The position numbers and the translations under genes were made by a program. A stretch of 64,000 bases of DNA from Blastococcus sp. TBT05-19 (GTDB lineage: Bacteria; Actinomycetota; Actinomycetes; Mycobacteriales; Geodermatophilaceae): contig NZ_QOHI01000003.1 of the NCBI RefSeq assembly GCF_003319095.1, forward strand, positions 310,001-374,000, given 5' to 3'. The notes below the pieces were generated by a model. That model did no database searches and had not been told where the DNA came from. It saw only the letters and a program-made list of their open reading frames with translations. Position 1 is the first letter of the stretch. Each line of letters opens with the position of its first letter. Of this stretch, positions 1-64,000 are shown piece after piece.

Positions 1-2
1 GC

Positions 3-1817
3 GACCGCACCGTCGAGTCCGGCTCCTGCCGGGTGACCGCCTATGCCGACCTGTACGACGTGATGGGCCTGTCCTGGGAGCAGATGGGCACGCTGAACCT
101 GCCGCACGCCGCGAAGCTGGGGCTGCTGCGCCCGCAGGACGTGCTGACGGTGCCGGGCGACCAGCCGACCAGCGTGTCCGCCACCCTTGCGCCGGTCTCG
201 GTCGCCGATCCCGTCGTCGGGGTCCGGGCGGTCGAGCTGGTCGACGTCGACGGCACCCGCTACTGGCTGGAGTACCGGCAGGCCAGCGGCCAGGACGCCT
301 GGCTGGGCGACACCCGGAACCGCTTCGGGCTCCAGCAGGGGGTCACCCTCCGCCGCTCCGACCCCGGACCGGACAGCTCCCTGCTCCTGGACGGCACCCC
401 GTCGGCGAGCGGCAGCTGGAGCACGGACCGGTCGATGGCGTTGCCGGCCGGCACGCCCGTGCGGTTCTCCGGTGACCGGTTCTCCGTGACCGTGCAGGGC
501 GCGACGGCGTCGAGCGCGACGGTCAGCGTCACCGTGTCCTCGCCCATCGCCGACTACCACGCCGCCACAGGTGGCGACTCGGGGCCGCTCGGGCCGCTGG
601 TCACGGCGGAGTCGTGCACCTCGGGCCGGTGCTCGGCCACGTACCAGAACGGCGTCGTCACCTGGTCGCGGGCCACCGGCGCGCGATCGGTCCGAGCTCC
701 GGAGCGGGCGTCGTGGGAGTCGGCCCGCGACCTGCTGGGGCTCCCCGTGGCCGACCGCGTCTGCGGGCTGCGGGACTCCGGCTGCTTCCAGCACTTCCAG
801 GGCGGCTCCCTGTACACGTCCGCGTCCACCGGGACGCGGCTCGTCGGCTTGGGCATCCGTGCCCGCTGGGGTCAGCTGGGCTGGGAGAGCGGCCGGCTCG
901 GGTACCCCGTCCGCGACCAGACCTGCGGCCTGCCCCAGACCGGCTGCTTCGTGCACTTCCAGGGCGGCTCGATCTACAGCTCGGCCACCGGCGGCGTGCA
1001 CGAGGTCCTCGGCGGCATCCGGGACCGGTGGGCGGCGTCGGGGTGGGAGCGGGGCGCGCTGGGCTACCCGATCTCGGCCAACGTCTGCGGCCTCCGGGAC
1101 TCCGGCTGCTTCCAGCACTTCCAGGGCGGGTCGGTCTACGCGTCGGCCTCCACCGGGACCCGGCTGATCGGCGTGGGGATCCGCGGCCGCTGGGGTCAGC
1201 TGGGCTGGGAGAACGGCGGACTGGGGTATCCCGTCGGCGACCAGACCTGCGGCCTGCCCGACTCCGGCTGCTTCGTGCACTTCCAGGGCGGTTCGGTCTA
1301 CAGCTCGGCCGCCGCCGGCGCGTACGAGGTCCTCCGCCCCATCCGGGACCGGTGGGCGGCGTCGGGGTGGGAGCGGGGCCCGCTGGGCTACCCGATCGCG
1401 GGCAACGTCTGCGGCCTCCGGGACTCCGGCTGCTTCCAGCACTTCCAGCAGGGATCGGTGTACACGTCGGCCTCCACCGGCGCCCGCCTGGTCGACGCCG
1501 CGTCGCGCGCGGTGTGGGGGTCGCTCGGCTGGGAGAACGGGCCGCTGGGCTACCCGGTCACCGACCAGGCGTGCGGCCTGCCCGGCGGAGGCTGCTACCT
1601 GCACTTCCAGGGTGGCTCGGTCTACACCTCGCCCGCGCACGGCAGCCACGCCGTCTCGGGCCGGATCCGGGACGCCTGGGCGGCGTCGGGCTGGGAGCGG
1701 GGTTCCCTGGGATATCCCGTCGAGGGAGCACGATCGGTGCCCGGCGGCCAGGAGCAGCGCTTCCAGGGCGGTCTGCTGACGCTGGACCAGCGGACCGGGC
1801 AGGTCCGCCGCAGCTGA
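3..1817 (+). CDS. LGFP-repeat protein, C-terminal part of a probable secreted metzincin-type metallopeptidase (5' truncated by window)
   Basis: The reading frame is open to the left edge of the window, so the true start lies upstream. The GTG at 33 is only the first in-window start codon and is not convincing. The first visible residues include YADLYDVMG. A DxYDVMG motif is typical of the Met-turn region of gametolysin/M11-like zinc peptidases, and a YWLEYR stretch further on is also common there. The zinc motif HExxHxxGxxH would lie outside the window, so the peptidase call is an inference. After a beta-rich stretch, about eight LGFP-like repeats follow (for example LGYPVRDQTC, LGYPISANVC). 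They alternate with CGLxxxGCFxHFQGGS segments whose paired cysteines could form disulphides outside the cell. LGFP repeats are known to bind the envelope of actinobacteria. A strong hairpin follows the stop. Confidence 0.7.
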   Translation, partial: DRTVESGSCRVTAYADLYDVMGLSWEQMGTLNLPHAAKLGLLRPQDVLTVPGDQPTSVSATLAPVSVADPVVGVRAVELVDVDGTRYWLEYRQASGQDAWLGDTRNRFGLQQGVTLRRSDPGPDSSLLLDGTPSASGSWSTDRSMALPAGTPVRFSGDRFSVTVQGATASSATVSVTVSSPIADYHAATGGDSGPLGPLVTAESCTSGRCSATYQNGVVTWSRATGARSVRAPERASWESARDLLGLPVADRVCGLRDSGCFQHFQGGSLYTSASTGTRLVGLGIRARWGQLGWESGRLGYPVRDQTCGLPQTGCFVHFQGGSIYSSATGGVHEVLGGIRDRWAASGWERGALGYPISANVCGLRDSGCFQHFQGGSVYASASTGTRLIGVGIRGRWGQLGWENGGLGYPVGDQTCGLPDSGCFVHFQGGSVYSSAAAGAYEVLRPIRDRWAASGWERGPLGYPIAGNVCGLRDSGCFQHFQQGSVYTSASTGARLVDAASRAVWGSLGWENGPLGYPVTDQACGLPGGGCYLHFQGGSVYTSPAHGSHAVSGRIRDAWAASGWERGSLGYPVEGARSVPGGQEQRFQGGLLTLDQRTGQVRRS

Positions 1818-1821
1818 GACG

Positions 1822-1860
1822 GGAAGGGCCCGCCACCGGTTCCCCGGGGCGGGCCCTTCC
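1822..1860. terminator. Bidirectional hairpin terminator
   Basis: A perfect 13-bp stem (1822-1834 with 1848-1860, GGAAGGGCCCGCC) encloses a 13-nt loop. It lies between the stop of the plus-strand LGFP gene and the stop of the minus-strand accA3, so it can end transcription from both sides. Confidence 0.85.
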
Positions 1861-1875
1861 TCTGTCGTGCGGGTG

Positions 1876-3639
1876 CTACTCGGCCGCGTCGGCGATGGTG
1901 CAGATGACCGCGCCGCTGGTGACGGCCGCACCGACCTCGGCCGCCAGGCCGGAGATCGTGCCCGCCTTGTGCGCGGTGATGGGCTGCTCCATCTTCATCG
2001 CCTCGAGGACGACGATGAGGTCACCCGCCGCGACGGTGGCGCCGTCCTCGACCGCGACCTTGACAATCGTGCCCTGCATCGGCGAGGTGAGGGAGTCGCC
2101 GGACGCCCCGGAGCCGCCGCTGCCACCTCCGCGCTTGCGGGGCTTCGCGACGGCGCCGGCCGCCGCGCCACCGCCGCCGGCGGCCAGGCCGGCCGGCAGG
2201 GAGACCTCGAGCCGGCGGCCGCCGACCTCGACGACCACGGTCTGCCGCGGCGCGTCCTCGTCCTGCTCGGACGGGGCGGCGTCGTAGGGCTGGACCTGGT
2301 TGTCCCACTCGGTCTCGATCCACCGGGTGTGCACCGTGAACGGCTCGGTGGTGAACGCCTCGTCCCGGACGACGGCGCGGTGGAACGGGATCACCGTGGG
2401 CATGCCCTCGACGATCAGCTCGTCCAGCGCGCGGCGGGCCCGCTGCAGGGCCTCCTCGCGGGTGGCGCCGGTGACGATCAGCTTGGCCAGCATGGAGTCG
2501 AACGCGCCGGCCACCTCGCCACCGGTCTCCACGCCGGAGTCCCACCGCACGCCGGGGCCCTGCGGGATCTCCAGCCGGGTGACCGGGCCGGGAGCGGGCA
2601 TGAAGTTGCGGCCGGCGTCCTCGGCGTTGATCCGGAACTCGATGCTGTGCCCGCGCGGGGTCGGGTCCTCGGTGATCTCCAGCGGCAGGCCGTCGGCGAT
2701 GCGGAACTGCTGGCGGACCAGGTCCAGGCCGCTGGTCTCCTCCGAGACCGGGTGCTCCACCTGCAGGCGGGTGTTGACCTCGAGGAAGGAGATCGAGCCG
2801 TCGGCGCCGACGAGGTACTCCACGGTGCCGGCGCCGTAGTAACCGGCCTCGGCGCAGATCGCCTTGGCCGAGGAGTGGATCCGCTCGCGCTGCTCGTCGG
2901 TGAGGAACGGCGCCGGGGCCTCCTCGACCAGCTTCTGGTTGCGCCGCTGCAGCGAGCAGTCGCGGGTGCCGACCACGACGACGTTGCCGTGCTGGTCGGC
3001 CAGCACCTGGGCCTCGACGTGCCGCGGCTTGTCGAGGAACTTCTCCACGAAGCACTCGCCGCGGCCGAAGGCGGACACCGCCTCGCGCACCGCCGAGTCG
3101 AACTGCTCGGGGATCTCCTTCTCGTCCCGGACCACCTTGAGCCCGCGCCCGCCGCCACCGAACGCCGCCTTGATGGCGATCGGCATCCCGTGCTCCTTCG
3201 CGAACGCGACGACCTCGTCGGCGTCCTTCACCGGGTCCTTGGTTCCCGGCACGAGCGGGGCGCCGACCTTGGTGGCGATGTGCCGGGCCTGCACCTTGTC
3301 GCCGAGGGCGACGATCGCCTCGGGGGAGGGGCCGATCCAGGTGATCCCGGCGTCGATGACGGCCTGGGCGAAGTCGGCGTTCTCCGAGAGGAACCCGTAC
3401 CCGGGGTGGATCGCGTCGGCGCCGGCCTGCTTGGCGGCGTCGATGATCTTCTCGATCACCAGGTAGGAGTCGCCGGGGGTGGTGCCGCCGAGCGCGAAGG
3501 CCTCGTCGGCGACGCGCACGTGCAGCGCGTCGCGGTCGGGCTCGGCGTAGACCGCGACGCTGGTGAGACCCGCGTCCTTGCACGCGCGGGCCACCCGGAC
3601 CGCGATCTCACCGCGGTTGGCGATCAGGACCTTCTGCAC
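1876..3639 (-). CDS. accA3: Acyl-CoA carboxylase alpha subunit (biotin carboxylase + biotin carrier domain)
   Basis: This 587-residue protein has the layout of actinobacterial AccA3. A biotin carboxylase N-domain begins [14 protein letters not shown]. An ATP-grasp domain follows with a glycine-rich GGGGRGLK loop and a QVEHPVSEE catalytic segment, then a biotin-carboxylase C-domain, a glycine/alanine linker, and a biotinyl domain at the C-terminus. The EAMKM motif places the biotinylated lysine at about residue 549. It carboxylates biotin with bicarbonate and ATP and passes CO2 to AccD-type partners, giving malonyl- or methylmalonyl-CoA. The start is GTG at 3639 with an AGGAG ribosome site about 9 nt upstream. 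The beta and epsilon subunits (accD, accE) lie about 3.2 kb upstream on the same strand, and the biotin ligase birA is at 12.1 kb. Confidence 0.97.
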
Positions 3640-3739
3640 CAGCGCTCTCCTTCTCAGTCGACCGCACGGAGAGTAGCCAGGAGCGGTGGGGACGGCACGA
3701 CAGGGTCGCCCGCTCGGATGGGTCCCGGTGGACCGGCCG

Positions 3740-4231
3740 TCAGCCGCCGCAGTCGATCTCGAGTTCCGCGGAGCCTGCCCGCTGGTCGTCCTGGGCGAGG
3801 TCCGCAGCGAGGGACAGGTGGCCGTTCGACACCTCGTAGCGGCCGGTGCCGAGCTGCGAGGTGGCGGTCACCCCGGCGTCGTCCAGCTCGATCCGGGCAC
3901 CGTCCGGACCGACGACCAAGGTGATCCGGGCGGTGTCGGCGGAGCCCTCGATGCGGGTCGCGTCGCCGTCGTGGGAGCACTCGCCGGTGAACGGCGCCCG
4001 CAGCTCCCCGAGACCCGAGAAGGCGAGCACCGCCGTCCCGGTGGCCGGCCCGGCGGGCAGCGCCTCCAGGGCCTCGGCCTCCGCGGGTCCGGCGAGCTGC
4101 ACGGGCGCCGGGCTGCCGGCAGCCGACGGGTCCGTCCCACGGCGGCCCGCCTCGTCGTCGGAACCACCCGTGCAGCCGGCCGTCGCCAGCAGGACGACGG
4201 CCACCGCGGTGAGGGCGCGCAGCGGTCTCAC
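3740..4231 (-). CDS. Small lipoprotein, LpqH-like organisation
   Basis: This 163-residue protein has a lipoprotein signal peptide ([19 protein letters not shown]) with a lipobox ending in Cys, then a low-complexity linker rich in Ala, Gly and Ser, and a beta-rich domain ending LEIDCGG. Two cysteines (GECSHDGD and the C-terminal DCGG) could pair. Overall size and the C-terminal Cys recall the mycobacterial 19-kDa LpqH family, but similarity is weak and the function is unknown. The GTG start overlaps the TGA stop of the upstream LGFP serine hydrolase (GTGA), so the two are translationally coupled and probably act at the same place in the envelope. The same frame is open far upstream, but that part only shadows the serine hydrolase. 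Confidence 0.8.
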
Positions 4232-6204
4232 GGCTGCTGGTCCCCCCGGCTGCTCGTCGGCGAGGCAGAGGTGGTCGGCGCGCTGCTCGTAGGCACCGCG
4301 GGCGTCGTCGTGGGTGCGGCAGGGGTGGTCGTCGGAGCAGCAGGCGTCGTCGTCCGGGCGGCGGAGGTGGTCGGCGTCGGGTCCGCGGGCGGGTCGGGCT
4401 CGGTCGGGGGCTCGGTCTCGAGCGGACCGGTGACGACCGGCGATCCGTCGGACGGGAGCGTCAGCATGCCGCCCTCGAAGTCCTGGCGCGTCCCCTCGGG
4501 AACGGCGTACGTGCCGCTGGTGGGGTAGCCGAGCGGGCCGTTCTCCCAGCGCTGGGCGCCGTAGGCGGTCAGGATGCGGCCGCTCACGGTGTGCGCGCCG
4601 GTCGCGGGGGAGGCGTAGACGTAGCCGCCCTGGAAGCGGTTGAGCGAGCCGTCGTCCCGCAGGGCGATCGTGCTGCTGGTGGGGTAGCCCAGGGGGCCGT
4701 TCTCCCAGCGCTGGGCGCCGTAGGCGGCCAGGATCGGTTGGCGCACCGAGTGCGCGCCGGTCGCGGGGCTGGCGTAGACGTAGCCGCCCTGGAAGCGGTT
4801 GAGCGAGCCGTCGTCCCGCAGGACGATGGTGCTGCTGGTGGGGTAGCCCAGGGGGCCGTTCTCCCAGCGCTGGGCGCCGTAGGCGGCCAGGATCGGTTCG
4901 CGCACCGAGTGCGCGCCGGTCGCGGGGGAGGCGTAGACGTAGCCGCCCTGGAAGCGGTTGAGCGATCCGTTGTCCCGCAGGGCGATCGTGCTGCTGGTGG
5001 GGTAGCCCAGGGGGCCGTTCTCCCAGCGCTGGGCGCCGTAGGCGGCCAGGATCGGTTCGCGCACCGAGTGGGCACCGGTGGCCGGGGACCAGTAGATGAA
5101 ACCGCCCTGGAAGCGGCTCAGGGCTCCTCCGGGCAAGACGATCTCGTCGCTCGTCGGATACCCGAGCGGGCCGAGCTCCCAGCGCTGCGCGGCGTAGGCG
5201 TCGAGGATCGCCCCCCACACGGAACGCGCACCGGTGGCCGGCGACCAGTAGATGAAGCCGCCCTGGAAGCGGCTCAGCGCTCCACCGGCCAGTCCGATCT
5301 CGTCGCTGGTCGGGTAGCCGAGACGCCCGGAGGCGCCGCCCATCCCGTACCAGTGCTCACCGATGGCCCCCTGGACGCGCGGGATCAGGCCCTCGGGGAA
5401 CATCGCCCGCACGGCGCCGCTGATCGACTCCTCGATGTGCGCGCCGCCGCGCGAGGAGGGCTCCCGGCTCAGCACGACCAGGATGTAGCGGTTGACGTGG
5501 CCGACGAAGCCGGAGGAGTGCCGGAAGATGTCGCCGTTGACGCAGCACATCCACCCCTGCTTCTGGGCGATCGCCCCCTCCCGGGGCAGCCCGTCGTGCA
5601 GGCCGAAGAACTGCCGCCCACCGTCGCCGTACATCGTGGACTGGCGCATCTGGTCGACGATCCAGTCGCGGGAGCCGGCGGACAGGCCTCCGGAGCCGTC
5701 CATCAGCCGACGGTAGAAGACGACCATGTCGTGCGCGGTGATGAGCGTGTTGCCCCAGTAGCGCGGGTTCGACGTCAGGCCCGTCTGGGTCAGCCCGTAG
5801 CGGTTGATGACGTCCTGCACGATGCCGTTGGCCCCGTAGGTGCTCCAGAACCGGTTGGCCGGCGCGTTGGCGGAGTCGCGCAGCATCGCCGCCATGTCGT
5901 TCATGTCGGTCGCGGAGAGGCGGATCTGCCCGCGGTCGCGCCGGTTCAGCAGGTGCTCGGCGATGAAGACCTTCATCACGGAGGCGGACTCGATCCGCGT
6001 GGTCGCGGCCGCACCGTTGTTGCGGTACTCGCCGGTGCGCTGGTCGAGCATCGCGATCGCGACGGTGGTGCCGCGGCTACCGGCGAAGTTGCTCCCGGCC
6101 CAGACGCGGTCCTGCCAGGAGTCGGCCCGCGCGACTCCGCCGGGCAGCAGCAGGGAGACCCCCACCGCCGCGACGACGAGCACACGCATCCAGCGCTTGG
6201 TCAT
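4228..6204 (-). CDS. Secreted serine hydrolase (class A beta-lactamase/PBP-like) with LGFP repeats
   Basis: This 658-residue secreted protein starts MTKRWMRVLVVAAVGVS and has a Sec signal peptide ending near ARA. The catalytic half carries SxxK (S75-V-M-K78), an SxN motif (S111-A-N113) and a KTG-like KQG at 215-217, the three hallmarks of penicillin-recognising serine enzymes. A CC pair follows the KQG. From about residue 290 there are six LGFP repeats (LGYPTSDEI, LGYPTSSTI and similar) and a Pro/Thr/Ala-rich C-terminal tail. It probably acts on peptidoglycan or a beta-lactam while held on the wall; the substrate is unknown. ATG at 6204 was chosen because the signal peptide begins there; a GTG at 6231 is also in frame. 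It is coupled to the downstream lipoprotein gene. Confidence 0.88.
   Translation of the reverse strand: MTKRWMRVLVVAAVGVSLLLPGGVARADSWQDRVWAGSNFAGSRGTTVAIAMLDQRTGEYRNNGAAATTRIESASVMKVFIAEHLLNRRDRGQIRLSATDMNDMAAMLRDSANAPANRFWSTYGANGIVQDVINRYGLTQTGLTSNPRYWGNTLITAHDMVVFYRRLMDGSGGLSAGSRDWIVDQMRQSTMYGDGGRQFFGLHDGLPREGAIAQKQGWMCCVNGDIFRHSSGFVGHVNRYILVVLSREPSSRGGAHIEESISGAVRAMFPEGLIPRVQGAIGEHWYGMGGASGRLGYPTSDEIGLAGGALSRFQGGFIYWSPATGARSVWGAILDAYAAQRWELGPLGYPTSDEIVLPGGALSRFQGGFIYWSPATGAHSVREPILAAYGAQRWENGPLGYPTSSTIALRDNGSLNRFQGGYVYASPATGAHSVREPILAAYGAQRWENGPLGYPTSSTIVLRDDGSLNRFQGGYVYASPATGAHSVRQPILAAYGAQRWENGPLGYPTSSTIALRDDGSLNRFQGGYVYASPATGAHTVSGRILTAYGAQRWENGPLGYPTSGTYAVPEGTRQDFEGGMLTLPSDGSPVVTGPLETEPPTEPDPPADPTPTTSAARTTTPAAPTTTPAAPTTTPAVPTSSAPTTSASPTSSRGDQQP
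4613..5085 (-). repeat. 159-bp tandem repeats within the LGFP array
   Basis: Three near-identical 159-bp units begin at about 4621, 4780 and 4939 on the plus strand. Each encodes one 53-residue LGFP module (SxREPILAAYGAQRWENGPLGYP and so on, shown in part). Only a few bases differ between units, pointing to recent expansion or gene conversion. Confidence 0.85.
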
Positions 6205-6271
6205 CCCACACCCCCGTGACGAGACCTGCACCCTCTCACAGAGAACGGCCGGTTCCGGGACTTGTGGGACC

Positions 6272-6880
6272 TCAGCGACGCCAGAGATCGGTGATCGTCA
6301 GACCACGCTTGCCGAGCTGGGTGCGGAGCACGGTCAGGGAGAGCCCGACGACGGCCGCCGGGTCGCCCTCGACGCGGCGGACGAACGGTGCGCCCAGTCC
6401 GTCGAGGGTGAAGGCCCCGGCCACGGCCAGCGGCTCGCCGGTGGCGAGGTAGGCCTCCACCTCCGGCGGGGTGGGGTCGGCGAAGTAGACGACGGTGGAG
6501 GCCACCGCGATGTCGCGGCTGACCACCGATCCGTCCCGCACGTCGAACAGCGCCTGGCCGGTGTGCAGCACGCCCGACCGGCCGGCCATCCGGCGCCAGC
6601 GGTCCCGGGCCTCGGCGGCGTCGGCCGGCTTGCCCTGGGGCTTGCCGGCGAACTCCAGCAGCGAGTCCGCGCCGATCACGAGCGCGTCGGTCTCCCGCTT
6701 GGCGACGTCGGCCGCCTTGGCCGCCGCGAGCAGCGCGACCTGCTCGGCGACGCGGGGAGCGGTGTAGCCGGACTCGTCGACGCCGCTGACGACGACCTCG
6801 GGGGAGAGGCCGGCCTGCCGCAGCAGGGACAGGCGGGCGGGGGAGGCCGAGGCCAGCACCAGCCGGCGGTCCTCGGTCAC
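6272..6880 (-). CDS. maf: Maf family nucleoside triphosphate pyrophosphatase
   Basis: This 202-residue protein begins [20 protein letters not shown], the Maf N-terminal signature (SxSPxR). It carries the conserved D-E-S segment (VDESGY), AxxKA and IGADSLL motifs of the family. Maf proteins hydrolyse non-canonical or house-cleaning NTPs to NMPs. The GTG start at 6880 has a good GGGAGG ribosome site and overlaps the TGA stop of accE. The longer frame reaching 6958 is overlap with accE and not genuine. The accD-accE-maf order matches M. tuberculosis Rv3280-Rv3282. Confidence 0.95.
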   Translation of the reverse strand: MTEDRRLVLASASPARLSLLRQAGLSPEVVVSGVDESGYTAPRVAEQVALLAAAKAADVAKRETDALVIGADSLLEFAGKPQGKPADAAEARDRWRRMAGRSGVLHTGQALFDVRDGSVVSRDIAVASTVVYFADPTPPEVEAYLATGEPLAVAGAFTLDGLGAPFVRRVEGDPAAVVGLSLTVLRTQLGKRGLTITDLWRR

Positions 6881-7098
6881 GCGAACCTCCCGGCCGAGCG
6901 CCAGCCGCCGGGACCGGCCTGGACCGCACGGCGGTGGCCGTCGGCGTAGGACGCCCACGCGCCGACCGGCGTCGGACGCTTCCGCGACCGGCGCTGCGAC
7001 AGCGCCGCGACCACGACGGTGAGCGCCGCGAGCTCCTCCGCGGACGGCTCGCCCCGGACCACCCGGAGCAGGGGCCGGACCGCGTCCTGCTCGCTCAC
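6877..7098 (-). CDS. accE: Acyl-CoA carboxylase epsilon subunit
   Basis: This 73-residue protein has the typical epsilon-subunit pattern: [24 protein letters not shown] (in part), a basic stretch, then a tryptophan-containing W-A-S-Y tail. AccE-type subunits bind the AccD core and raise or tune carboxylase activity in actinobacteria. The GTG start at 7098 overlaps the TGA stop of accD, and its own stop overlaps the GTG of maf, so accD-accE-maf is one coupled operon. Confidence 0.93.
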
Positions 7099-8723
7099 AG
7101 CGGGATGTTCCCGTGCTTCTTCGGCGGCAGGGTCTGGCGCTTGTTGGCGAGGACGCGGAGCGCCTTGGTCACCTGCACGCGGGTGTGCGACGGCGGGATG
7201 ACCGCGTCGACGTACCCGCGGTCGGCGGCGATGTAGGGGTTGGCGAGGGTGTCCTCGTACTCGGCGATGAGCTCCGCGCGACGGGACTCGGGGTCCTCGG
7301 CGGCGGCGAGCTCCTTGCGGTAGAGGATCCCGACCGCGCCCTGGGCGCCGACGACGGCGATCTGCGCTGTCGGCCAGGCCAGGTTCACGTCGGCGCCGAG
7401 GTGCTTGGAGCCCATGACGTCGTAGGCGCCGCCGTAGGCCTTGCGGGTGATGACGGTGACCTTCGGGACGGTCGCCTCGGCGTAGGCGTAGATCAGCTTG
7501 GCGCCGCGCCGGATGATGCCCTCCCACTCCTGCGAGGTGCCCGGCAGGAAGCCCGGGACGTCGACGAAGGTGAGCACCGGGATGTTGAAGGCGTCGCAGG
7601 TGCGCACGAAGCGGGCGGCCTTCTCGCTGGCGTCGATGTCCAGCGTGCCGGCGAACTGGGTCGGCTGGTTGGCCACGACGCCGACCGGCCGGCCCTCGAC
7701 CCGGCCGAAGCCGATCAGCAGGTTCGGGGCGAACAGCGGCTGCACCTCGAGGAACTCGCCGTCGTCGAGCACGTGCTCGATGACGGTGTGCATGTCGTAG
7801 GGGGTGTTCGCCGAGTCCGGGATGAAGGTGTCGAGCTCGAGGTCCTCGTCGGTGAGCGCCTCCGGCAGCACCGTGTCCACCGGGGCCACCTCGACGGCGG
7901 GCAGCGGGTCGAGGTTGTTGCTCGGCAGGTAGGAGAGCAGCGCCTTGACGTAGTCGAGGGCGTCGTTCTCGTCCTCGGCCAGGTAGTGCGCGACACCGGA
8001 CTTGGTGTTGTGCGTGCGGGCGCCGCCGAGCTCCTCGAGCGTGACCTCCTCGCCGGTCACGGTCCTCACCACGTCGGGCCCGGTGATGAACATCTGGCTG
8101 GTCTTGTCGACCATGACGATGAAGTCGGTCAGCGCGGGGGAGTAGACGTGCCCACCGGCGGCCGGGCCCATGATCAGCGAGATCTGCGGGATGACACCGG
8201 AGGCGTGCACGTTGCGCTGGAAGATCTCGCCGTAGAGGCCGAGGGAGACCACGCCCTCCTGGATCCGGGCGCCACCGCCCTCGTTGATGCCGACGACCGG
8301 GCAGCCGTTCTTGATCGCGAAGTCCTGGACCTTGACGATCTTCTCGCCGTAGACCTCACCGAGCGCGCCGCCGAAGACGCTCACGTCCTGGCTGAAGATG
8401 GCCACCGGGCGGCCGTCGACCGTGCCGTAGCCGGTGACGACGCCGTCGCCGAACGGGCGCTTGTCGGCCATGCCGAAGTTGGTCGACCGGTGCCGGGCGA
8501 ACTCGTCGAACTCGGTGAACGAGCCGGGGTCCAGCAGCGCCTCGATCCGCTCGCGGGCGGTCATCTTCCCCGCGGCGTGCTGCTTCTCCACCGCGCGCTC
8601 GGAGCCCGCGTGCTGGGCCTCCTGCACGCGGCGTTCGAAGTCGGCGAGCTTCCCGGCGGTCGTGTGGATGTCGACGTCGTCGGGGACGGTCTCCCCGGCG
8701 CTCTCCAGTTCGGCGGCACTCAC
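7095..8723 (-). CDS. accD5: Acyl-CoA carboxylase beta subunit (carboxyltransferase)
   Basis: This 542-residue carboxyltransferase is built from N and C crotonase-like halves. The oxyanion-hole motifs (GGGARIQEG, and [10 protein letters not shown] in the C half) and motifs such as [14 protein letters not shown] are typical of propionyl/acetyl-CoA carboxylase beta chains. It transfers the carboxyl group from biotinyl-AccA3 to a short acyl-CoA. GTG at 8723 was chosen because a GAGGAG-type ribosome site lies just upstream and homologues begin near this point; the longer frame to 9119 is intergenic. Substrate preference (acetyl or propionyl) cannot be read from the sequence. The accD5 symbol rests on neighbourhood and family size. 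Confidence 0.93.
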
Positions 8724-9022
8724 GCGTCCTCGTTCTCCTCGCTGGCGCTGGTCGGCCGCCGGGGCGGCGCTCCTGTGCTCGGGCGTGACCTCGCAAGCCA
8801 GGTCACGGGTTCCGTAGCGTAGGGGAGCACTCCGGTGGTCTTCCTGGTGGAGTCCGTTCGGTCCGTCGAACGGGTGCCTCCCCGCAGGTCGCCTCCCCAC
8901 CCCGACCGGGTGGGGAGGCGGTGCTCCCGCCCGGGGAGGCGTGCACGATCTCCGCGCGGGGAACCCGACCGCCGATCTCTCCCGCCGACCGCGGCCGGGA
9001 GTTCTGCCAGAGAGGCCTGACG
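8724..9022. promoter_or_regulatory. Divergent accD / ubiA intergenic region with a strong hairpin
   Basis: This 299-bp non-coding region must hold promoters for both accD (minus) and ubiA (plus). It contains a perfect 12-bp inverted repeat (8891-8902 with 8908-8919, GCCTCCCCACCC) around a 5-nt loop. It could be an operator or part of the ubiA 5' UTR. No further motif is convincing. Confidence 0.5.
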
Positions 9023-10012
9023 ATGTCCGACCCACGGTCGCCGGCGCAGCCGGCGGAGCTCGTCGAGCCCGGGCCCCGCGTGCCCCCGGCCGGCCCGCCA
9101 CCGCTGCCCCCGCTGCCACCGCAGCCCGGGGGCCTCAAGGGGTCGCTGCCCTGGGGGCTGGTGCGCGCCGTCCGCCCCCACCAGTGGGTCAAGAACGTCC
9201 TGGTGTTCGCCGCGCCGCTGGCGGCGGGGCGGGTCCTCGACGCCGACGTCCTCGTCCCGACGCTGGTCGCCTTCGTGCTCTTCTGCCTGGTCTCCGGTGC
9301 GGTCTACCTGGTCAACGACGCCATCGACGTGGAGGAGGACCGCCGGCACCCGCGCAAGCGGCTGCGGCCCATCGCCTCCGGTCTGGTGCCGCGGGGGCTC
9401 GCCGTCGCGCTCGCGGTCGTGCTCGCCGCCACGGCCCTCACCCTCGCGGCCGTCCTCACCCGGCCGGAGCTGGTGTGGGTGCTGTCGATCTACGTCGTGC
9501 TCCAGCTGGCCTACTGCGTCTGGCTGAAGAACCAGCCCGTCCTCGACCTCGCGGTGGTCGCGTCGGGCTTCCTGCTCCGCGCGGTGGCCGGCGGTGTCGC
9601 GGCGGGCCTGGCGCCGTCCCAGTGGTTCCTCCTGGTGGCGTCCTTCGGCTCGCTGTTCATGGTCGCCGGCAAGCGGTACTCGGAACTGGTGCTCCTCGGG
9701 GACGCCGCCCAGACGCGGAAGACGCTGCAGGAGTACTCGGCGAGCTACCTGCGGTTCGTCTGGGGTCTCTCGGCGGGCGTGGCCTGCACGGCCTACAGCC
9801 TGTGGGCCTTCGAGATGCACGAGCTCCGCGGCGGGGTGCCGTGGGCGACGCTGTCGATCGCGCCGTTCGTGCTCGGGATCCTGCGGTACGCCGTGGACAT
9901 CGACAAGGGCACCGCGGGAGCCCCCGAGGAGATCGTGCTGCACGACCGCGTGCTGCTCGTGCTGGGACTGGTGTGGGTCGTGACGGTGGGGGCCGGGGTG
10001 TTCGGTGGCTGA
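9023..10012 (+). CDS. ubiA: Decaprenyl-phosphate phosphoribosyltransferase (UbiA family)
   Basis: This 329-residue integral membrane prenyltransferase is a homologue of M. tuberculosis Rv3806c. It has a Pro-rich cytoplasmic N-terminus, an RPHQWVKN motif at about 51-58, the Mg-binding NDxxDxxxD motif at 98-106, and multiple hydrophobic helices. It transfers phosphoribose from PRPP to decaprenyl phosphate, the first step towards decaprenyl-phospho-arabinose. ATG at 9023 follows a GAGAGG ribosome site. The gene overlaps dprE1 by 8 nt, giving a contiguous ubiA-dprE1-dprE2 pathway. In M. tuberculosis ubiA is separate from dprE1/dprE2. Confidence 0.94.
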
Positions 10013-11369
10013 CGCGCAGCGGGAGAGGGAGGTGTCGCTGACCGGATGGGGACGGACGGCTCCCACGCCGGCGACGCTGGTTCCCGTCCGGGACCCCGCC
10101 GATGCCGCTGCGGCGCTCGCGGCACGCACACCGCGCGGGCTGCTCGCCCGAGGGCTGGCGCGCAGCTACAACGACGCCGCGCAGAACGCCGGCGGGCAGG
10201 TGCTGGACATGACGACCGCCGACCGCGTGCTCGACGTCGACCTCCCTGCCGCGGAGATCGAGGTCGAGGCGGGGATCTCCCTGGACCGGCTCATGAACCT
10301 CTTCGTGCCGATGGGCTGGTTCGTGCCGGTCACCCCGGGCACCCGGTACGTCACCGTCGGGGGCGCGATCGCCGCGGACATCCACGGCAAGAACCACCAC
10401 GTCGCCGGCACCTTCTCCCAGCACGTCGCGTGGCTGGACCTGCTCACCGCCGACGGCGAGGTGCGCCGCATCGGGCCGGACCAGGACCCCGACCTGTTCT
10501 GGGCGACCGCCGGCGGCATGGGCCTGACCGGTGTCATCCTGCGCGCCCGCGTCCGGATGAAGCCCATCGAGTCCTCGCGGATCGTCGTCGACACCGACCG
10601 CACGCCCGACCTCGACTCGCTCATGACGCTGCTGACCGAGACCGACCACCTCTACGACTACTCGGTCGCGTGGATCGACTGCGTCGCCCGGGGCGCACGC
10701 ATGGGCCGGTCGGTGCTCACGCGGGGGCGGTTCGCCCGTCGCGAGGAGCTGACGCCGAAGCAGCAGGCCGACCCGTTGCGCTACTCCGGCCAGGTCAGGC
10801 TGTCGGCCCCCGGCGTCTTCCCACCCGGCCTGCTCAACCCCGCGACCGTCGCCGCCTTCAACGAGGTCTGGTACCGGAAGTCGCCGCGCCGGAAGCGGGA
10901 CCAGCTGCAGACGATCGGCGCCTTCTTCCACCCGCTCGACGGCGTGGGGGACTGGAACCGCGTCTACGGGCCGCGCGGGTTCGTGCAGTACCAGTTCGTC
11001 GTCCCCTTCGGCCAGGAGGACGCGATGCGCCGCGCCATGGAGCGGATCAGCCGCTCCGGGCACGCCTCGTTCCTCGCCGTCCTCAAGCGGTTCGGCGAGG
11101 GCAACCCGGGCATGCTCTCCTTCCCCGTGCCCGGCTGGACCCTGGCGCTGGACATCCCGGTGGTCGGCGGGCTGGCCGCGCTGCTCGACGAGCTCGACGA
11201 GCTGGTCGTCGCGGCGGGCGGCCGGGTCTACCTCGCCAAGGACCCCCGGGTGCGGCCCGACCTGTTCGAGCAGATGTACCCCCGACTCGAGTCGTTCCGG
11301 GACGTGCGCAGGCGCGTCGACCCCGAGGGCGTCTTCACCTCTGACCTGGCCAGGAGGCTCACCCTGTGA
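10005..11369 (+). CDS. dprE1: Decaprenylphosphoryl-beta-D-ribose oxidase (FAD-dependent)
   Basis: This 454-residue FAD enzyme of the VAO family has an HGKNHH motif at 127-132, the same segment that carries the flavin-contacting His in mycobacterial DprE1, and a YLAKDPR motif matching the conserved active-site lysine region. With DprE2 it epimerises decaprenyl-phospho-ribose to the arabinose donor. The position equal to Cys387 of M. tuberculosis DprE1 (in GWNICVDFP) is Ala381 here (GWTLALDIP), so the thiol attacked by covalent benzothiazinones is missing. GTG at 10005 lies inside the end of ubiA, and the stop overlaps the start of dprE2. Confidence 0.95.
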   Translation: MADAQREREVSLTGWGRTAPTPATLVPVRDPADAAAALAARTPRGLLARGLARSYNDAAQNAGGQVLDMTTADRVLDVDLPAAEIEVEAGISLDRLMNLFVPMGWFVPVTPGTRYVTVGGAIAADIHGKNHHVAGTFSQHVAWLDLLTADGEVRRIGPDQDPDLFWATAGGMGLTGVILRARVRMKPIESSRIVVDTDRTPDLDSLMTLLTETDHLYDYSVAWIDCVARGARMGRSVLTRGRFARREELTPKQQADPLRYSGQVRLSAPGVFPPGLLNPATVAAFNEVWYRKSPRRKRDQLQTIGAFFHPLDGVGDWNRVYGPRGFVQYQFVVPFGQEDAMRRAMERISRSGHASFLAVLKRFGEGNPGMLSFPVPGWTLALDIPVVGGLAALLDELDELVVAAGGRVYLAKDPRVRPDLFEQMYPRLESFRDVRRRVDPEGVFTSDLARRLTL

Positions 11370-12121
11370 TCGACGCCCTCGGTTCCGTCGGCTCGCTGCT
11401 GCTCGTCGGCGGCACCTCCGACATCGCCGTCGCCACGGCGCGCCGCTATCTCGACGAGCGCCCGCTGCGCGTCGTCGTCGCCGCCCGCGACACCCCGCGG
11501 CGCTCCGCCGTCGCCGAGGAGCTCCGGAAGGCCGGCGGCCGCGTCGAGGTGCTCGACTTCGACGCCGACGACCCGGGCTCGCCGGCCCGGATGGTCGCCG
11601 GGGCGGCTGCCAGCGGTGACATCGACGTCGCGGTGGTGGCCTTCGGCCAGCTCGGCGACGCCGACCAGCTGCGCACCGACGCCGCGGCCGCCGCGCACCT
11701 GGCGCAGGTGAACTACGTCGCCGCCGTCTCGGTCGGCACGGAGCTCGCCGGCCGGATGCGCACGCAGGGGCACGGCGTCATCGTGGCGCTGTCCTCGGTC
11801 GCCGGGGAGCGGGTCCGCAGGTCGAACTACGTCTACGGCTCCACCAAGGCCGGCATGGACGGGTTCTACTCCGGGCTCGGCGACTCGCTGGTCGGCACCG
11901 GGGTGTCGGTCCTCGTGGTCCGCCCCGGCTTCGTGCGCTCGAAGATGACCGAGGGCATGCCCGACGCACCGCTGTCGACGACCCCGGAGGCCGTGGCGGA
12001 GGCGATCGTCGCCGGCGTGCGCAGCGGGCGGCACACGGTCTGGGTCCCGGGAGCCATGCGCTGGGTCATGAGCGGCCTGCGGCACACGCCGCGGGCGATC
12101 TTCCGGCGCCTGCCCTTCTGA
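11366..12121 (+). CDS. dprE2: Decaprenylphosphoryl-2-keto-ribose reductase (SDR)
   Basis: This 251-residue short-chain dehydrogenase has a Rossmann glycine motif (LLLVGGTSDIA), catalytic Ser in ALSSVAG at about 143-144, and Y157-x-x-x-K161. It reduces the 2-keto intermediate made by DprE1 to decaprenyl-phospho-arabinose with NADH. The GTG start overlaps the dprE1 stop (GTGA). The C-terminal segment (GAMRWVMSGLRHTPRAIFRRLP) is basic and amphipathic, as in mycobacterial DprE2. Confidence 0.94.
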   Translation: MIDALGSVGSLLLVGGTSDIAVATARRYLDERPLRVVVAARDTPRRSAVAEELRKAGGRVEVLDFDADDPGSPARMVAGAAASGDIDVAVVAFGQLGDADQLRTDAAAAAHLAQVNYVAAVSVGTELAGRMRTQGHGVIVALSSVAGERVRRSNYVYGSTKAGMDGFYSGLGDSLVGTGVSVLVVRPGFVRSKMTEGMPDAPLSTTPEAVAEAIVAGVRSGRHTVWVPGAMRWVMSGLRHTPRAIFRRLPF

Positions 12122-12131
12122 GCCCGCTGGC

Positions 12132-12137
12132 TACGGT
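12132..12137 (+). promoter_or_regulatory. -10 box of a leaderless birA promoter
   Basis: TACGGT lies 6 nt before the GTG start of birA, and no ribosome site is present. This spacing puts transcription initiation at or next to the start codon. Confidence 0.55.
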
Positions 12138-12143
12138 TCTCCC

Positions 12144-12980
12144 GTGAGCGACTCCTCCTCGCGCTGGTCGGACCTCGAGCGCCCGGCGCTCGACGCCGCC
12201 GCGCTGCAGTCCGCCCTGACGCGGGACAGCACCCTGTGGCGCTCGGTCGAGGTGGTGCAGGAGATCGGCTCGACCAACGCCGCGCTCGCCGCCGCCGCGG
12301 CCGACGGCGCCCCGGAGGGCACCGTCCTGGTTGCCGAGCACCAGGTGACCGGGCGCGGCCGGCTGGACCGGACGTGGACGTCGCCACCGCGGGCCGGCGT
12401 CACCGTCTCCTTCCTGCTGCGCCCCGACGTGCCGGCGGCCAGGCGCGGGTGGCTGCCGCTGCTGACCGGCGTCGCCCTGGCCGAGTCCGTCCGCGACGTC
12501 ACCGGGGTGCTCGCCTCGGTCAAGTGGCCCAACGACCTGCTGGCCCGCGACGGCCGCAAGCTCGCCGGGATCCTCGCGGAGGCGCACGACCGGGCCGTCG
12601 TCGTCGGCGTCGGCCTCAACGTGTCGACGACGTCCGCTGAGCTCCCGGCCACCGCGACGTCCCTGTCGGCGATCACCGGCGCGACCGTCGACCGCGGGCC
12701 GGTGCTGCTGGGCTTCCTGCGGGCGGTCGAGCGGCGGTACCGGGGCTGGGTGGAGGCGCTGGGCGACCCGGTGGTCTCCGGGCTCGCCCGCGACTACCTC
12801 GCGTGGTCCTCGACCGTGGGCAGCGAGGTCGAGGTGACCTTGCCCGACGGGTCCGCGCTGGTCGGGGCCGCGCGGGCGGTCGACTGGGACGGCCGGCTGG
12901 TCGTCGACACGCCGGGCGGCACCGTTGAGCTGGCCAGCGGCGACGTCCGACACGTCCGGACACGCCCCGCGGAGGCATGA
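12144..12980 (+). CDS. birA: Biotin--[acyl-CoA-carboxylase] ligase
   Basis: This 278-residue protein carries the biotin-binding GRGRLDRTW motif at 70-78 and the KWPNDLL motif further on, followed by a small C-terminal SH3-like domain. It makes biotinyl-AMP and attaches biotin to the lysine of AccA3. There is no N-terminal DNA-binding domain, so it is a monofunctional ligase and not a biotin repressor. The start GTG follows a leaderless-type -10 box. It is divergent from accD but separated from it by ubiA-dprE1-dprE2, an insertion compared with mycobacteria where birA and accD5 are adjacent. Confidence 0.95.
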   Translation: MSDSSSRWSDLERPALDAAALQSALTRDSTLWRSVEVVQEIGSTNAALAAAAADGAPEGTVLVAEHQVTGRGRLDRTWTSPPRAGVTVSFLLRPDVPAARRGWLPLLTGVALAESVRDVTGVLASVKWPNDLLARDGRKLAGILAEAHDRAVVVGVGLNVSTTSAELPATATSLSAITGATVDRGPVLLGFLRAVERRYRGWVEALGDPVVSGLARDYLAWSSTVGSEVEVTLPDGSALVGAARAVDWDGRLVVDTPGGTVELASGDVRHVRTRPAEA

Positions 12981-13011
12981 CGACGGGCGGCGCCTCCGTC
13001 ATCCTGGCGAC

Positions 13012-13605
13012 GTGGCCTACCCCGACAAGCTGCTCGCCGACGACGAAGAGGTCGTCCGCCACCTGCACCCGCACTGGCTGACCCTCGTCCGGCCGGTGCT
13101 GGTCCTGCTGCTCGTCATCGGGGGCGCGTCGTTCGGCGCCGCGCTGATCCCGCCCGGTCCCCAGCAGGGGATGGCCCGGCTGGGCATCGTCGTGCTGAGC
13201 CTGCTGCTCCTGCTGGTGCTCGTCGTCGTCCCGGTGCTGCGGTGGCGGACCACCCACTACGTGGTCACCACCCACCGGCTGCTGTTCCGCGAGGGCATCC
13301 TGGCCAGGCGCGGCCGCGACCTCGGCCTGTCCCGCATCACCGATGTCTCCTACACCCAGACGCTGTGGGAGCGGGTCGTGCGGTCGGGGACGCTGACGAT
13401 CGAGACGGCCGGCGACAGCGGGGCCACGGTGCTGCGGAAGATCCCCGACAGCGACGGCGTCCAGCAGCTGATCGCGTTCATGATCGAGGAGGACGCCGAC
13501 CGCCGGGCGGAGGTCGCCGGCTACGGAGGGGGCGATCGCGGCTACCCCGAGGACGGCTACGGCTACCCGCCCGAGGACGGCTGGCGGTCGACCGCGGTCC
13601 TCTGA
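13012..13605 (+). CDS. PH (bPH2/DUF304) domain membrane protein
   Basis: This 197-residue protein has two hydrophobic segments (about residues 24-45 and 56-78) followed by the bacterial PH-like domain pattern TTHYVVTTHRLLFREGILARRG (shown in part) and SRITDVSYTQTLWERV. A Tyr/Gly/Asp/Pro-rich tail (GGDRGYPEDGYGYPPEDG) closes the protein. It corresponds in position and size to M. tuberculosis Rv3278c. Function is unknown. GTG at 13012 was chosen because homologues begin with a YPDKLLADDE-type segment; a CATCCT sequence 6 nt upstream is an imperfect leaderless -10. Confidence 0.88.
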   Translation: MAYPDKLLADDEEVVRHLHPHWLTLVRPVLVLLLVIGGASFGAALIPPGPQQGMARLGIVVLSLLLLLVLVVVPVLRWRTTHYVVTTHRLLFREGILARRGRDLGLSRITDVSYTQTLWERVVRSGTLTIETAGDSGATVLRKIPDSDGVQQLIAFMIEEDADRRAEVAGYGGGDRGYPEDGYGYPPEDGWRSTAVL

Positions 13606-13669
13606 CGCGGGCACCGGATGTGACGGGTCCGTCACGGCGCGCCTGAGCGTTTCTGTCGTACCCCCTCCT

Positions 13670-13675
13670 TACCTT
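13670..13675 (+). promoter_or_regulatory. -10 box of a leaderless sbcD promoter
   Basis: TACCTT lies 7 nt before the ATG of sbcD and there is no Shine-Dalgarno sequence. A 7-bp inverted repeat (13620-13626 with 13629-13635) lies upstream. Confidence 0.5.
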
Positions 13676-13682
13676 CGCGCCC

Positions 13683-14831
13683 ATGCGGCTGCTGCACACC
13701 TCCGACTGGCACATCGGCCGGACGCTGCACGGCACCGACCTGCTCGCCGAGCAGGAGGCGGTGCTCGGTGGCCTGGTCGCGGTGGTGAACGCCCAGGAGG
13801 TCGACGTCGTCGTGGTGGCGGGTGACGTCTACGACCGCGCCGTCCCCTCGGCCGATGCCACGGCGGTGCTCGACCGCGTCATCGGGCGGCTGCTGGCCAC
13901 CGGCGCGCGCGTGGTGCTCACCCCCGGCAACCACGACTCGGCCCGTCGCCTGGGCACCTTCTCCGGGCTGCTGAGCGCCGCCGGCCTGCACGTGCGGGCG
14001 GCCACCCCGCGGCTGGACGAGCCGGTCCTGCTGGCCGACGAGCACGGTGAGGTGGCGGTCTACGGCATCCCCTACCTCGAGCCGGAGGTGGCCCGGCACG
14101 AGCTCGGGATCCCCGGTGCCCGCGGGCACGAGGCGGTGCTGCGCGAGGCGATGGACCGGGTGCGCGCCGACCTGTTCCTCCGGCCGGGTGCGCGCTCCGT
14201 CGTGCTGGCCCACGCGTTCGTCGGCGGCGGGGTGGCCAGCGAGAGCGAGCGGGACATCTGCGTCGGCGGGGTCGACCTGGTCCCGGCGTCGGTCTTCGAC
14301 GGCGTCGACTACGTGGCGCTCGGGCACCTGCACCGGCCCCAGACGCTCAGCCCCCGCATGCGCTACAGCGGCTCGCCGCTGGCCTACTCCTTCGGCGAGG
14401 CGGGGCAGCAGAAGCAGGCGTGGCTGGTCGAGCTGGACGCCGACGGCCTGGCCGAGGTGCGCGCGGTGCCGCTGCCGACCCCGCGGTCGCTCAGCGTGCT
14501 CACCGGCACGCTCGAGGAGCTGCTCGCCGACCCGGCGCACGCCGGCGCCGAGCAGCACTTCGTCTCCGCGCGGCTCACCGACCCGGCCCGCCCCGCCGAC
14601 CCGATGCGGCGGCTGCAGGCGCGTTTCCCGCACTGCGTCCACCTGGACTGGACCGGCGCGGGGGCGGCGGCCGAGAGCGGGAGCTACCAGGAGCGCATGC
14701 GCGGGCGCAGCGCGCTCGACGTCGCCGGCGAGTTCGTCAGCCACGTGCGGGGCGTTCCGGCCACCTCCGCCGAGCGGGAGCTGCTCGCGCGCGCCCTGGG
14801 CGCGGCCGACCGCGAGGAGGCCGCCCGATGA
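13683..14831 (+). CDS. sbcD: Exonuclease SbcCD, nuclease subunit
   Basis: This 382-residue Mre11-type phosphodiesterase carries the metal-binding motifs in order: DWHIG (8-12), GDVYDRA (47-53) and GNHDS (82-86), plus later HAF and GHLH motifs. With SbcC it cuts DNA hairpins and protein-blocked ends. Its stop overlaps the ATG of sbcC (ATGA). Confidence 0.96.
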   Translation: MRLLHTSDWHIGRTLHGTDLLAEQEAVLGGLVAVVNAQEVDVVVVAGDVYDRAVPSADATAVLDRVIGRLLATGARVVLTPGNHDSARRLGTFSGLLSAAGLHVRAATPRLDEPVLLADEHGEVAVYGIPYLEPEVARHELGIPGARGHEAVLREAMDRVRADLFLRPGARSVVLAHAFVGGGVASESERDICVGGVDLVPASVFDGVDYVALGHLHRPQTLSPRMRYSGSPLAYSFGEAGQQKQAWLVELDADGLAEVRAVPLPTPRSLSVLTGTLEELLADPAHAGAEQHFVSARLTDPARPADPMRRLQARFPHCVHLDWTGAGAAAESGSYQERMRGRSALDVAGEFVSHVRGVPATSAERELLARALGAADREEAAR

Positions 14832-17788
14832 GGCTGCACCGGCTCTCGCTGACCGCCTTCGGCCCGTTCGCCGGCACGGTCGAGGTCGACCTCGACGAGG
14901 TGGGCCGGGACGGGCTGTTCCTGCTGTGGGGACCCACCGGGGCGGGCAAGACGACGTTGCTCGACGCCGTCGTCTTCGCCCTCTACGGCAGGGTGCCCGG
15001 CGCGCGCGGCGAGGAGAAGCGGCTGCGCAGCGACCACGCCGACCCGGCCACCCGCACCGAGGTCGAGTGCGAGCTCACCCTGGGCGCCGAGCGGCTGCGG
15101 GTGGTGCGCCGGCCCGAGCAGCAGCGGCCCAAGAAGCGCGGCGAGGGCTGGGCGACCGAGCAGGCGAAGCTGGTGGTCTCGCGGCTCACCGACGGCGGCT
15201 GGGAGCCGGTGAGCACCCGCATCGACGAGGGATCGGAGCACCTGCGCACCCGGCTCGGGCTCGACGTGCACCAGTTCTGCCAGGTGGTCCTGCTCCCGCA
15301 GGGGGACTTCGCGCGCTTCCTGCGGGCCGAACCCGAGCACCGCGCCGAGCTGCTGCGCACCCTCTTCGACGTCGACCGGTTCGCCCGTGCGGAGGAGTGG
15401 CTGGCCGACGAGCGAACCGCGGCCCGCGAGCGGACCGCCGGCCACCGGGCGCAGCTCGCCACCCTGCTGGCGCGGGTGGCGCAGATCGCCGACGTCGACG
15501 TGCCCGAGGACCTGGCCCCCGAGCTCGTCGGCGCGGCCGCGGGCGGGCGGGTGCTGCCCTGGGTCGACCAGGTCGCGGCCACGGCCGGACGTCGGCTGAC
15601 CGAGGCCGTGGGCCGGGCCGACGACGCCGCCGCCGAGGCGGCTGCCACCGACGCGGAGCTTGCCGCTGCGCGCGCCCTGCAGGAGCGGCACACCCGCCGG
15701 GACCAGGCGGCCTCGGAGCTGGCGGCCCTCGAGCAGCGGGAGCCCGCGCTGGCGCCCCTGCGCGCCGAGCGGGACGCCGGCCGCCGGGCCGAGCCGCTCC
15801 GGGACGTGCTCATCGCCGCCGGAACGGCCGCTCTCGCCGCCGAACGGGCCGCCGCGGCGCTGTCCGGCACGCGCGCGGTCTGGACGCCGGTCTCCGAGGG
15901 GCAGGACGCGAGCGCCGCCGTCGCCCGGGAGCTCCGCGACCGGGTCGCCGAGTCCCGTGCGCTGCTGCCGGAAGCCGACCGGGTGGTGGCCCTCGGGCGG
16001 TCGATCGCGGCCCTGGACCGCGCGGCCGACGACCTGGCCCAGCGGTGCGGATCGGCGGAGCAGGCCCTGGCCGCGCTGCCGGCCCGCGTCGCCGCCCAGG
16101 AGGACCGGGTCGCCGAGGCGCGGTCCGCCGCCGCGGAGCTGCCGGGGGCGCAGGCGGCGCTGGACGCCGCCTCGGCCGCCCTGACCGCGCGCCGGGCGGC
16201 CGAGCGGCTCGAGGAACGGCTGGCCGCCCTCCGCGAGGACGTGCGCGGCGCCCGCGACGCGCGGTCGGACGCCCGCGAGCGCTGGCTGGACCTGCGCGGC
16301 CGGCGGCTCGACGGCATGGCGGCCGAGCTGGCCGCAGGACTCACCGACGGCGCCGACTGCCCGGTCTGCGGTGCCACCGAGCACCCGCGGCCGGCCACCG
16401 CTGCGGGTGACCGCGTCACCGCCGCCGACGAGGACGACGCCCGGGCGCTCGCCGACGAGGCGGAGGCCGCGCTCACCACGGCGGCCGGCCGGCTGGAGGA
16501 GGTCGAGCGCGAGCTGGCCGCCCTGCGCGCGCGGGCCGGCGAGCTGCCGGTGGCCGAGCAGGCCGCGCGCGTCGCCGAGCTGACCGCGAGCCTCCGGGTG
16601 ACGTCGGAGCTGGCGGCCGGCCTGGACGCGGCGGAGGGTCTGCTCCGTCGGCTGGTCGCCGAGCGCGAGGGCGCCGCCGCGCAGCTGGCCGCCGACCGCG
16701 AGCAGCTGGGAGCACGACGGGCCGAGCGCGAGGCGCTGGCCGCCGGGCTCGCCGACCTGCGCGACCGCCTGGAGACCGCCCGGGGCACCGATCGCGACCT
16801 CGCGGCCCGGGTGGCGAGGCTGTCGGCCGCGGCGCTCGCCTGCGAGGCGGTGACCGCCGCGGAGGCCGAGGAGCTGCGCGCCCGCGTGCAGGCCGATGCC
16901 TCGCGCCGCACGGCGGAGGAGCGCGCGGCGGCCGCCGGCTTCGCCGACGTGCTCGCCGCGTCGGGAGCCCTGCTGGAGCCGGGGCGGCTGGCCCGCCTCG
17001 ACCGGCAGCTCGACGAGCACGACCAGCGGCTGGCCGTGCTGCGGGCGGTCCTGGCCGACCCGGAGCTCGCCGAGCTGGGTCCCCGGCCCGATCTCGCCGG
17101 GCTCGAGGAGCGGTGCGCCGGCGTCACCCGGAGTCGCGAGGAGGCGGTGGCCCAGCTGGAGCAGGCGCGTCGCTGCACCCGCTCGCTGACCGACGTCGTC
17201 GGACGGATCACCACGGTCGAGCTCGAGCTGGCGCAGCTCCGCGACTGGGCCGATCAGGTCACTGCCCTCGCCGACCTCGCCCACGGCCGCGGGGCGAACA
17301 CCCGCAAGATGCGGCTGCAGTCCTTCGTCCTCGCCGCCCGGCTCGAGCAGGTGGCCGAGGTGGCCAGCCGACGGCTGCTGGACATGTCCGGTGGCCGCTA
17401 CACCTTCCTCCACAGCGACGCCCAGGGGCGGCACGGCGCCCGGGGCGGCCTGGGGCTCGACGTCTTCGACGAGTACACCGGTGCCCGGCGGCCGACCAAG
17501 ACGCTCTCCGGCGGCGAGAGCTTCATGGCCTCCCTGGCCCTCGCCCTCGGGCTCGCCGACGTCGTCACCGCCGAGACCGGCGGGGTGCGCATCGACACGC
17601 TCTTCGTCGACGAGGGGTTCGGCACGCTCGACGCGCAGGCGCTCGACGCCGTGATGACCGTGCTCGACGAGCTGCGCCGGGGTGGCCGGACAGTCGGCGT
17701 GATCAGCCACCTGGAGGAGCTGCGCACCCGGATCCCCACGCGCCTGGAGGTGATCGCCGGCCGCAACGGCTCCCGGCTCGCGAGCTGA
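14828..17788 (+). CDS. sbcC: Exonuclease SbcCD, ATPase subunit
   Basis: This 986-residue SMC-like ATPase has Walker A GPTGAGKTT at 35-43, long coiled coils rich in Ala, Glu and Arg, a zinc-hook CPVC at 511-514 in the middle, an ABC signature LSGGES at about 893-898, and a Walker B LFVDEGFGTLD near the C-terminus. The start is the ATG overlapping sbcD; an open frame extends to 14420, but that is sbcD in another frame. Apparent minus-strand frames over this region are shadows of the coiled coil. Confidence 0.96.
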   Translation: MRLHRLSLTAFGPFAGTVEVDLDEVGRDGLFLLWGPTGAGKTTLLDAVVFALYGRVPGARGEEKRLRSDHADPATRTEVECELTLGAERLRVVRRPEQQRPKKRGEGWATEQAKLVVSRLTDGGWEPVSTRIDEGSEHLRTRLGLDVHQFCQVVLLPQGDFARFLRAEPEHRAELLRTLFDVDRFARAEEWLADERTAARERTAGHRAQLATLLARVAQIADVDVPEDLAPELVGAAAGGRVLPWVDQVAATAGRRLTEAVGRADDAAAEAAATDAELAAARALQERHTRRDQAASELAALEQREPALAPLRAERDAGRRAEPLRDVLIAAGTAALAAERAAAALSGTRAVWTPVSEGQDASAAVARELRDRVAESRALLPEADRVVALGRSIAALDRAADDLAQRCGSAEQALAALPARVAAQEDRVAEARSAAAELPGAQAALDAASAALTARRAAERLEERLAALREDVRGARDARSDARERWLDLRGRRLDGMAAELAAGLTDGADCPVCGATEHPRPATAAGDRVTAADEDDARALADEAEAALTTAAGRLEEVERELAALRARAGELPVAEQAARVAELTASLRVTSELAAGLDAAEGLLRRLVAEREGAAAQLAADREQLGARRAEREALAAGLADLRDRLETARGTDRDLAARVARLSAAALACEAVTAAEAEELRARVQADASRRTAEERAAAAGFADVLAASGALLEPGRLARLDRQLDEHDQRLAVLRAVLADPELAELGPRPDLAGLEERCAGVTRSREEAVAQLEQARRCTRSLTDVVGRITTVELELAQLRDWADQVTALADLAHGRGANTRKMRLQSFVLAARLEQVAEVASRRLLDMSGGRYTFLHSDAQGRHGARGGLGLDVFDEYTGARRPTKTLSGGESFMASLALALGLADVVTAETGGVRIDTLFVDEGFGTLDAQALDAVMTVLDELRRGGRTVGVISHLEELRTRIPTRLEVIAGRNGSRLAS

Positions 17789-18117
17789 CCTGCACCGGAG
17801 CGCCCTCCACGGGGTCCGGTCCACGCCGGTCGACCGGCGCCGAGGAGGTCCCCGGACGGTCGTCGTCGGAGGGCTGCCAGGTCCGCCCGGTAGCTTCGGA
17901 CCCGGCCGCCGGAGCGGTCCTGTCGTCACGCGCCCGGGGTGCGTGCGCGGCATCGGCGTGCATGGAGGAGTGGGGAAGCGATGTCGCTCGGTGATCGACG
18001 CGCCACGGTCGACCGTCACCGGGTCGGCATGCCACCCGCGGCTGACGTCTGCCGAACGGCCCTCGGCCGTGCCGCCGCTCCGCCGCCGTCGTCGGTCGGC
18101 GTGCGCTCCTCCCGCTC
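17789..18117 (+). other. Intergenic region upstream of the LicD-methyltransferase gene
   Basis: This 329-bp stretch between sbcC and the LicD fusion contains no conserved gene. It holds a short ORF (17981-18121) with a GGAGGAG sequence in front, listed separately, and no clear terminator for sbcC. Confidence 0.4.
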
Positions 18118-18121
18118 GTGA
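17981..18121 (+). CDS. Possible 46-residue leader ORF
   Basis: ATG at 17981 follows GGAGGAG by about 10 nt. The frame runs 46 codons (begins MSLGDRRATVDRHRVG, ends VRSSRS) and its TGA overlaps the GTG start of the LicD-methyltransferase gene (GTGA). The composition is basic and uninformative. It may be a translated leader that couples translation into the next gene, or chance. No homologue is recognised. Confidence 0.25.
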   Translation: MSLGDRRATVDRHRVGMPPAADVCRTALGRAAAPPPSSVGVRSSRS

Positions 18122-19689
18122 GGGTCACGGCCGACGCGACGGCACTGGTCGCCGAGTTCCCGCCGGACGAGGACGTCCCGGCGGTGCTCGACGTCCTCAT
18201 GGAGGGCCGGCGGACCGTCTCCTTCCCTGCCACCGCCGCGACCACGACCGTCGCCGCGGCGGGTGGACGGCGGATCACCTTCGCCTGGCCCACGCCCCTC
18301 GCCCAGGCGCTGTCGGGTCGGGCCACCCTCCTGGTCAGGGACGCCGCGGACAAGCGCCCGCTGGGCACCGCGGAGGTCGCGTTCGGCTCGTCGGACGACC
18401 CGCTCGACCTGCGGGACGCCGCGGGGAGGTGGCTGTCGGTCAACAAGTGGGGCCGGCTGGCGCCGAGCTTCGACGGGCTCGACCCGGCCGCCGCCGTGGC
18501 GCTGCAGGACCGGCTGCTCGACCGGCTCGCCCAGCTTCAGGCCGAGCTCGAGAGCCTGGGGATCGAACCGTTCGTCTGCTACGGCACCCTGCTGGGCGCC
18601 GTGCGGGACGGGGACCTGATCCCGCACGACGACGACGCCGACCTCGCCTACCTGTCGCGGCACGAGAACCCCGCGGACGTGGTGTGGGAGAACCTGCGAC
18701 TCAGCAGGGCCCTCACCGCCCGGGGGTACTCGGTCATCCGGCACAGCGGCGGGCACCTGCAGATCACCTTCACCGACCCCGACGCGGGGCAGGACCACTA
18801 CATCGACATCTTCACCGCGTTCCGGGTCGAGGGTCTGACCTACCTGTGCTTCCAGGTGGGCGACGAGGCCCTGGACCTGCGGGAGCGGGAGCAGATCTCC
18901 CTCCGCGGGCGGTCGTACCCGGCGCCGGCGGACAGCGAGGCGCTCCTCGCGGCCACCTACGGCCCCGGCTGGCGGGTGCCCGACCCCTCCTTCACCTTCA
19001 CCACGCCTCCGCGGGTGAGGGCTCGGCTCAGCACCTGGATCGGAGAATTCAACATGGCGCGTGACTACTGGCAGGACTTCTACCAGAGCCCCGGCGTCGA
19101 CCGGGTCCCCGCGACGGAGTCCACCTTCGCCGGCTGGGTGGCCGAGCGGCTGCCGGACGGAGCCGGTGTGCTCGACGTCGGCACCGGGACCGCCCGCGAC
19201 GCGCGCTTCTTCGCCCGTTCGGGACGGCGCGTCCTCGGGCTGGACTACTCCTCGGCCGCCATCGAGCGTGCCCAGGGCCTGGCGGGCGCCGAGGAGTGGT
19301 CCGCCGACTTCCGCGTCCTGAACCTCGGGGACCTGACCGCGATCGGGAACCTGGTGGCCGATCTCGACTGGTCGGCCGGCTGGCACCTCTACGCCCGCTT
19401 CCTCCTGCACGCCATCGACGACACCGCCCGGTCCAACCTGTGGACGCTGGCCGGCGCCGTCGCTCGCCGCGGAGGTGAGTGCTGGTTCGAGTTCCGGACC
19501 TCGGAGGACCAGGACGCCCCGCACGTCTTCGGGGAGCACTTCCGGCGCTACCTGTCGCCCGACCAGGTCGCCGAGGAGCTGGCCGAGCACGGGATGGAGG
19601 TCGTGGAGCGCCTGCACAGCCAGGACCTCGCCCCGTACAAGGACGAGAACCCGTGGGTGGCCCGGCTGCGCGTGCGGAGCTCGGCATGA
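18118..19689 (+). CDS. LicD-family phosphotransferase fused to a SAM methyltransferase
   Basis: The protein has 523 residues. An N-terminal beta-rich segment of about 110 residues precedes a LicD-type nucleotidyltransferase-fold domain, with YGTLLGAVRDG at 155-165 and the metal-binding HDDDAD at 170-175. LicD proteins transfer phosphocholine or a similar phospho-group to cell-surface glycans. From about residue 313 a class I methyltransferase follows, with motif I VLDVGTGTARD at about 351-361. The fusion suggests transfer of a phospho-substituent and methylation of the same glycan or headgroup. The GTG start has no strong ribosome site of its own but overlaps the short upstream ORF. The stop overlaps the next gene (ATGA). 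Confidence 0.82.
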   Translation: MRVTADATALVAEFPPDEDVPAVLDVLMEGRRTVSFPATAATTTVAAAGGRRITFAWPTPLAQALSGRATLLVRDAADKRPLGTAEVAFGSSDDPLDLRDAAGRWLSVNKWGRLAPSFDGLDPAAAVALQDRLLDRLAQLQAELESLGIEPFVCYGTLLGAVRDGDLIPHDDDADLAYLSRHENPADVVWENLRLSRALTARGYSVIRHSGGHLQITFTDPDAGQDHYIDIFTAFRVEGLTYLCFQVGDEALDLREREQISLRGRSYPAPADSEALLAATYGPGWRVPDPSFTFTTPPRVRARLSTWIGEFNMARDYWQDFYQSPGVDRVPATESTFAGWVAERLPDGAGVLDVGTGTARDARFFARSGRRVLGLDYSSAAIERAQGLAGAEEWSADFRVLNLGDLTAIGNLVADLDWSAGWHLYARFLLHAIDDTARSNLWTLAGAVARRGGECWFEFRTSEDQDAPHVFGEHFRRYLSPDQVAEELAEHGMEVVERLHSQDLAPYKDENPWVARLRVRSSA

Positions 19690-20111
19690 ACCCCCGCGAC
19701 GTCCTCGGCCGGGCACTGCGCCGGGTCGCCCCCGGCACCCTCGCCCGGCTCGACGACGTCACCCGGCTGCGGCAGGAGGTGGACCGGCTGAACGCGACCG
19801 CCGCCGACCAGCAGTCGCGGAACCTCGAGCTCGACGACCGGGTGGCGGCCGCGGCCCGGGATATCGCCGCCGTCGACGAGACGCTCCAGGACGCCCGCCG
19901 GCGCGGCGGGCTGGCCGACGACGCGATCGCCCGGCTCGTCGAGCAGGTCGAGGGGCTGCACGGGCGGCTCGACGAGGTGGCCGCCGACCTGCAGGAGTCC
20001 CGGCGGCTGTCGTTGCGCGTCGCGCAGCTGGCGGATCTGGTGTTCGACCGGCTCGTCGCGGCGGACCCGGCACCGGACGGCGACGTCACCACCGCGCCGA
20101 CGGACCGCTGA
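19686..20111 (+). CDS. Small coiled-coil protein
   Basis: This 141-residue protein is mostly heptad-rich helix (LRQEVDRLNAT, VEQVEGLHGRLDEVAADLQ) with a short disordered tail. No membrane segment or enzyme motif is seen. It is coupled to the LicD-methyltransferase gene by ATGA. Its N-terminus (RDVLGRALRRVAPGTLARL) resembles in style the start of the two coiled-coil methyltransferases at 23161 and 50544, but here no methyltransferase domain follows. It may be a scaffold or partner for the upstream enzyme; this is inferred from position only. Confidence 0.7.
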   Translation: MNPRDVLGRALRRVAPGTLARLDDVTRLRQEVDRLNATAADQQSRNLELDDRVAAAARDIAAVDETLQDARRRGGLADDAIARLVEQVEGLHGRLDEVAADLQESRRLSLRVAQLADLVFDRLVAADPAPDGDVTTAPTDR

Positions 20112-20203
20112 GCGGTCGGTCCCTCCCGTCCGCGGCGCCGCGGCAGGGGCCGGCTGCCGCACCGGCGTCGCCCCGCGCCCGGTACGCGGGCGAGCGGCCC
20201 CGC

Positions 20204-20209
20204 TAGCCT
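20204..20209 (+). promoter_or_regulatory. -10 box of a leaderless purK promoter
   Basis: TAGCCT lies 8 nt before the GTG start of purK, with no ribosome site. A perfect 14-bp palindrome (CCGCGGCGCCGCGG, 20130-20143) lies about 60 bp upstream and could be an operator. Confidence 0.5.
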
Positions 20210-20217
20210 TCGGGACC

Positions 20218-21426
20218 GTGCCCTCCTCCTCCCTCGACCCGCGGACCGGGCTCCCCGTCGTCGCGATGGTGGGAGGCGGGCAGCTGGCCCGGATGACCTC
20301 CCAGGCAGCGGTCGCGCTCGGCCAGTCGCTGCGGGTGCTCTCCGCGGGCCCCGACGAGTCGGCCGCCCTGGTCGCGGCCGACGTGCGGATCGGCGCCCAC
20401 GACGACCTCGCCGCGCTGCGCGACCTGGCCGAGGGCGCCACCGTGGTCACCTTCGACCACGAGCACGTGCCCCAGGAGCACCTGCGCGCCCTGGTCGACG
20501 CCGGCACCCGTGTCGCCCCGGGGCCCGAGGCCCTGGTGCACGCGCAGGACAAGCTGGTGCTGCGCCGCGCGCTCGCCGACGCCGGCGAGCCGCAGCCGGC
20601 CTGGGCCGAGGTCGGCTCCGCCGAGGACGTGACCGCCTTCGCCGCGGCGCACGGCTGGCCGGTGGTGCTGAAGACGCCCCGCGGCGGCTACGACGGCAAG
20701 GGCGTCTTCGTCGTCCCCGACGCCGAGGCCGCCGCCGCGCTGGTCGAGCGGCACGGCACCCTGCTGGCCGAGGAGCGGGTCGCGATGGTCCGCGAGCTCT
20801 CGGCGCAGGTGGCCCGCTCGCCGTTCGGGCAGGTCGCGGTGTGGCCGGTGGTCGAGACCGTGCAGCGCGACGGCGTCTGCGCCGAGGTGTTCGCGCCGGC
20901 GCCCGGGCTGTCCGACGAGCTGGCCACCATGGCCCAGGAGCTCGCCGTCCGGATCGCCGACTCCCTCGGCGTCGTCGGGATGCTCGCGGTGGAGCTGTTC
21001 CAGACCGCGGACGGCGTCCTGGTCAACGAGCTGGCCATGCGCCCGCACAACTCCGGGCACTGGACGATCGAGGGTGCGCGCACCAGCCAGTTCGAGCAGC
21101 ACCTGCGCGCCGTCCTCGACTACCCGCTGGGGTCCACGGCGATGACGGCCCCCGTCGTGGTGATGGCCAACGTGCTGGGCGGAGCCGCCGCGGCCGAGGA
21201 CTGGGCCGGTGCCCCTCTCGACGAGCGGATCCACCACCTCATGGCGCACTGGCCGGACGTGAAGCTGCACTGGTACGGCAAGGGGCAGCGGCGCGGCCGC
21301 AAGCTCGGGCACGTCACGGCGCTGGGGGAGGACCTGGCGGAGGTGCGGGCCCGCGCCGTCGCGGCGGCCCGGTACCTCGCCGACGGCGTCGTCGATCCCG
21401 CATTCGCCTTCCCCGAGGAGCACTGA
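20218..21426 (+). CDS. purK: 5-(carboxyamino)imidazole ribonucleotide synthase
   Basis: This 402-residue ATP-grasp enzyme begins with a Rossmann-like GGGQLARM motif. It has the GGYDGKG ATP-binding loop and an [26 protein letters not shown] segment (shown in part) typical of PurK. It converts AIR, ATP and bicarbonate to N5-CAIR in purine synthesis. purE follows immediately. Confidence 0.97.
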
Positions 21427-21427
21427 C

Positions 21428-21934
21428 GTGGCAGAACCCCTGGTCGGCATCGTCATGGGCAGCGACTCCGACTGGCCGATGATGGAGCCCGCTGCCGACG
21501 CGCTCACCGAGTTCGGCGTCTCGTTCGAGGCGCACGTCGTCTCGGCCCACCGCACCCCGCGCCGGATGCTCGACTACGCCGAGTCCGCCGCGGGCCGGGG
21601 CCTGAAGGTGATCATCGCCGGCGCGGGCGGTGCGGCCCACCTCCCCGGCATGGTCGCGGCCGCGACGCCGCTCCCCGTCATCGGCGTGCCCCGGGCGCTG
21701 GACCGGCTCGACGGCCTGGACAGCCTGCTGTCGATCGTCCAGATGCCCGCCGGCGTCCCGGTGGCGACGGTGAGCATCGGCGGTGGGCGGAACGCCGGGC
21801 TGCTCGCCGTCCGGATCCTCGCTGTGGGGGATCCGCAGCTCCTCGCCGCGGTGACCCGCTTCCAGGCCGAGCTCGCCGAGCAGGTCGTGGCTCGCGACGT
21901 CACCCTGCAGGAGCGGCTCGCTACCGACGGGTAG
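21428..21934 (+). CDS. purE: N5-carboxyaminoimidazole ribonucleotide mutase
   Basis: This 168-residue class I PurE carries MGSDSDWP at the N-terminus, the catalytic SAHRTP motif and a [14 protein letters not shown] segment. It moves the carboxyl group of N5-CAIR to give CAIR. The GTG start is one nucleotide after the purK stop, so the two form an operon. Confidence 0.97.
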
Positions 21935-21944
21935 TCGGACGTCC

Positions 21945-21950
21945 TACGAT
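21945..21950 (+). promoter_or_regulatory. -10 box of a leaderless acyl-CoA dehydrogenase promoter
   Basis: TACGAT lies 7 nt before the GTG at 21958, a textbook leaderless arrangement. It gives this gene its own start inside the pur region. Confidence 0.6.
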
Positions 21951-21957
21951 CGGGTGC

Positions 21958-23115
21958 GTGGGTAACGACGCTGCAGGGCTCTACGCCCTGACCGAGGAGC
22001 ACGAGGCCATCCGCGAGGCCGTCCGCGACATCGCCGAGCGGGAGATCGCGCCGTACGCGGCCGAGGTCGACGCCGACTCGCGGTACCCGATCGAGGCGCA
22101 GAAGGCGCTGACGGCGGCCGGCTTCCACGCCACCCACATCCCCGAGCAGTACGGCGGCGAGGGCGCCGACGCGATCGCGACCTGCATCGTGATCGAGGAG
22201 GTCGCCCGGGTCGACGTCAGCGCCTCGCTGATCCCGGCGGTGAACAAGCTCGGCTCGATGCCGATCATCATCTCCGCCGACGAGGCCCTCAAGCAGAAGG
22301 TCCTCGGCCCCATCGCCTCCGGCGAGGCGATGATCAGCTACGGGCTCTCCGAGCGGGAGGCCGGTTCCGACGCCGCCGCGATGAAGACCCGCGCCCGCCT
22401 CGAGGGCGACAGCTGGGTTCTCGACGGGACGAAGGCCTGGATCACCAACTCCGGCGTCTCGGAGTGGTACACGGTCATGGCCGTGACCGACCCGGAGAAG
22501 GGTGCCAACGGCATCTCCGCCTTCGCCGTCCACCGTGACGACCCCGGCTTCGCCATCGGCCCCAAGGAGCGGAAGATGGGGATCAAGGGCTCGCCCACGT
22601 GCGAGCTCTACTTCACCGGCTGCACCATCCCGGCCGACCGGATCATCGGCGCCCCGGGGACCGGGTTCAAGACCGCGCTCCGCACGCTGGACTTCACCCG
22701 GCCGACCATCGGCGCGCAGGCCGTCGGCGTCGCCCAGGGTGCGCTGGACGCGTCGGTGGCCTACGTCAAGGAGCGCAGGCAGTTCGGCAAGAACATCGGT
22801 GAGTTCCAGGGCGTGCAGTTCATGCTCGCCGACATGGAGATGAAGATCCAGGCGGCCCGCCACCTCGTCTACGTCGCCGCGGCGGCGGGGGAGCAGGGCC
22901 GCCCCGACGTCACCCGGGTCTCGGCCTCGGCCAAGGCGTTCGCCTCCGACGTCGCCATGCAGGTCACCACCGACGCCGTGCAGCTCTTCGGCGGCGCCGG
23001 CTACACCCAGGACTTCCCGGTCGAGCGGATGATGCGCGACGCCAAGATCACCCAGATCTACGAGGGCACCAACCAGGTGCAGCGGATGGTGATCGCGCGC
23101 AGCCTGCTGCGCTGA
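21958..23115 (+). CDS. fadE25: Acyl-CoA dehydrogenase
   Basis: This 385-residue flavoprotein has the standard N-terminal helical, middle beta and C-terminal helical domains. Family motifs include ISYGLSEREAGSD, the RRQFGKNIGEFQ segment and the catalytic-base region IYEGTNQVQRMVIAR near the C-terminus. It oxidises an acyl-CoA to the trans-2-enoyl-CoA, and its size and motifs fit short/branched-chain enzymes. It lies after purK-purE as Rv3274c does in M. tuberculosis. The symbol is given by that correspondence. Confidence 0.92.
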   Translation: MGNDAAGLYALTEEHEAIREAVRDIAEREIAPYAAEVDADSRYPIEAQKALTAAGFHATHIPEQYGGEGADAIATCIVIEEVARVDVSASLIPAVNKLGSMPIIISADEALKQKVLGPIASGEAMISYGLSEREAGSDAAAMKTRARLEGDSWVLDGTKAWITNSGVSEWYTVMAVTDPEKGANGISAFAVHRDDPGFAIGPKERKMGIKGSPTCELYFTGCTIPADRIIGAPGTGFKTALRTLDFTRPTIGAQAVGVAQGALDASVAYVKERRQFGKNIGEFQGVQFMLADMEMKIQAARHLVYVAAAAGEQGRPDVTRVSASAKAFASDVAMQVTTDAVQLFGGAGYTQDFPVERMMRDAKITQIYEGTNQVQRMVIARSLLR

Positions 23116-23160
23116 GGGCGTCCGCTTCCCCTCGGCGTGGTTCGCTGCGAGCATCGGCGG

Positions 23161-24060
23161 ATGCTCAGGAGGACACGGGAGCGGCTGCGGGCGAAGCTCG
23201 GGCGCGCCCTGGAGGACTACGTCACCCGCGAGGTGCGGCAGCAGGCGGACCGGCTCGCCGAGGACCTGCGAGCGGTCCGCGACGAGGTCGCCGGGCTGCA
23301 CGCCCGCCTCGAGGAGGCGCGCAGCGCCGAAGGCAGGCTGATCGACCACATGCGCGCCTGGGAGCGGCGCCAGCGCCGTGACATGGCGACGATCAGCGAC
23401 ATCCGTGCCGCGCAGAGCTCCGAGGTGTTCGCGCAGGCGGAACTGGACCGCGCCGCCGCGCACCCTTCTCCGGGGGACACGCGGATCGGTGCGCTGGAGG
23501 CCGCTCCCGCGGAAGGGCTCTTCCTCGAGTTCGGGGTCGCCAGCGGCGGCACCCTCCGGATGATCGCCGAGCGGGCGCCGGAGGGCTCGGTGTTCGGTTT
23601 CGACTCCTTCGAGGGTCTGCCCGAGCACTGGCGGTCCGGGTTCGAGGAGGGCACGTTCGCGCAGGACTGGATGCCCGACGTCCCCGGCGCCGAGCTGGTC
23701 GTGGGCTGGTTCGACCAGACGCTGCCCGGCTTCCTGGAGGCGCACCCCGGGCCGGTCGCCTTCCTGCACCTGGACGCCGACCTCTACTCCTCGACCGTCG
23801 TGGTCCTCGAGGCGCTGGAGAGCCGGCTGCGGCCGGGCACCGTGCTGCTCTTCGACGAGTACTTCAACTTCCCCGGGTGGGAGGCGCACGAGCACCGCGC
23901 GTGGACGGAGTTCGTCGCCCGCACCGGCATCCGGTTCGAGTACCTCGGCTACACCGTCGACGACGAGCAGCTCAGCCTGCGGCTGACCGCCGTGCCGGGC
24001 TACGAGTCGGTCTCGTCGTCGGGAGCCCCGGCCTCAGCCCAGCAGCCGGGAGACGGCTGA
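23161..24060 (+). CDS. Coiled-coil protein with TylF-like methyltransferase domain
   Basis: The protein has 299 residues from ATG 23161. Residues 1-80 are a basic amphipathic start followed by a heptad coiled coil. Residues of about 115-280 are a class I SAM methyltransferase of the macrocin O-methyltransferase (TylF) type, with LEFGVASGGT as the SAM loop and HLDADLYSSTV plus LLFDEYFNFPGW as the acidic metal/substrate motifs. Such enzymes O-methylate sugars. A paralogue with the same architecture is at 50544, next to the polysaccharide exporter. The 3' end overlaps the convergent DUF1028 gene by 27 nt. Confidence 0.85.
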   Translation: MLRRTRERLRAKLGRALEDYVTREVRQQADRLAEDLRAVRDEVAGLHARLEEARSAEGRLIDHMRAWERRQRRDMATISDIRAAQSSEVFAQAELDRAAAHPSPGDTRIGALEAAPAEGLFLEFGVASGGTLRMIAERAPEGSVFGFDSFEGLPEHWRSGFEEGTFAQDWMPDVPGAELVVGWFDQTLPGFLEAHPGPVAFLHLDADLYSSTVVVLEALESRLRPGTVLLFDEYFNFPGWEAHEHRAWTEFVARTGIRFEYLGYTVDDEQLSLRLTAVPGYESVSSSGAPASAQQPGDG

Positions 24061-24855
24061 CAGCCGGGCGTCACCGGCCATCGAGGCGAGCCAGCCCGAC
24101 CAGCCGGGCCGGCTGCGCATGGCCTCCAGCGCCTCCCGGGCCGCCTCGCGGTCCCCGCGGCGGGACGCGGCGAGCGCGGCGTAGAGCTCTCGGGCCCCCT
24201 CGGGTGCGAACAGCGCGAGGTACTCGTAGTCGCGCTCGTCGTAGGCCCGCTGCAGGTTGCGCAGCATCCGCAGCTGCGCCACCGGATCGCCCGAGTCGTC
24301 GACCCGCAGGTCCACCCGCACCCCGTCGTCGTCCTCGGTGGCCGGCGTCCCGCTGATCACCAGGAGAGAGGCGGACTGCCGGCCCCGCAGGTCGCCGCCG
24401 GCGTCCTGACCCGCGGTGAGGGCGGCGAGCAGCCGGTCGGGCAGGCTCCCGGTGGCGCCGGTGAAGGCGTGCGCCATGGCCGGCAGCACGTCGGACGAGG
24501 CCAGCATGTTGCCCTGGACGCTGAAGCCCTCGCCCACCAGGTGGCCGCTCACCGGCAGCGACCCGCGGCCGGTGTCGGCGGCCACCCGCCCGCCGGGAGC
24601 CAGCACGGCGATCTGCCGGTCGGCGTCCTCCGCCGAGTGCGCCGCCCGCCGGACCAGCGACCCGGGCGTCCCACCCGAGGCCAGCCCGTCGAGCAGCGTC
24701 GTGCCCAGTCCGCGCCGGCTCCGGGCCTGCACCGCCACCACGCCCACCCCCGGACGTGCGGACGGGACGGCGCGGCCGACGGCGAGGATGCAGGAGGAGA
24801 CGGCGATCCCCATGTCGCCGGTGGCCGGGTCGGAGGCCACGACGGAGAAGGTCAC
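24034..24855 (-). CDS. DUF1028 family protein
   Basis: This 273-residue protein begins TFSVVASDPATGDMGIAVSSC, the diagnostic N-terminus of DUF1028. That family is related to Ntn-hydrolases and often linked with amidase or peptidase activity. A C-terminal helical part with EYLALFAPEGARELYAAL may be a repeat-like extension. The GTG start has a GGAG site. It converges on the methyltransferase gene, overlapping it by 27 nt. Function remains unproven. Confidence 0.88.
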   Translation of the reverse strand: MTFSVVASDPATGDMGIAVSSCILAVGRAVPSARPGVGVVAVQARSRRGLGTTLLDGLASGGTPGSLVRRAAHSAEDADRQIAVLAPGGRVAADTGRGSLPVSGHLVGEGFSVQGNMLASSDVLPAMAHAFTGATGSLPDRLLAALTAGQDAGGDLRGRQSASLLVISGTPATEDDDGVRVDLRVDDSGDPVAQLRMLRNLQRAYDERDYEYLALFAPEGARELYAALAASRRGDREAAREALEAMRSRPGWSGWLASMAGDARLSAVSRLLG

Positions 24856-24946
24856 GCTCCCGGCTCCGCGACGGTGCCCCCGCCGGGAGCAGAGCTCGCC
24901 TCGCGCAGCGTGGACACCACCGTCCGGGTCGTCACCGTGGGTGCGG

Positions 24947-25750
24947 TCAGTCGGGACGGCCCAGCTGCCGGACGCCCTCGATCCGCGTGCCGAGGGTAGC
25001 GGTCACCCGCTCCGACGTGGCCCGCGCCGCGAGGGCGTCCGGGTCGGGAGAGCTCACCAGCACGATCGACGCGCCCGCCGCCAGAGGTGCGAGCAGCCAG
25101 GCCACCGGCCCCGCCTCGGCGGCGGTCTCGTCGACGACGAGCACCCGGTCGCCCGGGCCGATGCCGAGGCGGCCGGCCAGCTCGGTCGCCGCCTCCACCA
25201 GCCCGCCGAGCGTCAGCTGCAGCGCGCCCAGGACCAGGCCCGGGCCCGCCGGGTCCGGCTGCTGCCAGGGCGTGAAGACGTCGCCGTACCCCCGCACCTC
25301 CGCCGCGAAGTCCCGCGCCGGCCCCACGTACCCGGTCATGCCCAGGCCCAGCGGGTGCAGCGACAGCCCGAGCAGGTCCGGGACGTCGAGGTCGTCCAGC
25401 TCGGACAGCCGGTCCTGCGCGGCCAGGACCACGTCGGCGCCGTCGAGCCGGCCCTCGTCCTCGGCGGTGGTGTCCAGCACCGCGGCACCGCACCCCCAGA
25501 CCGCCAGCAGGACGGCGGCGGTCTGCCAGTGCACCGGCAGGACGACCGCGACCGTGCTGCCCGGGCCGACGTCGAACTCCTCCTGCAGCAGGTTGCCGCA
25601 CTTGGCCACCCAGTTGGCCGTCGTGGCGCCGGACAGCTCGACGCGGTCGCCGGTGGCGTCGTCGTAGAAGGTGATCAGGGGTGCGGCGGAGTCCCGGCGG
25701 ACGACGGCGTCCAGCAGGGCGGTGGGATGCGTGGGGTCGGTGGGTGTCAC
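24947..25750 (-). CDS. TIGR03089 family protein (AMP-binding-like)
   Basis: This 267-residue protein resembles the N-terminal part of AMP-forming acyl-CoA synthetases (LITFYDDATGDRVELSGATTANWV shown in part, and a GDRVLVV motif). It lacks the ATP-binding P-loop and C-terminal domain, as is usual for TIGR03089 proteins. Their function is unknown; they are typically found next to LCP and rhamnosyltransferase genes in actinobacteria (as Rv3268 is beside Rv3267/Rv3265c). Here the LCP gene is 13 kb away because of inserted glycan genes. Confidence 0.85.
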   Translation of the reverse strand: MTPTDPTHPTALLDAVVRRDSAAPLITFYDDATGDRVELSGATTANWVAKCGNLLQEEFDVGPGSTVAVVLPVHWQTAAVLLAVWGCGAAVLDTTAEDEGRLDGADVVLAAQDRLSELDDLDVPDLLGLSLHPLGLGMTGYVGPARDFAAEVRGYGDVFTPWQQPDPAGPGLVLGALQLTLGGLVEAATELAGRLGIGPGDRVLVVDETAAEAGPVAWLLAPLAAGASIVLVSSPDPDALAARATSERVTATLGTRIEGVRQLGRPD

Positions 25751-25988
25751 GGGGTGAGCGTTGCACCCTCTCCCCGGAAACGGCGCCGCGCGGTGGTTCC
25801 GCGGTTACAGTTTGGCCGAGGGCTCGCAGGAGCTCTCACGGTGTCGAGCGGGTGTGGCGGGCGGCTGGGGTCGCCGTCGCAGGCCGGTGGATCCGTGACG
25901 GGGCGCCGCTTGCGAGGGGTGCCCGGCCGCCGGTCGTGGTGCGCCTGACGGGCGCCCGGCGTTGTCCCACTACGAGAGGTCGCAGGAC

Positions 25989-28313
25989 GTGCTCGACGTG
26001 ACGGTCGATGAGCGGGACGACGTCCCCACGGCGGCCCGTACCGGTGAACCAGCGGTCGGGCGCGAGCAGCGGCCCCGCCGCCTCGGCGACGCCCTGACCG
26101 CGGTCGCTGCCTACATCGGTCTGCAGGGGCTGGTGCTGTTCGCCCTGGGCCGCGTCGCCCCCCGCTTCTTCTACCTCGACGACTCCCTCGGCCAGTTCCT
26201 GCCCATGATGTGGTGGCTGGGACGCAACGCCGAGGGCGGCCGGCCGCCGCTCCTGGACCCCGAGCAGGGCATGGGCGGGAACGTCCTCGCCGACATGCAG
26301 TACGGCGCGCTCGACCCGCTGCACTGGGTGATGCAGGCACTGGCGGCCTCCTCCGACGACTTCGTCGTCATCTCCTTCCTCTTCGGCGCCGTCTCGGTCA
26401 CGTGGTTGGGGCTGGGGGCCCTGGCGGTCCTGCTCACGCACCGCGTACCGGTCGTCCTCGCGGTGGCCGGCGCGATCGGCATGGCGTCCAGCGGCTTCTT
26501 CCTCTGGTACGGCAGTTCGTGGTGGCCGCTGCTGTGGAGCGTCGCCTGGCTGCCGTGGTTCTGGTTCGGGCTCGTGGCCCGCGGCCCGCTGGCCGTTCTC
26601 GTGATCGGGGTCTCCAGCTGGGCGCTGCTGGCCTCCGGCAACCCCTACGTCCTCTTCTTCGTGGTCGTCCTCGTCCTCGGCCACGTCGTCGAGCGCCGCC
26701 GGGCGGCGGGTGGCTGGCGCGGGGTGGTGGACCGCGACCTGGTCCTGCGCGCCGTCGCCGCGGTCGGCGGCGTCGTCGTCGCCCTCCCCACGCTCCTCAC
26801 GACCGTGGAGCTGTCGAGCGTCATGGGCCGGCCCGAGGGCGACCCGGTGATCGGCAACGTCGGTTTCGCCGTCGCCAACTTCGCCGACGTCGTCCTGGGC
26901 GGGGCGACCCTGATGGGCCAGACCAACGCGTGGAGCGGGAACATCGGCCTGGTCCCGGCCCTGGCGACGATGCTCGTCGCGCTGCCCGCGCTCGCCTTCG
27001 TCGACTGGCGCCGGGCGGTGAGCGCCCCCGGTGTGGTCCCCGCCGGGCTGGTCTACCTCACCGCTGTCGTGGCGACCCAGCTGCCCACGACCGTGGCGGT
27101 CTTCCGGTACCCGCTCCGCTACGTCGTCGTGGCCGAGGTGTTCCTGCCGGCCCTGGCGCTCATCGCGCTCGTCGCCGCGCGACGGGTCACCCGGACCAGG
27201 GTGCGGGTCGCGGCGGGCATCGTGCTCGCCCAGTTCCTGCTGGCCTGCTTCCGGGCACCGGTCTTCTACAAGTGGCACATCGTCGCCGGCGTGGTCGCCG
27301 CGGCCGGGCTGGCCGCTCTGGTCGTCCACCTCGCCGGGCCGCGGTTCCGCCGGGAGGCGGGGGTCGTGCTCGCGCTGCTGGTGACCCTCGCTCCGCTGGT
27401 GAGCGTGCAGATGATGGTCTCCGTCCAGGAGCGCGTGGACTCGATCGAGGGCACGGACAGCGGCGGTCAGCCCTTCCGGGCCCTGGCCAACGGGTACTGG
27501 ATGGGCACCCGGGTCGACCAGTACCGGGAGCGGGCGGTCCGGACCGACACGGCGGCCACCGTCATCACCTTCGGCCTGGACCCGGACTGGGGCTGGTCGT
27601 CCGGGGTGCTGGTGGGCAACGCCAACCTGCCGGCCGGCCTGCGGCCGGGCTTCGGCGCTCTCGCCGTGTGGCACGACGGGATCAACGAGCACTGGTGCCG
27701 CACCTACCAGGGCATCACCTGCTCCGAGCCCGACGAGCTGCTCGCCCCGGCGGGGGAGACCGGGGTGTCCTGGCTGGAGCTCCTGTCCTCGGACACGGTG
27801 ATCCTGGACAACGACGCACCCGCGGAGATCCGCGAGCACTTCGACTCGGGCTGGCGGACGGCGGGCACCGGCGAGAACTGGACGGAGTACCAGCGGGACG
27901 ACGTGCTGCCCGGACGCATCACGGCTGCCGCCGACGTCACGGTCTCGATGACCGACTGGACCTCCGACCTCGCGCGGGTCGACCGGCCGATGGACACCTA
28001 CGTGGTCTCCACCGGGGACACCGCGGGCCGGCTCGCGTTCCGCATCCCGCAGTACCCCGGACTCGAGGCCACGCTCGACGGCCGGCCGCTCGAGGTCACC
28101 AGCGTCGACGGCGCGGCCCTGGCGATCGACGTGCCGGCGGACGTCACCGACGGCCGGCTGGAGATCTCCTTCCGCCCGCTCGGCGTCGTCCTGCTGACGC
28201 CCGCGCTGGTCACCGGCCTCCTCCTCATCGTGCTGGCGGGCGGCGCGCACGCGTTCCTGGGGTGGCGCTCCGGGCGCCGGCCCGCCGTCGACCGGGTGGG
28301 TTCCCGGCGGTGA
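25989..28313 (+). CDS. YfhO-like polytopic membrane protein, probable GT-C glycosyltransferase
   Basis: The protein has 774 residues from GTG 25989, which has a GAGAGG site 8 nt upstream; a TTG at 25962 is also in frame. After a first membrane helix it has a loop with D64-D65 (FFYLDDSLGQF) and a WWLG/LLDPEQGMGGN motif, followed by about 10-11 further helices. A C-terminal extracytoplasmic beta domain ends in a segment like YPGLEATLDGRPLEV, as in YfhO proteins, before a final helix. An acidic pair in the first outer loop is the usual catalytic site of GT-C enzymes using polyprenyl-phosphate sugars. It heads a six-gene overlapping operon, and the GtrA gene follows by GTGA overlap. A paralogue is at 35779. 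Substrate unknown. Confidence 0.8.
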   Translation: MLDVTVDERDDVPTAARTGEPAVGREQRPRRLGDALTAVAAYIGLQGLVLFALGRVAPRFFYLDDSLGQFLPMMWWLGRNAEGGRPPLLDPEQGMGGNVLADMQYGALDPLHWVMQALAASSDDFVVISFLFGAVSVTWLGLGALAVLLTHRVPVVLAVAGAIGMASSGFFLWYGSSWWPLLWSVAWLPWFWFGLVARGPLAVLVIGVSSWALLASGNPYVLFFVVVLVLGHVVERRRAAGGWRGVVDRDLVLRAVAAVGGVVVALPTLLTTVELSSVMGRPEGDPVIGNVGFAVANFADVVLGGATLMGQTNAWSGNIGLVPALATMLVALPALAFVDWRRAVSAPGVVPAGLVYLTAVVATQLPTTVAVFRYPLRYVVVAEVFLPALALIALVAARRVTRTRVRVAAGIVLAQFLLACFRAPVFYKWHIVAGVVAAAGLAALVVHLAGPRFRREAGVVLALLVTLAPLVSVQMMVSVQERVDSIEGTDSGGQPFRALANGYWMGTRVDQYRERAVRTDTAATVITFGLDPDWGWSSGVLVGNANLPAGLRPGFGALAVWHDGINEHWCRTYQGITCSEPDELLAPAGETGVSWLELLSSDTVILDNDAPAEIREHFDSGWRTAGTGENWTEYQRDDVLPGRITAAADVTVSMTDWTSDLARVDRPMDTYVVSTGDTAGRLAFRIPQYPGLEATLDGRPLEVTSVDGAALAIDVPADVTDGRLEISFRPLGVVLLTPALVTGLLLIVLAGGAHAFLGWRSGRRPAVDRVGSRR

Positions 28314-28777
28314 CCGGGCGGCATCGGCTGGTCGCCCTCGTGCGGGAGGTGCTCCGGTTCCTGGTGGGCACCTGCCTCGGGCTCACGGTCGACCTCGGCG
28401 TCTTCGAGGCGGCGGTGCGGCTGGGGGCCGCGCCGGGCGTGGCCAACGTGCTCAGCTCCGGCTGCGCCGTCGTGGTGATGTACCTCGTCGTGACGCGCTA
28501 CGTCTTCCGGGCCGACCGCTCGCCGTCCTCGTTCGCGGTCTTCGTCGGCTACTACGCCGTCTCCATCGCCACCTTCTCGATCGTCATCCAGATCCTGCAC
28601 GAGACGACGGGATGGCTGCCCTTCATCTGTAAGTTGGTCTCGTTGCCCCTCTCCTTCGCCGCCAACTTCGTGTTCAGCAAGGTCATCTTCCGGCGTTCGG
28701 GACGGCCGTCGGAGTCGCCGAGCGACCGCCCGCTCGCGGGCCGGGACGTGGTCGAGGCCAGGGAGGCGACGCGATGA
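28310..28777 (+). CDS. gtrA: GtrA family membrane protein (probable polyprenyl-phosphate-sugar flippase)
   Basis: This 155-residue protein has four predicted membrane helices and the GtrA pattern (LRFLVGTCLGLTVDLGVF, FVFSKVIFR near the end). GtrA proteins work with a GT2 that charges polyprenyl phosphate with a sugar and a GT-C that transfers the sugar outside; they are thought to flip the lipid-linked sugar. It overlaps both the YfhO-like gene before it (GTGA) and the HAD gene after it (ATGA), consistent with that team. Confidence 0.88.
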   Translation: MTGRHRLVALVREVLRFLVGTCLGLTVDLGVFEAAVRLGAAPGVANVLSSGCAVVVMYLVVTRYVFRADRSPSSFAVFVGYYAVSIATFSIVIQILHETTGWLPFICKLVSLPLSFAANFVFSKVIFRRSGRPSESPSDRPLAGRDVVEAREATR

Positions 28778-29370
28778 CGACGGTGGGGGAGCGGGGCATG
28801 GCCAGGTACGTGAGCACGGTCCGGGCGTTGCTGTTCGACCTGGACGGCACGCTCGTGGACACCCGGGAGGCCAACTACGAGGCCTACCGCGCCGCCTTCG
28901 CCAGCGCCGGGCACGAGCTGACCCCGGAGCAGTTCGCGACGACCTGGGGCAAGGACTCGCGGGACTTCATCCCCGACCTCCTCCCGGGGATCGACGTCGC
29001 GGCCGTGGACTCCATCCGCGCCGCCAAGAGCACCCTCTACGCGGACCTGCTCGACCGCACGACCGTGAACACCGCGCTCGTCGCGTTCCTGCGGCTCGTG
29101 GGGCCCAGCCACCGGACCGCCCTGGTCAGCACCGCGAAGTCCGGCAACGGGGAGCAGATCCTGGCCGCGCACGGCCTGCGGGAGCTGTTCGACGTCGTGG
29201 TCTGGGGGGACGACGTGGCCGTCAGCAAGCCCGATCCCGAGGGCTACCTGAAGGCGCTCGCCGAGCTCGGCGTGGACGCCGCCGACGGCCTGGCCTTCGA
29301 GGACTCCGAGACCGGTCGTCAGGCGGCCCTGGCGGCCGGGCTGTCCGTCCTCGAGGTGCCGCACTTCTGA
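28774..29370 (+). CDS. HAD superfamily hydrolase
   Basis: This 198-residue protein has the HAD motif I DLDGTLVDT at about 22-30, a helical cap, a motif II Ser in LVSTAK, the motif III Lys in SKPDPEGY and an acidic motif IV in FEDSETG. It resembles beta-phosphoglucomutase/phosphatase-type HADs. In this operon it probably removes or moves a phosphate on a sugar intermediate. It shares one nucleotide with the next start (TGATG). Confidence 0.88.
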   Translation: MTTVGERGMARYVSTVRALLFDLDGTLVDTREANYEAYRAAFASAGHELTPEQFATTWGKDSRDFIPDLLPGIDVAAVDSIRAAKSTLYADLLDRTTVNTALVAFLRLVGPSHRTALVSTAKSGNGEQILAAHGLRELFDVVVWGDDVAVSKPDPEGYLKALAELGVDAADGLAFEDSETGRQAALAAGLSVLEVPHF

Positions 29371-31589
29371 TGGTCCCTCGCTACTCGCGCGGCCGGCTGG
29401 CCCTGATCGTCGTCGCGCTGCTGTCCCTCGCCGGGTTCACCGCCTTCACCTGGCCCTCCCTGAGCGACATGTGGGAGCGGCTGTCCTCCGGGCTGTCCGG
29501 GGCGGGCTGGTTCGCGCTGCTCGCGGCCTCCGCCGTGCAGCTGGTCGGGCACGTCCTCCGTGCGGCCCGCACCAAGGTGCCGATCGACAACGTCCGCCGC
29601 GGAAGCCTGGCCGGCCAGTTCCGGCACCTGTCCATCGGCTACCTCTTCAACGTGGTCTGGCCGCTCCGGATCGGTGAGGTCGTCCGGTCCTACCTGGTGG
29701 CCAAGACGCTGCGGATCAGCTTCCTGTACACGCTGGTGGCCGTCGTGCTCGAGCGGCTGATCGACGTCGTCCTGGTGTCGGTCGCCTTCCTCGTGCTGCT
29801 CGGGGTCGTCGGCAGCGCGGACTTCGGCGTCGTCCCGGTCGCGGCCATGGTGGCGCTGGCCGTCTCGGTGCTGCTCATCGCCTCGTTCGCCGCGCTGGTG
29901 CGGGAGAACACCGTGCTCATGCGGGTGGCCTGGCAGGCGACCAGCTGGCTGAACCACGACCTCGAGAACCGGGCCCGCTTCAAGCTGTGGTCGGTGATCT
30001 TCGGGTTCCAGCGGTTCTTCCGCCAGCGGCGCCAGCTGGCCCGCTACGCCGTCCTCACCCTCACCTCTTGGGCCTGCTACGCGGCGGCCGCGGCGATCGC
30101 CGCGTTCACCGTCTTCCCGGTGCTCGGCGGGCAGGCGGCGCTGGTCGCCGCCGCGGCACCGGCCGGGGTCGTCAGTCCCAGCGTCGGCAACGGCGCCCCG
30201 GGGTCCTACGCCGAGAACGTGCAGGCCTTCTTCGCCAGCAGCACGTCGCTCGACGTCTCCACGGTGGCGCTGTTCGCCGCGGCGTCCTGGGTCGTCGTCA
30301 CCGTCCCGGTGCTCGTCGTGGCGGTCGTCGCGCTCTTCGTCAACTGGGCCCGGCGCACCAGCGCCCCGATCGCCGGCGCCGAGCTCGCGCCGTCCGACGG
30401 CTACGCCAACAAGCTCGGCCGGGAGCAGGACATCTCCGGGTCGATGACCCACTTCCTCGACGCCTACTTCCAGCGCCAGCGGCTCAGCCAGGTGATGCAC
30501 CGGCTCGAGGTCAACGGCAACGTCAGCCTGGTCCGGTTCTTCAAGGGCGGCTCCAACGCCGTCACCCTGCTGGCCACCAGCGGTGACGGCGAGCTGTTCG
30601 TCAAGAAGATGGTCCCCCCGGAGTACGCGCACCGGCTGAAGAACCAGTACGACTGGCTGGCCGAGCGGGCCGACCACGGAGAGCTGGTCACGGTGCTCCG
30701 CGAGCAGCACGCGCCCGACCACTACGCGATCGACCTCGAGTACCGGCCGAGCAGCGTGCCGCTGTTCGAGTACGTGCACGAGAACTCGTTCGCCGAGAGC
30801 GCGGCCAAGCTCAGCGAGGTCTGGGCGTACATGTACGGCCGGGTCTACGACCTGGGGCAGCTCGAGAACCGGCCCGACGTCAGGGACGACTACGTGACCG
30901 AGCGCTTCGTGATGCGCGTGCGCGCGGCCGCCGAGTCGCACCCCGCGCTGGCCGAGGCGCTCAAGGCCGACCGGATCGTGGTCAACGGCCAGGAGCTGGA
31001 CAACTTCGACCGGGTGCTCGCCCGGATCCAGGGCCACGAGATCGCCTGGAACGACCTGGCCACGTTCCGCTCGTCGGCGCAGATCCACGGCGACCTCACC
31101 GTCGACAACATCCTCGTGGACCTGCCCGCCCGGGACGTGCTGATCATCGACCCGTCCGACGACAACCAGCTGCGCGGGCCGGTCATCGACTTCGCGCGGC
31201 ACATGCAGTCGCTGCTCTACGGCTACGAGTTCCTCAACGAGGACGAGGACCCCGTCGTGCTCGGCGAGCAGGACGGCCTGCCCGAGATCACCTACCGGGA
31301 CGCCCGTTCGGCGCGCTACGCGGAGCTGGCCGAGCACGTGAGCACCGAGATCATGCCGCGGCACCTCACGGTCGCCGAGCAGCGCGCGGTGCTCTTCCAC
31401 GTGGGCCTGTTCTACGGCCGCATGCTGACGCACCGGGTCGCGATCAACGGGGGGACGGTGCTCAAGTACTACGGCGTGTGCATCCAGGCCCTCAACGGTT
31501 TCCTCGACCAGTACGACCCGCCCGCCCAGGACGAGGACCGCACGGCCGTCGGTGGGCCGGCGCGGCGCCAGGAGATACTGAGCCGGTGA
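29370..31589 (+). CDS. Flippase-like membrane domain fused to an APH-type kinase domain
   Basis: The protein has 739 residues. Residues of about 1-345 form a multi-helix membrane domain of the lysylphosphatidylglycerol-synthase/UPF0104 flippase-like type (LRIGEVVRSYLVAKTL is characteristic). Residues of about 370-725 are a soluble phosphotransferase of the aminoglycoside/choline-kinase fold. They carry HGDLTVDN at 573-580 (catalytic Asp575, metal-binding Asn580) and a DFG-like IIDP with Asp594. The fold is used to phosphorylate sugars, choline and antibiotics. The union of a lipid-flippase domain with a small-molecule kinase is unusual. It is coupled at both ends to neighbouring operon genes. 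The substrate could be a sugar or polyprenol. Confidence 0.82.
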   Translation: MVPRYSRGRLALIVVALLSLAGFTAFTWPSLSDMWERLSSGLSGAGWFALLAASAVQLVGHVLRAARTKVPIDNVRRGSLAGQFRHLSIGYLFNVVWPLRIGEVVRSYLVAKTLRISFLYTLVAVVLERLIDVVLVSVAFLVLLGVVGSADFGVVPVAAMVALAVSVLLIASFAALVRENTVLMRVAWQATSWLNHDLENRARFKLWSVIFGFQRFFRQRRQLARYAVLTLTSWACYAAAAAIAAFTVFPVLGGQAALVAAAAPAGVVSPSVGNGAPGSYAENVQAFFASSTSLDVSTVALFAAASWVVVTVPVLVVAVVALFVNWARRTSAPIAGAELAPSDGYANKLGREQDISGSMTHFLDAYFQRQRLSQVMHRLEVNGNVSLVRFFKGGSNAVTLLATSGDGELFVKKMVPPEYAHRLKNQYDWLAERADHGELVTVLREQHAPDHYAIDLEYRPSSVPLFEYVHENSFAESAAKLSEVWAYMYGRVYDLGQLENRPDVRDDYVTERFVMRVRAAAESHPALAEALKADRIVVNGQELDNFDRVLARIQGHEIAWNDLATFRSSAQIHGDLTVDNILVDLPARDVLIIDPSDDNQLRGPVIDFARHMQSLLYGYEFLNEDEDPVVLGEQDGLPEITYRDARSARYAELAEHVSTEIMPRHLTVAEQRAVLFHVGLFYGRMLTHRVAINGGTVLKYYGVCIQALNGFLDQYDPPAQDEDRTAVGGPARRQEILSR

Positions 31590-32356
31590 ACACCGTGATC
31601 GCCATCCCGGCCTACAACTGCGCGCCGCAGATCGGCCGGGTGCTCGACGAGATCACCCCGGAGCTGGCCGCCCGCGTCGCCGAGATCTGGGTCATCGACA
31701 ACCGCAGCACCGACGACACGCTCGAGCGGGCGCTCGAGCACAAGCGCACCGGGCGGCTGCCGAACCTGCGGGTGTTACGCACCCGGCAGAACAACAGCCT
31801 GGGGGGCACGCACAAGGTCGCCTTCGAGCACGCCCGCGCCGCGGGGCACACCCACGTGGTGATCCTGCACGGCGACAACCAGGCCGCGAGCGCCGAGGTG
31901 GGCCTGCTCCTGGACCACGCAGCGGCGCACCCCGACACGCAGACGGTCCTGGGGTCGAGGTTCAGCCGCAGGTCGCGCCTGCACGGCTACGACGCCAAGC
32001 GGGTCTGGGGCAACCGGGTGCTCAACACCGTCTACAGCGCGGTGGCCCTGCGCCCCCTGCAGGACCTCGGCTCGGGGCTCAACCTCTTCGCCCTGCGCGA
32101 CCTCGACCCGGCCACCTACCTGCGCTTCGCCGACAAGCTGACGTTCAACTACGAGCTCATCCTCGACCTCGTGGCGCGCAAGGTCCGGTTCGCCTTCGTG
32201 CCGATCACCTGGCGCGAGGAGGACCAGGTGTCCAACGCGCGCAACTGGAACATCTTCCGGACGGCGCTGGTCAACCTGGCCCGGTGGCGGGTGGGCCGGC
32301 GCACGTCCGAGGCACCGGCCGAGCCGCGCGACTACGAGTGGGACGAGGTGCAGTGA
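31586..32356 (+). CDS. Family 2 glycosyltransferase (polyprenyl-phosphate sugar synthase-like)
   Basis: This 256-residue GT-A enzyme begins NTVIAIPAYNCAPQIGRVLDE and has WVIDNRSTDDT and HGDNQA (DxN/DxD-like) motifs and LQDLGSGLNLF, similar to dolichyl/polyprenyl-phosphate mannose synthase-like proteins. It lacks C-terminal membrane helices. It probably charges a polyprenyl phosphate with a sugar for the GtrA/YfhO pair. The GTG start overlaps the previous stop and its own stop overlaps the next ATG. Confidence 0.87.
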   Translation: MNTVIAIPAYNCAPQIGRVLDEITPELAARVAEIWVIDNRSTDDTLERALEHKRTGRLPNLRVLRTRQNNSLGGTHKVAFEHARAAGHTHVVILHGDNQAASAEVGLLLDHAAAHPDTQTVLGSRFSRRSRLHGYDAKRVWGNRVLNTVYSAVALRPLQDLGSGLNLFALRDLDPATYLRFADKLTFNYELILDLVARKVRFAFVPITWREEDQVSNARNWNIFRTALVNLARWRVGRRTSEAPAEPRDYEWDEVQ

Positions 32357-33096
32357 TGACCACCCTGCAGGTGCTCATGCCGATGGGCGGGCTCGGCACC
32401 CGGTTCCGCAAGGTCGGCATCACCACGCCCAAGCCGCTCATCGAGGTCGACGGTGGCCCGATGTTCCAGCGCGCGCTCCGCTCGTTCGCCCCCTGGGCCG
32501 GCGACAAGACGGTCACGGTCGTCGTCCGCGCGGACGACGACGCCGAGCACGGCCTGACGCCGCAGGTGCTCGCCGCCGAGCCCGAGGCGCGGATCGTGCA
32601 GCTCCAGCGCGACACCCGCGGCGCCGTCGAGACCTGCCTGGAGGCCCGGGACCGGCTCGACCCGGACCAGCCGCTGGTGATCATGGACTGCGACATCGCG
32701 TTCGACAGCCCCGGCTACTTCGCGGCGCTGGAGAAGGCGGTCGAGCAGGGCGACCTGGACGGGCTCCTGCTGTCCTTCCGCTCCACCGAGCCCCGGTACA
32801 GCTTCGCCGAGGTGGGCGCGGACGGCCTCGTGGTCCGGACCGCCGAGAAGCAGGCCATCTCCTCGGACGCGCTCATGGGCGTCTACTCGTTCACCTCCGC
32901 CCGGGTGTTCCTGGAGGCGGCGGACCTGCTGATGGCCAAGCAGATCGACGCCGCCATGCCGGAGTACTACGTGTCGCTGATCTTCAACGAGCTGATCGCC
33001 TCCGGCCGCCGCGTCGGCCTGGTGCGCGGCGACTTCTACTGCTTCGGGACGCCGGAGGAGCTGGCCGCCTACCAGGCCACGGGCCGCCCCGTCTGA
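32356..33096 (+). CDS. Sugar-phosphate nucleotidyltransferase-like protein
   Basis: This 246-residue protein has the NTP-transferase start LQVLMPMGGLGTRFRKVG and TPKPLIEVDGGPM, and the metal site MDCDIAF at about 112-118. It has no C-terminal acetyltransferase helix. With the kinase domain upstream it could form a kinase-nucleotidyltransferase pair making an NDP-sugar or NDP-alcohol for the GT2. It is the last gene of the operon; a hairpin terminator follows. Confidence 0.87.
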   Translation: MTTLQVLMPMGGLGTRFRKVGITTPKPLIEVDGGPMFQRALRSFAPWAGDKTVTVVVRADDDAEHGLTPQVLAAEPEARIVQLQRDTRGAVETCLEARDRLDPDQPLVIMDCDIAFDSPGYFAALEKAVEQGDLDGLLLSFRSTEPRYSFAEVGADGLVVRTAEKQAISSDALMGVYSFTSARVFLEAADLLMAKQIDAAMPEYYVSLIFNELIASGRRVGLVRGDFYCFGTPEELAAYQATGRPV

Positions 33097-33103
33097 TCGC
33101 GTA

Positions 33104-33131
33104 CGGCCGGCTCCCCGAGGGGAGCCGGCCG
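33104..33131. terminator. Bidirectional hairpin terminator
   Basis: A perfect 13-bp inverted repeat (CGGCCGGCTCCCC, 33104-33116 with 33119-33131) lies between the end of the six-gene operon and the convergent acyltransferase gene. Confidence 0.85.
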
Positions 33132-33150
33132 CACCGGTGGGACGGCAGCG

Positions 33151-35367
33151 CTACAGCTGCCGGTCCAGGAACTGCCCGAGGGTCCGCGAGAACGTGCTCG
33201 TGACGTGGCTCCCGTCGGAGTAGACGATCACGCCGCCGATGAGCGTGTGGCAGGTCTGCGCGTCGCAGAAGGCGTCGGTCAGGTCGAGGACCGAGACCCG
33301 CTCGTCGCCCATGGCGAGGGCGGCGTCGGCGAGGTGGTCGGGAGCCACGCGCACCGCACGAGGACCGGCGCAGGGGTCATCGGCTCCGACGGCGTTCGCG
33401 ACGCAGTCGGGGACGTTGAACTCGAGGGTCTTCAGCTCGCCCAGGTGCACACCGCCGGTCGTGGGCACGGCGCGGACCACGTGCACCTGCTTGCCGGCCT
33501 CGGCCAGCATCCGCAGAGGCGCCTGGGCGGCCTCGACGGGGATGCCGTCGAGCAGCGTCCCGTCGTCCTCCGCCCACTTGTAGATGTCGTTGCGGTAGCT
33601 GGTGAACACGCGGGTGATCGACTCGTCCTGGGCGATCTGCTCGAGTGCGTTCTGCGACCAGCCGCCGCACGCGGTGGCCTCGTCCAGCGGCATGCCGGGC
33701 CCGAGCATGCGATCGGTGCCGAGCGCCGGGCAGCCGAACTTGAAGTAGGTGACCACCGCCCAGTCGCGGTCCTCGGCCACCTCCTGGAAAGCCTCGTAGA
33801 GGCTCGCGGTGTGCGAGTCGCCGATGAGCGCGACCGTCTCCGTGGGGGTCGAACTGCCGAAGCGACACGTCCTGGGAGTCGTATCGGTGCCGCCCTGCGC
33901 GCACTGCAGGCCGTCCGAGGCATCGGACTTGGCGAAGATCGGGTTGGCTGCATCGCCCTGGTTGGCGAAGGGATCGGCGCAGTCGCGCCCCGGGAGCATC
34001 GCGCCGGCCCCGAAGCAGGGGTCCGAGCTGCTCGCGGCCGCCTGCGCGGCCACCTCGGCCTGCGCGACGGAGTTCCCCACGTGCAGCCAGCCGGCCGCGG
34101 CGACGGCGACGACGGCAGCCGTGGCGACCGCCGTGGCCAGGAAGGTGGTGCCCGTCCCGCGCCGGGCCAGGAAGGTGCCGGTGCGCACCGGGTCCTCGAC
34201 CCAGATCTTGGTGAGGTAGCCGGCGACCAGCGTCGCCACGACGATGCCCGCCTTCGACGTCGTCCCGAGCGGGTGGCCCAGCGCGAACGGCAGGATCACG
34301 ACCAGCGGCCAGTGCCACAGGTAGGCGGAGTAGGAGATGTCGCCGAGGAAGCGGACCGGGCCGAAGTCGGCGAGCTTCGTCGGGCTCCAGTCGCCCTGCG
34401 GCGCGCCGGCCCAGATGACCGCCACGGTGCCGAGCACGGGGAGCAGGGCCGCCGTCCCCGGGAAGGGGGTCTCGGCGGTGTACGCGAACGCGGCGTAGGC
34501 GATCGCGCCGAAACCGGCCCACGAGACGACCGTGCGGAGCCGGTGCCGGCCCGCCGGGGGAGTGGCCGCCCACACCGCGAGCAGGCCACCGAGCCCGAAC
34601 TCCCAGGCGCGCGCGGGAGTGGTGAAGTAGGCGTCCGGCGGGGAGGTCTGGGTGGTCCAGAGGGAGTAGGCGAACGAGCCCGCGGTCAGCACGCCGAACA
34701 CCGCCGCGATCGCCGCGCGCCGGTGGACCCGCAGCCGGCTCGCGAGCCAGACCGAGCCGACGACCAGCAGCGGCCAGAGCAGGTAGAACTGCTCCTCCGT
34801 GGCCAGCGACCAGTAGTGCTGCGCGGGCGAGGCGACGTTGTGCGCGGCCAGGTAGTCGACCGCGTCCCAGGCCAGCACCCAGTTCTCCAGGTAGATCGCC
34901 GAGGCGCCGATCTCCCGCAGCCAGCCCTGCCAGTACGTCTGCGGGACCCAGAGCACCGTCGCGGCGGCCGAGGCGAGCAGGACGAGCAGCGATGCGGGGA
35001 GGAGCCGCCGGGCCCGGCGGGCCCAGAACCTCGCCAGCTGGATGCGCTGCGTCCGCTCCACCTCCCGCAGGAGGTGGCCGGAGATGAGGAAGCCCGAGAC
35101 GACGAAGAAGACGTCGACGCCGACGTAGCCGCCGGGCATCCGCAGCGGCACCACGTGGTAGATCACGACCAGGGAGACGGCGAGGGCGCGCAGCGCCTGG
35201 ATCTCGACCCGGACGCCCGACGTCGCCTCGGCGCGCGGCGCGGGGCGCGCAGGCCGGGCGGGAGCCCGGCCGACGTCGACAGCGGGGATCCGGGCCGTCA
35301 GGTCGTCCGCCGGCGGCATCTGCACGCCGGTGCCTCGCTCGATGGTCGTCTCCCGGTGAACCGGCAC
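33151..35367 (-). CDS. OafA-type acyltransferase with C-terminal SGNH domain
   Basis: The protein has 738 residues. After a disordered N-terminus, an acyltransferase-3 domain of about 10 membrane helices begins EIQALRALAVSLVVIYH, with GYVGVDVFFVVSGFLI and an EEQFYLLWPLL motif. The C-terminal third is an extracytoplasmic SGNH domain with GDSHTASLY (catalytic Ser) and a SDGSHVT block (Asp/His). Such two-domain proteins move acetyl groups across the membrane onto surface polysaccharides or peptidoglycan. GTG at 35367 has a GAGGG site. It converges on the six-gene operon and is divergent from the second YfhO-like gene. Confidence 0.93.
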   Translation of the reverse strand: MPVHRETTIERGTGVQMPPADDLTARIPAVDVGRAPARPARPAPRAEATSGVRVEIQALRALAVSLVVIYHVVPLRMPGGYVGVDVFFVVSGFLISGHLLREVERTQRIQLARFWARRARRLLPASLLVLLASAAATVLWVPQTYWQGWLREIGASAIYLENWVLAWDAVDYLAAHNVASPAQHYWSLATEEQFYLLWPLLVVGSVWLASRLRVHRRAAIAAVFGVLTAGSFAYSLWTTQTSPPDAYFTTPARAWEFGLGGLLAVWAATPPAGRHRLRTVVSWAGFGAIAYAAFAYTAETPFPGTAALLPVLGTVAVIWAGAPQGDWSPTKLADFGPVRFLGDISYSAYLWHWPLVVILPFALGHPLGTTSKAGIVVATLVAGYLTKIWVEDPVRTGTFLARRGTGTTFLATAVATAAVVAVAAAGWLHVGNSVAQAEVAAQAAASSSDPCFGAGAMLPGRDCADPFANQGDAANPIFAKSDASDGLQCAQGGTDTTPRTCRFGSSTPTETVALIGDSHTASLYEAFQEVAEDRDWAVVTYFKFGCPALGTDRMLGPGMPLDEATACGGWSQNALEQIAQDESITRVFTSYRNDIYKWAEDDGTLLDGIPVEAAQAPLRMLAEAGKQVHVVRAVPTTGGVHLGELKTLEFNVPDCVANAVGADDPCAGPRAVRVAPDHLADAALAMGDERVSVLDLTDAFCDAQTCHTLIGGVIVYSDGSHVTSTFSRTLGQFLDRQL

Positions 35368-35778
35368 GCTGCCCTCATCTCACGTCCGTGGGGGCCCCAC
35401 GGCCCAACTGCTCGTCGATCGGTGCGCGGCGTCCGCCGGCGCCGACGCTCCCGTGCCAGGAGTCGTCCGGACCGCCCGCTCGCCGCGGCGGAACAGGTGG
35501 CGCTCGGCGCGGCCGCCCGAAGCGGCACGACCCGACCTTCTGTTCACTCGAACTGTAACGAAACGGAGACGAAAAAGTACCGATCGTGACGAGAGGCCAG
35601 ACACTCGGAGGAGGTCCTGCACCGTCCGTCCCACGCGACACGGTGCGGGGCGCCTCCTCGCGGCGCCTGGCTATCGTCGTCCGCAGCAGCCGCGTCGCCC
35701 GGGCCCGTACCGGGGACAGCGTCCACGCCTCGCGCCGTCGTCCGGCTCCCGTGCGCGTGCGCCCCGAACGGAGTCCTC
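35368..35778. promoter_or_regulatory. Divergent promoter region with an AT-rich patch
   Basis: This 411-bp region lies between the minus-strand OafA gene and the plus-strand YfhO-like gene. A conspicuous AT-rich patch at about 35535-35590 (for example ACTGTAACGAAACGGAGACG) contrasts with the surrounding GC-rich sequence and probably holds promoters. No gene is supported here. Confidence 0.45.
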
Positions 35779-38136
35779 ATGAGCCTGTCCCGGCCGATCA
35801 CCGAGCCGCCGACCGACGATGCGCGCGGCATCGGGGCGGCGGGCCGGGTGCCGACGACGGTCCCGGACCCGGACGGCGGGAGGACGGGAACCGGTCGGCG
35901 GCCGGGGCTGTGGGCCTTCCCGCTCTACCTGGCCGTGCAGCTGTGCCTGCTGGCCGTGCTGCGCGCCGTGGCGCCGCGCTTCTTCTGGTTCGACGACGCC
36001 CAGATCCAGTTCATGCCCATGTACTGGTGGCTCGGCCGGCAGCTGGGCGACGGCTCCCTGCCGTTGCTGGACCCGGACCAGGGCATGGCCGGGAACCTGA
36101 CCGCGGACATGCAGAACGGGACGCTGGACGTCCTCCGCTGGCCGTTCATGGTGTGGGCCGGGGACCAGCAGGACCTGGTCCTCGTGTCCACCGTCCACGG
36201 CTGGCTGTGCCTCCTCGTCCTGGGGGCGGCTGCCCTCGCGCTCCTGCTGAACCACCACGTGCGGCCCGCGCTGGCGGTCGCGACCGCGATCGGGGTCACG
36301 ACCGGCGGGTTCCTCCTCTGGTACGGACCGGCCTGGACGCCGTCGATGTGGAGCCTCGCCGCGCTCGTCTGGCTGTGGGCCGCACTCAGCTCGCGACGCT
36401 GGTACGGCGTCCTCGGGGTGGGGCTCGCCTTCGCCGCGGCGGTGGGCGCCGGGAACCCCTACATCTGGCCGCTGCTCCCGGTCCTGGTCGCCTGCCAGGC
36501 CTACGAGCGCTGGCGCGTCGGCGGGCGTGCGGTCCTCCGGGAGCGCCGGACGTGGGCGACCGTCGTCGCGCTGCTGGCGGGGACGGTGCTCAGCGCACCC
36601 ACGCTGGTGAACGCCCTCGACGTCGCGCCGTGGATGTGGCGCCTGCCGCCCGCGGCGACGATCGGCGCCGCGGGCACCGGCACCAACCTGCTGGACATCC
36701 TGGTCGGCGGCACGACCCTGCTGAACGCCTCGAGCCTCCCCATCTTCAGCACCACGGTCATCGCCCTGCCCCTGGTGGCGCTGGTCGACTGGCGGCGGGC
36801 CGTGCGCGGTCCCGGCGTGGTGACGGCCGCCTGCCTGTGGATCGCCGCGGTGCTGTGGACCCAGCTCCCCGACTACTTCCTGGTCTTCCGCATCCCCTTC
36901 CGCCTGCTCTCGGTCGTCCAGGTCGCCTTCGGGCTGCTCGTCGTCCTCGCCCTCACCGCGGCTACGACGCTCACCCGGCGCCGGGTCGCCGTCGCCGCGG
37001 GGCTCGTCGGTCTGCAGTTCGTCGTCGCGATGATGCGGTCCCCGGTCCTCTGGCGCTGGCACGTCATCGCCCTGCTGCTCGCGCTGGCGGGTCTCGCGGC
37101 CGTCGTCCTCCTCCTGCGCTCCGGCGCTCCGGCTCTCCGGCCCGCCTCCCGGCGCTGGGTGCGCCCGGCAGCGGCCGCGACGGTGCTCGCGGTGTGCGCG
37201 TCGGCGCTGCCCCTGCAGCTCGGGCTGCAGTCGACCGTCCAGGAGCGGTACGAGCTGATCGTCCTGGACGAGGACCAGGAGGGCGTCCCGATCTACCGGC
37301 CCCAGTCGGGTGGCAACGACGTCGGGACGACCGTGGAGGAGTTCCGGCAGAACTCCTTCGCGACCGACACCTCCCTCACCGTCTACGCCTTCCGGGCCTT
37401 CGACGACTTCGACGACCGGGGCTGGGACCAGGGGGTGCTGGGCGGGAACCTCAACCTGCTGGCCGGCTTCCGGCCCGGGTACGGGTCCCTGGCGGTCTGG
37501 CCCGAGGGCGTCCAGCGGTACGTCCGAGCCGACTACCAGAGCTCGCTGGACCCGAAGCAGCGGGCCTGGTTCCGGGTCCCGGAGGGGGCGGACGTCCCCT
37601 GGCTGGACATCCTGTCGTCGAACCGCGTGCTGCTCGGCGTCGAGGGTGCGGTGCCCCTGTCGATCGGCACCTACTTCGCGAAGAACTGGGACCAGGGGGA
37701 GACCCGCGACGGCTGGACGGAGTACGTGCGTCGCGAGCCGCTGCCCGGCCGGGTCGGTCTGGCCCCGACCGGAGGTGTCTCCGTGGAGGACGCGGCACCG
37801 AACGACGGCGTGGCCACGCTCGGCGAGCCGCTGGAGAGCTACACCGTGTCGACCGGTGACGACGAGGGGCGCCTGGTCTTCCGGACGCCCTACTGGAACG
37901 GCTTCCGGGCGACCCTGGACGGCCGGCCCGTGGAGGTGTCGGCCTTCGCCGACGCGGTGCTGCAGGTGGAGCTCCCCGCCGGCGTGGACTCCGGCCGGCT
38001 CGAGATCTTCTTCGAGCCGATCGGCGCGCGGGTGCTCCCGTGGTGCACCGGGCTCGGCGCGCTCCTCCTCGTGGTGGCGGTGGGTACGGGCCTGCGCCGC
38101 GAGCGCCGGGCCGGGGCGGACCTCCCCGCACGCTGA
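35779..38136 (+). CDS. YfhO-like polytopic membrane protein (paralogue of 25989)
   Basis: This 785-residue protein has the same plan as the protein at 25989. The first outer loop carries D72-D73 (FFWFDDAQIQF), then MYWWLGR and LLDPDQGMAGN, many membrane helices, an extracytoplasmic beta domain ending in a WNGFRATLDGRPVEV segment, and a last helix. It is probably a second GT-C glycosyltransferase that uses a lipid-linked sugar. ATG 35779 is the natural start. Unlike its paralogue it is not followed by gtrA, so it may share the flippase at 28310 or take another donor. Confidence 0.78.
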   Translation: MSLSRPITEPPTDDARGIGAAGRVPTTVPDPDGGRTGTGRRPGLWAFPLYLAVQLCLLAVLRAVAPRFFWFDDAQIQFMPMYWWLGRQLGDGSLPLLDPDQGMAGNLTADMQNGTLDVLRWPFMVWAGDQQDLVLVSTVHGWLCLLVLGAAALALLLNHHVRPALAVATAIGVTTGGFLLWYGPAWTPSMWSLAALVWLWAALSSRRWYGVLGVGLAFAAAVGAGNPYIWPLLPVLVACQAYERWRVGGRAVLRERRTWATVVALLAGTVLSAPTLVNALDVAPWMWRLPPAATIGAAGTGTNLLDILVGGTTLLNASSLPIFSTTVIALPLVALVDWRRAVRGPGVVTAACLWIAAVLWTQLPDYFLVFRIPFRLLSVVQVAFGLLVVLALTAATTLTRRRVAVAAGLVGLQFVVAMMRSPVLWRWHVIALLLALAGLAAVVLLLRSGAPALRPASRRWVRPAAAATVLAVCASALPLQLGLQSTVQERYELIVLDEDQEGVPIYRPQSGGNDVGTTVEEFRQNSFATDTSLTVYAFRAFDDFDDRGWDQGVLGGNLNLLAGFRPGYGSLAVWPEGVQRYVRADYQSSLDPKQRAWFRVPEGADVPWLDILSSNRVLLGVEGAVPLSIGTYFAKNWDQGETRDGWTEYVRREPLPGRVGLAPTGGVSVEDAAPNDGVATLGEPLESYTVSTGDDEGRLVFRTPYWNGFRATLDGRPVEVSAFADAVLQVELPAGVDSGRLEIFFEPIGARVLPWCTGLGALLLVVAVGTGLRRERRAGADLPAR

Positions 38137-38189
38137 CGTCCGTCCCCCGGGGGCCCGGGCGCCGTCCGGCCCTCTGGGACACTGTGCCG

Positions 38190-38867
38190 GTGTTCCGCAC
38201 CGCGTCCCGTCCTCGTCCCCTCGGCCGCGGAGCGGTCCTCGTCGCTGCCGTCGGCACCCTCCTCGCGGGGTGCTCCAGCGGCGGTGACCAGGGCCCGGAT
38301 CCCGCGCCACCGGCGGCCGGGGCGGGGGCCGACGTCCGGCTCGCGGTGATCGGCGACTCCATCACCCAGGCGGACGGCGACGTCCCGCGCGGGAGGATCG
38401 GGCCGACGTCCTGGCTGCACACCGCCACCGGTCAGGGGACGCGCCTCGCCGGGGGCTGGGCCCGCGCCGGCGCGACGACCGAGGACATGGTGGCCGCCGC
38501 GACCCCGGTCGACGCGGACGTCCTGGTGGTCCTCGCCGGCACCAACGACCCGCGCTCCGGGATCTCCGGCGAGGCGACCGCCGACAACATCCGTGCCGTC
38601 GTGGACCGCGTGGGCGTCGAGCAGGTGGTGATCTCGGCGGTACCTCCGCGGGACGCCGCACCGGAGATCGCGGTGGCGACCAACGAGGTGCTCGCCGAGC
38701 TGGCCGACGACGAGGGGTGGGAGTTCGTCGACGCGATGGAGGACGTGCGCGTGGACGACCGCTACGCCCCGGGCATGACCGACGACGGCATCCACCCGAC
38801 CGCCCGCGCCGCAGCGCTCATCGGCGAGGCGCTGGGCGAGGCGGTCGTGGCGGCAGCAGGGGACTGA
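38190..38867 (+). CDS. SGNH/GDSL hydrolase lipoprotein
   Basis: The protein has 225 residues. It has a lipoprotein signal ending LLAGC, a short Gly/Pro/Ala linker, then an SGNH esterase domain: VIGDSIT (catalytic Ser), GTND (block III) and DGIHPT (Asp/His). It probably removes acyl groups from an envelope glycan or lipid, and may balance the OafA-type enzyme nearby. GTG at 38190 is preferred; GTG at 38184 is possible. The stop lies in a hairpin shared with the LCP gene. Confidence 0.85.
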   Translation: MFRTASRPRPLGRGAVLVAAVGTLLAGCSSGGDQGPDPAPPAAGAGADVRLAVIGDSITQADGDVPRGRIGPTSWLHTATGQGTRLAGGWARAGATTEDMVAAATPVDADVLVVLAGTNDPRSGISGEATADNIRAVVDRVGVEQVVISAVPPRDAAPEIAVATNEVLAELADDEGWEFVDAMEDVRVDDRYAPGMTDDGIHPTARAAALIGEALGEAVVAAAGD

Positions 38868-38885
38868 CCGGCAGCGCCGGTCAGT
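38863..38885. terminator. Hairpin containing both convergent stop codons
   Basis: A 10-bp perfect stem (ACTGACCGGC, 38863-38872 with 38876-38885) with a 3-nt loop contains the TGA of the GDSL gene (38865-38867) and the TGA of the LCP gene (38881-38883 on the plus strand). Confidence 0.75.
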
Positions 38886-40422
38886 TGATGCAGGTGGTGT
38901 CGGCCGCGGTGCGGGCGTCCGCGCCCGGGGTCTCCTCCGCCGGCGCGGCCGGGGTGACGGCCTGGCCGACCCCGTTGAAGTCGCTGCCGAGGATCACCTG
39001 CACGGTGCCGCTCGAGGGGTCCTGGCTCTCCTTCAGCACGGCGCCGGGGATGGCGGCGGCCACGGTGTTGGCCAGGTCCTCGTCGCCGGCGACGTAGCGG
39101 ATCTCGGTCTGCGCGAAGTCCATCGAGGCGGCGTTGCCCGTGGAGCCGACCGGGAAGCCCGCGGCGGAGAGGGCGGCGGACGCCTTGGCGGCCAGGCCCG
39201 AGGTGCCCGAGCCGTTGAAGATGTCGACCGGGACCTGCGCGGGGGCGACGGTCGCCGGGGCCTCGGTGGTCGCGGGCGCCGCAGGCTCGGGCGTCGCGGA
39301 GAGGTCGGCGAAGAAGTCGTGCAGCGTGTCCTCGTCCTCGAGCCGGATGATCGACCGGTTCTGCGCGTCCCGGTCGGTGCCGACGTAGGGGATCGTCTGG
39401 AACTCGATGCTGCCCGCGGTCACCGACTGCATCTGCTCGGCGAGCTGGAGCAGGTCGAGGTTCTTGTCCACGGTGAGCGACTCGGCAGCGGCCTGCACCA
39501 GCTCGCGCTGCTTGCCGAGGTCGAGCAGCACCTCGTCGGACAGCATCTTGCGGAGCACGCCGGCGATGAAGACCTGCTGCCGGATGATCCGGTCGAAGTC
39601 GCCGCGGGGCAGCTCGTGGCGCTGGCGCACGAACTTCAGCGCCTCGGCGCCGCTGATCGTCTGCGGCCCGGCGGCGAACACCGCGCCGGAGTAGAAGGAG
39701 TCGTCGACGGCCTGGCAGAGGTTGACCTCGACCCCGCCCACGACCGAGCTCAGGTTGAAGAAGCCGAGCAGGTCGACCTCGGCGTAGTGGTCGATCTTCA
39801 GCCCGGTGAGCTGGCTGATCGTGCGGACCAGCAGCTGGGCGCCGGAGGCCTGCTTGGCGTTCTCCGCGGCCTCCTCGTCGACCTCGGCGTAGCCGTAGGC
39901 GTAGGCGGCGTTGAGCTTGTCCTTGCCGTAGCCGGGGATGTCGACGTAGGAGTCGCGCGGGAAGGAGACGAACGAGGCCCGGGACCCGTCGGCGGGCACG
40001 TGCACCAGGATCATCGTGTCGGTGTTGACGCCCGAGTCGGTTCCGGCGTTGAGCTGCGCCAGCTGCTCCTCGGACAGCGAGCTGCGGCTGTCGTTGCCGA
40101 CCAGCAGCAGGTTCATCGCCGCGCCGGCGTTCCCGGAGCCCTCGTTGCCGTCGGTCGGGATCGCATCGGTGCGGTTGACGGTCGCCGAGGCGACCTGTCC
40201 GAGGTACCAGCCCCACCCGGAACCCGCGAGCAGGGCCGCCGACAGGAGACCGGCCACCACCCGGGCGGTGACCGCGGCGCGACCGCCACGACGGCCGGGG
40301 GTGCGCGGCTCGCCGGCGTCGCCACCGGTGCGCGAGCGCGGCGGCAGGCCGGCTCGCGGGTCGAGGCGCGCGGGCAGCGAGCGGCCGGCGGGGCCGTCCT
40401 GCTGGTGGCGGTCTCGGCTCAC
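38881..40422 (-). CDS. LCP-family (LytR-CpsA-Psr) glycopolymer transferase
   Basis: The protein has 513 residues. It has a cytoplasmic basic N-terminus, one membrane helix (VVAGLLSAALLAGSGWGWYLG), and an LCP domain with LLLVGNDSR, VSFPRDSYVDIPG and RQRHELPRGDFDRIIRQQ (in part). A LytR_C domain of about 90 residues ends the protein, after a Pro/Ala/Thr linker. LCP enzymes attach lipid-linked polymers such as arabinogalactan to peptidoglycan. GTG at 40422 has a GAGGAA site; GTG at 40440 is also in frame. In M. tuberculosis the corresponding gene (Rv3267) lies near wbbL and manB, as here within 15 kb. Confidence 0.95.
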   Translation of the reverse strand: MSRDRHQQDGPAGRSLPARLDPRAGLPPRSRTGGDAGEPRTPGRRGGRAAVTARVVAGLLSAALLAGSGWGWYLGQVASATVNRTDAIPTDGNEGSGNAGAAMNLLLVGNDSRSSLSEEQLAQLNAGTDSGVNTDTMILVHVPADGSRASFVSFPRDSYVDIPGYGKDKLNAAYAYGYAEVDEEAAENAKQASGAQLLVRTISQLTGLKIDHYAEVDLLGFFNLSSVVGGVEVNLCQAVDDSFYSGAVFAAGPQTISGAEALKFVRQRHELPRGDFDRIIRQQVFIAGVLRKMLSDEVLLDLGKQRELVQAAAESLTVDKNLDLLQLAEQMQSVTAGSIEFQTIPYVGTDRDAQNRSIIRLEDEDTLHDFFADLSATPEPAAPATTEAPATVAPAQVPVDIFNGSGTSGLAAKASAALSAAGFPVGSTGNAASMDFAQTEIRYVAGDEDLANTVAAAIPGAVLKESQDPSSGTVQVILGSDFNGVGQAVTPAAPAEETPGADARTAADTTCIN

Positions 40423-40824
40423 GGTGAATTCCTCACTCACGGGGGATCGGCCCCGCGACGGGGGCGTCGGCGCGGCCTCGGGGCCGATCGGCGCTGACCG
40501 GCTCGGCGCCGTCGACGGGCGCCCGGAACGGGCGGACGACGGGCTTCAGACGGGTTCGATCGTAGCCAGGACGGGGCGGGACGGACCGGTTCCGACACCC
40601 ACCCCGGGAACCCGGCAGACCGTCTGGTCCCCGGCGTGCGCACGCGTCCCACCCGTCACACCGGTCACCGCCGCGGGTGCGACCGTGGACCGCGACAGCC
40701 TGCCCGGGACCGCGTCGACTTCTCGGGGTGTCGACTCAAGTCGCCCCGTTCCCTGACGATGTTCCCAGGTGGACGCCTGCGCCCCGATCGGGCGCGGACC
40801 ACCGCACCACCGGAGGACAATTTC
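40423..40824. promoter_or_regulatory. Divergent LCP / amidase intergenic region
   Basis: This 402-bp region is without a supported gene and must carry both promoters. It ends with CGGAGGACAATTTC, where GGAGG is the ribosome site for the amidase gene. No other motif stands out. Confidence 0.4.
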
Positions 40825-43800
40825 GTGCGCCGACTGACCGCCGGGCTCATCGCCTTCGTCGCCATCGCCGGCCTCGTGCTGGTCCTGCCGGTGTACTCGT
40901 CGCCGACCCCCGAGCCGGTGCCCGTGCCCGTGGCCAGCTCCGAGATCGAGCTGGGGTCCCTGGAGGCGCCGGTCGGTGCCGCCGAGGTGCAGGAGGGGAC
41001 GACCGCCCCGGTCGACGGCGTGAGCGACACCGCGCCGGTGCTCACCGTGACCCGCACGGACGTCGACGAGTTCTCGCTGGTCGGCGTGACGTGGGCGCAC
41101 GACCCGGCCGTCACCGACGTCCGTGCGCAGCTCCGGACGCAGGACGCCGCCGGCGCGTGGGGCGAGTGGACCGAGGTGGGCACGGACGACTCGGGTCCCG
41201 ACCCGGAGCAGCGACCCGGGGGCGGGCAGATCCGCGGTGGCACGGAGCCGTTGTGGACGGGGTCGAGCAGGGGCGTCGAGGTCGAGCTGGTGACGCGGTC
41301 GGGGGCGGCGCCCACCGACGTGCAGCTGGACCTGATCAGCTCCCCGGTGAGCCCGGCGGACACCGCGCTCGGGTCCCCTGACATCCAGGACACCGCGGAC
41401 GCCTCGATGGCGATGCCGAACGTGTACTCCCGCGCGCAGTGGGGCGCCGACGAGCGGATCCGCACCTGGGGCTCGGAGTACGCGCCGACGATCAAGGCCG
41501 CGACGCTGCACCACACCGCGGACTCGAACAACTACACGGCCGACCAGGTGCCGCAGATCATGCGCAACATCTACACGTACCACTCGCAGAAGCTGGGCTG
41601 GGGCGACATCGGCTACAACGTCGTCGTCGACAAGTTCGGCCGGCTCTGGGAGGGGCGCGCCGGCGGCCTGGCGAGCACCGTCATCGGTGCGCACGCCGGC
41701 GGCTTCAACACCGGGACGTTCGGCGTCTCGATGCTGGGCAACTACGACCTCGTCGCCACCCCGCAGCCGATGATCGACTCGGTCGCGGCGATCATCGCCT
41801 GGAAGTTCTCGCTCTACGGCGTGGACCCGGTCGGCAGCACGACGCTGGTGTCCGGTGGCGGTGGCACCTCGAGGTACGCGAAGGGCGTGGCCGCCACCGT
41901 GCCCACGATCTTCGGGCACCGCGACGTCGGCAGCACCGCCTGCCCGGGCCGGTACGGCTACGCACGCCTGGACGAGATCCGCGGCAAGACGAGCGGGATC
42001 CTCGGAGCGGTGGTCCCGCTGGTGCACCAGCGCTACGCCTCCGATGCCGAGGCCCGGAGGGTGCTCGGCGCGGTGACCTCGACGCCCGCGCGGACGCCGG
42101 ACGGCGGCGGTGCCTACGCGCACTACGCCAACGGCTCCATCTACGCCTCGTACGAGACCGCGGCGCACGTCGTCCGGGGTCCGGTCCGCGACCGCTGGAT
42201 CGCGCAGGGCTGGGAGACCGGCCCCCTCGGTTACCCGGTGTCGGACACGGTGTGCGGTCTCCGGGACGGTGGGTGCTTCCAGCGTTTCCAGGGTGGCTCG
42301 GTGTACTGGTCGCAGACGACAGGTGCGCGGGTGCTGTCCGGCGCGGTGCTGGACCGGTGGGGGGCGCAGGGCTGGGAGACCGGCGGGCTGGGGTACCCCA
42401 CGTCCGACGTGACGTCGATCCCCGGTGGGCAGTTCGCGCACTTCCAGGGCGGATCCGTCTACTGGTCGCAGCCGACCGGTGCGCGGGTGCTCTCCGGTGT
42501 CGTGCGGGACCGGTGGGCGGCGCAGGGCTGGGAGACCGGCTCGCTCGGCTACCCCACGACCGACGTCACGGCCATCGCCGGCGGCCTGTTCGTGCACTTC
42601 CAGGGCGGGTCCATCTACTGGACGCAGGCGACCGGTGCGCGGGCGCTGTCCGCGCCGGTGCGGGACCGGTGGGGGGCCCACGGCTGGGAGAACGGGCCGC
42701 TGGGGTTCCCGGCGGCCGACGCGGTGGCCACGCCGGGGGGCAAGGGGCAGGCCGTGCGCTTCGAGCGCGGCTGGATCTACTGGTCGCAGGCGGCCGGGGC
42801 GTGGCGGATCGACGGGCCGGTGCGCGACGCCTGGCTGGCCTCCGGTGCGGACGGCGGAACGCTGGGCATGCCGGTGGCCGATGCCCGGTCCAGCGCTGAT
42901 GGCGTGGCCTGGGTCGGCGACTTCCAGGGCGGGTCGGTGTCGGTGCACCCGGTGGCCGGCACGCACGTGCTGCCGTCGGCCGTGGCGGCGGCCTGGCGCG
43001 CCGAGGGCGGGGAGACCGGGACGCTCGGCTACCCCGTCAGCGACGCGGTGCCGACCGCTGACGGTCGGGCCGTGGTGGTGACCTTCCAGGGTGGCGAGAC
43101 GCACGCCACGGCCTCGGCCGGGCAGGTGCTGTCGGGGCCGGTGTTCGACCGGTACCGGGCTGCCGGTGGCCTGGAGGGCCCGCTGGGCCGGGCCACCACG
43201 GGCGTGACGGCGCTGCCCGACGGTGGGCGGTTCGCGCACTTCGAGGGCGGGTCGATCTACTGGACGCAGGCCACCGGGGCGCGGGTGCTGACCGGCGCGG
43301 TGCGAGACCGGTGGGCCGCGGGCGGCTGGGAGAACGGGCCGCTGGGTTACCCCACCTCGGACGTGACCGCGGTGGCCGGCGGCGGCCAGTACGCCCGGTT
43401 CCAGGGCGGGTCGATCTACTGGACGCAGGCGGCCGGGACGAAGGTGCTCACCGGTGCGGTGCGGGACCGCTACGAGGCGGCCGGTGGTGCGTCCAGCACC
43501 CTGGGGCTGCCGCTCAGCGACGTGACCGCGTTGCCCGGGGGTGGGCGGTTCGCCCACTTCCAGGGCGGGTCGGTCTACTGGACCCAGGCCACCGGTGCGC
43601 GGGTGCTCTCCGGTGCGGTGCGCGACCGGTGGGCGGCGCAGGGCTGGGAGAACGGGCCGCTGGGCTTCCCGACCTCCGACGCGACCACGCTGGCCGGCGG
43701 CGGGCAGTACGCCCACTTCCAGAACGGCTCGGTGTACTGGTCCTCGGGCACGGGGGCGCACGTGGTCTCCGGCGCGGTGCGCGACCGGTGGGCGGCGGCG

Positions 43801-44247
43801 GGCTGGGAGGCCGGCTCCCTGGGCTTCCCGACCACCGACGTGCAGTCCCTGGCCGGGGGCGGGCGGTTCGCGCACTTCCAGGGCGGGTCGATCTACTGGA
43901 CCCAGGCGACGGGTGCGCGGGTGCTCTCCGGTGCGGTGCTGGACCGGTGGGCCGCCACGGGCTGGGAGAACGGGATCCTGGGCTACCCGACCACCGACGT
44001 CGGCACGTTGGCCGACGGCGGCCGGTACGCCCACTTCCAGCGCGGGTCGATCTACTGGACCCAGGCCACCGGAGCCCGCTACCTGCCCGTCGCCATCCGC
44101 GACGCCTGGGCCGGCACCGGCTGGGAGAACGGCCGCCTGGGCTATCCGACGAGGGACCCCGAGACCGTTCCCGGCGGCACCCGCCAGACCTTCCAGAACG
44201 GCACGATCACCATCAGCGCGGGCAGGGTCGGCGTGGAGTACCGCTGA
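40825..44247 (+). CDS. N-acetylmuramoyl-L-alanine amidase (PGRP type) with 13 LGFP repeats
   Basis: The protein has 1140 residues. An N-terminal signal or anchor (RRLTAGLIAFVAIAGLVLVLP) is followed by a Pro-rich linker and a beta domain, then a PGRP/amidase_2 domain. Zinc ligands are visible as LHHTAD (His229/230) and GHRDVGSTACPG (His365, Cys373). It cuts the bond between muramic acid and the stem peptide. Residues of about 430-1135 hold 13 LGFP repeats. GTG 40825 has a GGAGG site 8 nt upstream; the frame reaching 40636 lacks a ribosome site. One repeat block is nearly identical at DNA level to one in the 44762 gene. Confidence 0.92.
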   Translation: MRRLTAGLIAFVAIAGLVLVLPVYSSPTPEPVPVPVASSEIELGSLEAPVGAAEVQEGTTAPVDGVSDTAPVLTVTRTDVDEFSLVGVTWAHDPAVTDVRAQLRTQDAAGAWGEWTEVGTDDSGPDPEQRPGGGQIRGGTEPLWTGSSRGVEVELVTRSGAAPTDVQLDLISSPVSPADTALGSPDIQDTADASMAMPNVYSRAQWGADERIRTWGSEYAPTIKAATLHHTADSNNYTADQVPQIMRNIYTYHSQKLGWGDIGYNVVVDKFGRLWEGRAGGLASTVIGAHAGGFNTGTFGVSMLGNYDLVATPQPMIDSVAAIIAWKFSLYGVDPVGSTTLVSGGGGTSRYAKGVAATVPTIFGHRDVGSTACPGRYGYARLDEIRGKTSGILGAVVPLVHQRYASDAEARRVLGAVTSTPARTPDGGGAYAHYANGSIYASYETAAHVVRGPVRDRWIAQGWETGPLGYPVSDTVCGLRDGGCFQRFQGGSVYWSQTTGARVLSGAVLDRWGAQGWETGGLGYPTSDVTSIPGGQFAHFQGGSVYWSQPTGARVLSGVVRDRWAAQGWETGSLGYPTTDVTAIAGGLFVHFQGGSIYWTQATGARALSAPVRDRWGAHGWENGPLGFPAADAVATPGGKGQAVRFERGWIYWSQAAGAWRIDGPVRDAWLASGADGGTLGMPVADARSSADGVAWVGDFQGGSVSVHPVAGTHVLPSAVAAAWRAEGGETGTLGYPVSDAVPTADGRAVVVTFQGGETHATASAGQVLSGPVFDRYRAAGGLEGPLGRATTGVTALPDGGRFAHFEGGSIYWTQATGARVLTGAVRDRWAAGGWENGPLGYPTSDVTAVAGGGQYARFQGGSIYWTQAAGTKVLTGAVRDRYEAAGGASSTLGLPLSDVTALPGGGRFAHFQGGSVYWTQATGARVLSGAVRDRWAAQGWENGPLGFPTSDATTLAGGGQYAHFQNGSVYWSSGTGAHVVSGAVRDRWAAAGWEAGSLGFPTTDVQSLAGGGRFAHFQGGSIYWTQATGARVLSGAVLDRWAATGWENGILGYPTTDVGTLADGGRYAHFQRGSIYWTQATGARYLPVAIRDAWAGTGWENGRLGYPTRDPETVPGGTRQTFQNGTITISAGRVGVEYR
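42624..42830 (+). repeat. Near-identical DNA block shared with 46201-46407
   Basis: About 207 bp with only about seven differences by eye from 46201-46407 in the neighbouring LGFP gene. It covers LGFP units reading LGFPAADAVA. This is evidence of recent duplication or gene conversion between the two genes. Confidence 0.8.
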
Positions 44248-44312
44248 CCCCCCGGGGACCGATCGTCCCGCGCGTCAGCGACGCGCCCGCACCACCAGAG
44301 AGGCACCTCCCC

Positions 44313-44765
44313 GTGCGTAGCTCCACCACCGCCGTCCTGCTGATCGCGCTGGCAGTCCCGGCTCTCGCCTCGTGCACCGCCGACGGGGCGGCGGCCGGCG
44401 CGCCGGCGTCGTCGCCGCCGCCGTCGAGGGATGAGCCGGCGGCGACGGACGCACCCCGTCCGGAGGCGACCGACGTCGTCCTGTCGTACGCGGGATGGGA
44501 GGCGGGCAGCGATGCGGTCGAGGCGGCCGGCTACGTCAGCCCGGTGGTGGAGGACGGGGGCACCTGCGTCCTCGAGGTGACCGCGGACGGGCGTACCCGT
44601 TCGGCCAGCGCCCCGGCGGTCGCCGACGCGACGACGACGGTGTGCCCCGGTCTGTCGGTCCCGGGCGCGGAGCTCGCACCGGGTACGTGGACCGTGCGGC
44701 TGCAGTACTCGTCCGCGACGACCGAGGGCACCTCCCAGCCGCTCGATGTCGAGGTCCCGGAATGA
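44313..44765 (+). CDS. Small lipoprotein
   Basis: This 150-residue protein has signal RSSTTAVLLIALAVPALASC with a lipobox Cys, an Ala/Pro/Ser-rich linker, and a beta-rich domain with two cysteines (GGTCVLEV and TTVCPGLS) resembling an Ig-like fold. Function unknown. GTG 44313 follows GAGAGG. The stop overlaps the ATG of the next LGFP gene, so it is made together with it. It differs from the lipoprotein at 3740, but both sit next to an LGFP enzyme gene. Confidence 0.75.
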   Translation: MRSSTTAVLLIALAVPALASCTADGAAAGAPASSPPPSRDEPAATDAPRPEATDVVLSYAGWEAGSDAVEAAGYVSPVVEDGGTCVLEVTADGRTRSASAPAVADATTTVCPGLSVPGAELAPGTWTVRLQYSSATTEGTSQPLDVEVPE

Positions 44766-47700
44766 CCGGCCTCCGCCGCGCCGTCGCCGTCGTGGCCGCC
44801 GCCGCGTGCGCCCTCGTGGTGGCGGTGGCCACCGACGACGGACCCCGGCCGGTCGAGCTGGTGGAGTCCGCCGACACCGCGAACTTCCGCGCCGGCAACA
44901 TCATCAGCGACCAGCTGTTCTACGACGGCAACGCCATGTCCGCCGGAGACGTGCAGGCCTTCCTCGAGCAGCGGAACCCGCGGTGCGTGCCCGCCGCCGA
45001 CGGGACGCCGTGCCTCCAGGACGCGCGGCAGGACACGTACACGCGTCCCGCCGACTCGCTCTGCCCGGGCACCTACGTGGGCGCCCCCAACGAGCCGGCC
45101 GCCACGATCATCGCCAAGGTCGGCGCCGCCTGCGGGATCAGCCAGCGGGTGCTGCTCGTGATCCTGCAGAAGGAGCAGAGCCTGGTCACCTCCAGCGGCA
45201 GCAGCCTGAAGCCGGTCAAGTACGAGAAGGCGATGGGGTACGGCTGCCCCGACACCGCGCCGTGCGACCCCCGGTACGCGCACCTGTTCAACCAGCTCTA
45301 CAGCGCTGCGTCGCGCTACCAGTACTACTCGCGCAACCCCGACCAGTTCAACCACCGGGCAGGCCGGGTGAACACCGTCCGGTACCACCCGAACGCCGGG
45401 TGCGGGTCCTCGCAGGTGTTCATCGAGAACCGCGCCACCGCCGGGCTGTACAACTACACGCCCTACCAGCCCAACGGGGCCGCGCTGGCCGCCGGCAAGG
45501 GGACCGGTGACGGCTGCTCGGCCTACGGCAACCGCAACTTCTGGATCTTCTTCACCGACTGGTTCGGGTCCACGCAGGTCCCGGGCGCCGCGGAGGTGAC
45601 CGGGCGCTACGCGACGACCGGCGGCGACAGCGGCCCCCTGGGTGTCGCCCGTGGCGACGTCGCCTGCGGGCTGCGCGACGGCGGCTGCTTCCAGAACTAC
45701 GCGAACGGCGCCATCTACTGGTCGCCGGCGAGCGGGGCCAGGATCGTGGGCAGCGGCGCCGTCCGGGACCGCTGGGCCTCGCTCACCTGGGAGGTCGGGT
45801 CCTTGGGGTACCCGGTGTCGGACACCACGTGCGGTCTGCGCGACGGCGGGTGCTTCCAGCACTTCCAGGGCGGGTCGGTCTACTGGACCCAGGGCACGGG
45901 CGCACGGGCGCTGTCCGGTCTGATCCGCGACCGGTGGGCGGCGCAGGGCTGGGAGTCGGGCCCGCTCGGCTATCCCACGACCGACGGGACGGCGATCTCC
46001 GGCGGCATGTTCGCGCACTTCCAGGGCGGGTCGGTCTACTGGTCGCCGGGAACGGGTGCGCGGATGCTGTCCGGGGTCGTGCGGGACCGGTGGGCGGCGC
46101 AGGGCTGGGAGTCGGGCCCGCTCGGCTATCCCACGACCGACGGGACGGCGATCTCCGGCGGCATGTTCGCGCACTTCCAGGGCGGGTCGGTCTACTGGTC
46201 GCAGGCGACCGGTGCGCGGGCGCTGTCCGCGCCGGTGCGCGACCGGTGGGGGGCCCACGGCTGGGAGAACGGGTCGCTGGGCTTCCCGGCGGCCGACGCG
46301 GTGGCCACGCCGGGGGGCAAGGGGCAGGCCGTGCGGTTCGAGCGGGGCTGGATCTACTGGTCGCAGGCGGCCGGGGCGTGGCGGGTCGACGGGCCGGTGC
46401 GGGACGCCTGGATGACCGCCGGTGCCGACGGCGGCGCCCTGGGGATGCCGGTGGCCGATGCCCGCCTCACCGCGGACGGGGTCGCGCGGATCGGCGACTT
46501 CCAGGGCGGGTCGGTGTCGGTGCACCCGGTGGCCGGCACGCACGTGCTGCCCGCACCGGTCGTCGTCGCGTGGCGGGCCGAGGGCGGCGAGACCGGATCG
46601 CTGGGGTACCCGACCAGTGGTGCGGTGCCCACCGCCGACGGCCGGGCGGTGGTGGTCACCTTCGAACGTGGTGAGGTGCACGCCACGGCGACGGCCGGGT
46701 ACGCCCTGTCGGGTGCGGTGCTGGACCGGTACCGGGCCGCCGGCGGGGTGAGCGGAGAACTGGGCCGCGCCACCACGGGTGTGACGGCGCTGGCCGGAGG
46801 AGGGCGGTTCGCGCACTTCCAGGGCGGATCGATCTACTGGACCCAGGCCACCGGTGCGCGGGTGCTCTCCGGAGCGGTGCGGGAGCGGTGGGGGACCACC
46901 GGCTGGGAGAACGGGCCGCTGGGCTTCCCGACCTCCGACGTGGCCGCGCTGCCCGGTGGCGGGCAGTTCGCCCGCTTCCAGGGCGGCTCGGTCCACTGGA
47001 CGCAGGCGGCCGGGACGAAGGTGCTCACCGGTGCGGTGCACGACCGGTACGAGGCGACCGGTGGTGCCTCGGGCGAGCTGGGACTGCCGACCACCGACGC
47101 CGTCCCGCTGGCCGGGGGTGGGCGCTACGCGCACTTCCAGGGCGGGTCGGTCTACTGGACCCAGGCGACGGGTGCGCGGGTGCTCTCCGGTGCGATCCGG
47201 GACCGGTGGGCGGCGCAGGGCTGGGAGAACGGGCCGTTGGGCTTCCCCACCTCGGACGTGACCACGCTGGCCGGCGGCGGAGAGGTCGCCCGGTTCCAGG
47301 GCGGGTCGATCTACTGGACGCAGGCGACCGGGGCGCACGTGGTCTCCGGTGCCGTCCGCGACCGGTGGACGACGGCGGGCTCGGAGACCGGGCCGCTGGG
47401 CTATCCGACGACCGACGTCATCGCGCTGGCCGGCGGAGGGCGGTTCGCGCACTTCCAGGGCGGGTCGATCTACTGGACCCAGGCCACGGGTGCGCGGGTG
47501 CTCTCCGGTGCGGTGCTGGACCGGTGGGCCGCCACGGGCTGGGAGAACGGGACGCTGGGCTACCCGACCACCGATGTGACCGCCCTGGCCGACGGCGGCC
47601 GGTACGCCCACTTCCAGCGCGGGTCGATCTACTGGACCCAGACCACCGGTGCGCGCTACCTGCCCGTCGCCATCCGCGACGCCTGGGCCGGCACCGGGTG

Positions 47701-47824
47701 GGAGAACGGCCGTCTGGGCTACCCCACCACCGATCCCGAGACCGTTCCCGGCGGCACCCGCCAGACCTTCCAGAACGGCACCATCACCCTCGTCGACGGC
47801 AGGACCACCGTGCAGTACCGCTAG
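44762..47824 (+). CDS. LGFP-repeat protein with lysozyme-like N-terminal domain
   Basis: The protein has 1020 residues. A hydrophobic N-terminal signal is followed by a domain of about 260 residues with IISDQLFYDGNAMSAGDVQAFL, LLVILQKEQSLV (Glu138) and GYGCPDTAPCDP. This combination recurs in secreted actinobacterial proteins. The helical pattern with a buried Glu in QKEQ suggests a lysozyme/transglycosylase-like fold, but no catalytic role is proven. About 14 LGFP repeats fill the rest. ATG 44762 overlaps the lipoprotein stop (ATGA). Confidence 0.85.
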   Translation: MTGLRRAVAVVAAAACALVVAVATDDGPRPVELVESADTANFRAGNIISDQLFYDGNAMSAGDVQAFLEQRNPRCVPAADGTPCLQDARQDTYTRPADSLCPGTYVGAPNEPAATIIAKVGAACGISQRVLLVILQKEQSLVTSSGSSLKPVKYEKAMGYGCPDTAPCDPRYAHLFNQLYSAASRYQYYSRNPDQFNHRAGRVNTVRYHPNAGCGSSQVFIENRATAGLYNYTPYQPNGAALAAGKGTGDGCSAYGNRNFWIFFTDWFGSTQVPGAAEVTGRYATTGGDSGPLGVARGDVACGLRDGGCFQNYANGAIYWSPASGARIVGSGAVRDRWASLTWEVGSLGYPVSDTTCGLRDGGCFQHFQGGSVYWTQGTGARALSGLIRDRWAAQGWESGPLGYPTTDGTAISGGMFAHFQGGSVYWSPGTGARMLSGVVRDRWAAQGWESGPLGYPTTDGTAISGGMFAHFQGGSVYWSQATGARALSAPVRDRWGAHGWENGSLGFPAADAVATPGGKGQAVRFERGWIYWSQAAGAWRVDGPVRDAWMTAGADGGALGMPVADARLTADGVARIGDFQGGSVSVHPVAGTHVLPAPVVVAWRAEGGETGSLGYPTSGAVPTADGRAVVVTFERGEVHATATAGYALSGAVLDRYRAAGGVSGELGRATTGVTALAGGGRFAHFQGGSIYWTQATGARVLSGAVRERWGTTGWENGPLGFPTSDVAALPGGGQFARFQGGSVHWTQAAGTKVLTGAVHDRYEATGGASGELGLPTTDAVPLAGGGRYAHFQGGSVYWTQATGARVLSGAIRDRWAAQGWENGPLGFPTSDVTTLAGGGEVARFQGGSIYWTQATGAHVVSGAVRDRWTTAGSETGPLGYPTTDVIALAGGGRFAHFQGGSIYWTQATGARVLSGAVLDRWAATGWENGTLGYPTTDVTALADGGRYAHFQRGSIYWTQTTGARYLPVAIRDAWAGTGWENGRLGYPTTDPETVPGGTRQTFQNGTITLVDGRTTVQYR
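45929..46202 (+). repeat. 118-bp perfect direct repeat, 156-bp period
   Basis: Bases 45929-46046 and 46085-46202 are identical. Each encodes the same LGFP unit (WESGPLGYPTTDGTAISGG). It is a clear recent tandem duplication and a possible site of copy-number change. Confidence 0.9.
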
Positions 47825-47880
47825 CGCCCGGCGCTCCCGCCCGGCCGTCCGCCGCTGCGACCCGTGGGACGCAGCGGATC

Positions 47881-47921
47881 GGTGGGACTGGTCGGTCACG
47901 CGGGGACGGACCAGTCCCACC
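47881..47921 (+). terminator. Hairpin terminator
   Basis: A 13-bp perfect stem (GGTGGGACTGGTC, 47881-47893 with 47909-47921) with a 15-nt loop lies downstream of the LGFP gene and before the exporter promoter. Confidence 0.7.
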
Positions 47922-47960
47922 TGGCCCCCGCCCTTGCGGGCCCGAGCGCCCGGCGGCGGG

Positions 47961-47966
47961 TACCGT
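47961..47966 (+). promoter_or_regulatory. -10 box of a leaderless exporter promoter
   Basis: TACCGT lies 7 nt before GTG 47974, in frame with the permease gene. The alternative ATG at 48004 has no ribosome site. Confidence 0.5.
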
Positions 47967-47973
47967 CCCCCGC

Positions 47974-48807
47974 GTGCGTTCGGCCCGTACCACTCCCACG
48001 TCCATGGCAAAGACCGTCTCGGACCTGCAGATCGGGTGGCGCCAGCGAGAGCTGTGGGGCCACCTGGGATGGCAGGACATCCGGCAGCGGTACCGGCGCT
48101 CCCTGCTCGGCCCGATCTGGATCACCATCAGCATGGCGGTCACCGCGATCGCGCTGGGCATCCTCTACGCAGGCCTGTTCGGCAACCCCTTGGAGGAGCA
48201 GCTCCCGTACATCCTCGTCGGGTTCATCGTCTGGGGCTTCATCGCCGGCTGCATCAACGAGGGCTCCGAGGTCTTCATCGCCAACGAGGGGCTGATCAAG
48301 CACCTGCCCTCGCCGATCAGCGTGCACGTGTACCGGCTGGTGTGGCGCCAGGTGCTGTTCTTCGTGCACAACCTCATCGTCTACGCGGTCATGCTCATCG
48401 TCTTCCCGCAGCCGCTGAAGTGGACGGCGCTCGCCGCCATCCCCGCCTTCCTGCTGCTGGTGGCCAACGGGGCGTGGGTGGCCCTCCTGGCGGGCATCGT
48501 GAGCACCCGGTTCCGGGACCTGACGCCGATCACCCAGAGCATCGTGCAGCTGATGTTCTTCCTCACGCCGATCGTCTGGATCTACGACGACCTGCTCAAC
48601 AGCCCGAACCCGACGATCGCCGAGCGCGCGCGGATCGCGGAGTTCAACCCCTTCCTGCACTTCATCGAGATCATCCGGGCGCCCATGCTCGGGGCGGACC
48701 AGCAGGTGCGACACTGGGTGATCGTCCTGGTGATCACCGTCGTCGGCTGGGTCCTCGCCCTGACCGTCATGCGCCGGTACCGGGCCCGCGTCGCCTACTG
48801 GGTCTGA
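47974..48807 (+). CDS. wzm: Polysaccharide ABC exporter, permease (galactan exporter Wzm-like)
   Basis: The protein has 277 residues from GTG 47974; an ATG at 48004 would give 267. It has an N-terminal WQDIRQRYRRSLLGPIWI motif typical of ABC-2 polysaccharide permeases and six hydrophobic helices. It corresponds to Rv3783, the exporter of lipid-linked galactan. It forms an operon with wzt and glfT1 and is oriented towards them. The GTG start is favoured by a TACCGT box 7 nt upstream and the absence of a ribosome site at the ATG. Confidence 0.9.
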   Translation: MRSARTTPTSMAKTVSDLQIGWRQRELWGHLGWQDIRQRYRRSLLGPIWITISMAVTAIALGILYAGLFGNPLEEQLPYILVGFIVWGFIAGCINEGSEVFIANEGLIKHLPSPISVHVYRLVWRQVLFFVHNLIVYAVMLIVFPQPLKWTALAAIPAFLLLVANGAWVALLAGIVSTRFRDLTPITQSIVQLMFFLTPIVWIYDDLLNSPNPTIAERARIAEFNPFLHFIEIIRAPMLGADQQVRHWVIVLVITVVGWVLALTVMRRYRARVAYWV

Positions 48808-48842
48808 CGCCCGCCCGGCTCACCGACAGAAAGGCACGGTTC

Positions 48843-49613
48843 GTGGTCAGCATCACGACGCGCGACGCGTCTGTGGACTTCCCCATCTTCGACGCCAAGA
48901 GCAGGTCCCTGAAGAAGACCATGCTCGGTCTCGTCGGCGGCAACATCGCCAGCGACACCAAGGTGCCGATCATCCAGGCGCTGAGCGACATCAGCGTGGA
49001 CCTCGAGCACGGCGCCCGCGTCGGCCTGGTGGGGCACAACGGTGCCGGCAAGTCCACCCTGCTGCGGCTGCTCGCGGGCATCTACGAGCCGACCCGCGGC
49101 TCGGCCGAGGTCGTCGGCAAGGTCGCCCCGGTGTTCGACCTGGGTGTCGGGATGGACCCGGAGATCTCCGGCTACGAGAACATCATCATCCGGGGCCTGT
49201 TCCTCGGCATGACCCGCAAGCAGATGGAGTCCCGGGTCGACGACATCGCCGACTTCACCGAGCTCGGCGACTTCCTCGCCATGCCGTTGCGGACCTACTC
49301 GACCGGCATGCGGGTGCGTCTGGCCCTCGGCGTCGTCACCAGCATCGACCCCGAGATCCTGCTGCTCGACGAGGGCATCGGCGCGGTGGACGCCGCCTTC
49401 CTCGACAAGGCCCGCGACCGGCTGAGCGACCTCGTCGACCGGGCGGGCCTGCTGGTCTTCGCGTCGCACTCCGACGAGTTCCTCAAGCAGCTGTGCACCA
49501 GCGCGATCTGGATGGAGCACGGGCGGATCAAGCAGCAGGGGTCGCTCAAGGACATCCTGCGGGCCTACAAGGGTCCGGACGCATGGGTCGACGAGGGGCA
49601 CGGCGCAGCGTGA
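48843..49613 (+). CDS. wzt: Polysaccharide ABC exporter, ATPase (Wzt-like)
   Basis: This 256-residue ATPase has Walker A GHNGAGKST, the signature region LRTYSTGMRVRL, Walker B EILLLDEG and an H-loop SHS. It lacks the C-terminal carbohydrate-recognition domain of O-antigen Wzt proteins, matching Rv3781. GTG 48843 has an AAAGG site. It overlaps glfT1 (GTGA). Confidence 0.92.
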   Translation: MVSITTRDASVDFPIFDAKSRSLKKTMLGLVGGNIASDTKVPIIQALSDISVDLEHGARVGLVGHNGAGKSTLLRLLAGIYEPTRGSAEVVGKVAPVFDLGVGMDPEISGYENIIIRGLFLGMTRKQMESRVDDIADFTELGDFLAMPLRTYSTGMRVRLALGVVTSIDPEILLLDEGIGAVDAAFLDKARDRLSDLVDRAGLLVFASHSDEFLKQLCTSAIWMEHGRIKQQGSLKDILRAYKGPDAWVDEGHGAA

Positions 49614-50527
49614 CCGACGCGGCTCCCGCGGGCGCCGGCGCCGTCGTCGCCGTCATCGTCACCCACAAGCGCGCGCAGCTGCTGCAGAAGAGCCTCGAGG
49701 CGATCGCCGGCCAGAGCCGGCCGGTGGCCGGCGTGGTCGTGGTGGACAACGGGGCCGACGCCGAGACCCGGGCGGTGGTCGAGGCCAGCCCGCTGGACAC
49801 GGTGTACCTGCCGTCGAGGACCAACCTCGGCGGCGCCGGCGGGTTCGCCCTCGGCTTCCTGACCGCGCTCTCGCTGGGTGCCGAGTGGATCTGGTGCGCC
49901 GACGACGACGGCCGTCCCGGCGGGCCCGACGTGCTGGCGGTCCTGCTGGAGGAGGCCGGCGCGCGGCAGCTGGCCGAGGTCTCGCCGGCGGTCGTCGACG
50001 AGTCCGACCCCCGCCGCCTGGCCTTCCCGCTCCGCCGCGGCCTCCGCTGGTCGGGCACCGTGGACGACTTCGGGCCGGAGGAGTTCCTGCCGTCGTACGC
50101 CTCGTTGTTCAACGGCGCGTTGTTCCGGGCCACGACCCTGCGCGCCGTCGGCGTCCCGGACCTCCGGCTCTTCCTGCGCGGTGACGAGACGGAGATCCAC
50201 CGCAGGCTGCAGCGTTCGGGGCTCCCGTTCGGGACCACGATGCGCGCGGTGTACCTGCACCCGCAGGGCGGGGACGAGTTCGTGCCGATCCTCGGGGGCC
50301 GGTTGTCGGCCCAGTACCCGGGTGACGTGACCAAGCGCTTCTTCACCTACCGCAACCGCGGCTACCTGATGGCCCAGCCCGGCATGCGCTGGCTGTTCCC
50401 GCTCGAGCTCGTGCGGTTCGGCTTCTTCTTCCTCAGCAGGCGGGACGTGCGCGGCCTCCGCGACTGGCTGGCGCTGACCCGCGCGGGACGTCGCGAGCGG
50501 TTCCGCCTGCCCGGTGACCGCGGATGA
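49610..50527 (+). CDS. glfT1: Galactofuranosyltransferase GlfT1
   Basis: This 305-residue GT2 matches M. tuberculosis Rv3782 closely: NLGGAGGFALGFLTAL, WCADDDG (metal-binding Asp), RLAFPLRRGL, SLFNGALFRA, PDLRLFLRGDE and QYPGDVTKRFFTYRNRGY (in part). GlfT1 adds the first galactofuranoses onto the rhamnose-GlcNAc linker. It lies in an exporter operon as in mycobacteria. Its stop is 16 nt before the next start. Confidence 0.95.
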   Translation: MTDAAPAGAGAVVAVIVTHKRAQLLQKSLEAIAGQSRPVAGVVVVDNGADAETRAVVEASPLDTVYLPSRTNLGGAGGFALGFLTALSLGAEWIWCADDDGRPGGPDVLAVLLEEAGARQLAEVSPAVVDESDPRRLAFPLRRGLRWSGTVDDFGPEEFLPSYASLFNGALFRATTLRAVGVPDLRLFLRGDETEIHRRLQRSGLPFGTTMRAVYLHPQGGDEFVPILGGRLSAQYPGDVTKRFFTYRNRGYLMAQPGMRWLFPLELVRFGFFFLSRRDVRGLRDWLALTRAGRRERFRLPGDRG

Positions 50528-50543
50528 TCCTCGGAGGTTGCCC

Positions 50544-51419
50544 GTGATCGAGCGCGCGAAGGTGGCGTTGCGCGGAAAGCTGGTCAACGCCGTGCGGGAG
50601 GCCGTCGGCGAGACGAGGCCGGAGGAGACGAGAGCCCTCGTCCGGTCGGTCCTCGAGGCCACCGAGGAGCGACGGAGACAGGCGGAGCTGCACAGCGCAG
50701 AGCTGAGCCGGCAGCTGGAGGACCTCAGGGCCGAGGTCCTGCGGCTGCAGGCCGCGGTCGCGGGCTACGAGCACCGGCACCGCCGGGACATCGGCTTCGC
50801 CGGGGACGCCCTGGCACTGCAGGAGACCACGCGCTTCGTCCTCCGGGAGATGCCCGGGCTGCCGCGCTACCCGGACCCGCACGACACGCTGCGGCACGGA
50901 CTGGACCTCGTGGGCGACATGCCCGGGCTGGCCCTGGAGTTCGGGGTCGGGGAGGGCACGAGCCTGCGGATCATCGCCGAGCGGTGCGCCGGCCGGAAGG
51001 TCGTCGGGTTCGACGTGTTCAGCGGGCTGCCGGAGACGTGGCGGAGCGATTTCCCCGCCGGGGCCTTCGCGCAGGAGTCGCTCCCGGAGGTGCCCGGCGC
51101 CGAGCTGGTCGTGGGTCTCTTCGAGGACACCCTGCCCGGCTTCGTGGCGGCGAACGAGGGCCCGATCGCCTTCCTGCACCTCGACGCGGACCTGTACTCC
51201 TCGACGGTCACCGTGCTCGACGCGCTCGGCCACTGGCTGCGCCCGGGGTCGGTCGTGGTGTTCGACGAGTACTTCAACTACCCCGGGTGGCAGGACCACG
51301 AGCACAAGGCGTGGACGGAGTTCGTCGCACGGACCGGCGTCACCTACCGCTGGGAGGCCTACAGCCTCGACCACGAGCAGCTGGTGGCCACCATCCTGAC
51401 CACCCCCTGGGACTCCTGA
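50544..51419 (+). CDS. Coiled-coil protein with TylF-like methyltransferase domain
   Basis: The protein has 291 residues from GTG 50544, with GGAGG 7 nt before it. Residues of about 1-80 are a basic segment and heptad coiled coil (VRSVLEATEERRRQAELHS). A methyltransferase domain follows with LEFGVGEGTSLR, HLDADLYSSTV and VVFDEYFNYPGW. It shares architecture and motifs with the protein at 23161. Its place directly after wzm-wzt-glfT1 suggests sugar methylation of the exported polymer, perhaps at its end. Terminator 51431-51486 follows. Confidence 0.85.
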   Translation: MIERAKVALRGKLVNAVREAVGETRPEETRALVRSVLEATEERRRQAELHSAELSRQLEDLRAEVLRLQAAVAGYEHRHRRDIGFAGDALALQETTRFVLREMPGLPRYPDPHDTLRHGLDLVGDMPGLALEFGVGEGTSLRIIAERCAGRKVVGFDVFSGLPETWRSDFPAGAFAQESLPEVPGAELVVGLFEDTLPGFVAANEGPIAFLHLDADLYSSTVTVLDALGHWLRPGSVVVFDEYFNYPGWQDHEHKAWTEFVARTGVTYRWEAYSLDHEQLVATILTTPWDS

Positions 51420-51430
51420 CCCCGTTCGCA

Positions 51431-51486
51431 CCGGAACGGCGAGAGCCGCCGGAGCCCACGGGCTCCGGCGGCTCTCGCCGTTCCGG
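51431..51486. terminator. Very strong bidirectional terminator
   Basis: A perfect 27-bp inverted repeat (51431-51457 with 51460-51486, begins CCGGAACGGCGAGAGCC) with a 2-nt centre lies between the convergent methyltransferase and GT2 genes. Confidence 0.9.
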
Positions 51487-51495
51487 CAGCAGAGG

Positions 51496-52401
51496 TCAGA
51501 GGACGGTGCGCGGGAAGGCCGGCTTCGGGTCGAACCGCACGCCCTCCAGGAACTTCTTCGCCAGCCGACGGCGCAGCCGCCACGGCACGCGGCCGCCGGC
51601 CAGGCCGCTGTAGAGGCGCTGGGCGAAGCGCAGCGCGGCGAACGGGTCCTCGTGGTGCCAGCGGTAGGAGGCCTCGTTCCGGACGCCGTACTCGAACTTC
51701 CACATGTTGGAGTCGTTGACGTCCCCGAAGTTGACGCCCCGGTTGACCGCGAGGTCGTGGGTCACCGTGCTGGTCAGCACCTGGATGCCGGGGCCGGCGG
51801 CGGTGATCCGGCGGGTGTACTCCTGGTCGTCGAACCAGATGAAGTACTCCGACAGCGGCAGGCCGAACTGGGTCAGCGCCCAGCGCGGGAACATGACCGA
51901 GACGAACGAGCAGGAGTTGACCAGCACCGACTGCTCGCCGCGGGCCAGCAGCTTGCCCCAGTCCCAGGTGGGCTCGGGGTTGTTCATCTCGCAGACGTCG
52001 CCGTCGGTCCACTTCACGACCGAGCAGGCGTAGGGCAGTCGCATGCCCATGCTCTTCTCGGCGGCGGACAGGCCGTCCAGCAGGTGGCGCAGCGCACCGG
52101 TGTCGGCGTAGCAGTCGTCGTCCATGATCCAGACGAAGTCCGCGCCGCGCTCGTAGGCGACCGACATGCCGTGCGCGAAGCCACCGGCGCCGCCGGTGTT
52201 CTCGGTCAGGCGCTCGATGTGGACGGTCTCGCGGTCCTGGTAGGCGTCCAGGACGGCGGACGTCGAGTCGGTCGAGGCGTTGTCCACCACGATCACCTGG
52301 TCGGCCGGCCGGTCCTGACCGAGCACCTGCTCGATCACCTTGCCGAGCTTGTCGGCCCGGTTGTAGGTGACGATGACGGCGGCCACCTTGGTCGTGGTCA
52401 C
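51496..52401 (-). CDS. Family 2 glycosyltransferase (galactofuranosyltransferase-like)
   Basis: The protein has 301 residues. It begins VTTTKVAAVIVTYNRADKL, with VDNASTDST, TENTGGAGGFAHGM and WIMDDDCYAD (metal-binding Asp), and a YFIWFDDQEY acceptor loop. This GT2 type resembles GlfT enzymes and rhamnosyltransferases. The GTG start overlaps the GT4 stop (GTGA). It lies downstream of glf in the same operon, so it may use UDP-galactofuranose, but the donor is not proven. Confidence 0.87.
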   Translation of the reverse strand: MTTTKVAAVIVTYNRADKLGKVIEQVLGQDRPADQVIVVDNASTDSTSAVLDAYQDRETVHIERLTENTGGAGGFAHGMSVAYERGADFVWIMDDDCYADTGALRHLLDGLSAAEKSMGMRLPYACSVVKWTDGDVCEMNNPEPTWDWGKLLARGEQSVLVNSCSFVSVMFPRWALTQFGLPLSEYFIWFDDQEYTRRITAAGPGIQVLTSTVTHDLAVNRGVNFGDVNDSNMWKFEYGVRNEASYRWHHEDPFAALRFAQRLYSGLAGGRVPWRLRRRLAKKFLEGVRFDPKPAFPRTVL

Positions 52402-54020
52402 GAAGCCCACCTTTCGTAGAGCGCCCGGGTCCAGTCCCGGGCATCGGGGAGAGCGGCGAACGCGGAGACCCGCTCGTGCTGCCGGTCCAGCAGCTCGGCG
52501 GTCCGCTCCGGGTCGTCGAGCAGGGCGGCGACGAGCGCCTCGCCCTTCTGCAGGAACGCCAGCGGTGCGCGCGGCAGCAGCAGGTCGGGGACGACCACCG
52601 AGGCCTGGGAGCCGACGTCGCTGCTGAGCACCAGGGTGCCGTGCGCGTCGGCCTCGAAGGAGGTCAGCGTGACGCCCTCGTTGTCCGAGCTGATGACGAG
52701 CAGGTCGGCCTCGTCGAGGGTCCGCGGCACCGGCTGGTCGGGGCCGCGCAGCTCCACCACGGGGTCGAGCCCGAGCCGGGAACGGTGCGACCGCACCTCG
52801 GACGCCAGCTCGCCGTCGCCGTGCATGACGAAGCGGACCCGGTCGCCGTGCGTCTTGCGCAGGTGCGCGGCCAGCCGGAGGAACAGGTAGGGGCGCTTCT
52901 GCTGCGTGAACCGGCCGACGAAGGCGACCGTGAGCGGGTCGCCGACCTTGCGGGTCGGCGCGGGGCGCGCGTCCGCGGCCGTGCGGTCGGAGGTCAGCCC
53001 GGCCAGCGTGGCCAGCTGCACCTTCTCCCGGGGGAGCCCCTGGCGGTCGACGAGGTAGTCGCGCAGCTGGGGGGAGATGACGTGGTGGGCGTCCATGACG
53101 TTCGACAGCCGCAGGGCGATGTCGACGAAGCCGCCGGTGCGCCACTCGAGCACGTGCAGCGAGTCGATCAGGTCCGTGCCCGGGTACTGCGCCCGGATCC
53201 ACGGCAGGCGCTGGTAGAGCCAGGTGCAGTGGTGGATGTGCACGCCCCGGATGTCGAACCGCTCGAAGAGCTGGCTCAGCAGGCGCGACTCCTGCTGCCC
53301 GCTCATCGGGTGGGTCAGCGGGATGACCAGCGCGTCGTCGAACGTGGCGTGCTCGATGTCCGGGTGACCGGAGGGCCGGTCGCTGATGACGATCGGCAGC
53401 AGCCCCGCCTCGCGCGCCATGTCGATGGTCGCCGCGGCCCACTTCTCGGCGCCGCCGAGCTCGAGCCAGTGCAGGCCGAACAGGACGGCCTTGGTGGAGC
53501 CGCGCGAGGAACCGAAGGTCGTCTCGTGCAGCCGGCCCACCCGCGGGATCGGCCGGGACAGCCGGCGGTTCTCCAACCGGTCGGTGCGCAGCTGGCGGAG
53601 GACGTCGAAGGCGACCGGGGACCGGCGGCGGGCGGCGTTCCGGGCGGCGTGCAGCCGGCCGGGCGGCTGCTCCATGCGCATGAGCGACTGCGGCGGGCCG
53701 CCGAGGTCGAGCACCACGTCGACGACGCCGGTGGTCGAGACGGGATGACCGGTGGCGTGCGCCTCGATGGTGCCGACCACCGCGCGGTCGTCGGGCCACT
53801 CGATGTTGGCCGTGGCGTGGTCGGTCAGCTTCGGGAGGTGCGGTCCGTCGGTCCGGAGGACCGTGGCGCGGATCCGCTCGCCCGGCCGGACCAGGCAGTG
53901 GAACGCCAGCGCCCCGTCGAGCAGTCGCGCCTCGCGCACGGTGAGCCCGGTGAACCAGTCGGGTTCGTGGAGGATCTCGAAGACCCGGTGTGCGCCGGTC
54001 TGGTCGTGGGGGTCGGTCAC
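52398..54020 (-). CDS. Family 4 glycosyltransferase with N-terminal beta domain
   Basis: The protein has 540 residues. Residues of about 1-165 are a beta-rich domain of unknown role. A GT-B fold follows, with FGLHWLELGGAEKWA at its start and VAFVGRFTQQKRPYLFLRL and SSDNEGVTLTSFEA in the C-terminal half, as in GT4 enzymes. GTG at 54020 has a GGGAG site; the open frame extends to 54101 into glf. It sits between glf and the GT2, a three-gene minus-strand operon. Confidence 0.88.
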   Translation of the reverse strand: MTDPHDQTGAHRVFEILHEPDWFTGLTVREARLLDGALAFHCLVRPGERIRATVLRTDGPHLPKLTDHATANIEWPDDRAVVGTIEAHATGHPVSTTGVVDVVLDLGGPPQSLMRMEQPPGRLHAARNAARRRSPVAFDVLRQLRTDRLENRRLSRPIPRVGRLHETTFGSSRGSTKAVLFGLHWLELGGAEKWAAATIDMAREAGLLPIVISDRPSGHPDIEHATFDDALVIPLTHPMSGQQESRLLSQLFERFDIRGVHIHHCTWLYQRLPWIRAQYPGTDLIDSLHVLEWRTGGFVDIALRLSNVMDAHHVISPQLRDYLVDRQGLPREKVQLATLAGLTSDRTAADARPAPTRKVGDPLTVAFVGRFTQQKRPYLFLRLAAHLRKTHGDRVRFVMHGDGELASEVRSHRSRLGLDPVVELRGPDQPVPRTLDEADLLVISSDNEGVTLTSFEADAHGTLVLSSDVGSQASVVVPDLLLPRAPLAFLQKGEALVAALLDDPERTAELLDRQHERVSAFAALPDARDWTRALYERWAS

Positions 54021-54066
54021 CGGTTGCTCTCCCTGGGATGCCGGCCGGGGGTGGTCGTCGTCCGCA

Positions 54067-55272
<1,206 letters not shown>

Positions 55273-55386
55273 TCAGGTCCGGTCGGCACGACCACGGCGG
55301 GTTCCGGCGGACCCGTCGGGACCCGTTCGTCACGCGCACCCCACCGGTCACCGCCGGGCTGCTCCACCGCGGGGGGTCGTACTGCC

Positions 55387-55392
55387 TAGGGT
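55387..55392 (+). promoter_or_regulatory. -10 box of wbbL promoter (leaderless type)
   Basis: TAGGGT is 6 nt before the GTG start of wbbL, with no ribosome site. It faces the glf promoter. Confidence 0.5.
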
Positions 55393-55398
55393 TCGGGG

Positions 55399-56340
55399 GT
55401 GGCCACTCCCACCGACCCCTCCCCGCTGCGCGTCGTCGCCGTCACCTACTCGCCCGGTGCGGCGCTCGAGGGCTTCCTCGAGTCGCTGGCGCACGCCACG
55501 ACCCGGCCGGTCGAGGTCGTCCTGGCCGACAACGGCTCCACCGACGGCGTCCCGGAGCGGGCCGCGGCACGGCACCCGCACGTCCGGGTGCTGCGGACCG
55601 GCGGGAACATCGGGTACGGCGCCGCGGCCAACGCCGGGCTGGCCGACCTGCGCACCGGGCGGGCCCTGATCGCCAACCCCGACCTGCGCTTCGCCCCGGG
55701 CTCGGTCGACGAGCTGCTCGCGGCGGCCGACCGGTGGCCCCGGGCGGCGACCCTCGGCCCGGCGATCATGACGCCGGACGGGGAGCTCTACCCGTCGGCG
55801 CGCGACCTGCCCCGGTTGTCCACCGGCGCCGGGCACGCCCTGGTCGGCTGGGCCTGGCCGGGCAACCCGTGGACCGCCCGCTACCGGCGGGAGCGCGAGG
55901 CCCCGCGGGAGCGGCCGGCCGGCTGGCTGAGCGGCTCGTGCCTCCTGGTCGACCTGGACGCCTACTGGTCGGTGGGCGGCTTCGACCCCGGTTACTTCAT
56001 GTACTTCGAGGACGTCGACCTCGCCGAGCGGCTGGGGCGGCGCGGCTGGCTGCACGTCTACGTGCCCACCGCCGTCGTCGAGCACGAGGGCGGGCACGCC
56101 ACCCGGCGCGAGCCGCACCGGATGCAGCGCGTGCACCACACCAGCGCGCTCCGGTACCTCTCCGGCCAGTACCCCGGCCGCCGCAACGCGCCGCTGCGCG
56201 GAGCGTTCCGCGCCGGTCTGGGCGGCCGGATGCTGGTCTCCTACGTCAGCGGGCGGGTGGCCGCCGGCGCCCGCTTCCAGCGGAAGGCCAGGGAGCTGGC
56301 CGCCGTGCCGGAGCCCAGCGGCCCCCACCGGGAGGCCTGA
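55399..56340 (+). CDS. wbbL: Rhamnosyltransferase WbbL (GT2)
   Basis: This 313-residue GT2 has VTYSPGAALEGFLESL, LADNGSTDG, NIGYGAAANAGL, an ANPD metal motif, SGSCLLVDLDAYWSVGGFD (in part) and MYFEDVDLAERL. It resembles M. tuberculosis WbbL1 (Rv3265c), which adds rhamnose to GlcNAc-PP-decaprenyl to complete the arabinogalactan linker. manC follows one nucleotide after its stop, as in mycobacteria. Confidence 0.92.
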   Translation: MATPTDPSPLRVVAVTYSPGAALEGFLESLAHATTRPVEVVLADNGSTDGVPERAAARHPHVRVLRTGGNIGYGAAANAGLADLRTGRALIANPDLRFAPGSVDELLAAADRWPRAATLGPAIMTPDGELYPSARDLPRLSTGAGHALVGWAWPGNPWTARYRREREAPRERPAGWLSGSCLLVDLDAYWSVGGFDPGYFMYFEDVDLAERLGRRGWLHVYVPTAVVEHEGGHATRREPHRMQRVHHTSALRYLSGQYPGRRNAPLRGAFRAGLGGRMLVSYVSGRVAAGARFQRKARELAAVPEPSGPHREA

Positions 56341-56341
56341 G

Positions 56342-57439
56342 GTGCGGCACGCGGTGATCATGGCCGGCGGCTCGGGCACGCGGCTGTGGCCGCTGTCCCG
56401 GGTCGGCCGGCCCAAGCAGCTGATCGACGTCGTCTCCGACGGCGACGGGGCGCACAGCCTGCTGGTCGAGGCCTACCGCCGGGTGCGGGCGGTCGTGCCG
56501 GACGGGTGCGTGTGGGTCTGCACCGCGGCCCGCTACGCCGACCAGGTGCGGGCCGCGCTGCCCGAGCTCGCCGAGGGGCGGCTGATCCTGGAGCCCGAGC
56601 CGCGCGACACCGCCAACGCCGTCGGCCTGGCGGCGGCGCTCGTGGCCGACGTCGACCCGGACGCCGAGCTGGCGGTGGTCAGCGCCGACCACGTCATCCG
56701 CCCGCTGGAGCGGTTCGCCCAGGTGCTCGGCACCGCCTTCGACGCCCTCGCCGAGCGCCCGCGCGCGCTGGTCACGCTCGGCATCACGCCCACCGCGCCC
56801 GCCACCGGGTTCGGCTACGTGCAGCGGGGGGCGCCGGCCGGCACCGAGGGCGTGGCGGAGGCGGCGTCGTTCCGCGAGAAGCCCGACCGCCCGACGGCCG
56901 AGCGCTACCTGGCCTCGGGTGAGTACCTGTGGAACTCGGGCATGTTCGTCTGGCGGGCCGCCACGGTGCTCGAGGCGCTCGCCGACCACCTGCCCGAGTC
57001 CGCCGAGGGGCTGGCCCGGATCGTGGCCGCCCCGGCCGGCCCGCAGCGGGAGGCCGTCCTCGCCGAGGTGTTCCCGACGCTGCCGAGGATCAGCGTCGAC
57101 TACGCCGTCCTGGAGCCGGCGGCCGCCGAGCCCGGGCGCGTCCTGGTGGCCGATCTCGACGTCGCCTGGCTCGACGTCGGCTCCTGGCCGGCGCTGGCGC
57201 ACACCCTGGACGACGACGGCGCGGGCAACGCCGTCCGCGGCCTCGCCGTGGTGCTGGACGGCTCGGGGAACATCGTCTTCAGCGACGACCCCGACCACCT
57301 CGTGGCGCTGGTCGGCGTCCGCGACAGCGTGGTCGTGCACACCGCCGACGTCACGATGGTCTGCCCGGTCGCCGACGCCGAGCGGGTCAAGCAGCTGCTC
57401 GCCGAGGTGCAGGAGCGGCACGGCTCACAGTTCTCGTAG
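56342..57439 (+). CDS. manC: Mannose-1-phosphate guanylyltransferase
   Basis: This 365-residue protein has [14 protein letters not shown] at the start, the RPKQL motif, an [10 protein letters not shown] active-site segment and [14 protein letters not shown]. It makes GDP-mannose from mannose-1-phosphate and GTP. It corresponds to Rv3264c next to wbbL1. It lacks the type II isomerase domain. Confidence 0.95.
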
Positions 57440-57461
57440 GCAGCATGATTGGCTGCGAGCC

Positions 57462-58232
57462 ATGAAGAGCTTCGACGTCGCAGCCGTTGTCAGCGGAGGG
57501 GCCTCCGGGCTCGGTGAGGCCACGACCCGGGCCCTGGCCGCACGGGGCGCCGCCGTGACCATCCTGGACCTGAACGAGGAGCGCGGGCAGGCCCTCGCCG
57601 CCGAGCTGGGCGGGCACACCACCTTCGTCCGCACCGACGTCACCGACGAGGCCTCGGTGCAGGCCGCGGTCGCCGAGGCCACCGGCAAGGACCGCCCGCT
57701 GCGGATCGCGATCAGCTGCGCCGGCATCGGCGTCGCGCAGCGCACCGTCGGCAGGAACGGCGAGCCGCACGACCTCGGCGCGTTCAGCAAGGTGCTCGCC
57801 GTGAACCTGGTCGGCACGTTCAACGTGCTGCGGTTCGCCTCGGCCGCGATGGCGCAGACCGAGCCGGGCGAGGAGGGGGAGCGGGGCGTCGTCGTCAACA
57901 CCGCCTCGATCGCGGCCTACGACGGGCAGATCGGCCAGCTCGCGTACTCGGCGTCCAAGGGCGGCGTGGTCGGCATGACGCTGCCCGCGGCCCGGGACCT
58001 GTCGAGCGTCGGCGTGCGCGTGTGCACCATCGCCCCGGGCCTGGTCGACACGCCGCTGCTCGGCAGCCTGCCCGAGGAGGCGCGGTCCGCGCTCTCGGCG
58101 GGCATACCCTTCCCCAAGCGGCTCGGCCGTCCCTCGGACTTCGCCCACCTGGCCCTCTCGATCGTGGAGAACGGCTACCTCAACGGCGAGGTGATCCGGA
58201 TGGACGGCGCGCTGCGGATGGCCCCTCGCTGA
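57462..58232 (+). CDS. Short-chain dehydrogenase, 3-hydroxyacyl-CoA dehydrogenase type
   Basis: This 256-residue SDR has [16 protein letters not shown] (cofactor motif), NTASIAA (Ser), the catalytic YSASKGG (Tyr/Lys) and [11 protein letters not shown]. The pattern fits HSD10-like 3-hydroxyacyl-CoA dehydrogenases. It is likely a beta-oxidation or branched amino-acid enzyme, as its closest motif pattern is with that family. Not clearly part of the glycan genes. Confidence 0.9.
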
Positions 58233-58308
58233 TCTCTTCCCGGAGCACCCCCTGAGCACGAGCACCACCACGGGCACCCAGGCCGTCGCCGACTTCGCGA
58301 CCGCCTGG

Positions 58309-59202
58309 GTGCCCGAGTGGCCCCTGGACCTGGTCCGGGCGCTGAGCCCGCACCGGCGCGGAGCGTCCGACCCCACGATGCAGGTCGCCGAGGGCGGCCT
58401 CTGGCGGACGACCAGCACCCCCGACGGACCGGCGACGGTGCGGATCTCCCGGGTCGCCGGCGAGGTGCGGATCGAGGCGTGGGGGCCGGGGGCCGAGCGG
58501 GCCGGCTCGGCGGTGCCCGGCTGGCTGGGTGCGCACGACCGCCCCGAGGAGTTCCGGCCCGGCGACGCGCACCCGCTCGTGACGGAGCTGCACCGGACCC
58601 ACCCGCACCTGCGGCTGGGCCGCACCGGCCGGACGTGGGACGCGCTGCTGCCCGCCGTCCTGGAGCAGAAGGTCACGACGGCGGAGGCCTACCGGGTCTT
58701 CCGCGAGCTCTGCCGGCTGGCCGGCGAACCGGCGCCCGGCCCGGCGCCCGAGGGCATGCGGGTGGTCCCGTCGGCCCGCCGGCTGCTGGAGGTCACCGAC
58801 TGGGAGTGGCACCGCTGCGGCCTGGACGGCGCCCGCCGCCGGGCGCTGCGGGCGGTCGCCGGCGTCGCGCACCGGATGGAGCCCGAGACCGGCTGCGAGG
58901 AGTCGGCCGAGCTGCAGCGCCGGCTGCGGACGGTGCCCGGCATCGGCGTGTGGACGGCGGCCGAGGTGGTGCAGCGGGCGCTGGGCTGCCCGGACACGGT
59001 CAGCGTCGGGGACTACCACCTGAAGAACACCGTGGGGTTCGCGCTGACCGGGCAGCGGAACGCCGACGACGAGGAGATGATGGCGCTCCTCGAGCCGTGG
59101 CGGGGCCACCGGCAGCGGGTCGTCCGGCTGATCCTCGCCGGTGGGCCGCGACGGCCGCGGCGCGGACCGCGCTTCGCCCCGACGAACTACCGCCGGGTCT
59201 AG
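58309..59202 (+). CDS. DNA-3-methyladenine glycosylase (HhH-GPD) family protein
   Basis: This 297-residue protein has a helix-hairpin-helix near VPGIGVWTAAEVVQRALG and the catalytic Asp region GDYHLKNTVG, as in AlkA-type glycosylases. It removes damaged bases. GTG 58309 is the first normal start, but homologues begin earlier and an in-frame CTG at 58252 preceded by CGGAG may be the true start. Confidence 0.88.
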   Translation: MPEWPLDLVRALSPHRRGASDPTMQVAEGGLWRTTSTPDGPATVRISRVAGEVRIEAWGPGAERAGSAVPGWLGAHDRPEEFRPGDAHPLVTELHRTHPHLRLGRTGRTWDALLPAVLEQKVTTAEAYRVFRELCRLAGEPAPGPAPEGMRVVPSARRLLEVTDWEWHRCGLDGARRRALRAVAGVAHRMEPETGCEESAELQRRLRTVPGIGVWTAAEVVQRALGCPDTVSVGDYHLKNTVGFALTGQRNADDEEMMALLEPWRGHRQRVVRLILAGGPRRPRRGPRFAPTNYRRV

Positions 59203-59290
59203 CGCTCGTCCATCAGGCCGAGCAGGTAGCCCTGCCTGAGCGCTAGCGACCGAGGTCGCGAGCGAGACCGCTGCCTGCGTTCAGGAGGGG
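59199..59290. other. Structured intergenic element at the edge of the RHS locus
   Basis: A 9-bp inverted repeat CTAGCGCTC (59199-59207 with 59238-59246) contains the glycosylase stop codon and an inner hairpin GCAGG-TAGC-CCTGC (59222-59235). A second hairpin GCGACC-GA-GGTCGC follows (59246-59259), and sequence to about 59285 can pair partly with it. It could be a terminator or a recombination border. Confidence 0.5.
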
Positions 59291-59407
59291 TCGATGTGAG
59301 ACTCCACGTAACGGAGAGATCACAAGACGTCCCATTCTGCTGGGAACCTTTCACCGGCTGATTGACTCCGCGCGCTCATATCGTTGCAGTGCGTGAAAGA
59401 GGGCGTC

Positions 59408-59698
59408 GTGACTGGTCAGAGGCATGCGGGCGCCAGCACGAATCGCCGTGTCGCGCTCTGGTGGCGTAGGACTGCCCGGCCGGCCGCCAGTGCTGTGGTC
59501 GCGGTGGTGGCGGCGGGTGCGGTCATGGCCTCGGATCTGCCGGCGATCGCAGCTCCTGCCCCGTCGCCGACTCCGGTGAAAGAGCTCGACTCCGGCGCCA
59601 CGTCAGCCCCGGACGCGGTGAGTGCGCGCGCCATCGCACGCATGTCCGGACGGACCGTCGAGATCATCGGCGAGCGGACCGAGACCTCGTCGACGTAG
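59408..59698 (+). pseudogene. RHS-family protein, N-terminal fragment ending at an in-frame amber codon
   Basis: From GTG 59408, with a GAGGG site, 96 residues. A basic start and a hydrophobic signal (AASAVVAVVAAGAVMA) lead to a secreted N-terminus ending VEIIGERTETSST. The next codon is TAG (59696-59698), after which the same frame continues ARPDGSMTRSEFAGPVWV. In related RHS proteins the segment is continuous (TETSxTxAxPDGS), so the TAG stands where an aromatic codon is expected. A TATCGT box at 59379-59384 is 8 nt before an in-frame GTG at 59393, another possible start. Confidence 0.7.
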
Positions 59699-59716
59699 GC
59701 CCGTCCCGACGGGAGC

Positions 59717-61219
59717 ATGACGCGTAGCGAGTTCGCAGGGCCTGTTTGGGTGCGCAAGGGGGATGACCAGACGGACCCGGCCTCGTGGGCGGCCGTCGAC
59801 CTTCGCCTCGAGCTGGGGAAGGACGGCGCCGTTCGCCCCAAGGCGCACCCGCGAGACGTACGGATCAGTGGAGGCGATGACTCCGGCGAAGTCGCGCGGA
59901 TGACCATCCCCGGCGGCTCGGTGGCCTTCCAGGGGATCGGCAGACTGCCGAAGCCTCGCTTGGAGGGCTCTCGGGCCACATACGAGAACGTCAAGCCGGG
60001 AGTCGACCTCGTCATCGAGGTGAACCGCGAAGGGTTCGAGCAGTTCTGGGTCCTGCGGGACCGGCCGGGCCGAGGGCGGACACCCCGCCAGTTGGACCTT
60101 TCGTTGGAGTTGGTGACGGACGGCTTGGACACGGTCGTCCGCGACGGCGGGCACGTCGACGTGGTGGACACCGCGGGAGCAACGGTGGCGACGCTGCCCA
60201 TGCCGACCATGTGGGATGCGGTGGTGGATGCCACGTTGGCCCGACCGATCGCTGCTCCGGCCAGCCCTCTGTCGGGCATGGGAGCCGGTGAGCCGCCGAG
60301 CGTGCCGAAGGCGGCCAAGAACCAGCGGCGACCGCATCGACCTTCCGAGCAGCCCTACATCGCCGCGCAGGCGCAGCCGGCTACACCCCCGGTTCTCACA
60401 AACCTTCCGTCGAGCAGCCTGCCGCCACTGCCGGAGCCTGCGGTCGACGGGCCAACGGTGTCCGACGTCGTGTCGACCGGAGGCGGTGCGGCGCCCGAAG
60501 TCCGTCCGGTGGACACTCGGACCGAGAAAATGGGTCCGGGGCGGACCCGCATGACCTTCGAGCCGGACACGCGGTTCTTGGACGCCCAGTCGACTCGCTA
60601 TCCGGTGGTCATCGACCCGCAGACCCGCGCCGGGACGCATTTCTCCACTTATGTGCAGTCGAATGTCTTCAACACGGATCACTCGGGGTTGTCCGAGTTG
60701 AAAATCGGAACGTACAACGACGGAGCTACGGTTGCGCGCAGTTTCCTGACGATGGACATGCGCGAGCTGCGCGACAAGACGATCCTCTCCAGTCGCCTGG
60801 CGCTGTGGAGCGTGCACTCGTGGTCCTGCGTGGCGCGCGATTGGGAAGTTTGGTGGACCGGCCGCTCCGGCGTCGAGACCCGGTGGGGTAATCAGCCGGG
60901 ATGGCATCGCTGGTTGAGCACCTCGCCTGAGACCCGAGGGCACGGTGGATCGTGCGGTGACGGATGGGTGTACGCCGAGCTCACCGACGGTACGCAGCTG
61001 CTGGCCGACCGCAACGACGACTGGTGGGACCTCGGGCTCAAGGCCAAAGCGGAGAACGACAACTACGGGTGGAAGGTTTTCGACTCGAAGTACGCCCCCA
61101 ACCCACCCCGGCTGGACGTCGATTTCCGCGACCGGCCCGACCCCGCCCGCGATTTGGAGATCACGAACTCCGGCACTGACAGTGCAGTCGATGGGTCGGC
61201 AGCTCGCGCCCGGAGATGA
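59717..61219 (+). pseudogene. RHS-family protein, middle fragment (frame ends at a frameshift)
   Basis: This frame is the direct continuation of the one stopped at 59698; ATG 59717 is the first internal start. It contains domains typical of the N-terminal part of secreted RHS proteins, including YPVVIDPQTR and a WSVHSWSC segment. It ends ARARR at TGA 61217-61219. The next part of the protein (RPEMSFVASSPAGGTV) continues in another frame that overlaps the stop (ATGA). The break lies within CGCGCCCGG near 61204-61213, consistent with one lost or two gained bases. If expressed separately it would lack a signal peptide. Confidence 0.72.
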
Positions 61220-64000
61220 GCTTCGTCGCTTCGAGCCCTGCCGGGGGAACGGTCACCGGCTACTTCTACATCTATGAGGGCACCCGGCTGATCCTCGCCC
61301 AAGGTGTCGGCGTGCCATCCGGGCAGCGAGCGAAGCTTGTCGTTCCCGACGGGCTGCTGAAAGAAGGGCGCACGTACAAGTTCCGAGCGGCTACGCACGA
61401 TGGCTTCACGTTCGGACCGGACGGGTGGAATCGTATATCGCCTGGATATGCGCCCGGCAAGGCGCTCGACATCAACGGCGGTTTCGAGCCCGGCATGCTG
61501 TTGCAGATCTGGGACTGGAATGGTCTCAAGCACCAGCGATTCGGGCTGCTTCCGACCGGAGACCGATCGGGGCACTTCACGTTCCAAGCTCGCAGCGGCG
61601 CCGGGGCGCTCGACGACAGCTGCTCCGGAACTTTCGGCACCCGGGTGAAAACCCATGATGTCCTCTACAACCACTGCCAGCAGTTCTTCCTCCAGCAAGC
61701 GGGCGCCTCCGCCGACGGGCTCTACCGGCTACTCGGCCGCGCCACGGGTCTGGCCATGGATGTCGATGCGGCCCGAACGACCAATGGCGCCTACGTGCAG
61801 ATGTGGGGGGTCAACGGTGCGATCAACCAGAACTTCCGCATCGATCCTGCGGGTGACAATGGTCTGGAATCGCAGATCACGTTCCGCACGGACTTCACTG
61901 CACCTGGGGCTCCATTCCTCAGCTCGTCGAACTATCCAGCTGACGGAACCTGGAACGGAGCGGCTGGAACTCCCGCGTCGTTCACGTTCCGCCCGTCCAC
62001 GAACAGCAGTGACCTCGTCGGGTACGAGTGGAACCTCGACGCCGCCCCGGTGGCCACCAACTTCGTCCCGAACTCCGGTACGGCGACGATCTCCGTACCT
62101 ATGGACAAGAACGGCCCCCGCACCCTGCAGGTCGTGGCGAAGGACCACGCGGGTAACCGGTCCGCAGTCGCCAGCTACAAGTTCAACGTCGGCAGGGCGG
62201 GGATCACGCAACCGGCCGCCGGACACCACGCGGTTCGCAGGGTCCGCCTGTCCTTCGACGGTGACGCGGCGTGGACCCACGTCAAGTACACCTACCGCCG
62301 CGGCGAGCAGGCGCTGACGGAGAACCCTGTGCCGCTGTCGCACCTGACCAAGGCCGACGGCTCGGCGATGACGAGCGCCGACGGGTTCCTCCCCGCGGTC
62401 GACGTCAAGCAGCTCGCGGTGTGGGACGTCGGCGCCACGCTGGGCTTCCTCGGGGGGCCGGTGCAGGTGCGCGCGACCATGCGCGATGCCAGCGGGGGCA
62501 CCTACCAGACGCCGTGGGTGTCGTTCACCCTCGACCGGGACGCCTCCGGTGCTGCCGGGACCGGCATCGGGCCCGGCGACGTCAACCTCCTCACTGGTGA
62601 CTACGTGCACGGCACCACCGACGCCGCGGAGGCCGGCCTCTCGGTGAGCCGGACGACGTCGTCCCGCACTCCGAACAGTGGCCTCCAGCTCCAGGCGGAG
62701 CAGCTGACCGCCAACCAGGCGACGGTGGACACTGACGCTGCCGGCTTCGTCGGATCGGGGACGACTGTCACCCGAGTGGCCGACCGCGGCCACGCCAAGG
62801 CGGGCGCGCTGCGGGTCGTGCCCACGAACGACGCCTCGTCCACCGACACCTACGCCGCAGTGGGCGGCACCAGCGGTCTGCAGACCAAGCTCACTGCCGG
62901 ACGCTCCTACCGGGTCTCCGGCTGGGTCTACGTCCCGGCACCGACCGGCCTCGACCCGCCTGGCGCCGACAACGGTCTGCGGATCGTCGTCGCCGCCAAG
63001 GGCGCCGATGGATCCTGGACCTATCAGCGTTCGGAGAAGGCTGGTTACACCGACGCCTGGCAGCAGCTCAGCCTCGACCTCACCGTTCCCACCGGCGCCA
63101 CGGACGCCGTGGTCCGCCTGTACTCCGGATTCGCCGGGGGTTCGGGCAGGGAAGTGTTCTTCGACGACCTGTCGGTGCGCCAGCTGTGGGCGCCGTTCGG
63201 GTCGGCCTGGTCCACCGGCGTGGCCGCCGACGTCGCCGGGACCGACTACGTCAGGATCTCGTTGGCCGACCCGGAGGTCGTGCAGGTCGACTTCTCCGGC
63301 GGCGGGAAGATCTGGTTCTCCAAGGGTCCCAACGGCTGGTGGCCCGAGTTCGGCGCCGAGTCCCTCACCCTCACGCAGCCGGAGGCCGACGTCTTCCAGT
63401 TGGCGGAGCTGGACGGCACGCTGACCGTCTTCCGTCGCGCGACCGCCGGCGTCGGTGACTGGCTCGTCGAGTCGACCTCGCCGCCGGCCGAGTTCGCGAC
63501 CACCCGCTACACGTACGAGACGACGCCCCTAGGCGTCACCCGGATGAAGCGTGCCGTCGCCCCGGCCCAGCCCGGCATCGACATGGGCGCGTGCGCAACC
63601 GCGGGGACCCCGCCGCGCGGCTGCGTCGTCCTCGAGTACGACTACGCGCCGCCGACGACGGTCAAGCCGAGCGGTCTGGGCGACTACCCGGAGCAGGTCC
63701 GGCAGGTCCGCATGTGGACGACGGATCCAGCGACCGGAACGGTGTCCGCGGAAGCAGTGGCGCAGTACGCCTACGACGGCCAGGGCCGACTCCGCGAGGT
63801 GTGGGACCCCCGCATCTCCCCGGCGCTGAAGACGGCGTATGGCTACGACGACGAAGGCCGCGTCACGTCGCTGACCCCGGTTGGTGAACTGCCCTGGGCG
63901 TTCAGCTATGGCAAGGCCGGAGCCACGGTCACCGGGAGCGGTGACTGGATCGACCCCAACCCCGGTCGGCTGCTACAGGTCTCCCGTGCGTCCCTCGTCG
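61216..64000 (+). CDS. RHS-repeat protein, main part with ricin-type lectin and Ig-like domains (3' truncated by window)
   Basis: From ATG 61216 the frame is open to the window edge (928 residues seen). An Ig-like segment is followed by a beta-trefoil lectin domain (QIWDWNGLKHQRF and QMWGVNGAINQNF, QxW-like motifs; about 60-215). Ig-like domains follow, then a carbohydrate-binding-type jelly roll near FDDLSVRQLW. YD repeats begin near the end (YAYDGQGRLREVWD, YGYDDEGRVTSLT). RHS proteins form large shells, often enclosing a C-terminal toxin that would lie beyond the window. The first ATG overlaps the previous frame stop; there is no ribosome site that clearly belongs to it, and it is most simply the continuation of the two upstream fragments. 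Confidence 0.8.
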   Translation, partial: MSFVASSPAGGTVTGYFYIYEGTRLILAQGVGVPSGQRAKLVVPDGLLKEGRTYKFRAATHDGFTFGPDGWNRISPGYAPGKALDINGGFEPGMLLQIWDWNGLKHQRFGLLPTGDRSGHFTFQARSGAGALDDSCSGTFGTRVKTHDVLYNHCQQFFLQQAGASADGLYRLLGRATGLAMDVDAARTTNGAYVQMWGVNGAINQNFRIDPAGDNGLESQITFRTDFTAPGAPFLSSSNYPADGTWNGAAGTPASFTFRPSTNSSDLVGYEWNLDAAPVATNFVPNSGTATISVPMDKNGPRTLQVVAKDHAGNRSAVASYKFNVGRAGITQPAAGHHAVRRVRLSFDGDAAWTHVKYTYRRGEQALTENPVPLSHLTKADGSAMTSADGFLPAVDVKQLAVWDVGATLGFLGGPVQVRATMRDASGGTYQTPWVSFTLDRDASGAAGTGIGPGDVNLLTGDYVHGTTDAAEAGLSVSRTTSSRTPNSGLQLQAEQLTANQATVDTDAAGFVGSGTTVTRVADRGHAKAGALRVVPTNDASSTDTYAAVGGTSGLQTKLTAGRSYRVSGWVYVPAPTGLDPPGADNGLRIVVAAKGADGSWTYQRSEKAGYTDAWQQLSLDLTVPTGATDAVVRLYSGFAGGSGREVFFDDLSVRQLWAPFGSAWSTGVAADVAGTDYVRISLADPEVVQVDFSGGGKIWFSKGPNGWWPEFGAESLTLTQPEADVFQLAELDGTLTVFRRATAGVGDWLVESTSPPAEFATTRYTYETTPLGVTRMKRAVAPAQPGIDMGACATAGTPPRGCVVLEYDYAPPTTVKPSGLGDYPEQVRQVRMWTTDPATGTVSAEAVAQYAYDGQGRLREVWDPRISPALKTAYGYDDEGRVTSLTPVGELPWAFSYGKAGATVTGSGDWIDPNPGRLLQVSRASLV

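Follow-up and report, generated by a model that had tools for sequence, protein, structure and literature searches.

The six genes at 25989-33096 on the forward strand of the window (the whole stretch of DNA analysed, 64,000 nucleotides of Blastococcus sp. TBT05-19) form an operon that is probably a multi-component transmembrane glycosylation cassette making its own donor. Taken together, the encoded proteins could plausibly take a sugar through activation, loading onto a membrane lipid, export and attachment to the cell surface. The evidence comes from which genes are present, how they are conserved and linked, the presence of the expected motifs, a GT-C fold and the differing histories of the GT-C and donor genes; what we infer is the identity of sugar, nucleotide and acceptor, and the flipping step.

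Open reading frames and coordinates were rechecked on the sequence. The first gene encodes a GT-C membrane glycosyltransferase (25989..28313, 774 aa; P0001), and is followed, on the same strand, by those for a small membrane protein of the GtrA family (28310..28777, 155 aa), a HAD-IA hydrolase of the beta-PGM/sugar-phosphatase group (28774..29370, 198 aa), a fusion of an LPG_synthase_TM domain with an APH-fold kinase (29370..31589), a GT2 enzyme (31586..32356, 256 aa) and a sugar-1-phosphate nucleotidyltransferase-like protein, NTPt (32356..33096, 246 aa). Stop and start codons overlap at all five junctions (GTGA, ATGA, TGATG, GTGA and TGATG, respectively); coordinates and overlaps thus bear out the fully overlapping operon proposed in a sequence-only reading. 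The scan for promoters and terminators returned none of either, and the repeats found, 20 direct and 25 inverted families among the matches listed, resembled GC-rich chance matches.

Of 15 other Geodermatophilaceae loci, 13 carry all six genes in the same order, and all 15 carry GtrA. A possible start codon overlapping the preceding stop is found between GT-C and GtrA in 13/13 loci, between GtrA and HAD in only 8/14, and at the HAD/fusion, fusion/GT2 and GT2/NTPt junctions in 15/15 each. These overlaps appear to be more than chance, and a chance adjacency of the six genes is ruled out by the order and overlaps kept in relatives. The GtrA alignment (A8) omits L015, where the GtrA frame is open for 147 codons from the GT-C stop; the GT-C rows do not include L021 and L022, and L062 and L063 stand outside trees and identity matrices. 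The fusion was detected in 12 of 146 sampled relatives, and a close NTPt (E<=2.3e-153) in those same 12, against a weak NTPt match in 2 of the 134 fusion-negative ones. Within Geodermatophilaceae, GT-C is present in 10/11 fusion-positive and 2/20 fusion-negative genomes. L034, from another class, carries GT-C (on the opposite strand), HAD, fusion, GT2 and NTPt at 49-68% identity. The alphaproteobacterial plasmid pPB17_3 of Pseudochrobactrum algeriensis (NZ_CP075350.1; L043), of whose cluster we know no characterisation, holds GtrA, GT2, NTPt, fusion and HAD contiguously, that is five of the six classes, in an order different from that of Blastococcus and with a 532-aa membrane protein that does not match the GT-C profile. 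The fusion of the kinase to a PF03706 domain is found in two phyla. The co-location elsewhere, on which the idea of a system had been made to depend, was found at all these loci, and the six-part set does recur; not every part of it is obligatory, as one genome (G041) lacks GT-C, and two distant copies have no GtrA nearby, one of them also lacking HAD. A comparable operon or fusion appears in no title or abstract start among the literature matches listed, a weak absence, subscription papers being mostly uncovered.

The GT-C protein is made up of many transmembrane helices, a C-terminal beta domain and a final transmembrane helix, with the motif FF[WY].DD[SA]..QF.PM in the first loop. P0001 alone gave no Pfam match at E<=0.1. 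In a 17-member alignment, which takes in the paralogue at 35779-38136 and relatives, 15 members matched YfhO (PF09586) at E<=0.1, the best at 7.9e-8; the gathering score of 28.5 bits was not reached by GT-C, the paralogue scoring 18.3 bits. The GT-C fold was found for the operon's membrane transferase, which is thereby placed among the GT-C-fold proteins, and the same fold occurs in enzymes whose donors are polyprenyl-linked sugars. Kinship to the YfhO family, although distant, is likely despite the sub-threshold scores; the earlier label "YfhO-like" is right by fold and aligned relatives, and weak by the sequence of P0001 itself.

The other five proteins all exceed Pfam gathering scores, PF01636 barely (24.8 versus 23.2 bits). 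GtrA is of the GtrA type (PF04138, 45.7 bits against a cut-off of 26.1), with 4 transmembrane segments predicted by a simple hydropathy estimate, and is a candidate flippase or membrane partner of GT2. The latter (PF00535, 3.1e-14) has no predicted transmembrane segment and carries the HGDxQ motif in 14/14 sequences; with NCBIfam matches to AglJ (6.5e-13) and PpgS (4.7e-6), both far under cut-off, it is a candidate polyprenyl-phosphate sugar synthase. NTPt matches PF12804 (2.8e-10) and PF00483 (1.4e-8), keeps the PKPL and DCDI motifs in 14/14, and has 4evw as its closest PDB match (1.5e-19, profile A2). Conservation is highest for GT2 and NTPt (mean pairwise identity 88.4% and 85.3%), which are adjacent with overlapping stop and start in 15/15 loci and adjoin each other on the plasmid too. 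This argues against a scheme in which HAD, kinase and NTPt serve the same polymer with a separate activated group, such as an NDP-polyol or phosphorylated sugar, and GT2 uses a housekeeping NDP-sugar. Such a division of labour is rather unlikely, even if Listeria GtlA, a known GT2 of similar kind, uses UDP-galactose (PMC8035078), and seven plasmid or phage stretches with NTPt relatives show no annotated GtrA, YfhO or APH kinase, a HAD being annotated in 6 of the 7.

Within the fusion, an LPG_synthase_TM flippase-like domain (PF03706, 9.8e-16) spans approximately residues 1-340, and the APH-fold kinase residues 341-739 (30390-31586 in the window). A PDB profile search with the transmembrane domain gave no matches at E<=0.1. 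The kinase shows HGDxxxxN and IDP in 14/14 sequences, the former also in three distant copies; the PF01636 match and the HxDxxxxN motif assign it, at the level of sequence, to the APH-fold kinases; the AF2 model of the fusion reached a pLDDT of only 44.7. Weak Mph/APH similarity and constant linkage to glycan genes rule out a plain drug-resistance enzyme. The kinase could be fused to a lipid-flippase-like domain because its substrate is a lipid or lipid-linked sugar, for carrier regeneration or addition of phosphate to the decoration; retention of the fusion in two phyla, and a kinase likewise carried on a membrane domain in the G024 operon described below, would fit. We consider this improbable, since the usual substrates of APH-fold enzymes are soluble hydroxyl compounds, and NTPt would be left without a dedicated source of sugar 1-phosphate.

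HAD (PF13419, 2.1e-26, and PF00702) keeps its DLDGT motif in 14/14 sequences. Its best NCBIfam matches are TIGR02009, the PGMB-YQAB subfamily (107 bits), and bPGM (74.9 bits), and many of its 28 PDB matches are named beta-PGM, as would suit a beta-phosphoglucomutase-like mutase giving sugar 1-phosphate directly, with the kinase supplying sugar 6-phosphate. Little credence is given to this alternative: both scores are under the curated cut-offs (153 and 189), the best PDB match is 3kbb, a phosphorylated-carbohydrate phosphatase (4.7e-20, profile A4), and L033 retains kinase and NTPt with no HAD detectable in 16 kb.

In the donor-making cassette that we favour, HAD would take phosphate off a sugar phosphate, or move it; the membrane-tethered kinase would phosphorylate the sugar, most likely at C1; NTPt would convert the product to an NDP-sugar, from which GT2 would load the sugar onto polyprenyl phosphate; export of the lipid-linked sugar would fall to the LPG_synthase_TM domain, GtrA or both, and outside GT-C would add the sugar to a wall glycan, for which a galactan/arabinan-type polymer is the likeliest candidate. 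The donor-to-decoration pathway suggested earlier is supported, as a candidate, by the GT-C fold and the kinase, HAD and NTPt motifs. Neighbours of the operon in the window include LCP, Glf, glycosyltransferases, UbiA, DprE1 and DprE2 (UbiA-DprE genes at 8921-12121, away from the six), and point to a galactan/arabinan wall polymer rather than teichoic acid as acceptor.

CsbB-GtcA-YfhO and related multi-component transmembrane glycosylation systems of Bacillus, Listeria and Staphylococcus (PMC8035078, PMC7389260, PMC5836110) share with the operon the GT2, GtrA and GT-C classes, the polyprenyl-phosphate-sugar logic and a poorly conserved GT-C. In Blastococcus, in contrast, the same operon also encodes HAD, NTPt and a kinase that is joined to a flippase-like domain, GT2 lacks a predicted transmembrane segment, and GT-C is under the Pfam YfhO cut-off. 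B. subtilis YfhO is reported to be specific for sugar and acceptor (PMC7389260). The parallel drawn with teichoic acid glycosylation would hold for the way of working, whereas the neighbourhood speaks for another acceptor. A second likeness concerns MurNAc salvage, where AmgK is an APH-type kinase: the operon, too, pairs HAD, APH-type kinase and nucleotidyltransferase. In Pseudomonas, MupP-AmgK-MurU uses a HAD phosphatase and a nucleotidyltransferase in making an NDP-sugar (PMC5371407), whereas the Blastococcus genes are linked to lipid loading and export, with the kinase fused to a membrane domain. No family-level match of operon proteins to this pathway was found: HAD scored 30.7 bits with the MupP model NF009696 (cut-off 359) and is not a MupP member; AmgK was not among the NCBIfam matches of 10 kinase domains, its model being possibly absent from that library; and the match of NTPt to 8hhd, the MurU comparison, covered just residues 7-46 (E 0.00099), 4evw being far closer. 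The mycobacterial decaprenyl-phosphoryl-arabinose pathway (UbiA, DprE1, DprE2, Rv3789) and pentofuranose three-component systems (PMC11127046) likewise combine a lipid-linked sugar, a GT-C and, in mycobacteria, a GtrA-type protein, and UbiA and DprE genes are present in the window; loading in the operon would follow a GT2 and NDP-sugar logic, not that of a UbiA phosphoribosyltransferase, and none of the six proteins matches UbiA in Pfam, which sets them apart from pentofuranose systems. GtrA-type proteins may flip lipid-linked sugar or only anchor partners, views on Rv3789 being divided (PMC7389260), and the flippase-like domain beside GtrA bears on that question.

Donor synthesis and extracytoplasmic glycosylation would be combined here in a single portable unit, so that the substrate of each step can be tested on a defined set of genes. 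Relatives have the set as well, with a last enzyme that can be swapped, and a distant bacterium carries most of it on a plasmid. Three types of GT-C gene (A, B and C) can be told apart, and their exchange is independent of the donor genes. GT-C data reject the fusion-tree grouping {L014,L017,L018} (delta lnL 256, p-AU 6e-46), and fusion data reject the GT-C-tree grouping {L014,L023,L024} (delta lnL 145, p-AU 4e-7): the histories of GT-C and the donor genes differ, which fits a constant donor combined with a varying acceptor or linkage. In GtrA-GtrB-Gtr(type) O-antigen conversion, the lipid-donor part is constant and GT-C is exchanged. The swapping described here resembles such serotype-converting systems and suggests a serotype-like variation of wall glycan in these actinobacteria; GT2 also weakly matches the GtrB-like phrog_841 (1.6e-6). 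The operon differs in including donor synthesis, and none of the window genes searched was noted as a phage gene. The operon of one relative, G024 (NTPt-NTPt, GtrA, GT2, a membrane domain-PRK kinase fusion, HAD and two YfhO-like proteins) is an independent analogue, with another kinase family yet again fused to a membrane domain. A tentative joint reading, which we hold only as one possibility, is a donor-channelled transmembrane glycosylation in which an anomeric sugar kinase covalently tethered to a lipid flippase couples activation, loading and export at the membrane; the design would have more than one origin (APH on LPG_synthase_TM, PRK on a GT-C-like domain), and the cassette would spread between actinobacterial classes and to Pseudomonadota, the swap of its terminal GT-C changing the surface glycan.

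The operon lies in a variable slot, bordered on the left by an AMP-binding protein (24947..25750, - strand), present in 24/24 relatives searched, and on the right by a LytR_CpsA_Psr (LCP) protein (38881..40440, - strand; PF03816, 7.6e-42). The slot comparison took in 14 of 20 operon-negative genomes, L050 stopping at its contig end. Two passengers were found in the Blastococcus slot: an AT3-SGNH (OafA-like) acyltransferase (33151..35367, - strand; PF01757 and PF19040), and the second YfhO-like GT-C (35779..38136, + strand), which is 40% identical to the first and lies outside the conserved six.

The six genes (25989-33096, forward strand), in the order GT-C, GtrA, HAD, flippase-kinase fusion, GT2 and nucleotidyltransferase (NTPt), recur in the same order in 13 of the 15 other Geodermatophilaceae loci (L013-L025, L062, L063). 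At L021, a GT-C match is absent from the less than 0.6 kb between GtrA and the contig end; L022, from a Trujillonella, carries five of the six, and no GT-C was found in its genome, G041, at E<=1e-30. Within the family, GT-C is present in 10 of 11 fusion-positive members, against 2 of 20 fusion-negative ones. A candidate start overlapping the preceding stop was found at the GT-C/GtrA junction in 13/13 loci, at GtrA/HAD in 8/14, and at HAD/fusion, fusion/GT2 and GT2/NTPt in 15/15 each. The motif patterns tried for fusion, HAD and NTPt are kept in all 14 alignment rows, as are HGDxQ and WRExDQVSN of GT2, whose NRSTD is kept in 11; the WRExDQVSN pattern is absent from the GT2 copy of G634, a genome of another class.

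The nearest named copy belongs to Blastococcus saxobsidens 67B17 (fusion identity 95%); G018, the genome with the matching contig, is of the same genus as the window. The fusion was detected in 12 of 146 relatives, own genome counted, and a close NTPt in the same 12, with weak NTPt matches in two further relatives (G024 and G056). Operon components are rare in broader samples: the kinase was found in 4/345 genomes at class level, namely the own one, G322 (1.2e-49) and two with weak matches, and NTPt in 3/346 at phylum level (own, G634, and G706, weak). The fusion occurs in 1/24 genomes of the class of G634 and 1/201 of the order of G322, each time in the genome already known.

At the G634 locus, L034, HAD, fusion, GT2 and NTPt lie on one strand with GT-C convergent, the proteins being 49-68% identical to those of the window; GtrA was not found within 18 kb. 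The G322 locus, L033, encodes a fusion (30%), an NTPt (38%), a differing GT2-like ORF recognized by eye, without match to our GT2 profile, as well as a protein of 666 aa that lacks a Pfam match and has 7 TM segments by prediction; neither HAD nor GtrA was found within 16 kb. A Pseudochrobactrum algeriensis plasmid cluster (L043), common to three plasmid records, includes GtrA (profile E 3.7e-11), GT2 (41%), NTPt (34%), fusion (24%), HAD (39%) and a divergent 532-aa membrane protein with 8 predicted TM segments, which the GT-C profile did not match. Remoter relatives of NTPt were found in 34 plasmid records, Pseudochrobactrum ones counted, and 19 phage records. Among seven such stretches read besides L043, HAD is annotated in 5/5 plasmid and 1/2 phage ones; an APH kinase is absent from their annotations, the hypothetical proteins there being mostly unsearched. 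The phage records, which include L067 and L068, are Synechococcus phages in 18 of 19 cases; in L067 the NTPt relative lies near HAD hydrolase and GT genes.

Among the donor proteins, mean pairwise identity over 12 loci is 79.5% for fusion, 83.4% for HAD, 85.3% for NTPt and 88.4% for GT2; it is 59.3% for GT-C, and 66.5% for GtrA over 11 loci. The GT-C proteins sort into three types, with identities of 51-59% between types and of 70-86% (A), 76-78% (B) and 59-83% (C, a loose type) within them. In trees of 13 rows, L014 joins L017/L018 by its fusion (support 100/98) and L023/L024 by its GT-C (100/100). AU tests on 12 rows confronted the data of each gene with groups of the other, picked post hoc after identities and trees had been seen: GT-C data rejected {L014,L017,L018} (p 6e-46) and {L019,L023} (p 3e-6), and fusion data rejected types B (p 4e-7) and C (p 9e-4); type A was not rejected on the latter (p 0.18). 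Swapping the GT-C would be expected to alter acceptor or linkage, because B. subtilis YfhO is reported, in passages of PMC7389260, to be specific for both sugar and acceptor.

The operon lies in a variable slot (24947-40440), between an AMP-binding and an LCP gene. In 14 operon-negative relatives (L048-L061), the flank matches are <=80 bp apart in 6 and separated by 2-6 kb of other genes in 8. The content is DprE1-like in five, three of which also have a DprE2-like ORF (ORF starts, by eye), UbiA in L057 (Pfam) and OafA-like in L056 (tblastn). Near the same AMP-binding/LCP-side region, G056 carries an NTPt relative, GtrA and, by eye, a class II aldolase-like ORF (L065, 7684-10821). Against L013, protein identities along 24944-41592 are unequal (HAD-to-LCP 93-97%, GT-C and GtrA 82-83%, AMP-binding gene 73%), which suggests that part of the region was recently exchanged between the two Blastococcus. 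Wall genes of galactan/arabinan type also lie in the window (8921-12121 and 52398-56340), namely those for UbiA, DprE1, DprE2, Glf and several GTs; from the neighbourhood only, we infer wall galactan/arabinan as acceptor.

The operon shares both GtrA and GT-C with multi-component transmembrane glycosylation systems; its GT-C scores below the Pfam threshold for YfhO, and its HAD does not reach the MupP cut-off. Its GT2, a candidate polyprenyl-phosphate sugar synthase, passes the PF00535 cut-off, stays under those of AglJ and PpgS, and matches a GtrB-like model weakly. AmgK is an APH-type kinase, and HAD, kinase and NTPt would together yield an NDP-sugar in the manner of MupP-AmgK-MurU. For MupP, this comparison draws on PMC5371407. 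Family matches revealed no dehydratase, epimerase or aminotransferase among the six proteins, which makes a simple sugar probable. Export could be performed by GtrA or by the LPG_synthase_TM domain; GtrA was not seen near two distant copies, so that of the two candidates the fused domain is kept more constantly, and GtrA may assist the GT2, which lacks predicted TM segments.

A second design is found in G024, a family member without the APH fusion, where one strand of L064 (5044-16080) encodes a double NTPt, GtrA, GT2, a 697-aa fusion, a HAD, not matched by our HAD profile, and two YfhO-like GT-Cs. In the 697-aa protein, a phosphoribulokinase/uridine-kinase domain (PF00485, 8.8e-28) is joined to a membrane domain resembling GT-C, whose matches to ALG3, GT87 and PMT_2 are weak and sub-threshold. 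This one genome repeats the functional classes of the operon with a non-homologous kinase, which is likewise joined to a membrane domain.

Elsewhere in the window, two large ORFs (40636-47824) match the same stretches in relatives, the second (44495-47824) having 13 LGFP repeat matches, and a single ORF at 18118-19689 combines LicD-like and methyltransferase domains.
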